DNA from: Halovivax asiaticus JCM 14624
Lineage (GTDB): Archaea > Halobacteriota > Halobacteria > Halobacteriales > Natrialbaceae
NCBI RefSeq assembly: GCF_000337515.1
Contig: NZ_AOIQ01000015.1
Span: forward strand, 1 to 48,744
Reading direction: 5' to 3'
DNA: 48,744 nucleotides
Below are positions 1 to 48,744 of the stretch, one piece after another. Position numbers and translations under genes: made by a program. The notes beneath the pieces were generated by a model that made no database searches, was not told where the DNA came from, and was given only the letters and a program-made list of their open reading frames with translations. Positions within the stretch are counted from its first letter, which is position 1; every line of letters starts with the position of its first letter.

Positions 1-1262
1 ACGTGGCCCTGCGGTTGCATGTAGCCACCCATGACGCCGAACGCGGCCCAGCCGTCGGAGATCGGCTGGTCGTACCGGAGATCACCACTCATCGTGAGAA
101 ACTCGTTCGCGGAGAGCACCGACGGTTCGTCGGTGACCGTCCCGTCGGCGAACATCGAGACGATCGTCCCCTCGCCCATCGTCAGGCGGGAGACCGAGTC
201 GTTGATCGCGAGCGGTGACCACTTCTCGGACGACCGATCCTCGATATCGAGGTCGATCGGTTCACGGTCGGTGCCCGGGTGGATGATCTCTGAGGCGCTC
301 GCCGGGACATCGCTCTCGTATCGGGCATCGACGGCCGCCCAGCCGCCTTCGTCGTAGACGTGTTCGACGAAACTGGGTCCTTCGTCGTAGGGCATGAACA
401 TGGAGAAATATTGCCCCCAGGAGACGCCCTCCATTCCCGGCTGGTCCGTCTCCGGCACGAGGCAGGTCCACTCGGCCTGACACCGCTCCGTGTATTGTCG
501 ATCGACGAAGGAGGCGTCCCCTTCGACCAGGCCGTTGACAGCGACGTCCTTGTTCGTCGTCGACCGATCGAAGTCTTCGAGGCCGAAGAGCTGGTCCTGC
601 AACGCGTGGACGAGCTCGTGTGCGAGCGTGTTTTCGTTCACTTCGACCGACTCGAGATCGTTCGAAACGAGGACGATCTGGTCGGTACTCGGCTCGTAGT
701 ACCCCGCGACAGAGCCGCCGTAGAGTTCTTTGTAGGCCTCGACGGCGTCGCGCTCTCGATCGACCATGAAGAGCGCCTCGTAGCGGACGTTCTCGAGCAG
801 TTCGTCGCGCTCGGTGATGTTTCCGAAGAGGACGCCGGTGTCGTTCTGGAACTCCTCGCGGGTGATGACTTCGACGTCGGGCGTCGTCTCGAACGTTCGC
901 TCGCGGATCGTCTCGACGCGGGCCATCGACCGGTAGACGACCGCCTGAAGTTCCTCCTCGGGGACGTGGGCGCCGTCGCGGTCGTCGACGGGGAGGGCGT
1001 CGTCGTACCAGTAGCCGTCGACGTACCCGATCGTCTCACTCGTCGTGGGATTGTCCGGTCGATCGTCGGTCTGTGCGGCGATCGGTGGTGTCGCTGGTGC
1101 GATCGTCTCGCTTGCGGCGGGTTCAAATGCGCCGGAACTGGTGGCCGGTGACTCGTCGCTCACCGCCGTGGCCGCGGCCCCGGTTGCCGGTCCCACTGCG
1201 AGCGGGACGACCAGCGTGACGGCGAGAAGCACGGCGAGAACACGAGTGCGTGTCGGGAACAT
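1..1262 (-). CDS. Hvo_1808-family exported HExxH surface protein (3' end off window)
   Basis: The gene starts at the ATG at 1262 and stays open to base 1, so about 421 residues are visible and the C-terminus is missing. Residues 1-30 form a Sec-type signal peptide: Arg residues, a long Leu/Val/Ala core, then an Ala-rich cleavage region. A Thr/Ala/Pro-rich linker follows. The zincin motif HELVH lies at residues 215-219 (bases 606-620), preceded by a YYEP...IVLVSND stretch and followed by a VEGDASF segment whose Glu could be the third zinc ligand. This matches, from memory, the haloarchaeal Hvo_1808 surface protein family, which is predicted to be extracellular; its substrate is unknown. It is divergent from the next gene. 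The HExxH motif suggests metalloprotease activity, but that is inference. The anchor (PGF-CTERM or TM segment), if any, lies beyond the window. Confidence 0.85.
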   Translation of the reverse strand, partial: MFPTRTRVLAVLLAVTLVVPLAVGPATGAAATAVSDESPATSSGAFEPAASETIAPATPPIAAQTDDRPDNPTTSETIGYVDGYWYDDALPVDDRDGAHVPEEELQAVVYRSMARVETIRERTFETTPDVEVITREEFQNDTGVLFGNITERDELLENVRYEALFMVDRERDAVEAYKELYGGSVAGYYEPSTDQIVLVSNDLESVEVNENTLAHELVHALQDQLFGLEDFDRSTTNKDVAVNGLVEGDASFVDRQYTERCQAEWTCLVPETDQPGMEGVSWGQYFSMFMPYDEGPSFVEHVYDEGGWAAVDARYESDVPASASEIIHPGTDREPIDLDIEDRSSEKWSPLAINDSVSRLTMGEGTIVSMFADGTVTDEPSVLSANEFLTMSGDLRYDQPISDGWAAFGVMGGYMQPQGH

Positions 1263-1471
1263 CGGTATCGATACGCACAGGTTCTGTCGGCGTCGGCTTA
1301 AGAACCTCGGTCGATCGACAGATCGCTAGACGACCGGCCTGCTGAGCCGGGAGTGACGGGTCGAGCAGATGCCAGTGCCAACCGAGCAAACGTCGGTGCC
1401 AGATCGAGTAGACGGCGGTGAGGGACTGCGTAGACGTAACAGTCATTGATCGGACACGCCTACACGCGCGT

Positions 1472-2044
1472 ATGGAACTCGATCCGGACGAGACGGCGGT
1501 GATCGTCGTCGACATGCAGAACGACTTTGCCCACCCCGACGGCGCACTCTACGCGCCGGGCAGCGCGGACGTGACCGAACCGATCGCCTCGCTCGTCGAG
1601 CGAGCGGCGGACGCAGGCGCGTCGGTCGTCTTCACTCGGGACGTTCACCCGCCCGAACAGTTCGACGACGCGCACTACTACGACGAGTTCGATCAGTGGG
1701 GCGAACACGTCGTCGCGGACTCGTGGGGCGCCGAGTTCGTCGCCGGGCTCCCGGCCGACCGGGCGGATCACGTCGTCGAGAAACACACTTACGACGCCTT
1801 CCAGCGGACCGAACTCGAGGGCTGGCTCGCCGCCCGCGGCATCCGTGACCTGCTCTTCTGCGGGACGCTCGCAAACGTCTGTGTCCTCCACACAGCGGGG
1901 AGCGCTGGGCTGCGTGACTTCCGACCGATCCTCTTAGCGGACTGTATCGGCGCCATCGAGGACGACCACCACGAGTACGCCCTCGAGCACGCCGAGTGGC
2001 TCTTCGGCGAGGTCCACGGGAGCGACGCGGTCTCGTTCGCCTGA
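1472..2044 (+). CDS. isochorismatase/nicotinamidase-like cysteine hydrolase
   Basis: A 190-aa protein of the cysteine hydrolase (isochorismatase) fold. The catalytic triad is readable: Asp14 in VVDMQNDF, Lys104 in VEKHTYDAF and Cys137 in GTLANVCVLHTA. A PncA-like metal site is suggested by Asp57 and His59 (TRDVHP) and His79 (WGEHVV), which favours nicotinamidase (nicotinamide to nicotinate, NAD salvage) over isochorismatase. The start at 1472 puts the first beta strand (TAVIVVDMQ) at the N-terminus; an upstream in-frame ATG at 1418 would add 18 residues unlike the family. It is a cytosolic enzyme, divergent from the surface protein and followed after 64 bp by the DDAH-like gene. Family assignment is firm; exact substrate is inferred. 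Confidence 0.87.
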   Translation: MELDPDETAVIVVDMQNDFAHPDGALYAPGSADVTEPIASLVERAADAGASVVFTRDVHPPEQFDDAHYYDEFDQWGEHVVADSWGAEFVAGLPADRADHVVEKHTYDAFQRTELEGWLAARGIRDLLFCGTLANVCVLHTAGSAGLRDFRPILLADCIGAIEDDHHEYALEHAEWLFGEVHGSDAVSFA

Positions 2045-2108
2045 GGTCGCGGCTTCGATAGCGGGTCGAACCGGAACCGTTATTCTCGGCTCTGAAGAGT
2101 CTCGAACA

Positions 2109-3062
2109 ATGGCTGGAGACACGGTCCGCGTCGTCGACGAGGGCGAATCACTGCCGTTCACGGTCTCGGACTGTGCCGATCGGCCCGGGTACGATCGAAT
2201 CCTTCTCGTCCGGCCGACGCACTTCGACGTCACGTACGAAATCAACCCGTACATGGGCGGCGACGTGAATCGAGAGCGAGCGATTGAGCAGTGGCGGACG
2301 CTCCGGGACGCCTACGACCGCTACGCCGACGTCGCGGTCCTCGACCCCGACGACAGCTGGCGGCGCCTCGACACCGGCGGTGGGGAGACGACTGCGACGG
2401 CCGAACCCGCCCGCCCGGCTGCCCACCCGGATCTCGTTTTCGCGGCGAACCTCGGCGTTCCGACCGCCGACGGCGACGGCTTCGTCCTCGCGTCGATGGC
2501 CACAGAGGAGCGCCAGGGCGAACCCGCGTACCTCGAAACCTGGGCCACGGATGCGGGCTACGAGATCTTCGACGCCCCCGCCGGCACGTTCGAGGGGGCC
2601 GGTGACGCACTTTGGCATCCCGGTAACCGTCTGCTCTGGGGCGGCTACGGCGTCCGAACGGATCGTGCGGTCTACGACGACCTGGCCGACCGGCTCGACG
2701 TCCCGGTGCTCGTGCTCGAACTCACGGACGACCGCTACTACCACCTCGACGTCTGCCTGACGCCGCTCGACGAGACGACGGCGCTGATCCAGCCCGAGGC
2801 GTTCACCGACGACGGCCTCGCCCGGATCGAGGCGGTGTTCGAGACGGTCCTCGAGATCCCCGTCGAGGAATCCCGCGAAGGGATGGCCGGTAACGCCCAC
2901 TGTGTCGACGGCGAGCACGTGCTGCTGCCCGCCGGGAATTCGGAGACGGAGGCGATCCTTCGGGATGCGGGATACGAACCGGTTCCCGTCGAGACGGGCG
3001 AATTCGAGAAGGCAGGCGGCTCCGTGTTCTGTCTCTCGCTCGAACTCGGGACCCTGGACTGA
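2109..3062 (+). CDS. DDAH/arginine-deiminase-superfamily amidinohydrolase
   Basis: A 317-aa guanidino-group-modifying enzyme of the pentein fold. The substrate-binding motif FEGAGDALW lies at residues 161-169, the catalytic His212 in YYHLDVCL together with Asp214, and the nucleophile Cys308 in GGSVFCLSLEL. This is the full dimethylarginine dimethylaminohydrolase / amidinotransferase signature. Predicted chemistry is hydrolysis of an arginine-type guanidinium, giving citrulline plus an amine, or ornithine plus urea-type products. The N-terminal block VRPTHFDVTYEINPYM is also typical of the family. A short Ala/Thr/Pro-rich insertion sits at residues 89-106. It lies 64 bp after the cysteine hydrolase in the same direction and may be co-transcribed. 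Substrate (methylated arginine, arginine or other) cannot be read from sequence. Confidence 0.85.
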   Translation: MAGDTVRVVDEGESLPFTVSDCADRPGYDRILLVRPTHFDVTYEINPYMGGDVNRERAIEQWRTLRDAYDRYADVAVLDPDDSWRRLDTGGGETTATAEPARPAAHPDLVFAANLGVPTADGDGFVLASMATEERQGEPAYLETWATDAGYEIFDAPAGTFEGAGDALWHPGNRLLWGGYGVRTDRAVYDDLADRLDVPVLVLELTDDRYYHLDVCLTPLDETTALIQPEAFTDDGLARIEAVFETVLEIPVEESREGMAGNAHCVDGEHVLLPAGNSETEAILRDAGYEPVPVETGEFEKAGGSVFCLSLELGTLD

Positions 3063-3161
3063 GCCGGTATTCTCGATCCCCGGCGACCACGGATCTGTGG
3101 ACCCGGCGCAGGGAACGTCAGACGGCGGTTAGCCGACGCTGGCCTGCTATCGAACGCGGCG

Positions 3162-3202
3162 GTTCCCAGCGCCTGGGAACGATGGGCAGGTGAAAAATTC
3201 AC
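3162..3202 (+). promoter_or_regulatory. two palindromes at the promoter of the Mrp-like gene
   Basis: Bases 3162-3180 form a perfect 8-bp inverted repeat with a 3-nt loop (GTTCCCAG / CTGGGAAC). Bases 3190-3202 form a second palindrome, GTGAA-AAA-TTCAC. The second is centred 26 nt before the ATG at 3222, where the TATA element of a leaderless transcript would be, so a repressor binding there could block TBP. The first could equally be a terminator hairpin for the DDAH-like gene. Seen directly in sequence; the function is inferred. Confidence 0.4.
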
Positions 3203-3221
3203 ACACATCGAACTCGAACGC

Positions 3222-4484
3222 ATGGCGCCACGAACCGACGACGAGATTCGCCGAGCGGTTGTCGACCAGCTTCGAACGGTCGAGCTGCCGGGTGGAGATC
3301 CGATCGCCGAGGGGATCATCGAAACCGTCCGTGCCGACGACGGCATCGTGACACTCACCGTCGCGTTCGATCGACTCGACCAGCGGACGGCCGAGCGCGT
3401 CGCTGATCAGCTCCGGGGCGCCGGTCTGTCGACGGCGGGCGTCGACCACGTCCGGCTCGAAGCCGTCGACGCCGCGGCGCCGGCGTCCGGGCTGGCGATC
3501 ACCGGCGTCGATTCCGTGCTCGCGGTCGCCAGCGCGAAAGGCGGCGTCGGAAAAACGACGGTGACGGCCGGCCTCGCTCGCGCGCTCCATGCCGCCGGGC
3601 TCGACGTCGCGGTCTTCGACGCCAACGTCTACGCGCCCGACCTCCCGGACCTGCTGGGGGTGACGGGTCCGGTTCCGCAGACGCCCGCCGGCCGACTGCA
3701 GCCGGTCGACGCCGACGGGATCGAGGTCGTGAGTCTGGAACTGATCGCCGACGATGGGCCGACCGCCTGGCGCGGTGCGATGGTTCACGACGTCCTCACG
3801 GACCTCGTAGAAGATGCCGCCTGGGACGACCGGGACGTGCTTCTCGTCGACCTTCCGCCTGGGATCGGCGACGCCGTCTACACGATCGTCCAGCAGGCGC
3901 CCCTGGACGGCGGATTGTTGGTCACCACGCCGACCGATGCGGCCGTCCGGGCCGCCGAACGGACGGGTGCCCTGTTCGCGGCGAACGACGTCGATACGAT
4001 CGTGGTTCCGAACATGGTCGCGACCGACGCGGACCGCGGACCGTTCGACGACTGGGACGGTGCTCCCCGGATCGATGCTGCGGCCACAGCCGCGCCGGTC
4101 CCGTTCGATCCGTCGCTCCGGGAGCCGACGGCGCGTTCGTTCGCCGACCCGACGACGCCCGGCGCGCGGGCCATCGCCGCCCTCGGCGAGACGGTCGCTT
4201 CGTTCCGCGAGGAGAGGGCCGGGCCGCAGCCGCTCGCCGACGCCATCGACCTTCGGGGGTTGCCGCCCGCCGCACGCAGGCGACAGGCGATGGGCGAACT
4301 GGGCCGCGAAACGGCGATTACGCTCCGTCTCCGTCACGACCCGTCGGCGCTGGTCGCGGACGTCGAGGCGGCCCTCGAACGGGGTGATCGTCGCCTCGCG
4401 GAAACGACGGCGACCGATCTCGGGCGGGACGGCTGGCGCCTCGATCTCGCGGCCGAACCGGCGGAACCGCCGGTGCTAGAGTGA
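3222..4484 (+). CDS. Mrp/NBP35-like P-loop ATPase with N-terminal MIP18 domain, lacking the CxxC pair
   Basis: A 420-aa Mrp/ApbC-like ATPase, the family that carries and inserts Fe-S clusters. Residues 1-80 look like a MIP18 (DUF59) domain. The deviant Walker A SAKGGVGKTT is at residues 104-113, followed by the VFDANVYAPDLP switch and Walker B VLLVDLPPGIGD near residue 210. In standard Mrp proteins the sequence after the conserved NM carries CPxC cysteines that hold the cluster; here residues 264-278 read NMVATDADRGPFDDW with no Cys. A roughly 90-residue C-terminal extension follows residue 330. The gene precedes the molybdoenzyme operon, separated by a 258-bp leader with its own TATA-like boxes, so co-regulation is possible but not shown. 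It may help assemble the many clusters of the downstream enzyme, or it may have become a regulator. Confidence 0.82.
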   Translation: MAPRTDDEIRRAVVDQLRTVELPGGDPIAEGIIETVRADDGIVTLTVAFDRLDQRTAERVADQLRGAGLSTAGVDHVRLEAVDAAAPASGLAITGVDSVLAVASAKGGVGKTTVTAGLARALHAAGLDVAVFDANVYAPDLPDLLGVTGPVPQTPAGRLQPVDADGIEVVSLELIADDGPTAWRGAMVHDVLTDLVEDAAWDDRDVLLVDLPPGIGDAVYTIVQQAPLDGGLLVTTPTDAAVRAAERTGALFAANDVDTIVVPNMVATDADRGPFDDWDGAPRIDAAATAAPVPFDPSLREPTARSFADPTTPGARAIAALGETVASFREERAGPQPLADAIDLRGLPPAARRRQAMGELGRETAITLRLRHDPSALVADVEAALERGDRRLAETTATDLGRDGWRLDLAAEPAEPPVLE

Positions 4485-4545
4485 CGCGAGACCGGTCGGC
4501 GCTGGAACCGACAGTCGGTGGAGCGGCCGACCTTCGATTACCGTC

Positions 4546-4614
4546 AATATAACCATCCACTATATCGAGGTTTTCGCCCCCGTCGTCCCCGGGAAATGGG
4601 AACCGTCGGACGAC
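4546..4614 (+). promoter_or_regulatory. promoter region of the molybdoenzyme operon
   Basis: Between the Mrp-like gene and the catalytic subunit there are two TATA-like stretches, AATATAA at 4546-4552 and CTATATC around 4560-4566. They are followed by an inverted repeat GTCGTCC (4582-4588) / GGACGAC (4608-4614) placed about where transcription would start. The distance to the ATG at 4743 implies a leader of roughly 150 nt. Such a placement suits a redox or oxygen-responsive regulator, but no known operator consensus is recognised. Confidence 0.35.
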
Positions 4615-4742
4615 GTTAATTCCTTCCTGTTGAAGCGTGGGATGTATGTTGCACAGGCGATCACAAACCGACCGACCCGACCGTCGGAGCGTCGCGCGGC
4701 TGGTCGCTGAGTCCATGGGTGTCACCATCGCGGGGTGGGACC

Positions 4743-7700
4743 ATGGGTGAGGATGGCGAGCTCGAACTGAGCCGCCGGGAACTGGGCGCTGCGGCCGCGG
4801 GAACGGCCGTCGCGTCCGGTCTCGGGATCCTGGGCTACCGTCGACTGACGCGTGAGGGGGACCCGGGCGAGGACGGTCCGATGAACCCGCTGGCGGAGTA
4901 CCCCAACGAGGGGTGGGATCAGAAGTATCGCGACATCTGGGAGCCCGACGACTCCTTCGTGCTTACCTGTACGCCAAACGACACGCACAACTGCTACCTC
5001 GAGGCCACCGTCAAGAACGACCAGATCACTCGTCTGGGTCCGTCGATGAACTACGGCGAGGCGATGGATCTCGACGGGAACCAGGCCTCCCAGCGCTGGG
5101 ACCCGCGGGTCTGTAACAAGGGGCTGGCGATGGTCGAACGGTTCTACGACGAACGTCGGGTCAAGGCCCCGATGGTTCGCGAGGGATTCATGCAGTGGGT
5201 CGAGGACGGCTTCCCCCGCGACGCGGACGGCTCGATGCCCGAAGCGTACGCCAGGCGCGGTGAGGACGGCTTCGTCGAGGTGTCCCACGAGGAGGCTCAC
5301 GAACTCGCCGCGCGGACGTTCCTCGAACTCGCCGAGTACTACAGTGGTGAGGACGGTACGGAGTCGTTGCTCGACCAAGGCTACGACGAACGGGTCGTCG
5401 AGGAAACTCGGGGCGCCGGCGTCCGGACGATGAAGTTCCGGGGCGGCATGCCGCTTCTGGGCGTCATCAAGCTGTTCGGCCAGTATCGAAACGCCAACTC
5501 GATGGCGTTGCTCGACAACCACGTCCGCGACGTGAGCGAGGACGAGGCTCTGGGCGCGATGGGACTGGATAACTACTCCTTCCACACCGACCTGCCGCCG
5601 GGCCACACGATGGTCACCGGCCAGCAGACGGTCGACTTCGACCTCGCGAGCATCGAGTACGCCGACCACATCGTCCTCGACGGTATCAACTACCTGACAT
5701 CGAAGATGGCCGACTGTCACTGGTTGACCGAGGCTAAACTCAAGGGGTCGACGGTAACCGGGATCTTCACCGACTACAACGCGACGGCCTCGAAGTGCGA
5801 CGAGGTCGTCACGGTCCGGCCGGCGACGGATTCGGCGCTGTTCCTCGGGGCGGCGCGCATCCTCATCAAGGACGAACTGTACGACGAAGCGTACGTCCGC
5901 AAACATACGGACCTGCCGCTTCTGGTCCGGCTGGACGAGAACGAACTCCTCCGGGCGAGCGACGTCTTCGAGGGATACGAACCCGATGACCTGGAGAAGA
6001 CCGACGCCGTGGCCGGCGATGGAGACAGGCCCGGGGTCGACGTGACGGACGTCGACGAGCAGGTCATTACCGAGGAACTACGGCGCGAGTGGGGCGACTT
6101 CGTCGTTCACGACGCCGACAGCGGCGCGTTCGAACCGGTTACCCGCGACGATATCGGTGACGACTTCGAGGTGCCCGCGACGATCGAGGGCGAGTTCGAG
6201 ATCGATCTGGCCGACGGCGAGACGGTCCGCGTTCGGACCGTGTTCGATCTGATCAAAGAGTCCCTGGTCGAGACGTGGGATCTGGCGTCGACCGCCGCGG
6301 TCACGGGCACCGATCCGCAGGCGATCGAGAACCTGGCCCGGGACTTCGCCGATAACCAGCAACGTACGATGCTCCTGACCGGGATGGGGCCGAACCACTA
6401 CGCGAACGCCGATCAGCACGGCCGCGCCGCGTTCCTGCTCGCGGCGCTGACGCGAAACGTCGGCTACCGGACCGGGAACGTCGGCTCGTACTCCGGGAAC
6501 TACCGGATGGCGTACTTCAACGGCGTCAGCCAGTACGCCAACGAGGACCCGTTCGATCCGGAACTCGATCCAGCGGCACCGGCCCGGACCGACAAGCGCT
6601 GGGACGCCCACTCGGCCCACTTCTACACGAACCTCGATAAGCCGCTGACGGTCGACGGCGAGTACTTCCAGGGTGACTCGCACATGCACACGCCGACGAA
6701 GTCGCTCTGGGTGTCGGGGTCGAACTCCATCCTCGGCAACGCGAAAGGGGCCTACAAGATCATCGAGAAGGCCCTCCGGACCGGGCGCATCGAGGCCTTC
6801 TTCACCAACGAGTGGTGGTGGTCGATGACCTGCGAGTACTCCGACATCGTCTTCCCGGCGGACTCGTGGGCCGAACACCACGTCCACGACATCACCGCCT
6901 CCGTCACGAACCCCTTCATCACGACGATGCCGGAGACGGAGATCGATCGGATATACGACACCAAAAACGACGCGCAACACTACAAGGGCGTCGCCGAGAA
7001 ACTCGCGGAGTTGACGGGGGACGACCGCTTCGCCGACTACTGGGCCTTCGTCGACGAATCGGAGTACCGGGCCAAGCCCTACCTCCAGCGCATCCTCGAT
7101 CGCTCGAACGCCGTCAAGGGGTACGACATCGAGGACTTGCTGGCGGACGCTCGCGAGGGGACGCCGGCGATCATCATGACCCGGACCTACCCCAAGCACG
7201 TCGGCAACGAGCAGACGCGGGACAGTCGGCCCTGGTACACGAAGACTGGGCGGCTGGAGTTCTTCCGCGAGGAAGCGGAGTTCGCCGAGGCCGGCGAACA
7301 CATCCCGCTCCACCGGGAGCCGATGGACGCGACTCCCTACGAACCGAACGTGATCGTCGACGACAGCGACAGCCCGGTGGTCGCCCCCGAGACGCCGGAC
7401 GACCGCGGCTGGGACAGCGCGGCGACGGCCCGGGACACCAGCGACCGGCAGGTGCGCAACGTCGTTACCTCGCCGTCGGAACTGGTCGAGAGTACCCACC
7501 CGCTGACGGTCCTCGACGAGGGCTACGACTACGTCTACATGACGCCGAAGTACCGCCACGGGACCCACACCTTCGGGAGCGATCTCAAGCAGATGGCGGT
7601 CTGGTGGAGCAATTACGGCGACATGGGCCGCGAGACGGAGCGCGACTCCTTCGACGAGCGCAAGCCCTACGTCGGCGAGGGTTTCGTCGAGATGAACCCC

Positions 7701-8282
7701 GAAGACGCCCGCGAGGAGGCCCTCCAGGACGGCGACTACGTCTGGGTCGACGCCGATCCGTCCGATCGGCCGGTCCCGGGGGGCGACGCCGCCGACCCGG
7801 ACTATACGCGCGCGCTGATGCGAGTGCGGTACCAGCCGAGCCTGCCCCGCGGGGTGACCCGGAGCTGGATGAACGTCCCCCAGACGTCCCACAAGTCCTA
7901 CGGGGCCACCCAGGAGCGCGATGACGGGAAGGCCGAGGCCGAGGACACCAACTACGTGTCGATGTACCGCCAGGGCGGCCACCAGTCGGCGACGACGACC
8001 TGGCTGCGCCGAACGTGGCTCACCGACTCGATGGCCCGCAAGGACATGCTCGGACAGAACATGGACGTCGGGTTCGAGCCGGACGTCCACGCCGCCAACG
8101 GTGCACCAAAGGAGTCCTTCGTGCGGATCGAGAAGGCCGAGGACGGCGGTGTGAACGAGGCCGGCGACCCCGGGGGCAACTGGCGACCGGTCGACGAGGG
8201 CGTCCGGCCGACCCGGGAGGACGACCGAATGACCCGCTACCTGCGGGGCGATTTCACGACCGAATCGGAGGGAGGTGACTAA
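4743..8282 (+). CDS. NxrA/NarG-like molybdopterin oxidoreductase catalytic subunit (Tat-exported)
   Basis: A 1179-aa type II DMSO-reductase-family enzyme. The N-terminus carries a Tat signal (SRREL at residues 10-14, then an Ala/Gly-rich core), so the active site should face outside. The first Fe-S cluster motif reads C76-x3-D80-x3-C84 with C124, unlike the H-x3-C-x3-C of NarG. The stretch YSFHTDLPPGH contains Asp283, at the position of the Asp ligand to molybdenum. Motifs such as CTPNDTHNC, KFRGGMPLLG, ANSMALLD and DLPPGHTMVTGQQT match, from memory, the periplasmic nitrite oxidoreductase NxrA of Nitrospira and anammox bacteria, which is of similar length (about 1150 aa). The substrate is most likely nitrate/nitrite; related enzymes act on chlorate, selenate or hydrocarbons. 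I preferred the ATG at 4743, directly before the Tat motif, over the GTG at 4719. A Shine-Dalgarno sequence for the beta subunit overlaps its 3' end. Confidence 0.88.
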   Translation: MGEDGELELSRRELGAAAAGTAVASGLGILGYRRLTREGDPGEDGPMNPLAEYPNEGWDQKYRDIWEPDDSFVLTCTPNDTHNCYLEATVKNDQITRLGPSMNYGEAMDLDGNQASQRWDPRVCNKGLAMVERFYDERRVKAPMVREGFMQWVEDGFPRDADGSMPEAYARRGEDGFVEVSHEEAHELAARTFLELAEYYSGEDGTESLLDQGYDERVVEETRGAGVRTMKFRGGMPLLGVIKLFGQYRNANSMALLDNHVRDVSEDEALGAMGLDNYSFHTDLPPGHTMVTGQQTVDFDLASIEYADHIVLDGINYLTSKMADCHWLTEAKLKGSTVTGIFTDYNATASKCDEVVTVRPATDSALFLGAARILIKDELYDEAYVRKHTDLPLLVRLDENELLRASDVFEGYEPDDLEKTDAVAGDGDRPGVDVTDVDEQVITEELRREWGDFVVHDADSGAFEPVTRDDIGDDFEVPATIEGEFEIDLADGETVRVRTVFDLIKESLVETWDLASTAAVTGTDPQAIENLARDFADNQQRTMLLTGMGPNHYANADQHGRAAFLLAALTRNVGYRTGNVGSYSGNYRMAYFNGVSQYANEDPFDPELDPAAPARTDKRWDAHSAHFYTNLDKPLTVDGEYFQGDSHMHTPTKSLWVSGSNSILGNAKGAYKIIEKALRTGRIEAFFTNEWWWSMTCEYSDIVFPADSWAEHHVHDITASVTNPFITTMPETEIDRIYDTKNDAQHYKGVAEKLAELTGDDRFADYWAFVDESEYRAKPYLQRILDRSNAVKGYDIEDLLADAREGTPAIIMTRTYPKHVGNEQTRDSRPWYTKTGRLEFFREEAEFAEAGEHIPLHREPMDATPYEPNVIVDDSDSPVVAPETPDDRGWDSAATARDTSDRQVRNVVTSPSELVESTHPLTVLDEGYDYVYMTPKYRHGTHTFGSDLKQMAVWWSNYGDMGRETERDSFDERKPYVGEGFVEMNPEDAREEALQDGDYVWVDADPSDRPVPGGDAADPDYTRALMRVRYQPSLPRGVTRSWMNVPQTSHKSYGATQERDDGKAEAEDTNYVSMYRQGGHQSATTTWLRRTWLTDSMARKDMLGQNMDVGFEPDVHAANGAPKESFVRIEKAEDGGVNEAGDPGGNWRPVDEGVRPTREDDRMTRYLRGDFTTESEGGD

Positions 8283-8284
8283 CG

Positions 8285-9478
8285 ATGGCAACCGTCTACA
8301 ACTGGCAGATCGGCCGCGAGATGGAGTATCCCTACCCGGAAGCGCGTCCGGAGAAACAGTGGGGCGCCGTCTTCGACCTGAACAAGTGCATCGCGTGTCA
8401 GACCTGTACGCTCTCGTGTAAGACGACCTGGACGAACAACGAGGGCCAGGAGCACATGTTCTGGAACAACGTCGAGACGAAGCCCTACGGATCGTATCCC
8501 CTCCAGTGGGACGTCGAGATCCTGGATCGACTCGGCGTCAGCGAGTGGAGTTCCGACGGCGTCTACGAGGGTGATACGATCTTCGAAGCCCGCGACGTAG
8601 ACTGGGAGGACATGGCGGTCGACGGCGATCCCGAAACCATGCACGCGAAGGGGATCGAGGGGTATCGTCCCGAGAAGCGCGACTGGGCGCAACCGAACCT
8701 CGGCGAGGACGAACCCGCCGGGAAGGCCGTCGAATCGGATACCCACATCGACGGCGACCACCATCCGACGTGGTTCTTCTACCTGCCGCGGGTGTGCAAT
8801 CACTGCACGTTCGCCGCCTGCGCCGGCGGCTGTCCCGTCCAGGCTATCTACAAGCGCCAGGAGGACGGTATCGTCCTGCTCGACGAGGACAGCTGCGAGT
8901 CCTACACGGAGTGTGTCAGGGCGTGCCCGTACGGCAAGTCGATGTACAACCCCGTCGAACTGAACTCCCAGAAGTGCGTCGGCTGTTATCCGAAAGTCGA
9001 GCAGGGACGCGTTCCACAGTGTTTCGAGAACTGCCTGGGCAAGATCCGGATGCATGGGTGGGTCAACCGACCCGACGAGGCCGACCCGTCGGCCCCGGTC
9101 GATTATCTGGTCCACGAGGCCGAAGTCGCCCTTCCGCTGTACCCGCAACTGGGCCTGGAGCCCAACGTCTACTACATCCCGCCGATCAACGTGCCGACGG
9201 ACTACTTGACGCAAATGTTCGGCCCGCGCGTCGAGGACGCCCAGGAAACCTACCGGCGCGCTCGTCGCGGCGACGAGGAGTACCGAAAACTGCGCGCAGT
9301 TCTCCACCTGATGGGATCGACCGAGTGGCGCATCGAGGCGTTCGAGGTCACCGAGGACGAAGCGATCGGCTACGACGCCGACGGCTCGACGGTCGCCCGC
9401 GTCCCCATGACGGAACCGCAGTACGAACGCGAGCGCTTCGATGCGGACAACGACGTCTACCGACTCGACATCACGTAA
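8285..9478 (+). CDS. NxrB/NarH-like four-cluster iron-sulfur subunit
   Basis: A 397-aa electron-transfer partner starting 2 nt after the catalytic subunit, behind a near-perfect Shine-Dalgarno (GGAGGTGA, 8271-8278). Sixteen cluster positions are visible: C35/C38/C41/C45; C171/C174/C179/C183; C204/Y207/C210/C214; C231/C234/C246/C250. In the third group the second Cys is replaced by Tyr207, so it probably holds a [3Fe-4S] cluster, as in NarH and NxrB. The N-terminus (VYNWQIGREMEYPYP), the WNNVETKPYGSYP block and the ALPLYPQLGLEPNVYYIPP block match, from memory, Nitrospira-type NxrB rather than classical haloarchaeal NarH. It has no signal peptide and would be carried out by the Tat signal of its partner. 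It passes electrons between the molybdenum site and a third subunit that is not encoded here. Confidence 0.9.
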   Translation: MATVYNWQIGREMEYPYPEARPEKQWGAVFDLNKCIACQTCTLSCKTTWTNNEGQEHMFWNNVETKPYGSYPLQWDVEILDRLGVSEWSSDGVYEGDTIFEARDVDWEDMAVDGDPETMHAKGIEGYRPEKRDWAQPNLGEDEPAGKAVESDTHIDGDHHPTWFFYLPRVCNHCTFAACAGGCPVQAIYKRQEDGIVLLDEDSCESYTECVRACPYGKSMYNPVELNSQKCVGCYPKVEQGRVPQCFENCLGKIRMHGWVNRPDEADPSAPVDYLVHEAEVALPLYPQLGLEPNVYYIPPINVPTDYLTQMFGPRVEDAQETYRRARRGDEEYRKLRAVLHLMGSTEWRIEAFEVTEDEAIGYDADGSTVARVPMTEPQYERERFDADNDVYRLDIT

Positions 9479-9480
9479 CC

Positions 9481-10479
9481 ATGTCAGATCCGACCCTTCC
9501 CACCTCGAAACCCGACGCGTCCACGGGCGATCCGGATCGATCCGGCGCCGACTGTGACGAGTCAGCGCCCGAGACCGGGCAGTCGACGTTCGAGTCTGGC
9601 GAGTCCACGCCCGAACCCGGCCAGTCCGCGTCCGAACCTGATCGGTCGACCACGCCATCATACCGGTCCACGACTGCGGCCGAGCACGTTCACCGCGCAC
9701 GCCTGTACAAACTCGTCTCGCTAGCCTTCGACCGACCAGGCGAACCGCTCGCGGCGGCGCTGCGTTCTGAAACGTTCGCCGAGCAGGTACGCGAGTCGGC
9801 GACCGCGCTCGACGGCGCGACCGAAGCGGGGACCGAGGGCCGCGACCTCGCGGACGACGCGACGGCCGTCGCCGAGGCGAGTCCAACCGAGTCCGCCGGC
9901 GTCGACGACCTCGCCGCGGACTGGGCCGCGCTGTTTGGCTTCGAAGCCGGCGGCGACGTCTCCCAGTACCAGGCCGCCTACGCGCCGGGGACGCTCGTCA
10001 CGAACACGGACCTGCTTGCCGACATTGCCGGCTTCTACGCTGCGTTCGACCTCTCGACGGCTGACGACGGGTCCGAACGCGTCGACCACCTCTGCCTCGA
10101 ACTCGAGTACGTCTCCCACCTCGCCCTGCAGACCGCGTACCTGCTGCGTCGGGGCGACGACGCCGGCGTGGAAGTCGTGGCCGGGGCCCAGGCGGACTTC
10201 CTCGAAGATCACCTCGGCCGCTGGACGGGCCGGTACCGTGACGCGGTCCGGGCAGACGCAGATGCCGGATTCTACCCGACGCTCGCGTCGCTGGTCGAGA
10301 CGCTGGTCACGGCCGACCTCGACCGGTTCGATCGCGATCCGGATCCCTATCCCGAGACGCCGCCGGCACCCCTCGCCGAGCGCCGGGACGACGAGGGCGA
10401 TTTCCGGTGTGGGACCTGCGGGGTCGCGCCGTCGCCGCCTACCGCACCGTCGGAACGCTCTCCACAGGACCCGACCTGA
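9481..10479 (+). CDS. TorD/NarJ-like molybdoenzyme assembly chaperone
   Basis: A 332-aa protein starting 2 nt after the beta-subunit stop codon. From residue 65 it shows the all-helical TorD/DmsD pattern: RARLYKLVSLAFDRPGEPL at the first helix, DLAADWAALFGF, then the family-typical DHLCLELEYVSHLAL and FLEDHLGRW. Such chaperones bind the Tat signal of the catalytic subunit and hold it until the cofactor is loaded. The first 60 residues are an unusual low-complexity Ser/Thr/Pro/Glu/Asp tail with approximate repeats of the type ESxPEPGQS. The C-terminus carries a CGTC pair (FRCGTCG) that could bind metal. Its place between enzyme and mobA genes supports the role. Confidence 0.83.
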   Translation: MSDPTLPTSKPDASTGDPDRSGADCDESAPETGQSTFESGESTPEPGQSASEPDRSTTPSYRSTTAAEHVHRARLYKLVSLAFDRPGEPLAAALRSETFAEQVRESATALDGATEAGTEGRDLADDATAVAEASPTESAGVDDLAADWAALFGFEAGGDVSQYQAAYAPGTLVTNTDLLADIAGFYAAFDLSTADDGSERVDHLCLELEYVSHLALQTAYLLRRGDDAGVEVVAGAQADFLEDHLGRWTGRYRDAVRADADAGFYPTLASLVETLVTADLDRFDRDPDPYPETPPAPLAERRDDEGDFRCGTCGVAPSPPTAPSERSPQDPT

Positions 10480-10493
10480 TATAGTTCAGACGC

Positions 10494-10748
10494 ATGTCAT
10501 CACTACCTTCAGCCGCCGGCGTTTCACGGGCCGCGCTGCAGGCCCGCTCACGAACGCTCGTCAAGACGGTTGTCTACCGAATTCTGATGGTGATCGTCAC
10601 CGTCACCGTCGCGTTTTTCGTCACCGGAAACGTCACCGACGCGGCGACGATCGGCCTCGGGACGAACGTGGTGAAGACGGGCACCTACTACGGCTACGAG
10701 CGCGTCTGGGCGCACGTCGACTGGGGGCTCGCGGAGGGGGTATCGTGA
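10494..10748 (+). CDS. DUF2061 small membrane protein
   Basis: An 84-aa protein with two hydrophobic segments: residues about 25-45 (TVVYRILMVIVTVTVAFFVTG) and a weaker amphipathic helix after ATIGLGTNVVKTG. The pattern RTLVKTVVYR...TGYYGYERVWAHVDWG is that of DUF2061 proteins, small inner-membrane proteins sometimes found near sulfur or nitrogen redox genes. It starts 14 nt after the chaperone gene and its stop codon overlaps the mobA start (GTGA at 10745-10748), so it belongs to the operon. It has no haem-ligand His pairs that would make it a gamma subunit. Function unknown; it might help tether the enzyme. Confidence 0.75.
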   Translation: MSSLPSAAGVSRAALQARSRTLVKTVVYRILMVIVTVTVAFFVTGNVTDAATIGLGTNVVKTGTYYGYERVWAHVDWGLAEGVS

Positions 10749-11359
10749 CGACCGGCATCATCCTCGCCGGCGGCAGATCCCGTCGGTTCGAATCGCGGGA
10801 CAAACTTACGGCGACCATCGCCGGCCGACCGATGATCGCCCACGTCGCGGCGGCCCTCGACCCGGTAGTCGACGGTCTCGTCGTCTCCTGTCGGGCCGAT
10901 CAGGTGCTTGCGCTCGAAGACGCACTCGGGCGGAAGTCACAGTCGATCGCGTTCGTCCCCGATCGCGTTCCGGATCGGGGACCGCTCGGCGGGTTCGCGG
11001 CAGCGACCGAGGCCACCGCGAGTCGTAACGTGGCCGTCGTCGCCGGCGACATGCCGCTCGTGACTCCGTCAGTCGTCGAGGCGTTGCTATCGAATCACGC
11101 CCGTGAGTGCACCGTCCCGGTCTCGATCGAGGGAGCAGTGCAGCCGCTCTGTGCCGTGTACCGTCGGCGGCCGGCCGGAGACGCAGCCAGGGCGGCGCTC
11201 GATGCCGGCGAGCGCGCCGTTGCGACGCTACTCGACCGCCTTTCGGTCGAAACGGTCGACGGTATCGCCGCGCAGAACCGACCGGGTCCCTTCTTCGACG
11301 TCGACACGCCGGCCGACCGCCAGCGGGTCGCGTCCCTCCTCGCAGGTGGTGTGGCGTGA
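10745..11359 (+). CDS. mobA: molybdenum cofactor guanylyltransferase MobA
   Basis: A 204-aa nucleotidyltransferase that attaches GMP to molybdopterin, making the MGD form used by DMSO-reductase-family enzymes. The N-terminal signature LAGGRSRRFESRDK (residues 7-20) is the MobA GTP-binding loop, although the usual Gly before the Asp-Lys region is replaced by Glu-Ser-Arg. Further landmarks are DRGPLGG, the metal-binding VVAGDMPLV, QPLCAVYRR and the C-terminal FFDVDTPAD. The GTG start at 10745 overlaps the stop of the DUF2061 gene by 4 bp, and its own stop overlaps mobB the same way, so translation is probably coupled. The linkage to the molybdoenzyme explains its presence here. Confidence 0.88.
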   Translation: MTTGIILAGGRSRRFESRDKLTATIAGRPMIAHVAAALDPVVDGLVVSCRADQVLALEDALGRKSQSIAFVPDRVPDRGPLGGFAAATEATASRNVAVVAGDMPLVTPSVVEALLSNHARECTVPVSIEGAVQPLCAVYRRRPAGDAARAALDAGERAVATLLDRLSVETVDGIAAQNRPGPFFDVDTPADRQRVASLLAGGVA

Positions 11360-11835
11360 AGGTGCTGGGGATCGTGGGGCACAGCGACGCGGGAAAGACG
11401 ACACTTCTCGAGCGACTCGTTCCCGCGTTCGGTTCGACGACCCGCGTCGCGACCGTGAAATCGATTCATCACGACATCGAACTCGACACGCCCGGCTCGG
11501 ACACGCATCGGCACGCGACGGCCGGTGCGGAAACCGTCGTCGGGATAACCCCCTCGCGGACGTTCGAGATCAGGCGGCGTCCCGGGGGCGGTGAGTCCGC
11601 GGCGAAACTGTTCGCGCTTCGGAATCGCCTGATCCGACTTCGGGAGCGCGACTACGATGTCGTCCTCGTCGAAGGGTTCCACCGCGCTCGGTGTCCAAAA
11701 CTCGTCGTCGGTGAGCGAGTCCCCGACGAGACGGCACCGAGGGTCCTCGCCCACGTTGCGGGACCGGATGCCCTCGACGTCCAGGCGCTCGTCGCGACGG
11801 TGCTGTCGGGAGAGGCGGACGAACGAGACGGGTGA
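11356..11835 (+). CDS. mobB: MobB-type molybdopterin-guanine dinucleotide biosynthesis GTPase
   Basis: A 159-aa P-loop protein. Walker A is GHSDAGKTT (residues 8-16). The family pattern of strand-switch-strand follows: VATVKSIHHD, TPGSDTHRHATAGAE (the DTxxHxxAGA MobB motif) and the Walker-B-like VVLVEGFHR with the following KLVV. MobB aids MobA in guanylation or delivery of the cofactor. The GTG start at 11356 shares four bases (GTGA) with the mobA stop. This is the last gene of the molybdoenzyme operon; the next gene is on the other strand, so transcription must end between 11836 and 11900, where I see no clear hairpin. Confidence 0.86.
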   Translation: MKVLGIVGHSDAGKTTLLERLVPAFGSTTRVATVKSIHHDIELDTPGSDTHRHATAGAETVVGITPSRTFEIRRRPGGGESAAKLFALRNRLIRLRERDYDVVLVEGFHRARCPKLVVGERVPDETAPRVLAHVAGPDALDVQALVATVLSGEADERDG

Positions 11836-11900
11836 CTGCGGGTGTGTGCGGGGTCCGTCGGACAGCACTCCGTGATACGTCGCGGCGAACCGGACCGGCG

Positions 11901-12365
11901 TCACTCTCGGAAGATCCGATACGATCCCTGGCCGCTCGCGACCTCGTGGGTCTCGCCGTCCGGCGTCGTGCTCTCGACGGTAATCTTGCTGACGCCGACC
12001 GTCGAACCCACGCGGATCACGTCGGCCGTGGCCGACAGGTCGCCCGTGGCCGGCCGCAGATAGTTCACGTTCAGGTTGATCGTCGCCACGCCGGTCTGAA
12101 CGGGGCTGTCGAACTTCGTCCGCAGGACGAGTCCGCCGACTGTATCGACCATCGTGGCCGCGACGCCGCCGTGGATGTCCGCCCGCCGACCCGATTGCCC
12201 GCCGTTCGGGCGACTGTTCGTCAACTTCTCGTCGTAGGGAATCCGGAGCGTCATCCGTCCGTCTTCGACGTGCTCGACGGTCATGCCCAGCCAGGAGAGA
12301 AACTCGTGCTGTTCGTCGATGTGGGCCTGCAACGTCTCCCGCATCGCGTCGTACTCGTCGCTCAT
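11901..12365 (-). CDS. PaaI-type hotdog thioesterase
   Basis: A 154-aa hotdog-fold protein of the PaaI/YdiI acyl-CoA thioesterase group. The core motif is DIHGGVAATMVDTVGG, in which HGG and the Asp two turns later correspond to the family active site. Further features are TINLNVNYLRPATGD (second strand pair) and the ASGQGSYRIF C-terminus. I chose the ATG at 12365, where the Met-Ser-Asp-Glu N-terminus starts right before the first helix and a purine-rich GAGGTG sits just upstream; an ATG at 12419 would add 18 polar residues. The gene converges with mobB and diverges from the winged-helix gene. Its CoA substrate cannot be told from sequence. Confidence 0.85.
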   Translation of the reverse strand: MSDEYDAMRETLQAHIDEQHEFLSWLGMTVEHVEDGRMTLRIPYDEKLTNSRPNGGQSGRRADIHGGVAATMVDTVGGLVLRTKFDSPVQTGVATINLNVNYLRPATGDLSATADVIRVGSTVGVSKITVESTTPDGETHEVASGQGSYRIFRE

Positions 12366-12507
12366 ACCACCTCGTCCGTCGGGCGCACTCTTGGATTCTG
12401 CGTTTGTCCGATTCGACACGTTGAACGCCGTTTCTTCGTCTTCGAGGACTCGAGACGTCGTCGGAACGAGTGCAGCACTCCGAACGCACTATTTTGAATC
12501 TTACCAA

Positions 12508-12516
12508 AAAATACTA
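12508..12516 (+). promoter_or_regulatory. TATA-like promoter of the winged-helix gene
   Basis: An AT-rich run (AAATACTAC inside a longer A-rich tract, 12491-12516) lies about 30 nt before the ATG at 12544 in otherwise GC-rich DNA. The spacing fits a leaderless transcript for the winged-helix gene. Confidence 0.5.
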
Positions 12517-12543
12517 CTCTACTGGGCGCCAAACGGCGAGTGT

Positions 12544-13062
12544 ATGCCCTCCAGTTCGGACGCGCACGCGGCGAAACTCACCCGTCTCCGTGACGTCGCC
12601 ATGACTGTCAGCGAACCGAGAAACGCGGGCGAGATCGCCGAGGCGGCTGAACTCTCGCCGAATACCGCTCGAAAGTACCTCGATCAGCTCGTCGAGACCG
12701 GTATCCTCGAAACCGTCGACGTCGGACGTGAAACGCGCTACACCCCGGATCGAAAACGTCAGTATCTCGACCAACTCCGCGAGTCGATCGAGACGTACTC
12801 GAAAGACGCCCTCGCGAACGAACTCGACGCGATCAGGGACGATATCAACGACTACCGTCTGACGTACGACGTCGAAACGCCGGACGAACTGCGTGCGAGC
12901 GTCGGCGACGACGGCGTCGACGCGGCCGATCGCGAGCAACGCATTCGCGACGCCGAAGACTGGACGTACTTCGAACGGCGTGCGACCATGCTCCAGGAGG
13001 CGATCACCCTCTACGACTCGCTCGACGCGACCGGCCGTGACTGTCCGGGTGTCTCGGCGTAA
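12544..13062 (+). CDS. winged-helix transcriptional regulator (haloarchaeal HTH, DUF7342-like)
   Basis: A 172-aa protein. Residues about 20-65 form a winged helix-turn-helix: EPRNAGEIAEAAELSPNTARK gives helices 1-3 and ETRYTPDRK the wing. A long charged helical region (residues 70-170) follows, including DALANELDAIRDDINDYR and a C-terminal WTYFERRATMLQEAITLYDSL segment, probably for dimerisation or partner binding. This layout recalls the haloarchaeal DUF7342 family, from memory. The downstream gene starts one base after this stop codon, so the two form a pair. It probably represses its own operon; no target site was identified beyond the A-rich promoter. Confidence 0.78.
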   Translation: MPSSSDAHAAKLTRLRDVAMTVSEPRNAGEIAEAAELSPNTARKYLDQLVETGILETVDVGRETRYTPDRKRQYLDQLRESIETYSKDALANELDAIRDDINDYRLTYDVETPDELRASVGDDGVDAADREQRIRDAEDWTYFERRATMLQEAITLYDSLDATGRDCPGVSA

Positions 13063-13063
13063 A

Positions 13064-13516
13064 ATGGTGCCCGGAGTCCCCGGCGACACGCACCTCGACC
13101 GGTTCGAGATTCACAAGCGGTTTCGAAACCGACTCGAGCGTGCGCCGTTCGTCGAGCACGTTCAGGCACGACCAAGCCCGATGCGACCGACCCATCTCGT
13201 TGCGACGATCGACGCGACGAGCTGGTTCAGGGCGGACTATCGGTCGGACACGGCGAGCCTCGAGGTCGAGTGGCGGCCTCGCGACGGACGTGACTGGTTC
13301 CGGATTCAGTACGCGGAAGCGAGCGCGGACTGGTCCTGCGGATGGCATCAGGACGGCACGCACGAGGATGTCGGTCCGAACCACTTTCAGGTTGATTCCG
13401 CTGACTGGGACGAGTCACGGCGCGAACCCTGTGCGTTCGACGATTCGAACCCGATGGCGGTACTCGAGTCGTGTCTCCAAACGCTCGAACGACGGGTCCC
13501 GACGCTGCCAGAATGA
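13064..13516 (+). CDS. hypothetical partner protein of the winged-helix gene
   Basis: A 150-aa soluble protein I cannot place with certainty. It starts with ATG one base after the regulator stop. The body reads as beta-rich: RPTHLVATIDATSWF, ASLEVEWRPR and DWFRIQYAEASADWS, then a conserved-looking Trp/His segment (CGWHQDGTHEDVGPNHFQ) and a closing helix NPMAVLESCLQTLERR. Short beta-rich proteins with an H-x-D/H cluster, encoded right behind an HTH gene, resemble two-gene modules of the DUF6516 kind, which are suspected toxin-antitoxin systems. That likeness is inference. His and Trp residues in the cluster are the obvious candidates for an active site. Confidence 0.65.
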   Translation: MVPGVPGDTHLDRFEIHKRFRNRLERAPFVEHVQARPSPMRPTHLVATIDATSWFRADYRSDTASLEVEWRPRDGRDWFRIQYAEASADWSCGWHQDGTHEDVGPNHFQVDSADWDESRREPCAFDDSNPMAVLESCLQTLERRVPTLPE

Positions 13517-13559
13517 GTTCGAGCGATATCGGCTCGACCGTGTCGACCCTTGCCGGTAG

Positions 13560-14555
13560 CTACTCTCGATCAACCGACACCGCGACGCGATCGCCGATCG
13601 CGAACGCCCGATCCGGACAGATCAGCTTCGGCCCGAATCCGTCGTCACGAGCGCAGGAAAGTGAGAGGCCGGTCACCGGCTCCCCGTCGACGAGCACCCT
13701 GGCATCGCCCCAGTGGATCGTCCGTCCGTCTGCCCGGCCGATCGCGTCTCCGTTCAGCCGGACCGACTGCGCCGCCCTCCCGCCCTCCGGAGCGGGCTCG
13801 GCCCGTCGAGGGGACTCGTTCGTCGGTCGGCTTTCGTCGGTCCCGTGGAGGACGCCACCCGTCTCGTAGTGTGGCAGGCCGCCGTCTAGCACGCCACCGT
13901 CGTCGGCCGCGATTCCGACCCACTCGTCGCCGGGTGACGGGTGGCCGGGCGCGTCGAGGATCGCGTAGGTCTCGCCGGTGGCGACGACGGTCCCCGTCCC
14001 GTCCCAAGTGAGCGGCCGGACGGCGACGCCGAGGTCGATCGGGAGCGAGCCCGATGCGCGGTGGAGGTTCTGTTTCGCCGTCCGGAATCCCACGTGGAGG
14101 TGGGTGCCGACCCAGGGGGCGAAGAAGCCGGCGCGGACGAGCGTGCCGAGGTCGTCGCCGATCGCGACACGGTCGCCGGTTTCGACGACGGGATCGACGT
14201 GGAGGATTCGGGCGACGAGCCCGCGGAGGGGCGCCGGTGTCTCGACGTCCACGAGAAGTAGGTGGTCGTGGTCGGGTGCGTAGGGTTTTGGTGGGGCGCG
14301 AACCGTCCGCGTCTCGCGGACAGTCCCGCCGACGGGCGACGGCGCGGCGGTGGCGAGCCCGGCGTCGGGGTCGCTGTCGCCGGGGTAGAGGTCGATCGCG
14401 CAGCCCGCGTCGTGGGCCGGATAGGGCGAGTTATAGAGGGAGAACCGGCGGTACTGGTCGAGCACGTCCTCGCCGAGGGTGACACGATGCGTTCCGTTGG
14501 CCGCTCCGCCTTCCGTCGGATCTCGCTCGTGCTCGCTGCCACCACCGTCGGTCAT
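13560..14555 (-). CDS. M23-like (lysostaphin-fold) protein, probably cytosolic
   Basis: A 331-aa protein with the order of elements of M23 peptidases or other duplicated-hybrid-motif proteins. HDAGCAIDLYPG (about residues 48-59) parallels the HxGxD strand; the pattern SPVGGTV, DHDHLLLVDV, LHVDPVVETGDRVAIGDDLG and GTHLHVGFR follows the M23 fold through to its H-x-H pair. No signal peptide is visible: the N-terminus is acidic and polar. The C-terminal third holds a Pro/Glu/Arg linker and a beta-rich segment ending in FAIGDRVAVSVD. Archaea of this group have no peptidoglycan, so the role is unclear: a peptidase for another substrate, or a non-catalytic relative. It is divergent from the lipoate-ligase-like gene with only 55 bp between. 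Confidence 0.7.
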   Translation of the reverse strand: MTDGGGSEHERDPTEGGAANGTHRVTLGEDVLDQYRRFSLYNSPYPAHDAGCAIDLYPGDSDPDAGLATAAPSPVGGTVRETRTVRAPPKPYAPDHDHLLLVDVETPAPLRGLVARILHVDPVVETGDRVAIGDDLGTLVRAGFFAPWVGTHLHVGFRTAKQNLHRASGSLPIDLGVAVRPLTWDGTGTVVATGETYAILDAPGHPSPGDEWVGIAADDGGVLDGGLPHYETGGVLHGTDESRPTNESPRRAEPAPEGGRAAQSVRLNGDAIGRADGRTIHWGDARVLVDGEPVTGLSLSCARDDGFGPKLICPDRAFAIGDRVAVSVDRE

Positions 14556-14610
14556 CGGCCGAACCTGCGAGTCGCGTAGGTTTACCTCGTTCGGGTTCGA
14601 ACCGTCGACT

Positions 14611-15330
14611 GTGACGGTCTACGTCTATCGCGGGCGCGGTGAGACCATCCCCGCCGATCGCGAGGCCAGCCAGCGCCTGCTCGACCACGCGGCCGACGGC
14701 GACCGGGCGGTTCGCGTCTGGACGCCGCACCGACAGGTCGCGTTCGGGCGGCGAGACGCCAATCGGGACGGGTTCGAACGGGCCCGGGGCCTCGCCGCGG
14801 AACGGGGGTTCCAGCCGGTCGAGCGACGGGTCGGTGGGCGGGCGGTCGCTTACGACGGCGAGACGGCACTGGCGTTCGCTCGTGCCGAACCCGTCGCCGA
14901 CCTCCGCTCCGGCATTCAGGACCGCTACGCGTCGCTGACCGGGACTGTCGTCGACGGCCTCGACGCGGCTGGCGTCACCGTCGTCGAGGGAGAACCGCCG
15001 AACTCGTTCTGTCCGGGGTCACATTCGCTCCGTCTTCCCGATGGCGGGAAAGTCGTCGGGCTCGCCCAGCGCGTCACCGCTGACGGGGCACTGGGGGCCG
15101 GGATCTGCCTCGTCGACAACGCCGAGCCCATCGCCGACGTGTTGCAGGCTGTCTACGAGGCGCTCGACGTTCCGTTCGATCGGCGAACGGTCGGGTGCGC
15201 CGGCCCGGCCGTCGCAGGGACCGATGCGCACGCGACCGTTCGCACATCGATCGAAGACGCCCTGTCCGCCCCCAGTGGCGCCGAACAGAGCGACCGAGAT
15301 GGGACCGACGTGCGGATCCGGACCGTCTGA
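14611..15330 (+). CDS. lipoate-protein ligase A family protein
   Basis: A 239-aa protein of the BPL/LplA fold, starting with GTG at 14611. Recognisable parts: VRVWTPHRQVAFGRRDA (acyl-binding strand pair), ERGFQPVERRVGGRAVAY (the family RRVxGGxAVxxD-like motif, here RVGGRAVAYDGE), then PNSFCPGSHSLRLPDGGKVVGLAQRV, where the Lys of GGKVVG corresponds to the catalytic Lys of the family, and GICLVDN. It would attach or transfer lipoate, octanoate or another acyl group to a carrier domain. No lipoyl-domain protein is encoded nearby, so the partner is unknown. The first codons lie only 55 bp from the divergent M23-like gene, with the promoter squeezed between. Confidence 0.78.
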   Translation: MTVYVYRGRGETIPADREASQRLLDHAADGDRAVRVWTPHRQVAFGRRDANRDGFERARGLAAERGFQPVERRVGGRAVAYDGETALAFARAEPVADLRSGIQDRYASLTGTVVDGLDAAGVTVVEGEPPNSFCPGSHSLRLPDGGKVVGLAQRVTADGALGAGICLVDNAEPIADVLQAVYEALDVPFDRRTVGCAGPAVAGTDAHATVRTSIEDALSAPSGAEQSDRDGTDVRIRTV

Positions 15331-15568
15331 CCCGACACCGAGATTGGCTGTCCGTTGCTCCTCAGCCGACCTGTCAGGTTTCACCCGTCTGTTTCCTTCT
15401 TTCGCGACCGTCTACCGTTCTCCATTATGGCCACTATATCACACGTTACTGGATACCGACCGTCATCGAACTACTAGCTAAATCTGATTTATTAAATCAA
15501 TGTCTTTATATTTCGCCGGTGGTTTTTGGACACTATCTGGATCGCATGAACTCGAGTGAGGCTCCCGG
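15331..15568 (+). promoter_or_regulatory. AT-rich intergenic region with palindrome and TATA box
   Basis: No gene is seen in this stretch. It holds a perfect inverted repeat TGATTTA-T-TAAATCA (15485-15499) followed by the TATA-like sequence CTTTATATTTC (15503-15513), the natural promoter for the membrane protein gene. A second TATA-like spot, ACTATATCAC, lies near 15434-15443. The palindrome sits in the region just upstream of the TATA box, so it may be an operator or part of the BRE/activator site. Confidence 0.5.
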
Positions 15569-16750
15569 ATGGATTCGTGGTCGTCGACGGACTGCCGGAC
15601 GGCCCGCCGGCCGCGGGGTGGCCCGATGAACGCACTGCTCGGCCCGGTCAAGAAGGTACTCGGCCGCGTCGTGACCCAGTGGCTCGCCCCGATCTTTCCC
15701 GTCCTCGTCGTGGCCGTGTTCGCGGGGCTTCTCGCGGCGCTGCTCGCCGAACCGACGGGCCTCGTCGAGTACGTCCCGTCGATCTCACTCCCGCTCGTCG
15801 GGTGGGTCCTGGAACCGACCACCGTCGTGTTCATCGTGGTGGCGCTACTCGGGCTGTTCGTCGGCGGGTGTTTCCTGCTCGTTCGCCGGCACCGTGAGGA
15901 GATCGAAACCTACTGGAACACCTACTCGGCGTGGGCACAGGCGGTGATCGTCGGCTGTCTCGTCGCGACACTCCTCGCCGGCTCCCTACTCGTCGCGACC
16001 CTCTTCGACCGCGTTCCGGCTTACACCGTCGTGCTCGGCTTTCTCGTCACCTGGCCGCTCTCCGCCGGGCTCGTATTGCTGTTCGATCGACGGAGTAACG
16101 GCGATCAGTCCTCTGCCCTCTCGTCCGTGAAGACCGGCTACGTCCACACCCGCGGGCTGGAGAGTCGGACGCTGTCGCTGATCGTCGGTTTCCTCGGTGC
16201 GATGGTCGGCGGTCTCTCGCTGTGGTCCGTCTGGACGTGGTACGCCGGGACGGCGTCCGTCACGATCACGGCAGTGCTCACTGCCCTCCTTGGAATCGCG
16301 ATCACGCTCGTCGTCTACAACCGCTACGAGACGACGACCGTCGAGCGAACGGACATCACTATCGTCGCCGTTCGAACACCCGAGGCTCGGCCCATACGCG
16401 AACTGACCATCAAGAACGAGTCGAGCACGTCGGTGGACCTCGCCCAGTCGCGGATCAGGGACACCTCCTTCGAACTCTACCGACTCGGCGTGGCGGTCAC
16501 ACTTCGCCCCGGTGCCGTCTGTACGTTCGAAATTCCCGATTCCTTCACGCTCGAACCCAACGACGATTCGATCGACTTGCCGCTCGGATACAGCCTCAAA
16601 CGGGGTGGTGAGACGCCGACGCTATTCACCAGGTCGGGTGACATTTTCGCGCTCGAACTGGCCGACGACGCCATCGACGGGGCACTCTCGAAACCGGAGG
16701 CCACTCCGGAACCGAATTCGTCCGGAGCGGAACTGGTTCCCCAGGAGTAA
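15569..16750 (+). CDS. hypothetical multi-pass membrane protein with soluble C-terminal domain
   Basis: A 393-aa protein from the ATG at 15569 (an ATG at 15626 would give 374 aa and is also plausible). Residues about 35-270 hold some seven hydrophobic segments: IFPVLVVAVFAGLLAALL, TTVVFIVVALLGLFVGG, AVIVGCLVATLLAGSLLVA, VLGFLVTWPLSAGLVLLF, LIVGFLGAMVGGLSLW and TITAVLTALLGIAITLVV. The last 120 residues are soluble and beta-rich, starting RTDITIVAVRTPEARPIR, and look like an immunoglobulin-like or coat-like domain with a disordered acidic tail. No known family recognised. It is the first gene before the injection-system block, in the same direction, but a 138-bp AT-rich gap with its own promoter separates them. 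It could be a membrane anchor, an immunity protein or unrelated. Confidence 0.7.
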   Translation: MDSWSSTDCRTARRPRGGPMNALLGPVKKVLGRVVTQWLAPIFPVLVVAVFAGLLAALLAEPTGLVEYVPSISLPLVGWVLEPTTVVFIVVALLGLFVGGCFLLVRRHREEIETYWNTYSAWAQAVIVGCLVATLLAGSLLVATLFDRVPAYTVVLGFLVTWPLSAGLVLLFDRRSNGDQSSALSSVKTGYVHTRGLESRTLSLIVGFLGAMVGGLSLWSVWTWYAGTASVTITAVLTALLGIAITLVVYNRYETTTVERTDITIVAVRTPEARPIRELTIKNESSTSVDLAQSRIRDTSFELYRLGVAVTLRPGAVCTFEIPDSFTLEPNDDSIDLPLGYSLKRGGETPTLFTRSGDIFALELADDAIDGALSKPEATPEPNSSGAELVPQE

Positions 16751-16826
16751 CGCTGCTCACCCGCGGTCGATACCCCGGCCCGCATTTGATCGAATACGCT
16801 GACACTCACACCAAGGACACTGTGGG

Positions 16827-16860
16827 AAAATACTAAATTATCTCGCGGCTAATAGGAATA
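16827..16860 (+). promoter_or_regulatory. TATA-like promoter region of the injection-system block
   Basis: AT-rich sequences (AAAATACTAAATTA, 16827-16840, and CTAATAGGAATA, 16849-16860) interrupt the GC-rich surroundings 30-60 nt before the ATG at 16889. They are the only obvious promoter ahead of the first large gene of the block. Confidence 0.5.
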
Positions 16861-16888
16861 CGCGCGCGAAATCGGACTTCGCTCACCA

Positions 16889-19800
16889 ATGATGCATCAG
16901 GACGACCGTTCTACGACCAGTCTGCCCCTGCGCGACGTCAGATGCGCCGTTACGAGCGACGGCTGTTCCATCTCGCGATTCGACCACGACGGTCTCGAGG
17001 CGTCCGACGCAGCGTCGCCGACGCCACCGCTCGGCGCTGTCGCGACGACCGGACTGGGCTCTGTCGCCAGACGCCAGCGCTCGATCCAGACGATGGATCC
17101 GGATCGGCTCGCTGGTCGGTTCGTTCGGCGAATCGTTCGCCGCTGGTCGACGCTCGCACTCACCGTTCGTCGGCGACGAACCGACGGCCGACCGTCCGAA
17201 GGCGACGTGGCTGCTGTCGACGGCAGCAGCTCGGATGGTGATCCACCGGCGACTGTCGACGACGGACTGACGTGGTTGGACCCGTCCGGACCGACAGTCG
17301 ACCGCCCGTCGACGGGTGGCTGGATCGATGGAGCCGCTCTCGACGCCGGCGGGTCGACCCACGCACCGCTGACTCGATCGTCTGCGCCAGCCCGCCGCGA
17401 CCGCACGGCCGACGGCGCGGTGGACGGCGACGAATCACCGGCCGATTCACCCGCACTACCGACCATATCACCCTTCACCGAACGCACGGCGTCGATCGCC
17501 GACGTCGAACTGTCGAGCGAGTTCGAGACGACGTCCGAACCCGACGCACCGAGCACACCCGCGCCACCGACGAGACGGACGTTCGTTCGACGGGAGGAGC
17601 ACACAGGAACCGATACCGACGAGGTGGCGTTGGCTCAGGAGCGGCCCGAGTCCGATGTGTTACCCACCGGTCGCTCTCGGCCGGACGTTGCCGAGGGAAC
17701 GCCTGCAGCGCTCCGAACGCACACTCCCGAACCGTCGACCCGTCCGGCACAATCGGCTTCCGTCCCGACGGCGGAGCGACCTGGCGAACCGGCTGGCCGT
17801 CACGGGACCGACGACGGGCCGGCACCGGCTGCCGAGACGAGTGCTCGACGTGAGCCACGCGTCAGCACACAACCGATGGACGGCGAGCCCGCTCGTCCCG
17901 AATCGATCGCTGGAGCACCGCGCTCTCCCGACAGTGCGGTCGAACCGTCGACGGGGGAGTCGGTCACAGAGCGGCCGGACCCCGTCACGCCTGACCGGTC
18001 GACCCACCCCATGGCGACGACCCGGACAGACGAACCGGCTGTGAGCAGGCCACCGCCGTCTTCCGATCGTCCCGTCGCTCCGTCGCCGACTCCCACCAGT
18101 ACCACACGACTGCCTGCGGACCGGTCTCTCGGCGACACTCGTCCGCTGTCCGTTCCCACCGGGACGGTGGCTTCGACCGGCACGGAGCCATCCCTGCCGG
18201 TTGCGACGGCCGAATCCGATTCGACGGCGGGCACAACTCGGCTCGTCCACGCCACGGCCGGCCGGACCGACTGGCGTCCCGCCACACGTATCGCAACTGG
18301 CCGGTCCGAACCCGGCGGTGCCGTCTCGGTTGCGTCTCGCCGGCAGGGCGATGCCGGCGCGGTGGCCGCACGACCGACCGTCCTCGATACGTCGGCTTCG
18401 ATCGGTGATCGGGCCGGCGAGCCCGCTCACGACGAGACGCAGGTCGGCGGTGAGCGCCGTTCGCCGCACGAATCGGACCGATCGGCCCGTGCCGGGGACG
18501 AAGCGGCGGGGCCGCTCGCCCGTCAGCCGGCTACCGCCGGTACGAGGGCGACAGCCGGGGTGGCCGGCCCGGATCCGGAGGCAGCGGCCAGGGTGACCGA
18601 ATCGTCTCCCCGCGGTGTCACTCCCGCTCGCTCGCCCGCGACTGGTGTCGAAGCGGCCCGCTCTCCAGGTCGGCAGGGCTCACCGACTGTCGCACCGTCA
18701 GCCGACGGGACGACGCCCCGCCCAACTGACGGCGTCGAACCCGGTGGCGTCGACGGGCGAAGGCCCGGGACCGTCGGTGCTGCCGTGCAGCGACGGGCCA
18801 GGCTGTTTTCGATGCCGCGTCCCCCAGCCGCTGGGACGGCTTCCGACGTCGACGTTCGGACTGGGGCCCAAACGAACTCTCGATCGCCGCCGACTCTCGA
18901 GTCGGTCACGTCGGCATCCGTGAGGCGATCGGCGCCCGGAACTGGGGCCGATCGATCCGAAGGCGAGCGGTCCACTCCCGAGTCGCCCGCGGCGACGACT
19001 GTGCAGTCCGAAAACGACCGTCACGACCGGTCGCCGGAGCCGCCCGATCGGACACGGCCGAACGATGGGGCGAGTCGTCCGCAGGTGTCGAGTGTCGCCG
19101 ACTCGTCGTCCGAGACGGCCGCCCGGCCGCAGTCTCGCGACTCTCACACCGCTTCCTCGCCGACTGGTGTCGGTGGTGTCACAACTGACGCAGGTGAGAC
19201 GTCGACCGGTACGTCGGCGTCGATCGGTTCGTCGATCTCGGCCGCTGTAACGGCCTCGTCCGATGTCGTGGAACCGCCACGACAGGCGCCACACGTTGTA
19301 CGTCCCTCGTCGGCCGGTTCGACGCCGATCGCACGCTGGCGCCCAGACGGGGACAACTCGCTGACCGCTCACTTGACCCGGGAGGCGTCTGTCCGTGTCG
19401 CCGATGCAACCGTCCGACCGTCCGATGCTGCGTCCACTCGTCCGTCTGCCGCTGTGCGCCCGTCGCGGAGGCAAACCGACGCGGATCCGGTTCGTCGTGA
19501 ACGGGGACGGCCGTCGCACCGTCCGGTGCGAGTCCACGCTGCGGGAGCGACCGACGAGCGCGGTGTCCCGACGACCTCGACCGGCCCAAGCCGGACGGGT
19601 CGAACCGGGGCGCCACACGGCGGGGAGGGGGACTTCGACTCGGACGGGGTCGCGGTCCTCACGGCGGCGAGCGACCACGACACTCCCTCTCTCCGTCCCG
19701 AAGACTTCCGCCGTTCGAGTACCGACGCCGTCGCTGTTGCCACTGTCGACGACACCCCTCTTTCAGGTGCTGCGGACGGTTCGACGCAGGCTGTCGTCGA

Positions 19801-21127
19801 TGTCGGTAGTCCGTCGTCACGTCGGCGCGCTGCTGGCCAAACGCAGGTAACTGCGCGTGCGGCTACACGCGAGCGCCGGGGTGAACGTACGTCACGGAAC
19901 GTCGTTGCGGATCGATCGTCGGTCCCATCGCGTGCCGATTGGGTCGGGATCACAGGCGAGAACGGACTCGCCGCGTCGGTCCCGGTCCGTGCCCCATCGG
20001 TCGACACTGAGTCGGCCGCGGGCGGGCCGACTTCGCCCGAGGCAAACGCCGACACGGCGGGCGGTCGGGAGGCTAGTGATGGGCTCCGTGGCCGTTCGCT
20101 GACCCGCCGCGTGGTCGATCGGACACGACCGCCCAGCGCTGTGCGTTCCGGTGGTCCCGTCGTCGGTTCGACCGATGCGGATGCCGACGCCGCGGCGGGG
20201 CAGGCGCCTATCGTCGCAGATCACACGACTTCGTCGGCGGCGACAAGCACGGGCCCAACTGCGACGACTGATCCACCAACTGACCGACGCGGTCGGCCCA
20301 CCAACGGCTCATCGCCGTCCGCCACTCTCGGGTCGGTCGATGTCGCAACTGCACAGACGGCCGGTCGGTCCGCACCGACTCGGACCGCACACGCAATCGG
20401 GCCGGCCGAAGACACGAAAACAGATAGATATAAAATAACAGGAAGGAAACGAATATCCAACGGTGGACTGGATAACAATATGAAATCGGCCACTCGCGGT
20501 GCGACGTTCGTCTATCGCCACACACCGTCACCGGCGGGTCAGGACGCCGGGCAGTCGGGTTCGACTGGCCCCGATAGTGCTGGACAGCCCGCACCGACTG
20601 CGGGGCTCGCCAGTGGCCGGACGGACGCGCCACAGATGGCCGATTCCAGCACCACTCGATCGCAAGCTGACAGTGTGGGTGCTGGGTATTCGTCCGCCCG
20701 TTCGGCGGCCGGTAGCCAGCGATCGAATCGCCCGACGACGCCGGGCGCTCCGTCGAGTTCGTCATCGGCTGGTGGGGCTCGATCTCGCCCGGAGACGACC
20801 CGCCGGAGGGACGCAAGTCGATCCCACTCGCGGCCTGCCGGTGACGAGCCGGATCGACGGCATCCGACGCCGGCGTCGGCGCTCGACGACCTGCCGCCAC
20901 GGACGGACGCGAGCCCCTCGAACGAAACCCACGCTGTCGGTGGTGCGACTGAAGCGGGAACTGATGGAATCGACGGTGGTTCCCGGGGCGTTGACCGGCG
21001 ACGTGGCGTCGACGCACCGATCGACGAGGCGATGCGATTCGACGCCGACGTCGATCGCGTAGTCGAGCGCCTGTACCGGAAACTCGAACGCAAACAGCGG
21101 ATCGAACGCGAACGGAGGGGACTGTAG
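16889..21127 (+). CDS. giant disordered Ser/Thr/Pro/Arg-rich protein at the head of the injection-system genes
   Basis: A 1412-aa reading frame with haloarchaeal codon bias and almost no predicted fold. Nearly the whole length is Ser, Thr, Pro, Ala, Gly, Asp and Arg with few hydrophobic residues. Two parts differ: residues about 69-100, a basic amphipathic stretch (GRFVRRIVRRW...ALTVRRRR), and the last 40 residues, a charged helix ending DVDRVVERLYRKLERKQRIERERRG. The start could be ATG 16889, 16892 or 17093. The stop codon is followed at once by the LysM gene. Near residue 1177 the sequence changes to Lys/Ile/Tyr/Asn-rich (DRYKITGRKRI), matching an AT-rich island at 20416-20480, after which an in-frame ATG at 20480 would give a separate 215-aa protein. 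Possible roles are tape measure, baseplate adaptor or cargo; none is proven. Its high Arg content is odd for a haloarchaeal protein. Confidence 0.65.
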   Translation: MMHQDDRSTTSLPLRDVRCAVTSDGCSISRFDHDGLEASDAASPTPPLGAVATTGLGSVARRQRSIQTMDPDRLAGRFVRRIVRRWSTLALTVRRRRTDGRPSEGDVAAVDGSSSDGDPPATVDDGLTWLDPSGPTVDRPSTGGWIDGAALDAGGSTHAPLTRSSAPARRDRTADGAVDGDESPADSPALPTISPFTERTASIADVELSSEFETTSEPDAPSTPAPPTRRTFVRREEHTGTDTDEVALAQERPESDVLPTGRSRPDVAEGTPAALRTHTPEPSTRPAQSASVPTAERPGEPAGRHGTDDGPAPAAETSARREPRVSTQPMDGEPARPESIAGAPRSPDSAVEPSTGESVTERPDPVTPDRSTHPMATTRTDEPAVSRPPPSSDRPVAPSPTPTSTTRLPADRSLGDTRPLSVPTGTVASTGTEPSLPVATAESDSTAGTTRLVHATAGRTDWRPATRIATGRSEPGGAVSVASRRQGDAGAVAARPTVLDTSASIGDRAGEPAHDETQVGGERRSPHESDRSARAGDEAAGPLARQPATAGTRATAGVAGPDPEAAARVTESSPRGVTPARSPATGVEAARSPGRQGSPTVAPSADGTTPRPTDGVEPGGVDGRRPGTVGAAVQRRARLFSMPRPPAAGTASDVDVRTGAQTNSRSPPTLESVTSASVRRSAPGTGADRSEGERSTPESPAATTVQSENDRHDRSPEPPDRTRPNDGASRPQVSSVADSSSETAARPQSRDSHTASSPTGVGGVTTDAGETSTGTSASIGSSISAAVTASSDVVEPPRQAPHVVRPSSAGSTPIARWRPDGDNSLTAHLTREASVRVADATVRPSDAASTRPSAAVRPSRRQTDADPVRRERGRPSHRPVRVHAAGATDERGVPTTSTGPSRTGRTGAPHGGEGDFDSDGVAVLTAASDHDTPSLRPEDFRRSSTDAVAVATVDDTPLSGAADGSTQAVVDVGSPSSRRRAAGQTQVTARAATRERRGERTSRNVVADRSSVPSRADWVGITGENGLAASVPVRAPSVDTESAAGGPTSPEANADTAGGREASDGLRGRSLTRRVVDRTRPPSAVRSGGPVVGSTDADADAAAGQAPIVADHTTSSAATSTGPTATTDPPTDRRGRPTNGSSPSATLGSVDVATAQTAGRSAPTRTAHAIGPAEDTKTDRYKITGRKRISNGGLDNNMKSATRGATFVYRHTPSPAGQDAGQSGSTGPDSAGQPAPTAGLASGRTDAPQMADSSTTRSQADSVGAGYSSARSAAGSQRSNRPTTPGAPSSSSSAGGARSRPETTRRRDASRSHSRPAGDEPDRRHPTPASALDDLPPRTDASPSNETHAVGGATEAGTDGIDGGSRGVDRRRGVDAPIDEAMRFDADVDRVVERLYRKLERKQRIERERRGL
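20429..20436 (+). promoter_or_regulatory. promoter-like TATA box inside the giant ORF
   Basis: TATAAAAT at 20429-20436 lies in a roughly 65-bp AT-rich island within more than 4 kb of GC-rich coding sequence. It is 44 nt before an in-frame ATG at 20480, which would open a 215-aa protein (Met-Lys-Ser-Ala-Thr-Arg...) ending at 21127. It could drive that shorter protein and the downstream baseplate genes independently. Confidence 0.5.
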
Positions 21128-21790
21128 ATGTCACGAAGCGGAACGCTAGAGAAGGCACAGATCATGATCGTCAACGGGAAACAGGGGGGTGAGACGATCG
21201 AGTGCTCGTTCAATCCGAACTCGTACACGGTAGAAAAGAGCGTCAACTACGGTGAGATGAAAGCGACGGGGTCGGGTGCGTCGATCATGCAGTTCGTCGA
21301 CGGAAACGCCGAACGTCTCTCGATGGAGTTGTTTTTCGATACGACCGACGAGCTCGACGAGGACGGTGCGACGGTCGACGTTCGCGAGCGGTATACCAAA
21401 CACATCGACACGCTGCTGTCGGTCGACGGCGAACTCCACGCGCCACCAGTCTGCCGGTTCGTCTGGGGCGACGGTATCACCTTTACCGCGCTGCTCGAAC
21501 GGGCGAACAAGCAATTCACGAAGTTTCTGCCGAGCGGTGTCCCGATCCGGGCGCGCGTCTCGGTCGTCTTCACGGAGTACAAGACGGCCGACTACCACAA
21601 GTCGGAGGTCTCGCCCGAGTCGACGGACAAGACCAAGGTCTGGACGGTGACGGAGGGCGATACGCTCTGGTTGATCGCCTCGGAGGAGTACGGCGACCCC
21701 TCCCACTGGCGGACGATCGCCGAGCAGAACGACATCGAGAACCCGCGGGCGATCGCGGCGGGTGAGCGACTCGAACTGCCGCCGCTGTAA
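21128..21790 (+). CDS. contractile injection system LysM tube/baseplate protein (Pvc7-like)
   Basis: A 220-aa protein starting at the base after the previous stop codon. Residues 1-165 match the N-terminal domain of CIS tube-associated proteins: ECSFNPNSYTVEKSVNYGE, then SMELFFDTTDELDEDG, VRERYTKHIDTLLSVDG, PPVCRFVWGDGITFTALLERANKQFTKFLPSGVPIRARV. Residues 172-220 form a LysM domain (VTEGDTLWLIASEEYGDPSHWRTIAEQN...IAAGERLELP). In Photorhabdus PVC and related systems this protein (Pvc7, T4 gp53/54-like) joins the inner tube to the baseplate hub. It is the first clearly recognisable structural gene here, and it implies that an inner tube is encoded somewhere. Confidence 0.85.
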   Translation: MSRSGTLEKAQIMIVNGKQGGETIECSFNPNSYTVEKSVNYGEMKATGSGASIMQFVDGNAERLSMELFFDTTDELDEDGATVDVRERYTKHIDTLLSVDGELHAPPVCRFVWGDGITFTALLERANKQFTKFLPSGVPIRARVSVVFTEYKTADYHKSEVSPESTDKTKVWTVTEGDTLWLIASEEYGDPSHWRTIAEQNDIENPRAIAAGERLELPPL

Positions 21791-21804
21791 TCGAGCGACG
21801 CCAC

Positions 21805-22827
21805 ATGAGTACGATAGACAACCACCCACGATACTCACCCCGCTTCACCGTCGACGTCGGCGGCCAGACGTTTCAGGAGCCGGGCGGTCGAATCGCCGAC
21901 CTCGTCGTCGAAACCTCCTTCGAGGGTGCCGATCGGTTTTCGTTCACCCTGAACTATCCGTTCGACGAGGAACTCGACGAGTTCGCGGGACTGAACTGGG
22001 ACGACTTCGCCATCGGGACGGACGTCGATATCTCGATGGGATACGGCGACGACGGGCAGCTCACGCCACTGCTGTCGGGAAAGATTCAGTCGGTTTCGGG
22101 GGAGTTCACGCTCGACCGCGGCCCGTCGGTCCAACTCTCGGGGTACGGACTGCTCTGGGCGCCGATGCAGGGGACGCGATCCGACTCGTGGTCGGAGACG
22201 ACGGTGGGCGCGGCCGTCGAAGACGTCCTCTCGTCGTACGCGTTCTCCTCGATCGACGTCCAGAGTGCCGATATCAAGCGAGAGAAACTCATTCAGGACG
22301 GGAAGACCGATTACCGCTTTATCCAGGATCTGGCGGCGACCTACGGCTTCGAATTTTACGCGACGCGCGAGACGGTTCGGTTCGTCCCGCGATCGAGCGC
22401 CGTCGACGACGACCCGGCCGTCGAACTCTGGTACGGAGAAGCACTGCACGACTTCTTCGGCGAGTGCACCCAGCAGAAACAGGACTACCGGGTCGAGGTT
22501 CGGTCGTGGGACGTCGGGAAACGAGAGGAGATCACGGCGACCGCGGGCAGCGCGAGCGCGGCTCACAAAGAGGTGTTCAGAGTGCCAGCCATGTCACGAG
22601 ACGAGGCCAAACGCATCGCAACGACGAAACACAACCAGTACGCAGACGGGATCGTCACCGGCCACGGTGAGGCAGACGGCATTCCCGAGATTCGGGCCGG
22701 GGAGACGATCGAACTGGCCGAACTCGGCTCCAGATTCTCCGGACGGTATCACGTGACCAAGGCGACCCACCGGATGGGTGCCTCGGGCTACCGGACATCG
22801 TTCGAGGTCGTGGAGGTGCCGGCATGA
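21805..22827 (+). CDS. gp27-like baseplate hub protein (late control D / VgrG N-terminal domain)
   Basis: A 340-aa protein of the phage late-control-D family, which forms the trimeric hub below the tube. Recognisable features are SPRFTVDVGGQTF at the start, the strand pair around GTDVDISMGYG and LLSGKIQSVSGEF, the helix-strand KTDYRFIQDLAATYGFEFYA (equivalent to the tDyeFLxRLAExxGf motif of VgrG), and the C-terminal VTGHGEADGIPEIRAGETIELAELGSRFSG...TKATH. In many CIS the hub and spike are one polypeptide (Pvc8/VgrG); here the spike is a separate gene whose ATG overlaps this stop (ATGA, 22824-22827), so they are translated together. Confidence 0.87.
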   Translation: MSTIDNHPRYSPRFTVDVGGQTFQEPGGRIADLVVETSFEGADRFSFTLNYPFDEELDEFAGLNWDDFAIGTDVDISMGYGDDGQLTPLLSGKIQSVSGEFTLDRGPSVQLSGYGLLWAPMQGTRSDSWSETTVGAAVEDVLSSYAFSSIDVQSADIKREKLIQDGKTDYRFIQDLAATYGFEFYATRETVRFVPRSSAVDDDPAVELWYGEALHDFFGECTQQKQDYRVEVRSWDVGKREEITATAGSASAAHKEVFRVPAMSRDEAKRIATTKHNQYADGIVTGHGEADGIPEIRAGETIELAELGSRFSGRYHVTKATHRMGASGYRTSFEVVEVPA

Positions 22828-23564
22828 CGCGTGCGGGCGTCTTCGACGGCGAGACTTCCGACGGTGGGATTCAGGGCGTCGTCGTCGGTATCGTCACCGA
22901 CAACGAGGATCCGAAGGATCTCGGTCGGGTCAAGCTCAAGTTCCCCTGGCGCGACGCCGACGACGAGAGCTACTGGGCGCGGATCGCGACGACCATGACC
23001 GGGGACGGCTATGGCTCGTACTTCCTCCCGGAGGTCGACGACGAGGTCCTCGTCGCGTTCGAGAACGGCGACATTCACACGCCGTTCGTCGTCGGCTCGC
23101 TCTGGAACGGCAAGCAAAAGCCACCGCAGACGAACACCGAGGGGAAAAACGACGTTCGCGAGATCCGCTCGCGGAGCGACCACGCCATCACCTTCGACGA
23201 CGCCGACGAGGGCTCGATCACGATCGAGACGAGCGGCGGACACGAGATCCGCATCGACGATTCGAGCGGGTCGGAGACGGTTTCGATCAGCGACGAGAAG
23301 GGCGACAACGCCATCACGCTCGATTCGTCGGGCGGTAGTGTCTCCATCGAGGCGGCGAAGGAACTCGACCTGAAAGCGCCCACGATCACGGTCAACGGGA
23401 CAAAGAAGCTGAAGCTCTCCGGCGGCACCGCCGTCGACGTCTCGAGCAAGAACAAGGTCTCGCTCTCGAGTAACGCGCAGGTCGCGATCTCGTCGTCCGG
23501 CTTGATGAAGATCGATTCCACGGGCCCGATGACGCTCAAAGGGGCCCTGATCCAGCTCAACTGA
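22824..23564 (+). CDS. gp5/VgrG-like spike protein with OB fold and beta-helix (baseplate V)
   Basis: A 246-aa spike protein. Residues about 18-110 are the OB-fold domain typical of baseplate V: GVVVGIVTDNEDPKDLGRVKLKFPW, YWARIATTMTGDGYGSYFLPEVDDEVLVAFENGD and TPFVVGSLWNGKQKPP. Residues about 115-246 have the regular strand rhythm of an intertwined beta-helix needle (SITIETSGGHEIRIDD, NAITLDSSGGSVSIEAAKELDLKAPTITVNG...). It would trimerise under the hub and carry the PAAR tip encoded next. There is no lysozyme domain, unlike T4 gp5. It overlaps the hub gene by 4 bp. Confidence 0.87.
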   Translation: MTRAGVFDGETSDGGIQGVVVGIVTDNEDPKDLGRVKLKFPWRDADDESYWARIATTMTGDGYGSYFLPEVDDEVLVAFENGDIHTPFVVGSLWNGKQKPPQTNTEGKNDVREIRSRSDHAITFDDADEGSITIETSGGHEIRIDDSSGSETVSISDEKGDNAITLDSSGGSVSIEAAKELDLKAPTITVNGTKKLKLSGGTAVDVSSKNKVSLSSNAQVAISSSGLMKIDSTGPMTLKGALIQLN

Positions 23565-23574
23565 GGACATCTCT

Positions 23575-23865
23575 ATGAAACCAGCAGCCAGACTCGGCGA
23601 CCAGACCGCACACGGAACGCCACTGACCGGTACCGCCAGTCCGAACGTCCTGATCGGCAAAAAGCCCGCGTGGCGCGCGCTGGGTGACGTCCACACCTGT
23701 CCGTTGACGACGGGTGTCGTCCCCCACGTGGGCGGCCCCGTCGTCGCGGGGAGTACGTCCGTCCTGATCAACAAACTCCCCGCCGCCAGGATGGGTGATA
23801 CGATCGTCGAGAGCGGGCCGCCGAACACGATCGCGGCCGGCTGTCCCAGCGTCCTCATCGGCTAA
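23575..23865 (+). CDS. PAAR-domain spike tip protein
   Basis: A 96-aa PAAR protein that caps the spike and makes it sharp. The PAAR-type repeats are visible: MKPAARLGDQTAHGTP, then ALGDVHTCPLTTGVVPHVGG and LPAARMGDTIVESGPPNTIAAGCPSVLIG. His near residue 13, His/Cys in DVHTC and the Cys in AAGCP are the likely metal ligands. There is no C-terminal extension, so it carries no fused effector. It lies 10 nt after the spike gene with a purine-rich site (GAGGA), and 2 nt before the gp25 gene. Confidence 0.88.
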   Translation: MKPAARLGDQTAHGTPLTGTASPNVLIGKKPAWRALGDVHTCPLTTGVVPHVGGPVVAGSTSVLINKLPAARMGDTIVESGPPNTIAAGCPSVLIG

Positions 23866-23867
23866 CC

Positions 23868-24266
23868 ATGGCTGACGAATTTCTCGGCTCCGGCTGGCGG
23901 TACCCGGTTCGACCGGACCATCGCGGCGATCTCGCCCTCTCGTCCGGTGAGGACGACATTCAGGAAGCGATTCGGCTCATCCTGGGGACGGCGAAGGGTG
24001 AGCGACTCATGCGTCCGGAGTTCGGCTGTGATATCCACGACCACGTCTACTCGTCGGCGTCGCCGGCGACGCTGAATCTGATCGAGAACTCCGTCCACGA
24101 GTCGCTGGTTCGCTGGGAGCCGCGGATCGACGTCGAGAACGTCTCGGCGCGGACCGACGCGGACGAGCCCAACCGGGTCCTGATCGAGATCGACTACCGG
24201 GTCCGGACGACGAACAGTCTCGCGAACATGGTCTACCCGTTCCACATCACCGAAGGCGATGGGTGA
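23868..24266 (+). CDS. gp25-like baseplate wedge protein (GPW/gp25)
   Basis: A 132-aa baseplate wedge protein. The family pattern is clear: LGSGWRYPVRPDHRGDLALSSGEDDIQEAIRLILGT, then AKGERLMRPEFGCDIHDHVYSS, where ERxxRPEFG is the gp25 core (the EPR-like motif needed for baseplate and sheath contact), and ALxNSVHESLVRWEPRIDVENV. In T4-like tails gp25 starts sheath polymerisation, so its presence suggests that a contractile sheath is part of the complete system. The reading frame ends 6 nt before the GTG of the J gene. Confidence 0.9.
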   Translation: MADEFLGSGWRYPVRPDHRGDLALSSGEDDIQEAIRLILGTAKGERLMRPEFGCDIHDHVYSSASPATLNLIENSVHESLVRWEPRIDVENVSARTDADEPNRVLIEIDYRVRTTNSLANMVYPFHITEGDG

Positions 24267-24272
24267 GCACGC

Positions 24273-27200
24273 GTGAGTCAGGGACCACGACTGGGTGACC
24301 GCGACCAGGAGGCGGTGTTCGAGACGCTACTCGAGCGTGCCGACGCCTACACTGAGGCGTGGGACCCACGGACGCCCGACGCCGGCCGGGCGCTGGTTCG
24401 GATCTTCTCGCAGTTCGAGGCGGATCTCCGGACCAGACTGGCAGAGGTACCGGAGAAACACCGACTCGCGTTCCTCGACGCGCTCGATTTCGACCGGCGG
24501 CCGCCCCAGGCCGCACGCGTCCCCCTCACGTTTCAGGTATCGACCGATCTGGATCGGAACGTGGCGATTCCGGCGGGGACGCAGGCGGTCGCCGAGACGG
24601 GGTCGGGGGAGCCGCAGGTGTTCGAACTGCCCCAGGAGGGCGGCTTCGAGGCGACCGGCGCGAGGCTCGCCGACCTCGTCGCCGTCGACCCCTCGACGGA
24701 TCGGATCGTCGCACACGACGAACTCGTCGACGACGATGGTCCCGTCACGCTCTTCGACGGGGAGAATCGGCAGGCGCACGTCCTCTATCTCGGGAGCGAC
24801 GCTGCGCTCACGCTCGATTCGGGGTCGTCGTTCACGCTCTCGCTGACGACCGCGGACGACGCCGATCGGGTATTCGACGCAGTCGAGTGGGAGTACTACG
24901 GTGTCGATTCCGACGGCGACGAGGGCTGGCACCCGCTCACCGAGTCCACGGAGGGCGAGTGGGCCGACGAGGACGTCGGCGTCGAACGCTTACAGGAGCG
25001 ACTTCAGTCGCGATCGGCGACGGGTGATCGGTTCGAGGCGACTGACAGCCGCCACGCCGCCCGGACCTTTCGGTTGCCGGGGTCGACCGTCGAACACACC
25101 GTCGCCGGGACCACGAGCCGGTGGATTCGCTGTCGCCGGCGTGAGGCGTCGCGATCGCTCTCGGCGACGATTCGGTCGCTTGCGATCCACGTCGGCTGTC
25201 CCGACGGACGCGAACCGGATCAGTTGCTGTCGAACGACGTGCCGCTGTCGCCGACGGAGACGCTTCGGCCGTTCGGACGGATGCCCCATCCGCCGGCGAC
25301 GTTCTACGTCTCGTGTGAAGAAGCGTTCACGAAACCCGGCGGTGTCGTCGAACTCGAGTTCGTCCCACCATCGGACGGTGACGGCGCTGTGTCGGCGACC
25401 GATACGGGCGGAGCCGACAACGACGCCGGGCTGGCAGCCGGCGGCGTCGTCGGCGGACCGCCACACCTCTCCTGGGAGTACTGGAACGGCGACGGCTGGA
25501 CGCGACTGACGTCGGTGACCGACGAGACGGACGCGCTGACGACGGGCGGGCGCGTCAGTTTCGACGTACCCGACGATATCGAGCCGACGACCGTCTCGGG
25601 CCACGAGAACGTCTGGATACGCAGCCGGCTCGTCAGCGGCTCGTACGGCCAGCCGCAGTTCGACGTCACCGACGACGGCGAGCGCGGACGGCGTGTTTCC
25701 GACGCGGACGAGCCGGTCTTCGAGGAGTTGGTGGTCCACTACGACCGCGGCGAGCGCCCGTTCGAGGCGGTGTTTCGACACAACAACGCTTCGTACAGCG
25801 AGGATCTCGCTCCCCGCGACGGCTCGTTCGCCGCGTTCCGTGATCTGGCCGACGAGACGCAGACGGTTTACGTCGGCTTCGACGAACCGCTGCGAGACGG
25901 TCCCCTGTCGCTGTTCGTCCCGGTCGAGGACGCTCCGTACCCGCCCTCGTTCGACACCGCCGTCCAGTGGGAGTACTGTCCCGATCCGGCCAGCGGCGAG
26001 TGGGAACCGCTCGATGTCGTCGACCGGACCGCTGGCCTCACCGAGCGCGGGATGGTCACGTTCACGCTCCCGACCCCGACCCGGCCACTGTCGCTGTTCG
26101 GCCGGGAGCGCCACTGGATCCGCGCTCGCGTGACCAAAGACGAGTTCGACCTCTCGGCCGGTTCGATGGCGAACGCCTCGACGTCGCCAGCTTCCGACGA
26201 GGCGACTGCGGCGTCGGATCGGACGGCACCGCCGCCCGTTCTCGACGGCCTCTACAACAACACGGGGTGGGCGTACAACACGACGACGATCGAAGACGAA
26301 ATCCTCGGTTCGAGCGACGGCTCACACGAGCAGTCCTTCGGGTGCTCGCACGCGCCGCTGATCGACGTCGACGTGTGGGTGGACGAACACGCGACGCTTT
26401 CGGCCGGGGAGCGCCGACGGTTGCGCGAGACCCGTCCAGCCGACGTCGATCCCGAGTACGACGCACGCGGGGAGTGCAGCGCCTTCTGGGTTCGCTGGCA
26501 GGCCGTCGAGGACTTCCTCGATTCGGGGCCGATGGACCGGCACTACGTTTCCAATCGAACGCTCGGCGTGATCCAGTTTGGCGACGGCGACGCCGGTGCG
26601 ATCCCGCCGAGTGGCACCGACAACGTCCGGGCGACGTTCACGACCGGTGGTGGCCAGGATGGGACGGTCGAGGCCGGCGCGGTGACGACGCTCAACAGTT
26701 CGATCGCCCTCGTCGAATCCGTCACGAATCCGATGGCGGCCGACGGTGGCGCCGACACCGAGTCGACGGCGACGCTCGTCTCCCGGGCGACGAACCGACT
26801 CAAACATCGCGGGCGCGCCGTCACGCCGAGCGATTACGAGCAGGTGGCGATGGCGACGTTCCCGGAACTCGCGGTCGTCTCGTGTGATCCGTCGCTCGAT
26901 CGCCGAGCGGGCGAGTCCCGGGTGACGGTCCTGATCGTCCCGCAGACCGACCGGGAGAAGCCGGTTCCCTCCGTCGCACTCAAACACCGCGTTCGCGAGG
27001 CGCTCTACGACCGGGCACCCGCGTCGGTCGCGGCGGACGACGGTGCCGATATCGTCGTTCGTGGACCCGGCTACTGCGAGGTGTCGGTCGAGGCGACGGT
27101 CGAGGCGACGGGGGTCAAGAGCGTCTCACAGCTCAAGCGAACGATCTCGTCACGACTCGACGCCTACCTCCACCCGCTGTCGGGCAACGACGGGGACGGA

Positions 27201-27416
27201 TGGCCGTTCGGCGAGTTACCGGAACCACAGGTACTCGCCGACATCGTGGCCGACGTGGAGGCTGTCGCGGACGTCCTCGCGTTCGACGTGACGCTCTCCG
27301 GGTCCGGTGACCGTCGAACCCTCTCGCGTCACGACGAGCACCGATCGCTCCCCCGGGATACGCTCCCGTGCAGTGGGTCGCACGACCTGACGGTCACGAT
27401 GGAGGTGGACCGATGA
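24273..27416 (+). CDS. baseplate J-like protein (large, Pvc11-type)
   Basis: A 1047-aa baseplate wedge protein, starting with GTG. The N-terminus is a conserved helix block (ALVRIFSQFEADLRTRLAEVPEKHRLAFLDAL) followed by a long region of irregular beta repeats (WEYYGVDSDGDEGWHPL, SWEYWNGDGWTRLT, WEYCPDPASGEWEPL), the insertion typical of CIS J proteins. The J core lies near residues 768-900: FGDGDAGAIPPSGTDN, TTGGGQDGTVEAGAVTT, RGRAVTPSDYEQVAM and TVLIVPQTDR. The C-terminal part has the DAYLHPLSGNDGDGWPFGELP motif that is repeated in the second J gene. It assembles the wedges around the hub. The stop codon overlaps the next small ORF by ATGA (27413-27416). Confidence 0.87.
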   Translation: MSQGPRLGDRDQEAVFETLLERADAYTEAWDPRTPDAGRALVRIFSQFEADLRTRLAEVPEKHRLAFLDALDFDRRPPQAARVPLTFQVSTDLDRNVAIPAGTQAVAETGSGEPQVFELPQEGGFEATGARLADLVAVDPSTDRIVAHDELVDDDGPVTLFDGENRQAHVLYLGSDAALTLDSGSSFTLSLTTADDADRVFDAVEWEYYGVDSDGDEGWHPLTESTEGEWADEDVGVERLQERLQSRSATGDRFEATDSRHAARTFRLPGSTVEHTVAGTTSRWIRCRRREASRSLSATIRSLAIHVGCPDGREPDQLLSNDVPLSPTETLRPFGRMPHPPATFYVSCEEAFTKPGGVVELEFVPPSDGDGAVSATDTGGADNDAGLAAGGVVGGPPHLSWEYWNGDGWTRLTSVTDETDALTTGGRVSFDVPDDIEPTTVSGHENVWIRSRLVSGSYGQPQFDVTDDGERGRRVSDADEPVFEELVVHYDRGERPFEAVFRHNNASYSEDLAPRDGSFAAFRDLADETQTVYVGFDEPLRDGPLSLFVPVEDAPYPPSFDTAVQWEYCPDPASGEWEPLDVVDRTAGLTERGMVTFTLPTPTRPLSLFGRERHWIRARVTKDEFDLSAGSMANASTSPASDEATAASDRTAPPPVLDGLYNNTGWAYNTTTIEDEILGSSDGSHEQSFGCSHAPLIDVDVWVDEHATLSAGERRRLRETRPADVDPEYDARGECSAFWVRWQAVEDFLDSGPMDRHYVSNRTLGVIQFGDGDAGAIPPSGTDNVRATFTTGGGQDGTVEAGAVTTLNSSIALVESVTNPMAADGGADTESTATLVSRATNRLKHRGRAVTPSDYEQVAMATFPELAVVSCDPSLDRRAGESRVTVLIVPQTDREKPVPSVALKHRVREALYDRAPASVAADDGADIVVRGPGYCEVSVEATVEATGVKSVSQLKRTISSRLDAYLHPLSGNDGDGWPFGELPEPQVLADIVADVEAVADVLAFDVTLSGSGDRRTLSRHDEHRSLPRDTLPCSGSHDLTVTMEVDR

Positions 27417-27634
27417 GCGACCGGTCGATCGCTCACCGAGGGCGACGACTGTCGGCGTCGTTGGCTGCTGACGTGCCGTCATCAGTATCGATTGCTACCG
27501 ACGTGCCGTCGGTGTCGATGGCCGTCGACACACCGTCGGTGCCGGTAGCCGCCGATATGCTGGCGTGTTATCGATACCTGCCGGCACCGGCTCGCACGAG
27601 TGCCGACACGGAGGTGCCAGTCACATGGGAATAG
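27413..27634 (+). CDS. small repeat-bearing ORF between the two baseplate J genes
   Basis: A 73-aa ORF overlapping its upstream neighbour by 4 bp and the downstream start by 10 bp. That double overlap is the main argument that it is translated. The middle consists of three imperfect 9-10-residue repeats (AADVPSSVSI, ATDVPSVSM, AVDTPSVPV; bases 27464-27547) followed by an AADM start of a fourth. The N-terminus is basic (HRGRRLSAS), the C-terminus Pro/Ala/Thr-rich. No family recognised. It might be a structural linker or a remnant expanded by slippage of the 27-30-bp unit. Confidence 0.45.
   Translation: MSDRSIAHRGRRLSASLAADVPSSVSIATDVPSVSMAVDTPSVPVAADMLACYRYLPAPARTSADTEVPVTWE
27464..27550 (+). 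repeat. imperfect 27-30-bp tandem repeat
   Basis: Three tandem units (27464-27493, 27494-27520, 27521-27547) share the core GACGTGCCGTC or its variant GACACACCGTC, each encoding A-x-D-x-P-S-V. Unit lengths stay multiples of three, so the reading frame is kept. Confidence 0.6.
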
Positions 27635-29583
27635 ATGTCCCGACGCTCGACGATCAAACGTACGAGGACTTGCTCGAGCAGGCGAAGAAACTGATCCCCG
27701 CGTACGAAGCTGAGTGGACGGATTTCAACCCACACGATCCGGGGATCACGATCCTCGAAGTGCTCGCGTGGGTGACTGAGACGCACAGCTATCAGCTCGA
27801 CCAGGTGACCGATGCCCACCGGGAGAAGTACCTTCGGCTCCTCGGGCACGAACGCCGACCGCAGACGGCTGCGTCCGCGCCGCTGTCGATCGACCCACCG
27901 GAGTCGACCGTCGGGACGCGAATTCCGGCCGGAACCGGACTCGCCGTCGCGGACGGCGCCGACGAGAGCTATCGGTTCGAGACCGACCACGACGTCGTGC
28001 TCTCGGGGGCCGAGATCGATCGCGTCGCCACCGTCGATGGCACGGGCGAGACGGACCACACCGAGGCGAATCGAACGAGTGGCATGTTTTACCGACCGTT
28101 CGGTGACGACGTCTGCGCCGACGATGCGCTCTTTCTCGGCTTCGACGGCGACCCGTTCGCTGGCACGGACGCGCTCACGCTCGTCGTCGACTATCACGAC
28201 GACGATCTGCCCGATCCAGCCCCGGGCGACGCCCTCGCCGACGAGCCATCCTTCTCGCCGACGGTCGACCTCTCGTGGGCGTATCGTGGTCCCGAGATGG
28301 ACTCCTGGGAGCCCCTGTCGATCGCCGTCGACGAGACCACCGCGCTGTACGACGGTGGAGTGATCGAACTCGCCCGCCCGACGGCGTCGCAACCAGCGCC
28401 GGGACGGGACCACGCGCTCTCCGACGCGGCGGACGACCGCGGCTGGCTCCGCTGTCGCGTCGAGACGCCGGGATACGAGTTTCCGCCACAGCTAGACGGT
28501 GTCCGAACGAACGTCGTCACCGCGAGCCACCGGGCGCGCGTCGCGGACGAATCGCTCCGCCCGGTGACGGTTCCCGGCTCCGGTGGCACCGAGGAGACGC
28601 TCGGACTCGACGGACAGACCTACGCGTTCCCCGACGAGAACCTGTTCGCCGCGACGGTCAGCGTCGACGGCGAGCGATTCATCGAGGTCCCCGACTTCGA
28701 CGCCTCCGGGCCCGACGATCCACACTACGTCCTCGACCGATCCCGCGGTCGCGTGACGTTCGGTGACGGGCGTTCCGGACGGGTTCCCCCGGCGAACGCG
28801 ACGATCTCGGCGTCGTACGTCTACGGCGGCGGCGAGGCGGGGAACGTGTCGCCGGGTGCGGTCTGGCGCTTCGCCGACCCGATGCCCGACGGCATCGCCG
28901 GGACATCGCTCGCCACCGCCGAGGGTGGTGTCTCCCCACTTTCCGGGGCGACGGGCGGGACGGACGCCGAGTCGGTCGAGGCGGCCATGCGCCGGGCGCG
29001 GCGTGATCTCAGACGCCCCTATCGTGCCGTCACGGCCGACGACGTTCGCTCGGTGGCCGCACGGACGCCCGGCTTGCGAATCGCCCGGACGGCCGTGCTC
29101 GTCGGTGATCCGATCACCGTCGTCGTCGTTCCGTACGCGCCGCCCGACGTGGGCCGGCCGGTTCCCAGCGACGGGTTCGTCCGGGCCGTCCAGTCACACG
29201 TCGGCGAGCGGACGCTGTTGACCGACCGCGTCTCCGTTCGGGGGCCGCGCTACGTCGGACTGGAACTCTCCGTGACGGGCCGGACCCGTCCGGGATACAC
29301 GGCGCGCAATCACGAGACCGCCGTCGCGGAGGCGATCGAATCGTACGTGCACCCGCTCACGGGCGCCGGCGGGGACGGCTGGCCGTTCGGCCAGCCGTTA
29401 CAGGGGACGCGTCTCGTCGAACGACTCACCGATCTGGAGGCGATCGATCACGTCTCGGACCTCTCGATCACCGCCCACGGGGGGACGATGGTCGACGAAC
29501 ACACGGTCGAGATCGGCGACGCGGCGCTGTTCGCCGTCGATTCGGTGACGGTCGACTTACACGGGACGGGTGGGGTGAACTGA
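27625..29583 (+). CDS. second baseplate J-like assembly protein (Pvc12-type)
   Basis: A 652-aa protein starting with the signature of putative baseplate assembly proteins: MGIDVPTLDDQTYEDLLEQA, then WTDFNPHDPGITILEVLAWVTETHSYQLDQ and the REKYLRLLGHERRPQ helix. The J core is near residues 378-480: FGDGRSGRVPPANATI, SYVYGGGEAGNVSPGAVW and RPYRAVTADDVRSVA. The C-terminal SYVHPLTGAGGDGWPFGQPL motif parallels the first J protein, so the two are paralogues of the wedge. The start at 27625 is chosen because the conserved N-terminus begins there. It ends 1 nt before the next gene. Confidence 0.88.
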   Translation: MGIDVPTLDDQTYEDLLEQAKKLIPAYEAEWTDFNPHDPGITILEVLAWVTETHSYQLDQVTDAHREKYLRLLGHERRPQTAASAPLSIDPPESTVGTRIPAGTGLAVADGADESYRFETDHDVVLSGAEIDRVATVDGTGETDHTEANRTSGMFYRPFGDDVCADDALFLGFDGDPFAGTDALTLVVDYHDDDLPDPAPGDALADEPSFSPTVDLSWAYRGPEMDSWEPLSIAVDETTALYDGGVIELARPTASQPAPGRDHALSDAADDRGWLRCRVETPGYEFPPQLDGVRTNVVTASHRARVADESLRPVTVPGSGGTEETLGLDGQTYAFPDENLFAATVSVDGERFIEVPDFDASGPDDPHYVLDRSRGRVTFGDGRSGRVPPANATISASYVYGGGEAGNVSPGAVWRFADPMPDGIAGTSLATAEGGVSPLSGATGGTDAESVEAAMRRARRDLRRPYRAVTADDVRSVAARTPGLRIARTAVLVGDPITVVVVPYAPPDVGRPVPSDGFVRAVQSHVGERTLLTDRVSVRGPRYVGLELSVTGRTRPGYTARNHETAVAEAIESYVHPLTGAGGDGWPFGQPLQGTRLVERLTDLEAIDHVSDLSITAHGGTMVDEHTVEIGDAALFAVDSVTVDLHGTGGVN

Positions 29584-29584
29584 G

Positions 29585-31774
29585 ATGGAGTACTCGTACT
29601 CGACGGCGACGAGTGAGGCCGACTGGAACGAGTGGGTGAAACGCAACGTCGCCGTCGTCGACGGCGGCCTGTCGATCGCGCGAACGACCTCGATCCGCGA
29701 GTCCGATCTCGGCGTGTCGGTCGTCGATCACGCCGTCGATCCGACCGGCGTCCTTTACACGCTCGACGACTCGGGGGCGCTGTATCGCTACGATCCCGCG
29801 ACTGACCTGCATCAGCGGCTGATAGAGGGCTCGGAGTCCTCGATCGATCGACCCTGTGCGGTGTGTGCGAGTGAGAACCGCGTCTACGTTGCCGACGCCG
29901 CCGACGGCTCGATCGTCACGCTCTCGCCGCGATTGCAGCGGGAACTCGGTCAGCTTCCCTGTGAGGCGGCGGACCCACGAACGCTCCGGTACGCGGACGG
30001 CGTCGTCTACGTCGTCGACGGTGACGATCGGCTCGTAACCGTCGGCGGCGAGGCGGAACTGACCGTCGACTGGTGGCTGCAGTCGCCGATCGACCTCGCG
30101 GTCTGTGCTGGCCGGATGTACGTCCTCGACGAGACGAGTGACGGACGGACGATTCGTGCGTTCGACGCCGAGGAAGAGCGTCGTGAGGGCCTGTATCCGC
30201 TCTCGACTGGTGCGTTCGTCACCGAGGACGCCTCGTTCACACCGACGGCGATCGCCGTTCCGTCAGGGAGGCTCGTCGTCGCCGGAACGTTCGACGACCG
30301 GGATGGACACGGGCTCTTCGAGTGGGACCCCGACCAGGAACGGTTCACGCTCCGTCACGAGCTCGCGCGGCCGTGTGTCGACCTCGTCGGCCAACCCACC
30401 GACGAGCACAGCCGGCGGGTCTTCTACGCGCTCCTGGGCGAGGAGCGGGCGAGTTACGCGCTCCAGGAGGTCGGCGAGTACGCTCGGCACCCGAAACGCG
30501 ATCGCCACGTTGGCGTGGCGTTTCACCGCTTCGATGCCGGACGGGCCGCCGTCGAGTGGCACCGCATCGCGCTCGACATCGCCCGTGCCTCGGCGAGTAC
30601 GCAGGTCAGACTCCGCTACGTCGCGACCGACGAGGCGGCGATCGGCTCGTTCGACGCCGAGGGCCTTGGCACTGAGGGGCTCGATCCGAGTGCGATCGAG
30701 GCGCTCCGGGAGAGCGGCGTCGACTCGCTGTGGGCGCTCGCGACGGCAGCGCCGACCGACCTCGCCGAGCGATCCGACCGGTTCGACGTCTCGACGATCC
30801 GGTCGTGGTGTGAGGCCGCAGGTGAGACGCTCGCCGACCACGCCGACGACCGCTGGACACTCGTCGAGACGATCGATCCCGAGGAGACGCTGTTGCGGGA
30901 TGCGACTGGGCGATACCTCTACGTGGCCGTCGAACTCGTCGGGACGCCGACGGCGGCGCCGCTGGTCGATTCAGTGATGGCGTACTGTCCACGCCAGTCG
31001 TACCTCCGGTACCTGCCCGAGGTGTACCAGGAAGACGACCGGTCGGCGACCTTCCTGGAACGGTTTCTCTCGGTCTTCGAGACCTCGTTCGTCGAGATCG
31101 AGCGCGAGATCGAGGGGTTCAGCCGGTACATGGATCCGGGCGGGGTGCCGAGCGAGTCGCTCGAGTGGATCGAAACCTGGCTGGCTGCGGACGACTACCG
31201 GTCCTGGCCGGAGAGCGCGCGACGGGAACTCCTCGCCAGGGCGCCCGAACTCTACCGGAAGCGGGGGACGAAGGCCGGCCTGCGCGCGATGCTCGAACTG
31301 TACCTCTCTCATACCACCGACGAGGGGCGGTCCGGCCCCGAGCGAACCACGGCGGAGCGAGCTGACCGTTCTCGGCTACTGGACGCGACCGGAACCGAGA
31401 GCGACGCCTCCTCGCTCTCGTCGGGTCGCGCCATCGACCAGCGACTGTTCTTCCTCGAACCGGGTGACTTAGACTGCATCGAGAACGAGGCGGCCAGAGC
31501 CCAGTTCGCCTCCCTGTTGCCAGGGCCGCGGTCGTTCGCACTCTGCTGTGGGCCGTTCGACTCGGCGGAACAACGGGAGGCCGTCGAACACATCGTCGAG
31601 ACAGAGACGCCGGCCCACGTCACCGCGCAGGTGCTCCCCATCGAAGACGAGTTCACGCTCGGCGTCGACACGTTCCTCGGTGTCAACAGTGCGCTCCGTC
31701 CGCGGGCGTTCGCCATGGGCGAGGCCGCACTCGGCGAGGACACCGTCCTCGGTCCGGGACGGACGACCGAGTGA
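29585..31774 (+). CDS. phage tail protein I-like (gpI/Pvc13-region) protein with N-terminal beta-propeller-like region
   Basis: A 729-aa protein in two parts. Residues about 35-330 show repeated propeller-like blades: GVLYTLDDSGALYRYD, NRVYVADAADGSIVTL, GVVYVVDGDDRLVTVG and GRMYVLDE. From about residue 471 it matches tail protein I of P2-like and CIS baseplates: SYLRYLPEVYQEDDRSATFLERFLSVFETSF, SLEWIETWLAADDYRSWPESARRELLARAPELYRKRGTKAGLRAML. The last 100 residues carry a Ser/Thr/Arg linker and an acid domain ending in FLGVNSALRPRAFAMGEA. The N-terminal part may reach out to bind a surface or a fibre. This is the last intact gene of the block; the next feature is a pseudogene. Confidence 0.85.
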   Translation: MEYSYSTATSEADWNEWVKRNVAVVDGGLSIARTTSIRESDLGVSVVDHAVDPTGVLYTLDDSGALYRYDPATDLHQRLIEGSESSIDRPCAVCASENRVYVADAADGSIVTLSPRLQRELGQLPCEAADPRTLRYADGVVYVVDGDDRLVTVGGEAELTVDWWLQSPIDLAVCAGRMYVLDETSDGRTIRAFDAEEERREGLYPLSTGAFVTEDASFTPTAIAVPSGRLVVAGTFDDRDGHGLFEWDPDQERFTLRHELARPCVDLVGQPTDEHSRRVFYALLGEERASYALQEVGEYARHPKRDRHVGVAFHRFDAGRAAVEWHRIALDIARASASTQVRLRYVATDEAAIGSFDAEGLGTEGLDPSAIEALRESGVDSLWALATAAPTDLAERSDRFDVSTIRSWCEAAGETLADHADDRWTLVETIDPEETLLRDATGRYLYVAVELVGTPTAAPLVDSVMAYCPRQSYLRYLPEVYQEDDRSATFLERFLSVFETSFVEIEREIEGFSRYMDPGGVPSESLEWIETWLAADDYRSWPESARRELLARAPELYRKRGTKAGLRAMLELYLSHTTDEGRSGPERTTAERADRSRLLDATGTESDASSLSSGRAIDQRLFFLEPGDLDCIENEAARAQFASLLPGPRSFALCCGPFDSAEQREAVEHIVETETPAHVTAQVLPIEDEFTLGVDTFLGVNSALRPRAFAMGEAALGEDTVLGPGRTTE

Positions 31775-31896
31775 GAGAACTGTCGGCCGTCGTTGTGACT
31801 CGCGGATTTGATCGAACCAGTACCGTACCAGCGTTCGCCCGCCAGTGACTATTCGAACGCGTTCCATCCGCTCGGCGCCGATTCGAGTCCGCGGAC

Positions 31897-32341
31897 CCGA
31901 CACTCTCGCGTCCCGTCGTTGCGTTCCCTGAGTTCGACGACGCGGTCGACGACGAGATCGTTGCATACGCGGTCGACGAGGTTCTCAGCACGGTCGAGGC
32001 GGATACCGGTGACCAGCGGTGGGTCGAGGAATTCGACGCGGCGCTGTCGACACCGCCCCTGATCGAGGATCACGTCGTCTCCGGGACGGCCGATGGAGCC
32101 GTCCTCGCCGTCGACTCGTCGGGGATCTCGACTGGCGGAAACAGGTCGCGGACGGTGCCGTGACAGCGCTCGCCGCAGCCGGGGACGGTTGTTTGTCGGA
32201 ACCGAATCGGGCGTCGTCCCCCTCGACGCCGACAGCGGCGACGAGGTCACCCGATCGACGATTTCCGATGCGGTGCGGGCCCTCGCGGTCGGCGCCGACA
32301 AGTGCTATGCGATCGCGATGTCCGTGTTTGTACGAGAATAG
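31897..32341 (+). pseudogene. frameshifted PQQ-like beta-propeller remnant
   Basis: Joining three frames gives a coherent propeller sequence. Frame 1 (31897 to about 32123) reads VEADTGDQRWVEEFDAALST then VVSGTADGAVLAVDS. Frame 2 (about 32124-32183) gives DLDWRKQVADGAVTALAAAGDG. Frame 3 (about 32184-32341) gives LFVGTESGVVPLDADSGDEV and a TAG stop at 32339-32341. These are typical PQQ-repeat blades (GTADGxVxAVD, EADTGDxRW). At least two frameshifts and no good start show that it is broken. It directly follows the CIS block in the same direction, so it may be what is left of a fibre or adhesin gene, or of a duplicated propeller from the preceding gene. A sequencing error cannot be excluded but would need two events. 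Confidence 0.65.
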
Positions 32342-32418
32342 CGAGACCAATTTGGAGACAACGGCGATTGAGCGACGATCTGTGTCCCAGTGTCGCCGAG
32401 TGAGTGGTTCGGAGAAGG

Positions 32419-32659
32419 CGCGGCTCTATGCGAACGAAGTGAGCGAGAGCCGCGGGAAGATGAGCGGTATAACCGCGATCCGAACGAAGGGGTTCACCGC
32501 GAGTGAACGGAGTGAACGAGCGGGCCGACGACTGACCCAGAGACGTCGCGAAGCGACGTCGGCGGGGAAGGAGGAGTGCTTTTGATCGACCTTTTACCGA
32601 GCGTCGGCGCGCCGTGCGGCGAAGCCGCCGGCGCGAAATGAGCGTAGCGTAAAAGGTCG
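32419..32659. repeat. array of perfect hairpins between injection-system block and thermosome
   Basis: No gene is seen here. Perfect inverted repeats occur at 32419-32427/32446-32454 (CGCGGCTCT/AGAGCCGCG), 32464-32476 (GCGGT-ATA-ACCGC), 32492-32497/32503-32508 (GTTCAC/GTGAAC), 32542-32560 (GACGTCGC-GAA-GCGACGTC), 32608-32614/32629-32635 (CGCGCCG/CGGCGCG, enclosing GCGGC-GAA-GCCGC) and the outermost 32587-32597/32649-32659 (CGACCTTTTAC/GTAAAAGGTCG). The outer pair ends 3 bp from the thermosome stop codon and can serve as its transcription terminator. Haloarchaeal genomes carry such short palindromes with GAA loops; this density is notable. Confidence 0.7.
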
Positions 32660-32661
32660 TT

Positions 32662-34341
32662 TTACATCATGCCGCCCATACCGCCGCCCATGCCACCCAT
32701 GCCGCCGCCCATTCCGCCTGGGCCGCCGGCCGGCATGTCGTCGCCCTCGTCGTCGTCAGCGACGGCGAGGTCGCCCGCGGCGATGACGTCGTCGATGCGC
32801 AGCAGCATGACGGCGGCCTCGGTCGCGGAGTCGATGGCCTGGGTCTTGACGCGCTTCGGTTCGTAGACGCCGTCGGCTTCCATGTCGACGGTGTCGCCGG
32901 TGTAGGCGTCGAGCCCGGCGCCGGTCTCGCCGGCGTCGTGGTCGGAGCGCAGTTCGACCAGCGAGTCGATGGGGTCGAGACCGGCGTTCTCGGCGAGGGT
33001 GCGCGGGATGACCTCTAACGCGTCGGCGAAGGCCTCGACGGCGAGCTGTTCGCGGCCGCCGACGGAGTCGGCGTAGTCGCGCAGGGCGAGCGAGAGCTCG
33101 ACTTCGGGTGCGCCGCCGCCGGCGAGCACCTTGCCGTCCTCGATGGTGGTGCGGACGACGCCGATGGCGTCCTCGATGGCGCGGTCGACCTCGTCGATGA
33201 CGTGTTCGGTGCCACCGCGGAGGATGAGGGTGACGGCCTGGGCGTCCTCGACGTCCTCGACGAAGACGTGTTCGTCACCGGCGATCTCCTTCTGGGAGAC
33301 GGAGCCGGCGAAGCCGAGGTCGTCTTCGGTGATGTCGTCGACGGAGGAGACGGGCGTCGCGCCGGTCGAGCGGGCGATCTGCTGGGCGTCGGAGTTCTTG
33401 ACGCGGCGGACGGCCAGGATGCCCTCCTGGGCGAGGTAGTGCTGGGCCATGTCGTCGATGCCGGAGTCGACGAAGACGGCGTCGGCGCCGACGTCGGCGA
33501 GCTGGTCGACCATCTCCTCGAGCTGGGCCTCTTCCTGCTCGATGAACTGCTGGAGCTGGTCGGGGTCGGTGACGTTGACCTCGGCGTCGATCTCGGTCTC
33601 CTTGACCTCGAGGGCGCCGTCGATGACGGCGACGTTGGCGTCCTCGACGAAGTACGGCATGTTGTCGGAGACGCGGCTCTTGTTGACGAGGACGCCTTCG
33701 ACGAGTTCGGAGTTCTCGATGGCGCCGCCGACGACCTTCTCGACGGAGATGTTGTCCGTGTCGATGCCGTCGTCGTCGGCGACCGTGCGGACGGCGTCGA
33801 CGACGAGCTCCGAGAGGAGGTCGCGGGCGTTCTCCGCGCCCTTGCCGGTCATCGCGGTGGCGGAGATCTGCTGGAGGATCTCCTTGTCGTCGGCGTCGAC
33901 GTCAATCGCGACGTCGTCGAGGGTCTCCGTGGCCTTCTGGGCGGCCTGGCGGTAGCCCTGCGCGACGGTGGTCGCGTGGATGTCCTGATCGAGGAGTTCC
34001 TCGGCGCGCTTGAGCAGTTCACCGGCGACGACGACGGCGGAGGTGGTGCCGTCGCCGACTTCGCTCTCCTGGGTCTCGGCGACGTCGACGATCATGTCGG
34101 CGGCCGGGTGGTCGATCTCCATCTCCGTCAGGAGGGTGACACCGTCGTTGGTGACGATGACGGAGCCACTGGAGTCGACGAGCATCTTGTCCATGCCCTT
34201 CGGGCCGAGCGTGGTGCGGACGGACTCCGCGACGGCCTTGCCGGCCTGGATGTTCATCGACTGTGCGTCTTTACCCGATGTGCGCTGACTGTCGTCCGAG
34301 AGGACGATGAGGGGCTGGTTGCCCATCTGCTGCTGAGCCAT
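32662..34341 (-). CDS. ths: thermosome (group II chaperonin) subunit
   Basis: A 559-aa chaperonin subunit that builds the double-ring protein-folding cage. ATP-site motifs are present: [11 protein letters not shown] and NDGVTLL near the N-terminus, GDGTTSAVV, and the C-terminal [10 protein letters not shown] region. The C-terminus is a haloarchaeal GGM-repeat tail ([12 protein letters not shown]...), which lies inside the cavity. The start is ATG 34341; an earlier in-frame start at 34347 would leave almost no room for a leader because the TATA box is at 34368-34376. The gene is monocistronic, with the strong hairpin after its stop codon. Confidence 0.95.
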
Positions 34342-34367
34342 AGTCACTCGAAGGATTGTTTGTGATT

Positions 34368-34376
34368 CTATATAGG
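34368..34376 (-). promoter_or_regulatory. TATA box of the thermosome gene
   Basis: On the minus strand CCTATATAG is centred about 31 nt before the ATG at 34341, giving a nearly leaderless transcript. Sequence further upstream is AT-richer than average, as usual for strong haloarchaeal promoters. No known heat-shock operator was identified. Confidence 0.7.
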
Positions 34377-34618
34377 CTTTTCGCTCCTTGTCGTCCGACT
34401 GCCGCCCGTGTGTGGGATTCGGAGACTATGTGGTCATCTAGCACGCGGGGTTTAAGTACGGTTTTCGCTGGGAAAACCGCTGTCTGGGACACGTGGGCCG
34501 ACTGCTGGTGGTCGGTTGCTGTTGGTCGGCTACTGTTTCACCTGGAGAACCGGTTGGGATGTGGTCGCCAGAACGTCAGGCTGCCGTTGTCTCTCGGCGA
34601 TCAGGTCTGTGCCGGCGA

Positions 34619-35188
34619 TCAGGCCTGTTCTTCGGTTCCCGAGCCCGGGAAGCGGTGGTACTCGAGCCCCTGCCGTTTGAGTTCGTTGTGCTTCTCTTCC
34701 AAGAACGAGTAGACCGCACCGTGGGGTGCGCCGTCGAGAAGCATCTCTGCGGCGGTGCGGACGACGTCGACCTGTTCCGGCGTCCCGATGATCGCGAGGG
34801 TCGAGCCGTAGATGACGACGGAGGCGCCGGAGAGTTCCTCCATGAGTTCGCGCGTGCGGCCGTTCTCGCCGATCAGTCGGCCCTTCTGTCGCTTCATGTC
34901 GTTCGCGTTGCGGGACGCTGTGTCGATGTCGACGATGTCGAACATCATCAGTTCGTCGTCGAGCAGCGCCAGGGCGTCCTCGGGGGCGAATCCGCGCCCG
35001 ATCGCCCGGACGATGTCCGGTCCCTTCAGGCCGAGCACGGGATCGCCGACGGTCTCGACCGCGACCGACCCGTTCTCGGAGTCGATGTCGAGCCTGACCT
35101 CGGCGGCCGACTCGATCTCCCGCATCGTCTCCCCGCCGCTGCCGATGAGGACACCGATGCGGTCCTGCGGAATCTTCACGTGCTGCAT
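34619..35188 (-). CDS. KH-domain RNA-binding protein (archaeal Dim2/Pno1-like)
   Basis: A 189-aa protein with two KH domains. The first starts at residue 1 (HVKIPQDRIGVLIGSGGETM, GxxG loop GSGG) and the second near residue 95 (KRQKGRLIGENGRTRELMEELSG, loop GENG, then VVIYGSTLAIIGTPEQV). The C-terminal tail is EEKHNELKRQGLEYHRFPG. This is the archaeal relative of Dim2/Pno1, which helps mature 16S rRNA in the small-subunit precursor. In many archaea it is next to RIO1 and eIF1A genes; here RIO1 lies about 7 kb away. The ATG at 35188 begins exactly at the conserved motif; anything upstream is unconserved. Confidence 0.9.
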   Translation of the reverse strand: MQHVKIPQDRIGVLIGSGGETMREIESAAEVRLDIDSENGSVAVETVGDPVLGLKGPDIVRAIGRGFAPEDALALLDDELMMFDIVDIDTASRNANDMKRQKGRLIGENGRTRELMEELSGASVVIYGSTLAIIGTPEQVDVVRTAAEMLLDGAPHGAVYSFLEEKHNELKRQGLEYHRFPGSGTEEQA

Positions 35189-35213
35189 AGTCGGCCCTAT
35201 TCGGTGCGCGGGG

Positions 35214-35885
35214 TTAAGCCCTTGGACCGAACTGGCCTGCAGTGGTGCCCGTCGCCCCGCGGCGGACGGCGAGGTAGCCACCGAACGCGCCCAGGAGAAT
35301 CGGATAGAGCAGCCCTGCCAGCAGCAGCGCTTCGGTGAATTCGACGCTTGCGGACGTCCCTTCGTCACCGGTGAACTCGAACACTTGCGCCCCGATCGCA
35401 GCCGTGAGCAGATAGCCGATGGTCAGCGTCGCGCCGATCTTCGCTCCGTCCTCCGGCGACGCGGTCGCCGGGAGCACCCGCGCTGCGAGCAGGTAACCCG
35501 CGCCGATCAGGACGACGACCGGGACGAGCCGCCAGAGGATTTCGGGGAGTACGGCCTCTTCCATGAGCGCACCGAACATGTCGAACGATATCGATCCGAA
35601 CACCGAGTCCACGCCGAGATCGACGAAGTGAGTACCAAAGTACAGCCATCCGAGCACCGTCAGAAGCCCCGGTTCGTCTCCCTGCGAATCGACCTCGTCG
35701 GTCTCGTCGGTCACGCTATCGTCGAGCACTCCCTCGGCCATCACGAGGCCGCTGAGCAGGATGAATCCCAGGACGAACGCGCCGATTCCGACGACCAGCG
35801 CGTGCTGCCACGGAACGTCGTCGAAGACCGATTCTCGATTGTCGCCCGTTGCTGTGTGTGCCTCCGTTGGTTTCGGTGCTGTCAT
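35214..35885 (-). CDS. hypothetical membrane protein (five predicted TM segments)
   Basis: A 223-aa protein of unknown function from the ATG at 35885 (a GTG at 35900 is possible). After a polar N-terminus come hydrophobic segments ALVVGIGAFVLGFILLSGLVM, LLTVLGWLYFGTHFVDL, ILWRLVPVVVLIGAGYLLAARVL, IGATLTIGYLLTAAIGAQVFEF and ALLLAGLLYPILLGAFGGYLAV, separated by short acidic loops. It lies between the KH gene and trpS, all on the minus strand, with only 25 bp to the KH gene start, so co-transcription is possible. No family recognised with certainty. Confidence 0.7.
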   Translation of the reverse strand: MTAPKPTEAHTATGDNRESVFDDVPWQHALVVGIGAFVLGFILLSGLVMAEGVLDDSVTDETDEVDSQGDEPGLLTVLGWLYFGTHFVDLGVDSVFGSISFDMFGALMEEAVLPEILWRLVPVVVLIGAGYLLAARVLPATASPEDGAKIGATLTIGYLLTAAIGAQVFEFTGDEGTSASVEFTEALLLAGLLYPILLGAFGGYLAVRRGATGTTAGQFGPRA

Positions 35886-35992
35886 TTCGGCAGCGTTCAC
35901 GGTCCCGGTAGGTAACGTTGATGGCCCCTCGATCGGTCGGCCATACTGGCCGGTATCGATACTACGCCGGTCTCGGCGGTCCGTCCGCGTGG

Positions 35993-37309
35993 CTATTCCC
36001 GGTCCTCTCGGTGGAGGGAGGTCGACCGGTGACGCGGGACGCCGACCCGTTCGAGCGCTCGCGCACGTTCTCCCGGGCGGAGCCGATACGGGCCGAGTTC
36101 GTCCGCGAGCGGCCCGAGCGCTTCGCGCCGGCGCTGATGATCTGCCAGGAAGTCCGCGATTCGGTCGATCGCGAGCTCCTTCAGTTCGCCGCTCAACAAC
36201 TCGCCGGCACGGTACGCGCGCTCGATCCGCTCGAGTTCGACATCGTTTGGTTCGAACAGGTAGCGCAGGTACTGGAACGGCACGTCGACGCTGGGGTCGC
36301 CGCCACGTTCCCGGTGTTTCTCGACCGTCGATTGCCCGCCCGTGTAGGCGTGCTCGCGGATGGTTTTCGCGACCGTTTCGCGGTCGTCGGTCAACTCGAT
36401 CGACGGGGCGTCGTCCGAGGAACTCAGCTTCCCCGGGCCGTCGAGGGCGGGAAGGAAGCGACCGAGGAGCGCGCCCGGTTTTTCGACGGGGAGTGACTCC
36501 CTGGCCGCGAGATCGCGGCAGACCCTGACGTGCGGATCCTGATCGACGGCGATGGGGACCAGCGTCGGTTGCTGTCCCTCGACCAGTTGCGGGAGCAGGA
36601 GGTGCGTGGCCTGGACGGCCGGGTAGAACGACAGTCCCACGTTGTCCTGTTCGCCGTAGACCGCGTCGACGGTCGCCGGCGTCAGTCGCTCGGCCAGCGA
36701 GACGGCGAGGGGATAGATCACGTCGGCGTCGGCGATGTCGAGGACGATCCGCGTTCGCTCGGGATCGAAGCCGACGGCGAGGACGTCCCGCAGGTTGTCG
36801 CGGGTGTACTCGCCGATCTCGTCGAACGTCAGGTCTCTGGAGAGGAGCTTCTCGTCGTCCGAAAACGGGAGGTACACCGTCGCTCCCGTCTCGTCCTGGA
36901 AGCGCTTTGCGAGGTACAGCGGGAGGACGTGACCGAGGTGGAGCGGGCCCGAGGGGCCGACGCCGGTGACGATCGCGTGTGGCTGGCCCGTGTCGGCGGC
37001 GTCGAGATACCGATCGACGTCGCGACCGGCGTACATCGTCCGCCGCCGGATCGCTGGATGGTCTGGGAACCGCTCGATCTGTTCGTCGGAGAGCGGTTCG
37101 GCGCCGAACTCTGAAACGAGGCGCTCGTACTCGATGCCGGTGACGGTGTCGCCCTCGAGTCGTGTCGACGATGATTGTTCGGGCGAATGCTCGGTGGCCG
37201 ATGTGGCTGGGTCGGACGAGTGTTCGCCGGTCGCTGTGGCTGGATCGGGCGGGTGTTCACTGGTCGATTCCGCTGTGTCGGGTGCGTCGGATGGATCGTG
37301 TCGTGCCAT
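35993..37309 (-). CDS. trpS: tryptophan--tRNA ligase
   Basis: A 438-aa class I aminoacyl-tRNA synthetase charging tRNA-Trp. The signature motifs are PLHLGH (HIGH type) after VTGVGPSG, and KLSSS (KMSKS type) after FLPALDGPG. Other family features: the first ARS block FSDDEKLL, DADVIYPLAVSLAERL, LLLPQLVEG and PIAVDQDPHVRVCRDLA, the last binding tryptophan and adenylate. The first about 50 residues are a low-complexity tail with approximate repeats (EHPPDPATATG, EHSSDPATSAT, EHSPEQSSS) that no catalytic function requires. Haloarchaea commonly have two trpS paralogues; this resembles the shorter type. The start at 37309 could be later, since only the repeats precede the catalytic body. Confidence 0.93.
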   Translation of the reverse strand: MARHDPSDAPDTAESTSEHPPDPATATGEHSSDPATSATEHSPEQSSSTRLEGDTVTGIEYERLVSEFGAEPLSDEQIERFPDHPAIRRRTMYAGRDVDRYLDAADTGQPHAIVTGVGPSGPLHLGHVLPLYLAKRFQDETGATVYLPFSDDEKLLSRDLTFDEIGEYTRDNLRDVLAVGFDPERTRIVLDIADADVIYPLAVSLAERLTPATVDAVYGEQDNVGLSFYPAVQATHLLLPQLVEGQQPTLVPIAVDQDPHVRVCRDLAARESLPVEKPGALLGRFLPALDGPGKLSSSDDAPSIELTDDRETVAKTIREHAYTGGQSTVEKHRERGGDPSVDVPFQYLRYLFEPNDVELERIERAYRAGELLSGELKELAIDRIADFLADHQRRREALGPLADELGPYRLRPGERARALERVGVPRHRSTSLHREDRE

Positions 37310-37657
37310 TGTGCGTCGCTGCGGGTCGAACTGCGTGCTGTCGGATAGCTATCCGGGAGCGGTGGAGAGAACGAAGGGAGCTGTCGACATCGCAGCGCCG
37401 GGTTAGGCCGCGACGCCGTCGACGGCGACACTGTCCGCTCTCGATGGGCGACGCCAGCACCAGCCGAGAGCGGGGCGCATGTGTCTTCGTAGTCGATTCG
37501 TTCACCTAACGGTTTCGCCCCGCACACCGTTCGTCTGTCCCGCCGTGGTCCGGTCACAAGTGGGGATCCGTCAGTTCTGTTACGTTAGTTCGTTTTATCG
37601 TACTCGCGAGGTCGGTTGGCGTATAGAATCGTCACTGATCGTCGCACGAATCTCGGG
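37310..37657. other. intergenic region upstream of trpS and of the thi-like operon
   Basis: I see no coding potential or RNA gene. It contains the divergent 5' regions of trpS (minus) and the ABC importer (plus), a 14-bp GC palindrome CGCCGTCGACGGCG at 37414-37427, and an AT-richer stretch from about 37560 on. I looked for a TPP riboswitch and found none. Confidence 0.6.
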
Positions 37658-37694
37658 ATATAAATGCTGGTTCTTAAGACCACTCAGTGGAACC
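37658..37694 (+). promoter_or_regulatory. promoter and operator candidate of the thiB-like gene
   Basis: A TATA box (ATATAAA, 37658-37664) is followed by a nested inverted repeat: GGTTC (37669-37673) / GAACC (37690-37694) and inside it CCACT-C-AGTGG (37680-37690). The pair spans the expected transcription start, about 17-20 nt before the ATG at 37703. A repressor such as the haloarchaeal ThiR (HTH plus ThiN domain) could bind here and block thiamine-uptake genes when thiamine is abundant; the match to its site is not verified. Confidence 0.5.
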
Positions 37695-37702
37695 ATCCAG
37701 TA

Positions 37703-38812
37703 ATGAAACGACGCACGTTCGTCGGCGCGATCGGTGGCGGGACGCTCGCAGGGGTCGCTGGCTGTCTCACACGCGACGAGAGCGGGTCGCCGAATTCGGG
37801 GGACGACCTGTCGGGTTCTCCGAAGTCGGGGACCATCACGGTCGCCACGTACGATTCCATGATCGACGGGACCGATCCGGCGGGTACTTGGTTGAAGGAG
37901 GCGTTCGAGGAGGCCTACCCGGACGCGACCCTGGAGTGGACGACGGCGGAGAACGGACTCAACCACTACATCCAGCGTGAAGCGCAGGATGCCTCGCTCG
38001 AGGCGGACGTCTATCTGGGGGTCAACGTCGACGACCTGGCCCGCATCGACGACGAGCTCGGCGACGGCGGGCTCTTTCTCGAACTCGCCGACGACCGACT
38101 CGACCGGACCGACCGCATCCGCGACGGCCTGGCGATGGGCGACCCGCACGGCCGGGTTCGTCCGTTCGACACCGGGTACATCAGCCTGGTCTACGACGAG
38201 ACCGTCGTCGATGCACCCGAGACGTTCGACGACCTGCTTGACCCCGCCTACGAGGGGACGCTCCTCGCCCAGAACGCCCAGGCGTCGGACCCGGGCCAGG
38301 CGTTCTTGCTGTGGACGATCGATGCGTACGGCGAGGACGACTATCTCGAGTACTGGAACGACCTCGCGGCTAACGATGTCCGCATCCTCAAAGACTGGAC
38401 CGAATCGTACTACGGCGCGTACATGGAAGAAGAGCGGCCGATGGTGGTCTCGTACTCGACCGACCAGGTGTTCGCGGCCGCCGAGGGCTACGACATGAGC
38501 CGCCACCAGATCGCGTTTCCCGAGGGGCAGGGCTACGCCAACCCCGAGGGTGTCGGCGTCTTCGACCGGGCGTCGAACGCGGCGCTCGCGCACACGTTCG
38601 TCGACTTCCTGTTCTCGAGCGACGCCCAGGCCGAGATCGCCCAGCGAAACGTCCAGTTCCCGGCGGTTGCCCCCGAGCACGTCGATCTGGCCGACGACTT
38701 CGACCAGTACGCCCACGAACCGCCCGAAGCCGTGACGATCGGCTACGACCGACTCCGGGGCAACCTCGACGGCTGGGTCGAGGAGTGGGCGCGCGACCGG
38801 ACCGGGCTGTAG
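37703..38812 (+). CDS. thiB: thiamine-type ABC transporter substrate-binding lipoprotein
   Basis: A 369-aa extracellular binding protein. The N-terminus is a Tat signal with lipobox: MKRRTFVGAIGG then LAGVAGC, with Cys21 the likely lipid-anchored residue. A Ser/Gly-rich linker follows, then the periplasmic-binding-protein body with thiamine-binding motifs: TVATYDSM near the start, ADVYLGVNVDDLARID, RPFDTGYISLVYDE, WTESYYGAYMEEERPMVVSYSTD and SDAQAEIAQRNVQFPAV. These match bacterial ThiB from memory. It delivers the ligand to the fused permease downstream, which starts 4 nt after its stop codon. The start is fixed by the Tat motif and the TATA box. Confidence 0.86.
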   Translation: MKRRTFVGAIGGGTLAGVAGCLTRDESGSPNSGDDLSGSPKSGTITVATYDSMIDGTDPAGTWLKEAFEEAYPDATLEWTTAENGLNHYIQREAQDASLEADVYLGVNVDDLARIDDELGDGGLFLELADDRLDRTDRIRDGLAMGDPHGRVRPFDTGYISLVYDETVVDAPETFDDLLDPAYEGTLLAQNAQASDPGQAFLLWTIDAYGEDDYLEYWNDLAANDVRILKDWTESYYGAYMEEERPMVVSYSTDQVFAAAEGYDMSRHQIAFPEGQGYANPEGVGVFDRASNAALAHTFVDFLFSSDAQAEIAQRNVQFPAVAPEHVDLADDFDQYAHEPPEAVTIGYDRLRGNLDGWVEEWARDRTGL

Positions 38813-38816
38813 GGTC

Positions 38817-40769
38817 GTGTCCGACGACGAGCCCCGGCACGACCGGCCGTCCGACACCGCAACCGGCAGGGATGTGACCGACCGGACTGGAGTCGAGACG
38901 GCTCGAATCGAGGCCGTGACCGCCTGGATCGAGCGTCACGCACTGACGCTCCTCGCGCTCGCCACCGCGGCGACTCTGGCAGTGATGCTGTACGTCCCGG
39001 TCGCGATCGTCTTCGCTGAGGCCGTCGTCGATCGTGGCTCGGTCACGCTCGCATCGTTCGCTGACGTCCTCTCAGACCCGTTCTTCGTCGGCGAGCTGGC
39101 GACGATCGCTGCCGATCCGCTTGCGCTCTCGGACCATCTCGCGGGGATTTGGGGGTGGCTGACGGCAATTTCGATCTCCGCGACCGCCGTGACCGTCCCG
39201 GGAATCGGGATCTCGATCCCGTGGTTCGCCGTCGATACCCCGAGCCTCCGTCTGGGCCTGTTCGGCTTTACGGCCTACCAGGCGGCCCTCTCGACGTTCG
39301 CCAGCCTCGCACTCGGGCTCCCGGCCGCGGCCGTCCTCGCGAAATACGACTTCCGGGGCCGCCGAACGATCCGGTCACTGACGATCCTCCCGTTCGTCCT
39401 CCCCGGCATTCTCGTCGCGGTCGGCTTCTACGCGACGTTCGGACGGGCGGGAACGATCAACTCCCTCCTCGGCGTCGTCGGCCTGGGCCCGTATCCGTTC
39501 ATCGAGTGGAATCCGCTCGCGATCGTGATCGTGGCCCACGCCTTCTACAACGCGCCGCTGATCGCTCGGGTGACGGTCGCCGCCTGGGAGGCCGTCGACG
39601 TCAGGAGCGTCGAGACCGCCCGCAGTCTGGGGGCGAGTCGGCGCCGTGCATTCGTCGACGTCGTCCTCCCGCAACTGCGCCCGGCGATCCTCGCCGGAGC
39701 CCTCTTGACGTTCATCTTCACGTTCATGACGTTCCCGATCGTCCTCGCACTCGGCGGGCTGGAACTTGCGACCGTCGAGGTCTGGATCTACGATCGGGTC
39801 AGCCGGCTCGCCCTCACCGAAGCCGCGACGCTCGCCATCCTCGAGACCGTCATCTCGCTCGGGCTAACCTATGCCTACCTCCGCTACGAGTCCGCCCAGT
39901 CGGGGCTCTCGGCGACCGGCTCTCCGCCCCCACGCGAACCCCTGTTTCCGAATCTGCGGAGCGTCGTCTCGCCCCGTCGACTCGCGATCGTCGGCTACGG
40001 CCTCCTCGCGCTGGTCGTCTTCGTCGGCCCGCTCGCGAGCCTCGTTCTCGGAAGCGTCACCGACGGGAGCGGGTTCACCCTCCGTCACTACGCGTTCCTG
40101 CTCGATCGTCAGCTCGAGGGCGAGTCGTTTCAGACGCTACCTGTCCGCGCCATCGTGAACTCGTTACTCTTCGGGCTTGCGACGCTCCTCGTGGCCGTTC
40201 CCATGGGTGTCGTCGTCTCCGTGGTGACGACGCGGGCCGGCCGGAGCGGGACGGTCGTCGACACGCTCGCCATGCTTCCGCTCGCGGTCAGCGGCATCGT
40301 CTTCGGGATCGGCCTCCTGCAGGGGCTCGTCTTCGGGATCTCGCTGCCCGGTGGGTGGCGCCTGCAGGTGACCGGGACCGTGGCGATCGTCGCCGCCCAC
40401 GCCGTCGCCGCGTACCCGTTCGTCACGCGAACCGTCTCGCCGCAACTCGACGACCTCGACCCGGCGCTGGTCGAATCCGCCCGGGCCCTCGGCGCCTCGC
40501 GGGGTCGGGCGCTGCTCGACGTCGAACTCCCGCTCGTCGCCTCCGCCATCGTCGCCGGGGCCGCCTTCGCGTTCGCCATCTCGATCGGCGAGTTCTCTTC
40601 GACGGTGATTTTGGCGACCGGGAGCGACGCTTACACCATGCCAGTGGCCGTCGAGCGCTACCTCGGCCGGCGATCCGGTCCCGCCCTCGCCATGGGAACG
40701 GTGCTCCTCGCCGTCACCGCAGCCAGCTTCGTCGTCGTCGACCGCGTCGGCGGGAGGTTCGAGCAGTGA
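38817..40769 (+). CDS. thiP: fused ABC transporter permease (ThiP-like)
   Basis: A 650-aa integral membrane protein with about twelve hydrophobic segments arranged as two permease halves, as in bacterial ThiP. Each half ends with an EAA loop that contacts the ATPase: ETARSLGASRRRAFVDVVLPQLRPAI (near residue 265) and VESARALGASRGRALLDVELPLVASAI (near residue 555). A roughly 40-residue polar N-terminus precedes the first segment. The GTG start at 38817 lies 4 nt after the binding-protein stop, and the gene overlaps the ATPase gene by 4 bp (GTGA, 40766-40769). Confidence 0.87.
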   Translation: MSDDEPRHDRPSDTATGRDVTDRTGVETARIEAVTAWIERHALTLLALATAATLAVMLYVPVAIVFAEAVVDRGSVTLASFADVLSDPFFVGELATIAADPLALSDHLAGIWGWLTAISISATAVTVPGIGISIPWFAVDTPSLRLGLFGFTAYQAALSTFASLALGLPAAAVLAKYDFRGRRTIRSLTILPFVLPGILVAVGFYATFGRAGTINSLLGVVGLGPYPFIEWNPLAIVIVAHAFYNAPLIARVTVAAWEAVDVRSVETARSLGASRRRAFVDVVLPQLRPAILAGALLTFIFTFMTFPIVLALGGLELATVEVWIYDRVSRLALTEAATLAILETVISLGLTYAYLRYESAQSGLSATGSPPPREPLFPNLRSVVSPRRLAIVGYGLLALVVFVGPLASLVLGSVTDGSGFTLRHYAFLLDRQLEGESFQTLPVRAIVNSLLFGLATLLVAVPMGVVVSVVTTRAGRSGTVVDTLAMLPLAVSGIVFGIGLLQGLVFGISLPGGWRLQVTGTVAIVAAHAVAAYPFVTRTVSPQLDDLDPALVESARALGASRGRALLDVELPLVASAIVAGAAFAFAISIGEFSSTVILATGSDAYTMPVAVERYLGRRSGPALAMGTVLLAVTAASFVVVDRVGGRFEQ

Positions 40770-41854
40770 CCGATCTCCGGCTCGACGGCGTCTCGAAGCG
40801 CTACGGCGGGGGAGGGGGAACCTCACCCGACGCGGCCGACGAACCGGGAACGCTCGCCCTGCGCGACGTCGACCTGACGATCCGCGACGGCGAGTTCTTC
40901 ACGCTCGTCGGTCCCTCCGGCTGCGGGAAGACGACCACGTTACGGACGATCGCCGGCTTCGAGGACCCCACGAACGGGCGTGTCTCGTTCGACGGGGACG
41001 ACGTCACCGGCGTCGCTCCCGAACGCCGAGACGTCGGCGTCGTCTTCCAGAGCTACGCGCTCTTTCCGCACATGACCGTCGCCGAGAACGTCGGCTACGG
41101 CCTGCAATTTCGCGATCCGCCCACAGGCACGTCCCGCGACGACCGAATCGAGCACCTGCTCGACCTCGTCGATCTCGCCGGGATGGGCGAGCGCGACCCG
41201 GCACAGCTCTCCGGCGGACAACAACAGCGTGTGGCCCTCGCCCGTGCGCTGGCGCCGGAACCCTCCCTGCTCCTGCTCGACGAACCGATGAGCGCACTGG
41301 ACGCTCGCCTCCGGGAGTCGCTGCGCCGACAGGTGAAACGAATCCAGACCCAGCTCGACATTACGACCGTCTACGTCACCCACGATCAGTCGGAGGCGCT
41401 GGCCATCTCGGACCGCCTCGCCGTCATGAACGCCGGCCGGGTCGAACAGGTTGGCTCGCCACGAGAGATCTACCGGGAACCGGCGACGCGCTTCGTCGCC
41501 GAGTTCGTCGGCGACAACAACGTCTTCGAGGGCACTGTCGACGAGACGACCGACGAGCGGTCACGCGTCACCGTCGACGGGCGGACGTTTTTCCTCCCGG
41601 CACTCCCCGACACCGCCGATCGGGTCACGTTCTGCGTCCGGCCGGACGCCCTCTCGCGAGCCGCCGAGCACAACCGTTTCACCGTCGCCGTCGAAACGAC
41701 CGAATTCCTGGGCGAGCGTGTCCGGTGTAACGGTCGATGGAACGGCCGGCTGATCGTGTTGCACGTCGACGACCCTATCGACGGACGGTCGGCGGACGGC
41801 GACCTCACCGTCGGGTTCGAGCCGTCGGCTGCACACGTCGTCGACGTCGAATAA
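40766..41854 (+). CDS. thiQ: ABC transporter ATP-binding protein (ThiQ/PotA-like)
   Basis: A 362-aa ATPase energising the importer. Motifs: Walker A GPSGCGKTTT, Q-loop VFQSYALFPHMTVAENV, signature LSGGQQQRVALARAL, Walker B LLLLDEPMSALD and the H-loop VYVTHDQSEAL. It is longer than bacterial ThiQ (about 230 aa) because of a C-terminal TOBE-like regulatory domain from about residue 250 (VGDNNVFEGTV), more like PotA/MalK ATPases. The linked binding protein makes thiamine the likely ligand. A Gly-rich insertion (GGGGGTSPDAADEPG) sits before the first strand. Confidence 0.86.
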   Translation: MTDLRLDGVSKRYGGGGGTSPDAADEPGTLALRDVDLTIRDGEFFTLVGPSGCGKTTTLRTIAGFEDPTNGRVSFDGDDVTGVAPERRDVGVVFQSYALFPHMTVAENVGYGLQFRDPPTGTSRDDRIEHLLDLVDLAGMGERDPAQLSGGQQQRVALARALAPEPSLLLLDEPMSALDARLRESLRRQVKRIQTQLDITTVYVTHDQSEALAISDRLAVMNAGRVEQVGSPREIYREPATRFVAEFVGDNNVFEGTVDETTDERSRVTVDGRTFFLPALPDTADRVTFCVRPDALSRAAEHNRFTVAVETTEFLGERVRCNGRWNGRLIVLHVDDPIDGRSADGDLTVGFEPSAAHVVDVE

Positions 41855-41893
41855 GAGTCCACTGTCGCGAACGCCGGCTCGCGTACCGTCTCG

Positions 41894-42760
41894 CTACTCC
41901 CGCGATGGATCCGGTTTGGGATCGGTCACGAACGCGAGCAGGTCGTCGTCGCTGACGTCGACGCCCTGGCGCCGGAAGAACGAGGCCACGTTCGTACAGT
42001 CGCGCTCTAAGAACTCGCGGCTGTTGGGGTGGTGGACCGTCACTGCCTGTCCGAGGTCGATGACGATCAGTTGCCCGTCGTGAAAGACGACGTTGTACTC
42101 GCTCAGGTCGCCGTGGACGATCCCCGCCGCGTAGAGGCGGCGCATGTACTCCCGGAGTACCTCGTAGGCCGTCTGTGGGTTCTCGATCGTGACCTCGCCG
42201 AGTCGCCTCGCTCGTCCTGCCTCGTCGCCGATGTACTCCATCACGAGGACGTTTCGCTCGGTCGCGATCGGTTCCGGGACGCGGACGCCCGCGCGCTCGG
42301 CCCGTCGCAGGTTGGCAAACTCCTTTTTCACCCAGGCGAGCACGACATCTTTCTTCTTGCCGCCCAGCCCCTCGAACCGGGGGTCGCCTTCCAGATACGA
42401 CCGCATCTGGCGGAAACTCGAGGCGTTGATGCGGTAGACCTTCACCGCGACCTCGGTGTCGTCGGGGCCGAGCGCCTGATAGACGTTGGCCTCCTTGCCC
42501 GTCGAGATGGGGCCGCCGAAGGCTTCGACGTGGCCGTCCTGGACGAGTTTGTACAGCGCGGCGAACGTCGCGTCATCGAACACCGACTGTTCGACCTTGA
42601 ACTGGTCGGCGTCGGTCAGGCGCTCGCGGAACTGGCTGAATTTCCGGTCGCGTTTGCGGGCGATCCGGTCGGCCTCCGTCTCCGAGACGTCGATCTCTTC
42701 CCACTCGTCGCCGGGAATCTCGACAGAGTCCGTGTCGACCAGTCCGTACTCGTCTCCCAT
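41894..42760 (-). CDS. rio1: RIO1-type serine/threonine protein kinase
   Basis: A 288-aa RIO kinase. The ATP-binding loop is STGKEANVYQA, with the Lys of VAVKVYR as the second strand Lys. The catalytic loop HGDLSEYNVVF and metal-binding VIDLGQAV replace the usual DFG. The N-terminal helices (ADRIARKRDRKFSQFRERL) and the KLVQDGHVEAFGGPI lead-in are typical of RIO1. In eukaryotes RIO1 acts late in 40S maturation; the archaeal protein is likewise linked to ribosome assembly, together with the KH protein at 34619-35188. It converges with the ABC ATPase gene. Confidence 0.93.
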   Translation of the reverse strand: MGDEYGLVDTDSVEIPGDEWEEIDVSETEADRIARKRDRKFSQFRERLTDADQFKVEQSVFDDATFAALYKLVQDGHVEAFGGPISTGKEANVYQALGPDDTEVAVKVYRINASSFRQMRSYLEGDPRFEGLGGKKKDVVLAWVKKEFANLRRAERAGVRVPEPIATERNVLVMEYIGDEAGRARRLGEVTIENPQTAYEVLREYMRRLYAAGIVHGDLSEYNVVFHDGQLIVIDLGQAVTVHHPNSREFLERDCTNVASFFRRQGVDVSDDDLLAFVTDPKPDPSRE

Positions 42761-42826
42761 TCGGTCGTCCTAGCCGCCCGACGGGCTAAAAGGCTCGGCA
42801 TTGGCTGGTGGTGGGCTCCATCCACA

Positions 42827-43960
42827 TCAGGGCGTTAGGCGTTCGACCGACCACCAGCTGATGCCCTCGGCCGGATCGTCCGGGTGTGCTGGCTCGTCCG
42901 TGACGAGCGCGACCACCATCGTCTTGCGAACGCCGTGGGCTAGCCGGACGTCGAGCGAGAGGTCACGCGGCTCGAAGTCGTGGGTGCTCGGGACGACTCT
43001 GATCAGGTGCTCGGAGTGGCCGAGATCGTCGACCGTGTCGACGGTCACGTACGTTCGAAAGTCGGCGCCGAACTTGTAGCCGGTCTTCGGGACGACGCCG
43101 CGTTCCCGAAGCGCGGTGTAGACGCGAAGCCGGCGATCGAACCGGTCGCCTTCGACAGCTCGGCCCCGCTTGCGAACGGCACCCGGATCCAGGTCGAGCA
43201 CGCCGACCGCCGCGAGGTGAGCCGCTTCGAGCAGCGAACACTGGATGGTCGGTGTCTCACCGTCGTACTCGCGGCCCTCCAGTGGCTGGCCGTAGAAGGT
43301 CCGTTCGTAGAGTGCCGTCGGCGGGTCCCAGATCACGACGCGGTCTTCGAGCAGGTCGGCGGCGACGCTGGTTCCCGGCGGTTCCGTCGCATCGTCACCA
43401 GGTAGAACGACCCCCGGATCGGTCACCCGGACGCTGTCGCCCGTCATCGTCGGCGTGGCTACCTCGAGGTAGGTAATCTCGCTCTCTTCGTCGACGACGG
43501 CGAGGACGCCGGGTTCGAGCGCCGTCGCGGGGACGTCCGTTCGCTCGCCGAGCACGCGGAGGGCGTATTCGAGTTCGCCGTCGTTCGGCCCCTTGCCGCG
43601 CGGGTAGACGGCGAAGTCGGTGTCGTCGTCGATGTGATCGAACTTCTCGGGGTCGATCCAGGGCTCGCGTGCCGGCGAGAGGTACAGTCCCCGGGCACGG
43701 AGGTCGGCGTAGACGAGGTAGCGGACGGCGAAGTCCGTCCCCGGCTCGCGGGCCGTAAAGCCCCGAAAGCCGACCCGCTCGCCGTCGATGCGGACTCCGT
43801 CTATGTTGTCCGTGTAGAGCAGGTGGGCCGCTTCGACGGGGGAGAGGGCGATTTCGTTGCCGGAGAGCGGGTAGCCGTAGCCACGGGCGTCGTGAAACCG
43901 CTGGCGGGCGTCGCCACCGATCCGGACGACGTCGCCGTCGAAGGCACCCTCGATTTCCAT
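42827..43960 (-). CDS. endA: tRNA-splicing endonuclease
   Basis: A 377-aa endonuclease that cuts introns from precursor tRNAs. It has two tandem endonuclease-like halves, as in haloarchaeal EndA; the C-terminal half holds the catalytic triad: Tyr in GYKFGADFRTY, His in SEHLIRVVPSTH and Lys in AHGVRKTMVVAL. The first half keeps the fold (DFAVRYLVYADLRARGLYL, DFAVYPRG) but lacks the triad. The ATG at 43960 is the first Met of the conserved N-terminus MEIEGAFDGDVVRIGG. A 67-bp gap separates it from rio1, which is transcribed in the same direction. Confidence 0.93.
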   Translation of the reverse strand: MEIEGAFDGDVVRIGGDARQRFHDARGYGYPLSGNEIALSPVEAAHLLYTDNIDGVRIDGERVGFRGFTAREPGTDFAVRYLVYADLRARGLYLSPAREPWIDPEKFDHIDDDTDFAVYPRGKGPNDGELEYALRVLGERTDVPATALEPGVLAVVDEESEITYLEVATPTMTGDSVRVTDPGVVLPGDDATEPPGTSVAADLLEDRVVIWDPPTALYERTFYGQPLEGREYDGETPTIQCSLLEAAHLAAVGVLDLDPGAVRKRGRAVEGDRFDRRLRVYTALRERGVVPKTGYKFGADFRTYVTVDTVDDLGHSEHLIRVVPSTHDFEPRDLSLDVRLAHGVRKTMVVALVTDEPAHPDDPAEGISWWSVERLTP

Positions 43961-44102
43961 GCTCGTTCGTGACCGTCGGCGCACAAATGGGTGTTGGAAC
44001 CGCCGTGAGTGCCGGCGCTGTCGCGATCGGCACGTTGGCCACCGCCCGCGAGTGGACTGCTGTGTGTACTCGCTCGTCGACGGTCGGGCTGGCCCGTCCA
44101 TC

Positions 44103-44849
44103 TCAATCGGCCGCCGCGGATTCGAGGAGGCGATCACAGGCCGCGTCGAGACAGCGTTGATCGGACCCGGTGTCGAACGCCGGCAGGCCGCAGTCGCAGG
44201 TACCGTCGACGACGCCGCTGGGGACCACGAACCCGGTCTCACACTCGGGGTAGTGTTCACAGCCGGCGATCAGCCCGCCCCGGCGAAGGATGCGCAGGTC
44301 GCCGCTGCAGTCGGGACAGTTCCACTCGCGGTCGAAGGCGTCGCGGACGGCGTCGTCGAGCGATTCACAGGTCCGGTCGAGACAGATGTCGAACGCGAGT
44401 CCGCGTTCGGCCCGAATTCGGGGCAGTCCACACGAACAGTACTCGTCTCGCACGACGGCGTCGGCCGGGATGGCGTAGCGTTCGTGACAGTCGACGCAGC
44501 GAACGCCGTCGGCGCGGACGAGCGTCCCGTCGCACGCCGGACACGTGCCCACGGGCGTGCCAGCGGGTGAGGCGCGATAGTTCGTAAAGCCCTCCCGGTC
44601 GTGGGTCGCGATGCGCAGTGTCTGGACGTCTTTCTTCGCGACGAGGGTGAAGCCGCCGGTCCGTTCGGTGGAGACGCTGTCGGCCCGGGTCAGCCAGGCG
44701 ACGGGCTGGTAGCCGTCGACGTCGTGGACGAGGACAGTGTTGTCTGGCTTGACGATCGTCGTCACGCGACCGCGGTACTCCTCACGTTCGGTGCCGTCGA
44801 ACATGACGGTGCAGTCGCCCGCGAGGATCCGGATCGTGTCTTCGAGCAT
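44103..44849 (-). CDS. NucS-N-terminal-like domain fused to topoisomerase-type C4 zinc fingers
   Basis: A 248-aa protein. Residues 1-60 (CTVMFDGTEREEYRGRVTTIVKPDNTVLVHDVDGYQPVAWLT) match the N-terminal DUF91 region of endonuclease NucS/EndoMS, which binds DNA at mismatches or branches. The nuclease core is missing. Instead four Cys-rich units follow: CPACDGTL/CVDCH, CSCGLPRI/C, CPDCSGDLRIL/CEHYPECETGF and CDCGLPAF/CLDAAC. The third is a topoisomerase C4-type finger. So it probably binds single-stranded or damaged DNA and may recruit partners. TATA box at 44871-44880. The gene is divergent from GGGP synthase. Confidence 0.75.
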   Translation of the reverse strand: MLEDTIRILAGDCTVMFDGTEREEYRGRVTTIVKPDNTVLVHDVDGYQPVAWLTRADSVSTERTGGFTLVAKKDVQTLRIATHDREGFTNYRASPAGTPVGTCPACDGTLVRADGVRCVDCHERYAIPADAVVRDEYCSCGLPRIRAERGLAFDICLDRTCESLDDAVRDAFDREWNCPDCSGDLRILRRGGLIAGCEHYPECETGFVVPSGVVDGTCDCGLPAFDTGSDQRCLDAACDRLLESAAAD

Positions 44850-44870
44850 GGGCCGTCTGGCCGCGGGTTG

Positions 44871-44880
44871 GTATATAAAC
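44871..44880 (-). promoter_or_regulatory. TATA box of the NucS-N/zinc-finger gene
   Basis: On the minus strand GTTTATATAC is centred 26 nt before the ATG at 44849, as for a leaderless transcript. Confidence 0.65.
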
Positions 44881-45027
44881 GTGCGGTCGATCGACGGGGG
44901 TGACGACGCGTCGTGACCTGGGTAGCGCGTTCGTCAGCCTGCCGTCATGCCGCTCCGCCTGGGGCGAGCCACGGCCGATCGACCCGCTCTCGACGGCGCT
45001 CGTCGCCGAACGCGCAGATCATCACAC

Positions 45028-45034
45028 GTATAAG
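45028..45034 (+). promoter_or_regulatory. TATA box of the GGGP synthase gene
   Basis: GTATAAG is centred 26 nt before the ATG at 45057, giving a leaderless transcript and supporting this start over upstream in-frame codons. Confidence 0.6.
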
Positions 45035-45056
45035 AGGCGATTCCGTGCACTCGTTC

Positions 45057-45827
45057 ATGCAGCTCGACTGGACCGGGATCGACCACGTGACGAAGGTCGA
45101 CCCGGAGAAGGCGATGCCCTCGGACCCCGCCTCGTTGCTCGCGGCGACGGACCTCGTGATGGTCGGCGGTTCCGACGGCGTCACCGAGGAAAATACCATC
45201 GCGACGATCGAGGCGGTTCGCGACGCGGCGCCCGACGTGCCGATCTTTCAGGAACCGTACAACGCCGACCAGGTGACGAAGGAGACGGTCGACGCCGTCG
45301 ATGTCCTCTCCGTGCCGGCGGTGTACAACGGCGACATGAAACACTTCGTCGGCAAGCACGTCTCGATGTACGCTCAGCTCGCGAGCAAACCGTCCTCGAT
45401 GATGGGGACGAGTCTCCCGGTCGTCGGCAGCGTGATCGAGTCGAAGGCCGAAGGGGTGGTGGCCGACCTCACCGAGAAGATCGTCGGCGAGGGATACGTC
45501 ATCCAGCACACGGACTCGGCGGCCGCTCGAACCGCTGGCGCCACCGAGCCGTTCACGACCGAGGAGGTCGCTGGTGCGGCGCTCGCGACCGAGACGTTCT
45601 ACGGCTTCCCGATCTTCTACGTCGAGTACTCCGGGACGTACGGTGGGCCCGCGGACGTCGAAGCCGCCGCGGCTCACTTGGAAGACACCGTCTTGCTCTA
45701 CGGCGGTGGTATCGACTCGCGCGAGAAGGCCGAAGAGATCCTAGACGCCGGCGCGGACGCCGTCGTCGTCGGCGACTGTTTCCACGACGACCGCGAGAAG
45801 TTCACCGAGACGATCCCCCGGCGGTAA
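45057..45827 (+). CDS. geranylgeranylglyceryl phosphate synthase
   Basis: A 256-aa TIM-barrel enzyme that joins geranylgeranyl diphosphate to sn-glycerol-1-phosphate, the first ether bond of archaeal membrane lipids. Landmarks: HVTKVDPEK at the start, VMVGGSDGVTEEN, IPIFQEP-type strand (VPIFQEPYN), VPAVYNGDMKHFVGKH, GYVIQHTDSAAA, YVEYSGTYGGPADV (the glycerophosphate region) and LLYGGGIDSREKA with GADAVVVGDCF (phosphate-binding Gly-rich loop). It is the haloarchaeal group I type. The start at 45057 fits the TATA box; in-frame codons further upstream have no conserved content. Confidence 0.93.
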   Translation: MQLDWTGIDHVTKVDPEKAMPSDPASLLAATDLVMVGGSDGVTEENTIATIEAVRDAAPDVPIFQEPYNADQVTKETVDAVDVLSVPAVYNGDMKHFVGKHVSMYAQLASKPSSMMGTSLPVVGSVIESKAEGVVADLTEKIVGEGYVIQHTDSAAARTAGATEPFTTEEVAGAALATETFYGFPIFYVEYSGTYGGPADVEAAAAHLEDTVLLYGGGIDSREKAEEILDAGADAVVVGDCFHDDREKFTETIPRR

Positions 45828-45937
45828 CGCCGTTCGGCGCTCGCTTCGCCCGTTCTCCGCCTGTTTTACCCGTTCTTCCGCCTGCTGACGTCGTGTTCGA
45901 CCGTGACCGCTATCGCGCTGGAGCCGAACGTCCTCGT

Positions 45938-46552
45938 ATGGCCACGTTCGACGTCGAAATAGTGCTGTTCGACGGGTTCGACGAACTCGACGCCGTCGGT
46001 CCCTACGAGGTGTTCGACACCGCACGTGTATTCGGTGCCGACCTGACCGTCTCGCTGGTGACGCTCGACACACCGAGTCGAGTGACTGCGAGCCACGGCC
46101 TCCGTGTCGAGCCCGATGGGTCGCTCTCGACGGACGCCGCGCCCGATCTGCTGGTCGTCCCCGGCGGCGGGTGGACGAGCGACGACGGCGGGGTGCGACG
46201 AGTCGTCGACGAGGGGCGCCTTCCGGCGGTCGCCGCCGAGCTGGCCGCGGCCGGGACGACGGTCGCCTCGGTCTGTACCGGGGCGATGATCCTGGCCGAG
46301 GCCGGATTGGTCGACGGCCGCCCGGCGACGACCCACGAGGCCGCCATCGACGACCTGGCGACCGTCGCCAGTGAGGTTCACACGGATTCCGCGGTCAGGG
46401 CCGTCGACGACGGCGACGTTCTTACCGCCGGCGGGGTCACGGCCGGAATCGACCTCGCACTCTGGCTCGTCGAACGCGAGTCCGGTGCCGACGTGGCGGC
46501 CGCGGTCGCGACGGAACTCGAACACGAGCGCCGGGGAACGATCGTCCGGTAG
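45938..46552 (+). CDS. DJ-1/PfpI family (class I glutamine amidotransferase-like) protein
   Basis: A 204-aa protein. FDGFDELDAVGPYEVF near the N-terminus is typical for the PfpI/AraC-associated and isonitrile-hydratase-like branch; the Gly-rich DLLVVPGGGW and the nucleophile elbow ASVCTGAMILAEAG (Cys near residue 112) follow, then the ATTHEAAIDDL helix. It could be a hydratase, protease-like or glyoxalase/deglycase; the substrate is not decidable. The ATG at 45938 begins directly at the first strand (MATFDVEIVLFDGF). Confidence 0.83.
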   Translation: MATFDVEIVLFDGFDELDAVGPYEVFDTARVFGADLTVSLVTLDTPSRVTASHGLRVEPDGSLSTDAAPDLLVVPGGGWTSDDGGVRRVVDEGRLPAVAAELAAAGTTVASVCTGAMILAEAGLVDGRPATTHEAAIDDLATVASEVHTDSAVRAVDDGDVLTAGGVTAGIDLALWLVERESGADVAAAVATELEHERRGTIVR

Positions 46553-46621
46553 CCGCCAGCCGTCCGCGAGGCAGACTGCGCAACCGAATCGCTTTCCGGC
46601 GGGCCTGCGTACGCTGGCCCG

Positions 46622-47272
46622 ATGACCGCTGTGTTGTTCGACATGGACGGCGTGTTAGTCGACAGCGAGGATTACTGGGTCGCGTTCGAGGAGGATGAAC
46701 TCCTGCCCGATGCGGTCCCTCACACCGAAGTCGATCTCGCGGAGACCTCGGGCATGAACTTTCGGGAGATTTACGACTATCTCGACGCCGAGTACGGGAC
46801 GGCCATCTCTCGCGAGGAGTGGATCGACCGGTTCGACGAGATGGCGCGGACGGTCTACACCGAGCGCGTGTCCCTCCTGCCCGGGCTGCGGGACCTGCTC
46901 GCGGACCTTCGCGGCCGCGGGGTGACCGTCGCCGTCGTCTCCTCGTCGCCGCACGACTGGATCGACCTCGTCCTGGCCCGATTCGACCTCGCGGACGCGT
47001 TCGACGCCGTGATCAGTGCCGACGACATCGACGGCGCAAGCAAGCCTGCACCGGACGTGTACGAGTACGCTGCCGAAACGGTGGGTTCCGACCCGGCCAA
47101 CTGTGTCGCCGTCGAAGATTCCGAAAACGGCATTACGGCAGGCCATCGGGCGGGGATGACGGTCGTCGCGTACCGAATCGCGGCCCACGGCGATATCGAT
47201 CGATCGCGGGCCGACGTGGTGGCCGACGACCCCGCTGAGTTGCGCGAGGCAGTGCGGTCGCTGGTCCAATAA
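46622..47272 (+). CDS. HAD-superfamily hydrolase (beta-phosphoglucomutase/phosphatase type)
   Basis: A 216-aa HAD phosphatase with a helical cap. Motif I is FDMDGVLVDSE (nucleophile Asp7 and acid Asp9), motif II Ser in AVVSSSPHDW, motif III Lys in GASKPAPDVYEYA, motif IV VAVEDSENGI. The cap (residues 15-85) is of the C1 type, as in sugar-phosphate phosphatases and beta-phosphoglucomutase. The substrate is not known. A PfpI gene precedes it by 69 bp on the same strand; whether they cooperate is open. Confidence 0.88.
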   Translation: MTAVLFDMDGVLVDSEDYWVAFEEDELLPDAVPHTEVDLAETSGMNFREIYDYLDAEYGTAISREEWIDRFDEMARTVYTERVSLLPGLRDLLADLRGRGVTVAVVSSSPHDWIDLVLARFDLADAFDAVISADDIDGASKPAPDVYEYAAETVGSDPANCVAVEDSENGITAGHRAGMTVVAYRIAAHGDIDRSRADVVADDPAELREAVRSLVQ

Positions 47273-47359
47273 CTCGACAGTGCCAGGTCCGTCTCCCGTT
47301 GTCGCGCAGGAACGCCCTCGAAACTTCAGACGCTCGCGAGGACGGCCGTCACCGGTAGT

Positions 47360-47503
47360 TCAGCACTGCCGGCGCTCGTCCGCGTCGTCGTCCATCCCGG
47401 CCGCCTGGATCACCTGTCGAATGTGAAAGTCCTTCTCTCGCGGATCCTCGTTCGCCAATGCGTCTTCCAGATGCTGCTTGCACTGATTGCTAAGCTCCCC
47501 CAT
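47360..47503 (-). CDS. 47-aa small Cys-containing haloarchaeal protein
   Basis: A small gene on the minus strand from ATG 47503 to TGA 47360-47362. It reads MGELSNQCKQHLEDALAN then EDPREKDFHIRQVIQAAG and an acidic/basic tail ending in Cys. The codons end in G or C and it has its own TATA box (47530-47536) 30 nt upstream, which makes it a genuine gene rather than chance. It looks like a helix pair, with two Cys (residues 8 and 47). Function unknown; I recall similar short proteins in other haloarchaea but cannot name a family. Confidence 0.65.
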   Translation of the reverse strand: MGELSNQCKQHLEDALANEDPREKDFHIRQVIQAAGMDDDADERRQC

Positions 47504-47529
47504 CCCGGGAATTACATCGAACGAAGTAC

Positions 47530-47536
47530 CTATATC
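47530..47536 (-). promoter_or_regulatory. TATA box of the small protein gene
   Basis: On the minus strand GATATAG is centred about 30 nt before the ATG at 47503, in a spot of AT-rich sequence. Confidence 0.55.
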
Positions 47537-47671
47537 TACTGTGGAATCGGTCCGCTATCGTGGGTACGCGGGGCGGATACTAACTACCGGGGACTCTCCA
47601 CCGTCGGCCGAGCGCTCCGGGCCGTGTCCGGTGCCTGCGTGGGCACTAGCGCGTCCGCACCAGCCCGAAGA

Positions 47672-48744
47672 TCAGTCGACGTCGACCGTTCGCGTCTCGC
47701 TGACCGGCACCAGTGGGAGTTCCGGAAACGCTACGCTCACGGTCAGTTCGAGGGTGTCGTGGTCGGGCGAGCCGAAGACGGCGGCGGGGACCACGTCGCT
47801 GCCGCGGAGGTAGGTGCCGGTGCTGGTCATCTCGTGGCCGTTGACCGTCACGCGAATCTCGGCGCGGGCGGCCTCGCCGGTATTCGTGACTGAGACCTCT
47901 CGCATGTCGTTCTCGCCGACGGCGATCGACGTCGGGAAGTCGTTTCCCCACCCGATTTCGACGGCGGGTAGCGACCGGGCGCTCTTCAACACACGTTCGG
48001 CCACACCTTCATCCAGGCCGGCCTCGACCAGTCCCGACACGCCGGTCTCGCGGACGTTCGCCGGTGTGTGGATCTCGGATCGTGCGAGCTTACTCGCTCG
48101 ACCGGGGCCGACGCCGTCGATCGCGGTCAGGCCGACGGCAGCGGCGTCGACGCCGTTCTCGACGCGCGCTTCGAGCCGACTGGCGAGGTTCGCGTCGTGT
48201 CCGCCGGCGAAGCGATCGAGGAACGCCCGGAGTGCGGCGAGCAGGCGGAGCGCGTTGCGCGTGATCGCCCAGGCGTCACTCCGGAGTTCCGTCGGCGTCG
48301 TGCCGCTGGCCTCCGATCGGAGGATGGCGAGTACCTTTCGCTGCCCATTCGAGCCGATGTCGTCTCCGACGGGCTGGCCGGTGAGAACGCCGTCGATGGC
48401 GTCGCGCTCGGCCTGGCGCGTCGTGACGGAGTCGAACGCTCCCGCCTTCGCGATCGCTTCGAAGACTGTCGCCTCGTCGAGCGTGCCCTCGACCGCGCGC
48501 TCACAGCAATCGGCGAATCCGCGTGCGGTCTCCAGATCGAGGTAGTATCGCGAGGTCAGCCGGCCGAGTGCGGTCGGTTCGAGCCCGTTCCGCGCGTCGT
48601 CGGAATCTCCGGTCCCGTCACCGTCTCGTTCGACGAACCCGTCGGTGACGAGTTCCTCGATCGCGTCCCGGACGCGCCGATCCAGGTTCTCGAACCCGTA
48701 CTTCGTCGGCCGCGTCTGGCCGCGTTCGTAGAAGAACGTGGTCT
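47672..48744 (-). CDS. Ski2/Hel308-like DEAD/DEAH-box helicase, C-terminal part (5' end off window)
   Basis: The last 357 codons of a helicase; the ATPase domains lie beyond the window edge. The visible start, TFFYERGQTRPTKYGFEN, is the winged helix of Ski2-like helicases, then LEPTALGRLTSRYYLDLETA (the GxxxSRYYL motif). A Sec63/ratchet-like helical domain follows, with a helix-hairpin-helix near VGLTAIDGVGPGRASKLARS that contacts DNA. The C-terminal 100 residues are an Ig/C2-like beta domain (FPTSIAVGENDMREVSVTNTG...LELTVSVAFPELPLVP) as in Brr2/Sec63-type proteins. It is therefore more like a Sec63-bearing Ski2 helicase than a plain Hel308. Stop codon at 47672-47674. Confidence 0.82.
   Translation of the reverse strand, partial: TTFFYERGQTRPTKYGFENLDRRVRDAIEELVTDGFVERDGDGTGDSDDARNGLEPTALGRLTSRYYLDLETARGFADCCERAVEGTLDEATVFEAIAKAGAFDSVTTRQAERDAIDGVLTGQPVGDDIGSNGQRKVLAILRSEASGTTPTELRSDAWAITRNALRLLAALRAFLDRFAGGHDANLASRLEARVENGVDAAAVGLTAIDGVGPGRASKLARSEIHTPANVRETGVSGLVEAGLDEGVAERVLKSARSLPAVEIGWGNDFPTSIAVGENDMREVSVTNTGEAARAEIRVTVNGHEMTSTGTYLRGSDVVPAAVFGSPDHDTLELTVSVAFPELPLVPVSETRTVDVD

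Follow-up and report, generated by a model that had tools for sequence, protein, structure and literature searches.

A haloarchaeal sister lineage of nitrite oxidoreductase, predicted to act outside the cell and probably serving as a nitrate reductase of denitrification

In the nitrite oxidoreductase (NXR) of Kuenenia, the FS0 cluster of the alpha subunit is held by C67, D71, C75 and C115, and N70 is the substrate residue (PMC8387239). Four residues, D71, E527, N312 and K917, distinguish NXR from nitrate reductase (NAR) (PMC12300631), and NXRs are reversible (PMC8387239; PMC12300631). The NXR/NAR clade of Nitrotoga and Hydrogenobacter includes nitrate reducers, archaea among them, and nitrite-oxidising archaea have been raised as a possibility (PMC6050957). 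In haloarchaea, a survey listed six 'longer' NarG proteins from Natrialbaceae and saw no difference in them (PMC8400030), another report mentioned two exceptions to the histidine pattern of FS0 (PMC8301774), and a larger NXR tree showed Halobacteriales as two paraphyletic clades (PMC12758564).

We analysed a 48,744-nucleotide stretch of DNA (the window; contig NZ_AOIQ01000015.1) from Halovivax asiaticus JCM 14624. Its forward strand encodes an NxrA-like Mo-bisMGD catalytic protein (alpha, 4743..8282, 1179 aa, with the Tat signal SRRELG), followed by an NxrB-like protein (beta, 8285..9478, 397 aa, with 15 conserved cysteines for four Fe-S clusters). The alpha start was placed at ATG 4743, and a GTG stands in frame at 4719. 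An initial annotation had described this pair as NXR-like; its coordinates for both reading frames were right, and all five sequence blocks that it quoted were found. When alpha was searched against the whole PDB, the sole full-length match was Kuenenia NxrA (7b04_B, E 3e-214, residues 48-1171), while NarG, PcrA and EbdA gave partial matches at E 4e-46 or weaker. The best match of beta in the structure search was NxrB (E 6e-97). The pairwise identity of alpha was highest with Kuenenia NxrA (37.6% over 1082 columns), followed by a Halobaculum-type haloarchaeal enzyme (33.8%), Haloferax-type NarG (26.2%) and E. coli NarG (25.0%); the corresponding values for beta were 48.0%, 47.3%, 40.5% and 33.3%. 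The pair also has the traits of the type II DMSO reductase family, namely an aspartate ligand to Mo, FS0 together with four clusters in beta, and a TorD-type chaperone.

A search of 391 Halobacteria genomes with this enzyme returned three discrete bands of similarity. The first, which we call clade A, comprises proteins of ~1180 aa at 63-88% identity; group B, of ~1070 aa, lies at ~35%, and group C, at ~30%, corresponds to Haloferax-type NarG. By hand count, 33 Halobacteria genomes carry clade A, the majority from the window's own family; six or more of them have two copies, and in two (G076, G126) it occurs alongside group B. Carriers include Halopiger djelfimassiliensis, Halopiger goleimassiliensis, Haloterrigena salina, Natrialba spp., Natronorubrum texcoconense, Natronococcus jeotgali, N. 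amylolyticus, N. occultus (on a plasmid), Halobiforma nitratireducens and Halorubrum trapanicum. Matches in a phylum-wide sample of 393 genomes were confined to the window's own order. We also looked for more NXR/NAR sequences elsewhere: plasmids queried with Kuenenia NxrA gave mostly haloarchaeal matches and no further NXR, and viral contigs gave no matches.

Alpha trees covering clade A, groups B and C, Kuenenia NxrA, PcrA and NarG were built in IQ-TREE under LG+G4 (29 rows, 1000 columns) and under a C20 mixture (19 rows). Clade A was sister to Kuenenia NxrA at 100/100 (LG+G4) and 100/99 (C20), Kuenenia being the sole NXR reference and one with a long branch and divergent composition. Under both models group B branched next, and PcrA, group C and NarG fell on the opposite side. 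The initial annotation had set against its own proposal a placement of the enzyme inside the ordinary haloarchaeal NarGH clade; in the alpha tree with NarG, Kuenenia NxrA and haloarchaeal NarG, that grouping of clade A with group C was rejected (AU test, p 2.6e-4), and the proposed separate, NXR-like lineage was supported. AU tests similarly rejected clade A with group B (p 7e-7) and group B with NxrA (p 1.5e-5). The beta tree united A, B and NxrB at 92/94, with their internal order unsettled.

The ligands of FS0 agree with this placement. The motif CTPNDTHNC (4968..4994, forward strand; alpha residues 76-84) supplies C76, N79, D80 and C84, which together with C124 align to Kuenenia C67, N70, D71, C75 and C115. 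The NXR pattern of three cysteines, one aspartate and an adjacent asparagine is thus present, and the form C-x-P-N-D-T-H-x-C was found in all 33 clade-A sequences that cover the site (35 sequences in total) and otherwise, among the sequences compared, only in Kuenenia NxrA. Group C, E. coli NarG and PcrA have H-x-V-N-C-T-G-x-C instead, and the His-ligand pattern HxVNCTGSC is absent from clade A; the motif of group B is CHPNCTQSC. Two inserts, ~41 residues together, are likewise restricted to clade A and Kuenenia NxrA among the sequences compared: over Kuenenia positions 165-268, both have 104 aligned residues, as against 61-63 in all others. Judged from this alignment, the two inserts are support for joining clade A to NxrA that is independent of the tree. 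The sequence blocks on which the initial annotation had relied were of uneven value. CxPNDTHxC, K-x-RGGM-x-LLG and, in beta, VxNWxxGRxxEYPY do set the lineage apart from ordinary haloarchaeal NarGH; TDLPPGH and WNNVETKP do not, the cores DLPPG and NNVETKP occurring also in Haloferax-type and/or E. coli enzymes.

Around the active site, D283 (codon 5589..5591, forward strand), aligned to Kuenenia D275, is the predicted Mo ligand; K936, N277 and H281 are also common to NXR, and all 15 beta cysteines are conserved. The four positions that separate NXR from NAR give a mixed picture. At D71 and K917 (Lys in 35/35) clade A agrees with NXR, but at the N312 position all 35 sequences have Ser or Thr, Thr being the NAR state. 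At the E527 position all 35 have Met (M548 in the window), unlike both reference enzymes, E. coli NAR having Ala. The full NXR set of E527, N312 and K917 was therefore not found in clade A, and this mosaic indicates that its site is not a plain NXR active site.

The two genes lie within a cassette (3063..11885) that was delimited by tblastn/blastn synteny with congeners. Directly upstream of alpha is an Mrp/NBP35-type P-loop NTPase, a probable Fe-S cluster carrier (3222..4484; PF10609, E 5e-48). Beta is followed by a TorD/NarJ-like chaperone of type II DMSO reductases (9481..10479, start ATG 9481; TIGR03482, E 2e-24; PF02613, E 8e-16), a small DUF2061 membrane protein (10494..10748; PF09834, E 6e-16), the molybdenum cofactor guanylyltransferase MobA (10745..11359, GTG start; PF12804, E 3e-34) and MobB (11356..11835; PF03205, E 3e-27), all on the forward strand. 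The cassette contains these seven genes and nothing else. In three genomes of the same genus (G003, G001, G002) the flanking DDAH-like and thioesterase genes are only ~50-65 bp apart, so that the window has ~8.8 kb extra between them. Three of the four congeners lack the cassette, and its gain in the window's lineage is a simpler reading than its loss in the congeners; no direct repeats of 9 or more bases were found between the two end regions compared. In the fourth genome (G004, L110:8190-14600) the same gap is filled by nosZ (TIGR04244, 725.8 bits against a cut-off of 625), nosD and an ABC ATPase that is probably nosF, and it is possible that the gap is an exchange site for denitrification modules. 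Across 17 clade-A loci the order Mrp NTPase, alpha, beta was invariant, with beta ~2.7 kb downstream in one of them (L035). Clustering of genes, which may overlook divergent or misframed ones, recognised TorD in 10, MobB in 9 and DUF2061 in 6 of the 17. Mrp and TorD are also members of ordinary haloarchaeal nar operons.

Two other features were noted near the site or elsewhere in the window. Adjoining the cassette site in G001 (L108:9907-12113), a transposase-like ORF with another ORF beside it lies between the thioesterase and HTH genes; the second ORF may encode an eCIS-associated (DUF4157-like) protein, by a reading of its sequence alone. Apart from the nitrate-enzyme cassette, the window holds a contractile injection (phage-tail-like) cluster at 21128-31774, with genes for a LysM protein, VgrG-type proteins, two TIGR02243 baseplate proteins and a CIS12 family protein.

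The initial annotation had placed the enzyme outside the cell, and a twin-arginine signal conserved in nearly all complete clade-A members argues for this location. Within the main subclade, identity averages 89.5% across the Tat segment, 40% in the linker that follows and 75% in the mature protein; such conservation of the segment is unusual for a signal peptide that is removed. In a sister subclade, four sequences (L071, L072, L073, L043) have a lipobox (FAGC/LAGC) after the Tat signal, and their alpha may be a lipoprotein. Taken together, these features suggest a membrane tether formed by alpha itself. A role of alpha as the anchor would also fit the lack of a recognised gamma subunit: a search for the heme-b subunit NxrC (EbdC-like) gave no PF09459 match in the window's own genome, where a very divergent one is possible, and no EbdC-like gamma was recognised in the 17 clade-A clusters. 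Nor was a Rieske protein (NarB) or cytochrome b (NarC) recognised in these clusters, unlike group C operons. NarC had no match in the window's own genome; among 18 other clade-A genomes searched, only G194 gave one, at 39%. Since neither a heme-b gamma nor a NarC-type cytochrome b was found in the window's own genome, the electron donor would be halocyanin or a membrane partner.

The accompanying genes bear on the direction of catalysis. In none of the 33 clade-A genomes did a Haloferax-type NarG query exceed 42% identity, while the positive controls gave 68-81% matches in 5/5 genomes. The window's own genome has alpha as its sole PF00384 match, two copper nitrite reductases (NirK) over the family cut-off, and a qNOR at 57% identity. 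Within the family, NirK is present in 25/29 clade-A genomes and in 38/77 others (Fisher p 7e-4, from counts made by hand and with kinship ignored). Both enzymes are widespread among haloarchaea, which makes the co-occurrence of NirK and qNOR with clade A supportive rather than decisive. Beside the clade-A cluster of N. occultus are qNOR and ric, and DmsR-type regulators flank the Natrialba clusters. Near the cluster of Natrialba sp. SSL1 (L036:6991-8202) we also noted a TIGR04347 pseudo-SAM/SPASM protein, similar to heme d1/NirJ enzymes, with DUF2249 genes alongside. Htg. salina carries clade A, and its genus, Haloterrigena, is reported to include members that reduce nitrate to nitrite without gas formation (PMC8530250).

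Taken as a whole, the missing Haloferax-type NarG, the NirK and qNOR of the genome and the nos cluster at the same site in a congener favour nitrate reduction over nitrite oxidation. The best reading, which we consider probable, is that an extracellular enzyme of the NXR clade works as the nitrate reductase of denitrification. This direction is deduced from the accompanying genes and not from the protein; sequence alone is insufficient to decide it.

A physiological nitrite oxidoreductase would instead oxidise nitrite outside the cell, perhaps in a mixotrophic metabolism, with protons set free there and electrons going to a high-potential carrier and a terminal oxidase. The sister position to anammox NxrA points this way, as do the NXR-like FS0 aspartate, Lys917 equivalent and inserts, and nitrite-oxidising archaea have been predicted for the wider clade from work on Nitrotoga (PMC6050957). 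We nevertheless regard this as unlikely. The NXR residues E527 and N312 are not kept, the window's own genome lacks an NxrC-like gamma subunit, and denitrification genes are found both in that genome and, in a congener, at the same chromosomal site. Moreover, as the clade-A genomes lack a Haloferax-type nitrate reductase, the enzyme would probably be needed for nitrate reduction as well. The chance that clade-A haloarchaea oxidise nitrite, or use the enzyme either way depending on oxygen, likewise appears small; if they did, they would be nitrite-oxidising archaea with an NXR homologue that lacks a heme gamma subunit.

It is more doubtful still that the enzyme was recruited from the NXR lineage as a reductase of chlorate, perchlorate, selenate or another oxyanion. 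The type II family is promiscuous, and Met548, which stands near Mo in place of Glu or Ala in all 35 clade-A sequences, would be compatible with another substrate. Against this, PcrA and a chlorate-reductase-like protein encoded beside a chlorite dismutase gene branch elsewhere, clade A is associated with nitrogen-oxide genes, and chlorite dismutase was not recognised among the genes listed around clade-A clusters, as judged from the gene listings alone. That this is ordinary haloarchaeal NarGH, long merely through annotation or local divergence, can scarcely be upheld: a survey did equate the longer Natrialbaceae NarG with the others (PMC8400030), but such an identity is ruled out by the tree and AU test (p 2.6e-4), the 26% identity to Haloferax-type NarG, the different FS0 ligands and the inserts.

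For the preferred role in nitrate reduction, the cassette suggests the following course. Mrp would supply Fe-S clusters, MobA and MobB would make the bis-MGD cofactor, and TorD would retain alpha until the alpha-beta pair is folded, after which the pair would be exported jointly by the Tat route on the signal of alpha. At the outer membrane face, Mo (with D283 as its ligand and N79 as the substrate contact) would trade electrons with FS0, bound in part by Asp, and with the four clusters in beta. The enzyme would most likely act in these heterotrophs as a respiratory nitrate reductase, providing nitrite for NirK and qNOR.

Named strains of Halopiger, Haloterrigena, Natronococcus and Natrialba, among others, carry a well-supported sister lineage of NxrA. 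These strains can be grown, so the direction of catalysis, and with it the question of nitrite-oxidising archaea, is directly testable. What surveys call 'NarG' in haloarchaea comprises at least three separate enzymes, which differ in their FeS ligands and electron routes, and the packaging of clade A as a self-contained cassette bears on the spread of denitrification in salt lakes.

Among the sequences compared, clade A most resembles Kuenenia stuttgartiensis NXR-AB (PDB 7B04), with which it shares co-linear alpha and beta subunits over their full length, all beta cysteines, the CxPNDTHxC motif with its aspartate, Asn and Asp near Mo, the Lys917 equivalent and the two inserts. It differs in being only 37.6%/48% identical, in having Met for E527 and Ser/Thr for N312, in the lack of a recognised NxrC heme subunit or NXR-T, and in its occurrence in archaeal heterotrophs with denitrification genes. 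The periplasmic NXR/NAR sister clade of Nitrotoga and Hydrogenobacter is similarly of type II, has a Tat-exported alpha, as is predicted for clade A, and is close to NXR (PMC6050957). Haloferax-type pNarGH is also a type II alpha-beta pair, Tat-exported as clade A is predicted to be, with TorD, Mrp NTPase and MobA genes nearby, but it is only 26%/40% identical, has a histidine ligand to FS0, an alpha of ~980 aa and no inserts, and its operon includes Rieske, cytochrome b and EbdC-like gamma genes. Group B (L048:8887-15158 and relatives; Halobaculum-type, ~1070 aa) is a third haloarchaeal lineage, placed between clade A with NXR and the NarG/Pcr side. Its beta N-terminus is similar to that of clade A, but its FS0 motif is CHPNCTQSC; Glu and Asn are NXR-like, the Lys917 position is His, the inserts are missing, and it has an EbdC-like gamma of its own. 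We infer that the six longer NarG (PMC8400030) and the two FS0 exceptions (PMC8301774) belong to clade A. As far as we have searched, what is new is their union in one NXR-sister clade, with its ligand and insert evidence, mosaic active site and missing usual electron-transfer partners, together with the exclusion of ordinary NarG and the finding of a cassette and its empty site.

Follow-up and report, generated by a model that had tools for sequence, protein, structure and literature searches.

We find that the first Fe-S cluster site (FS0) of a catalytic subunit encoded in a 48,744-nt stretch of Halovivax asiaticus DNA (the whole stretch analyzed, hereafter the window) carries the ligand set Cys76, Asp80, Cys84, and Cys124. 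With a probability of roughly two in three, we consider that these residues hold the [4Fe-4S] cluster FS0 of an NXR-clade enzyme, as in Kuenenia NXR, and that the catalytic subunit A and its Fe-S partner B most likely act as an outer-face respiratory nitrate reductase. The original prediction had called the ligand pattern unusual. Judged from sequence, this apparently odd site is instead what normally marks the NXR-A clade of Mo enzymes; in that clade it is the rule, and it is already in print (PMC8387239). The less expected part is that the NXR-clade enzyme is carried by haloarchaea, mainly Natrialbaceae, where ordinary NarG is not found.

Translation of the plus-strand frame 4743–8282 confirms the reading Cys76-x3-Asp80-x3-Cys84 with Cys124, in the context LTCTPNDTHNCYLEA...WDPRVCNKG. 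The interval first given for the motif (4968–5116) does contain it, except that its end lies 2 bases past the last codon. Specifically, on the plus strand, Cys76 (4968..4970) sits at the place of NarG His49 and corresponds to Cys67 of Kuenenia NXR-A, Asp80 (4980..4982) to Asp71, Cys84 (4992..4994) to residue 75, and Cys124 (5112..5114) to residue 115. These equivalences follow from the phmmer alignment with chain 7b04_B, in which the first 100 columns (query residues 48–147, chain residues 39–138) have no gap. Alignments with NarG (3ir5) and NXR-A (7b04) bear out that the residues lie at the FS0 cluster: rather than falling away from it, Cys76 and Asp80 land on Cys67 and Asp71. As originally proposed, Cys holds the place of the NarG His and Asp stands where NarG has Cys, both in these alignments and in an alignment of 102 rows. 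The active-site Asn79 (4977..4979, plus strand; Kuenenia NXR-A Asn70) is Asn in every readable row, and the Mo ligand Asp283 (5589..5591, plus strand; Asp275) is Asp in 102 of 102. Both residues are common to all clades compared and are thus not diagnostic.

In the accessible portion of PMC8387239, Cys67 and Asp71 of Kuenenia NXR-A are treated as FS0 positions, and in the structure FS0 is bound by three Cys and Asp71. The same portion places the His of NAR and EBDH at the Cys67 position (EBDH having 3Cys/1His at FS0), remarks that the Asp there had been noted earlier still, and describes 3Cys/1Asp or 3Cys/1His ligation as varying by lineage, among NXRs and NARs alike. Because Asp71 ligation is published for Kuenenia NXR-A, the ligand pattern is already known. 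An altered FS0 potential arising from the Asp ligand, also put forward in the original prediction, is plausible.

The catalytic subunit as a whole is closest to NXR-A. The 1179-aa protein (4743..8282, plus strand) matches 7b04_B over residues 48–1171 (E = 3.1e-214), while in phmmer against PDB sequences perchlorate reductase comes next at 3.6e-46, followed by E. coli NarG entries at 2.4e-31 to 1.9e-29; in bit scores, NXR-A reaches 717 vs 161 for PcrA. The AlphaFold model gives the same order, with 7b04 as best fold match by 10 Z units (Z = 44.4, rmsd 3.0, 1029 aligned residues), against Z = 35 for PcrA and about 24–25 for the E. coli NarG entries. This model was built from 25 sequences and has a mean pLDDT of 71.3, with values below 50 at residues 118–125; as such, we use it for the fold only and not for ligand geometry. 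Curated family cut-offs are not reached, either for NarG (TIGR01580, 125 vs 1084 bits) or for DMSO_red_II_alp (TIGR03479, 263 vs 985 bits). Near the N-terminus (4770..4830, plus strand), the translation has SRREL followed by an Ala/Gly-rich stretch, which we take to be a Tat motif; its R11 and R12 are invariant in 11 haloarchaeal rows.

The ligand set is conserved throughout the clade. A whole-protein search of 292 Halobacteria genomes (E <= 1e-100) finds 27 copies in 23 genomes (hereafter, holders), and C-x3-D-x3-C is present in the main frame of 26 of these, frames being chosen by whole-protein score alone; in the 27th, L027, the motif lies upstream in another frame. The motif is therefore no accidental reading. 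In the 102-row alignment (after removal of 28 duplicate rows, and with L099, a fragment that has the motif, left out), C-D-C-C is read in 43/43 readable haloarchaeal rows out of 45, in 2/2 sister rows, and in 24/24 bacterial rows. The two unreadable rows (L027 and L053) are broken at the site and have the motif in another frame. By contrast, all 26 ordinary haloarchaeal NarG rows, and E. coli NarG, have H-C-C-C, and a third haloarchaeal type has C-C-C-C in 4/4 rows. Related loci had also been gathered by a contig scan with two peptide patterns, which gave 59 loci, many of them the same copies, mostly from haloarchaea and chiefly from Natrialbaceae genera. One of these patterns (NDTHNCY) contains the Asp, and the 292-genome search is independent of it. 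Moreover, of the 24 bacterial rows, only L093 reads NDTHN; the remaining 23 have NDTHM, NDTHA, or NDTHE and must therefore come from the other pattern. The rows of a further alignment, A2, were chosen and trimmed by the motif, and its invariance is not taken as evidence.

Outside the haloarchaea, the sister proteins come from one Deltaproteobacteria and one Nitrospinae MAG (52–53%), and bacterial NXR-type proteins stand at about 36%. Among the relatives in general, haloarchaeal ones included, many are draft genomes or MAGs. In a quick tree of 54 rows, the haloarchaeal rows form a single clade (SH-aLRT 100) whose neighbors are the two MAG proteins; the clade and these neighbors together join the bacterial NXR-type rows (SH-aLRT 100), apart from NarG. 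This tree has SH-aLRT support only, with long branches flagged at the deeper joins, and includes an Anammoxibacter row but no Nitrospira or Kuenenia rows. Some loci have features of their own. For example, in L027 (G131:C3) and L053 the N-terminal part of the A gene is in a different frame from the rest, which is either real or an assembly error, and six cases of two NXR-type A genes per species are seen (L052/L063, L046/L059, L067/L068, L047/L056, L049/L057, and L069/L070). The third type II enzyme, with C-x3-C-x3-C...C at FS0, is found at L126–L129 (G025, G004, G087, and G034), with EB_dh about 3 kb away in G025.

Downstream of A on the plus strand lies an NXR-B/NarH-type Fe-S subunit (8285..9478; 7b04_A, NXR-B, E = 5.9e-97) with 15 Cys, all kept in 55 rows apart from gaps. 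Residue 207 (Tyr207 here), in the motif of the fourth cluster, varies among these rows. NarH has four clusters, one of them [3Fe-4S], and the cluster motifs of B suggest that it probably has the same complement. The plus strand continues with a NarJ/TorD-type assembly chaperone (9481..10479; PF02613, E = 7.8e-16), a small DUF2061 membrane protein (10494..10748; PF09834), a MobA-like nucleotidyltransferase (10745..11359; PF12804), and a MobB-like protein (11356..11835; PF03205 at residues 86–202 of a longer frame, 11107–11832). Upstream of A, on the same strand, is an Mrp/ApbC-type P-loop ATPase (3222..4484; PF10609) with a Walker A motif and no Cys. Of 31 haloarchaeal loci, 26 have a homologue of this gene, which precedes A in 24 loci and lies downstream in 2 (L052 and L054); the 26 bacterial and sister loci have none. 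We do not press a role for it as a dedicated Fe-S carrier: among loci L041–L070, CxxC is present in 9 of the 26 homologues, and is missing from the other 17 and from the window copy.

Against Kuenenia stuttgartiensis NXR-ABC (7b04; PMC8387239), the window system shares the A and B subunits, their length, the FS0 ligands, and the equivalents of Asn70 and Asp275. It differs in being archaeal, in having the Mrp/ApbC-type gene upstream, and in its gamma subunit: a search of the window genome for a haem-b gamma gene (EB_dh, NXR-C) found none. By coordinates, EB_dh does not adjoin the A gene in any of the 23 holders, 7 of which have EB_dh elsewhere. EB_dh is present in 26/26 genomes of the bacterial and sister relatives, a count of presence per genome and not of adjacency to A, and it lies within a few kb of NarG in 5/5 ordinary-NarG genomes checked.

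A ferredoxin-NrfD module, a candidate quinol partner, stands beside or near the A and B genes in three relatives, another difference from Kuenenia. In L044, about 2.7 kb containing unrelated frames separates A from B, which is followed by the chaperone, a ferredoxin (Ferredoxin_N domain), and NrfD. In L054, a MAG, the order is A, B in pieces, chaperone, ferredoxin, NrfD, small membrane protein, and Mrp/ApbC. In L147, the genes for ferredoxin, NrfD, small membrane protein, and Mrp/ApbC share the strand of A-B but are found about 3 kb further along, parted from them by an opposite-strand halocyanin-like gene and another frame; a chaperone-like frame is seen by eye after B. The halocyanin-like gene (L147 6259–6891, opposite strand), also identified by eye, appears to encode a lipoprotein. 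NrfD homologues are found in 35 of 37 holder genomes, the only genomes in which prevalence was counted; this includes the window genome, which has NrfD on a different contig (C6), accompanied there by separate ferredoxin and ApbC genes. Of the 18 holders with a NirK match (over the cut-off in 15), 10 have a NrfD no more than 10 kb from that match. A distance of 12 kb or less between NrfD and the A gene is seen in just 1 of 23 holders, L044 and L054 being additional. These proximity counts cover the 23 holders, without the 14 added genomes, and use NrfD matches with identities from about 60% upward; weaker matches are left out, as are two NirK pieces beside a NirK already counted. The module of ferredoxin, NrfD, and small membrane protein is also seen at L146 and L148.

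Ordinary haloarchaeal NarG exceeds its family cut-off in 26 of 116 sampled Halobacteria genomes, but in 0/23 holders and in 0/14 further genomes from named loci, Halobiforma nitratireducens included; one of these 14 (G331), where the A gene is a fragment, gave no match at all. Since 20 of the 23 holders belong to a single family, none of whose sampled genomes had ordinary NarG, and only 3 lie outside it, this exclusion is largely a family split and not 23-fold independent evidence. The window genome has two NirK genes. Over the cut-off, NirK is found in 15/23 holders vs 10/22 same-family non-holders (Fisher P = 0.24), and including weak matches in 18/23 vs 11/22 (P = 0.065), the 22 non-holders being those shown in the search lists and not a random draw. 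The 20 kb on either side of the A genes contain no NirK. With that distance and P = 0.24, NirK is too weak to serve as proof of denitrification.

From this gene content, we infer that AB reduces nitrate in vivo. Nitrate reduction is favored because no other NarG of this kind is found, because NirK is present in 15 of 23 holders, and because three relatives have the NrfD module alongside or close to the A and B genes. A quinol partner would point in the same direction, as the nitrate/nitrite couple (about +0.42 V) is far above menaquinone. In the pathway we propose, the AB pair would probably be exported by Tat, and the clusters of B would receive quinol electrons by way of either the ferredoxin-NrfD module or a mobile carrier (halocyanin, for instance); from B the electrons would go on through FS0 to Mo, where nitrate would be reduced to nitrite on the outer face.

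The enzyme might instead act on a different oxyanion (chlorate, perchlorate, or selenate) or on an organic substrate, as in other type II DMSO reductases. Perchlorate reductase and ethylbenzene dehydrogenase are indeed among the next solved relatives, and the available text of PMC8400030 allows that such enzymes may use several acceptors. We nevertheless regard this as unlikely, given that sequence and fold are far nearer to NXR-A than to PcrA (and PcrAB and ethylbenzene dehydrogenase, despite a shared fold and partner B, score much lower), and that it retains the equivalents of Asn70 and Asp275, although every clade compared does so. As a further alternative, Asp80 might not be a ligand, leaving FS0 either as a [3Fe-4S] cluster held by three Cys or absent. 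The protein is known here from sequence and a model that is weak at residues 118–125, and Asp-ligated iron is labile in some proteins. Still, Asp is found in 69/69 readable rows of the clade, and the Asp of the same column binds the cluster in the 7b04 structure (PMC8387239), and we consider this reading very improbable.

The enzyme might also work in vivo as a nitrite oxidizer, like its counterparts in anammox bacteria and Nitrospira, with halocyanin or another high-potential carrier as electron acceptor. Its nearest relative with a solved structure is a nitrite oxidoreductase that works in both directions, no quinol subunit gene adjoins A in the window, and a halocyanin-like gene is part of the L147 cluster. 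However, the NirK genes of the window genome and of most holders make nitrite more likely an intermediate, NrfD comes after the chaperone gene, with ferredoxin between, in two relatives (L044 and L054), and the haem-b gamma gene is found neither in the window genome nor beside A in the holders. Moreover, titles and abstract openings of open-licence PMC literature name no nitrite-oxidizing haloarchaeon. Net nitrite oxidation is, on balance, improbable. We regard as very improbable the bolder idea of an NXR that, having shed its haem-b gamma subunit and taken a new partner, serves Natrialbaceae-type haloarchaea for nitrite oxidation or for a reversible nitrate/nitrite cycle.

The suggestion that the ligand set biases the enzyme toward one direction is not supported. 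According to PMC8387239, purified Kuenenia NXR, which has the same ligand set, catalyzes both reactions, at 61 nmol/min/mg for nitrite oxidation and 1.5 umol/min/mg for nitrate reduction with artificial partners—i.e. nitrate reduction is the faster direction under the assay partners used—and both kinds of ligand occur in NXRs and NARs. Should the haloarchaeal enzymes indeed be nitrate reductases, an identical set of residues would operate there in the opposite net direction, so that the ligand set tracks ancestry. The Asp marks the clade, and no link between it and direction is shown.

Ordinary haloarchaeal NarG (TIGR03479) shares with the window enzyme the organism class, the type II DMSO reductase architecture with Mo-Asp, and the probable function, but differs in its FS0 ligands, its shorter open frames (952–1101 aa), its clade, and the EB_dh gamma gene close by. 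E. coli NarG shares the overall fold (1q16 and mutants), Mo-Asp, Asn, and the chain of clusters, and differs at FS0 and in its lower fold score; it is cytoplasmic, with NarI as quinol subunit. An NXR-clade enzyme in haloarchaea is not named in the titles and abstract openings of open-licence PMC literature. In the available text of PMC8400030, however, six Natrialbaceae NarGs are longer than other haloarchaeal NarGs, and their Fe-S sites are called "very well conserved" (data not shown). By length and family, these six appear to be the NXR-type family seen here, in which case two of their four FS0 positions deviate from other haloarchaeal NarGs, a difference that the survey may have overlooked. 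The "longer NarG" of Natrialbaceae is thus probably an NXR-clade enzyme and not an ordinary haloarchaeal NarG, and a shared narG/nxrA label in gene surveys cannot separate these enzyme types. The three natural FS0 sets within one haloarchaeal class (H-C-C-C, C-C-C-C, and C-D-C-C) provide a series for studying FS0 tuning.

Elsewhere in the window, we also find a lipoate-ligase-like protein (14479–15327) and a group of contractile injection system genes (21128–31771) that includes CIS tube, GPD hub, two Baseplate_J, and Tail_P2_I.
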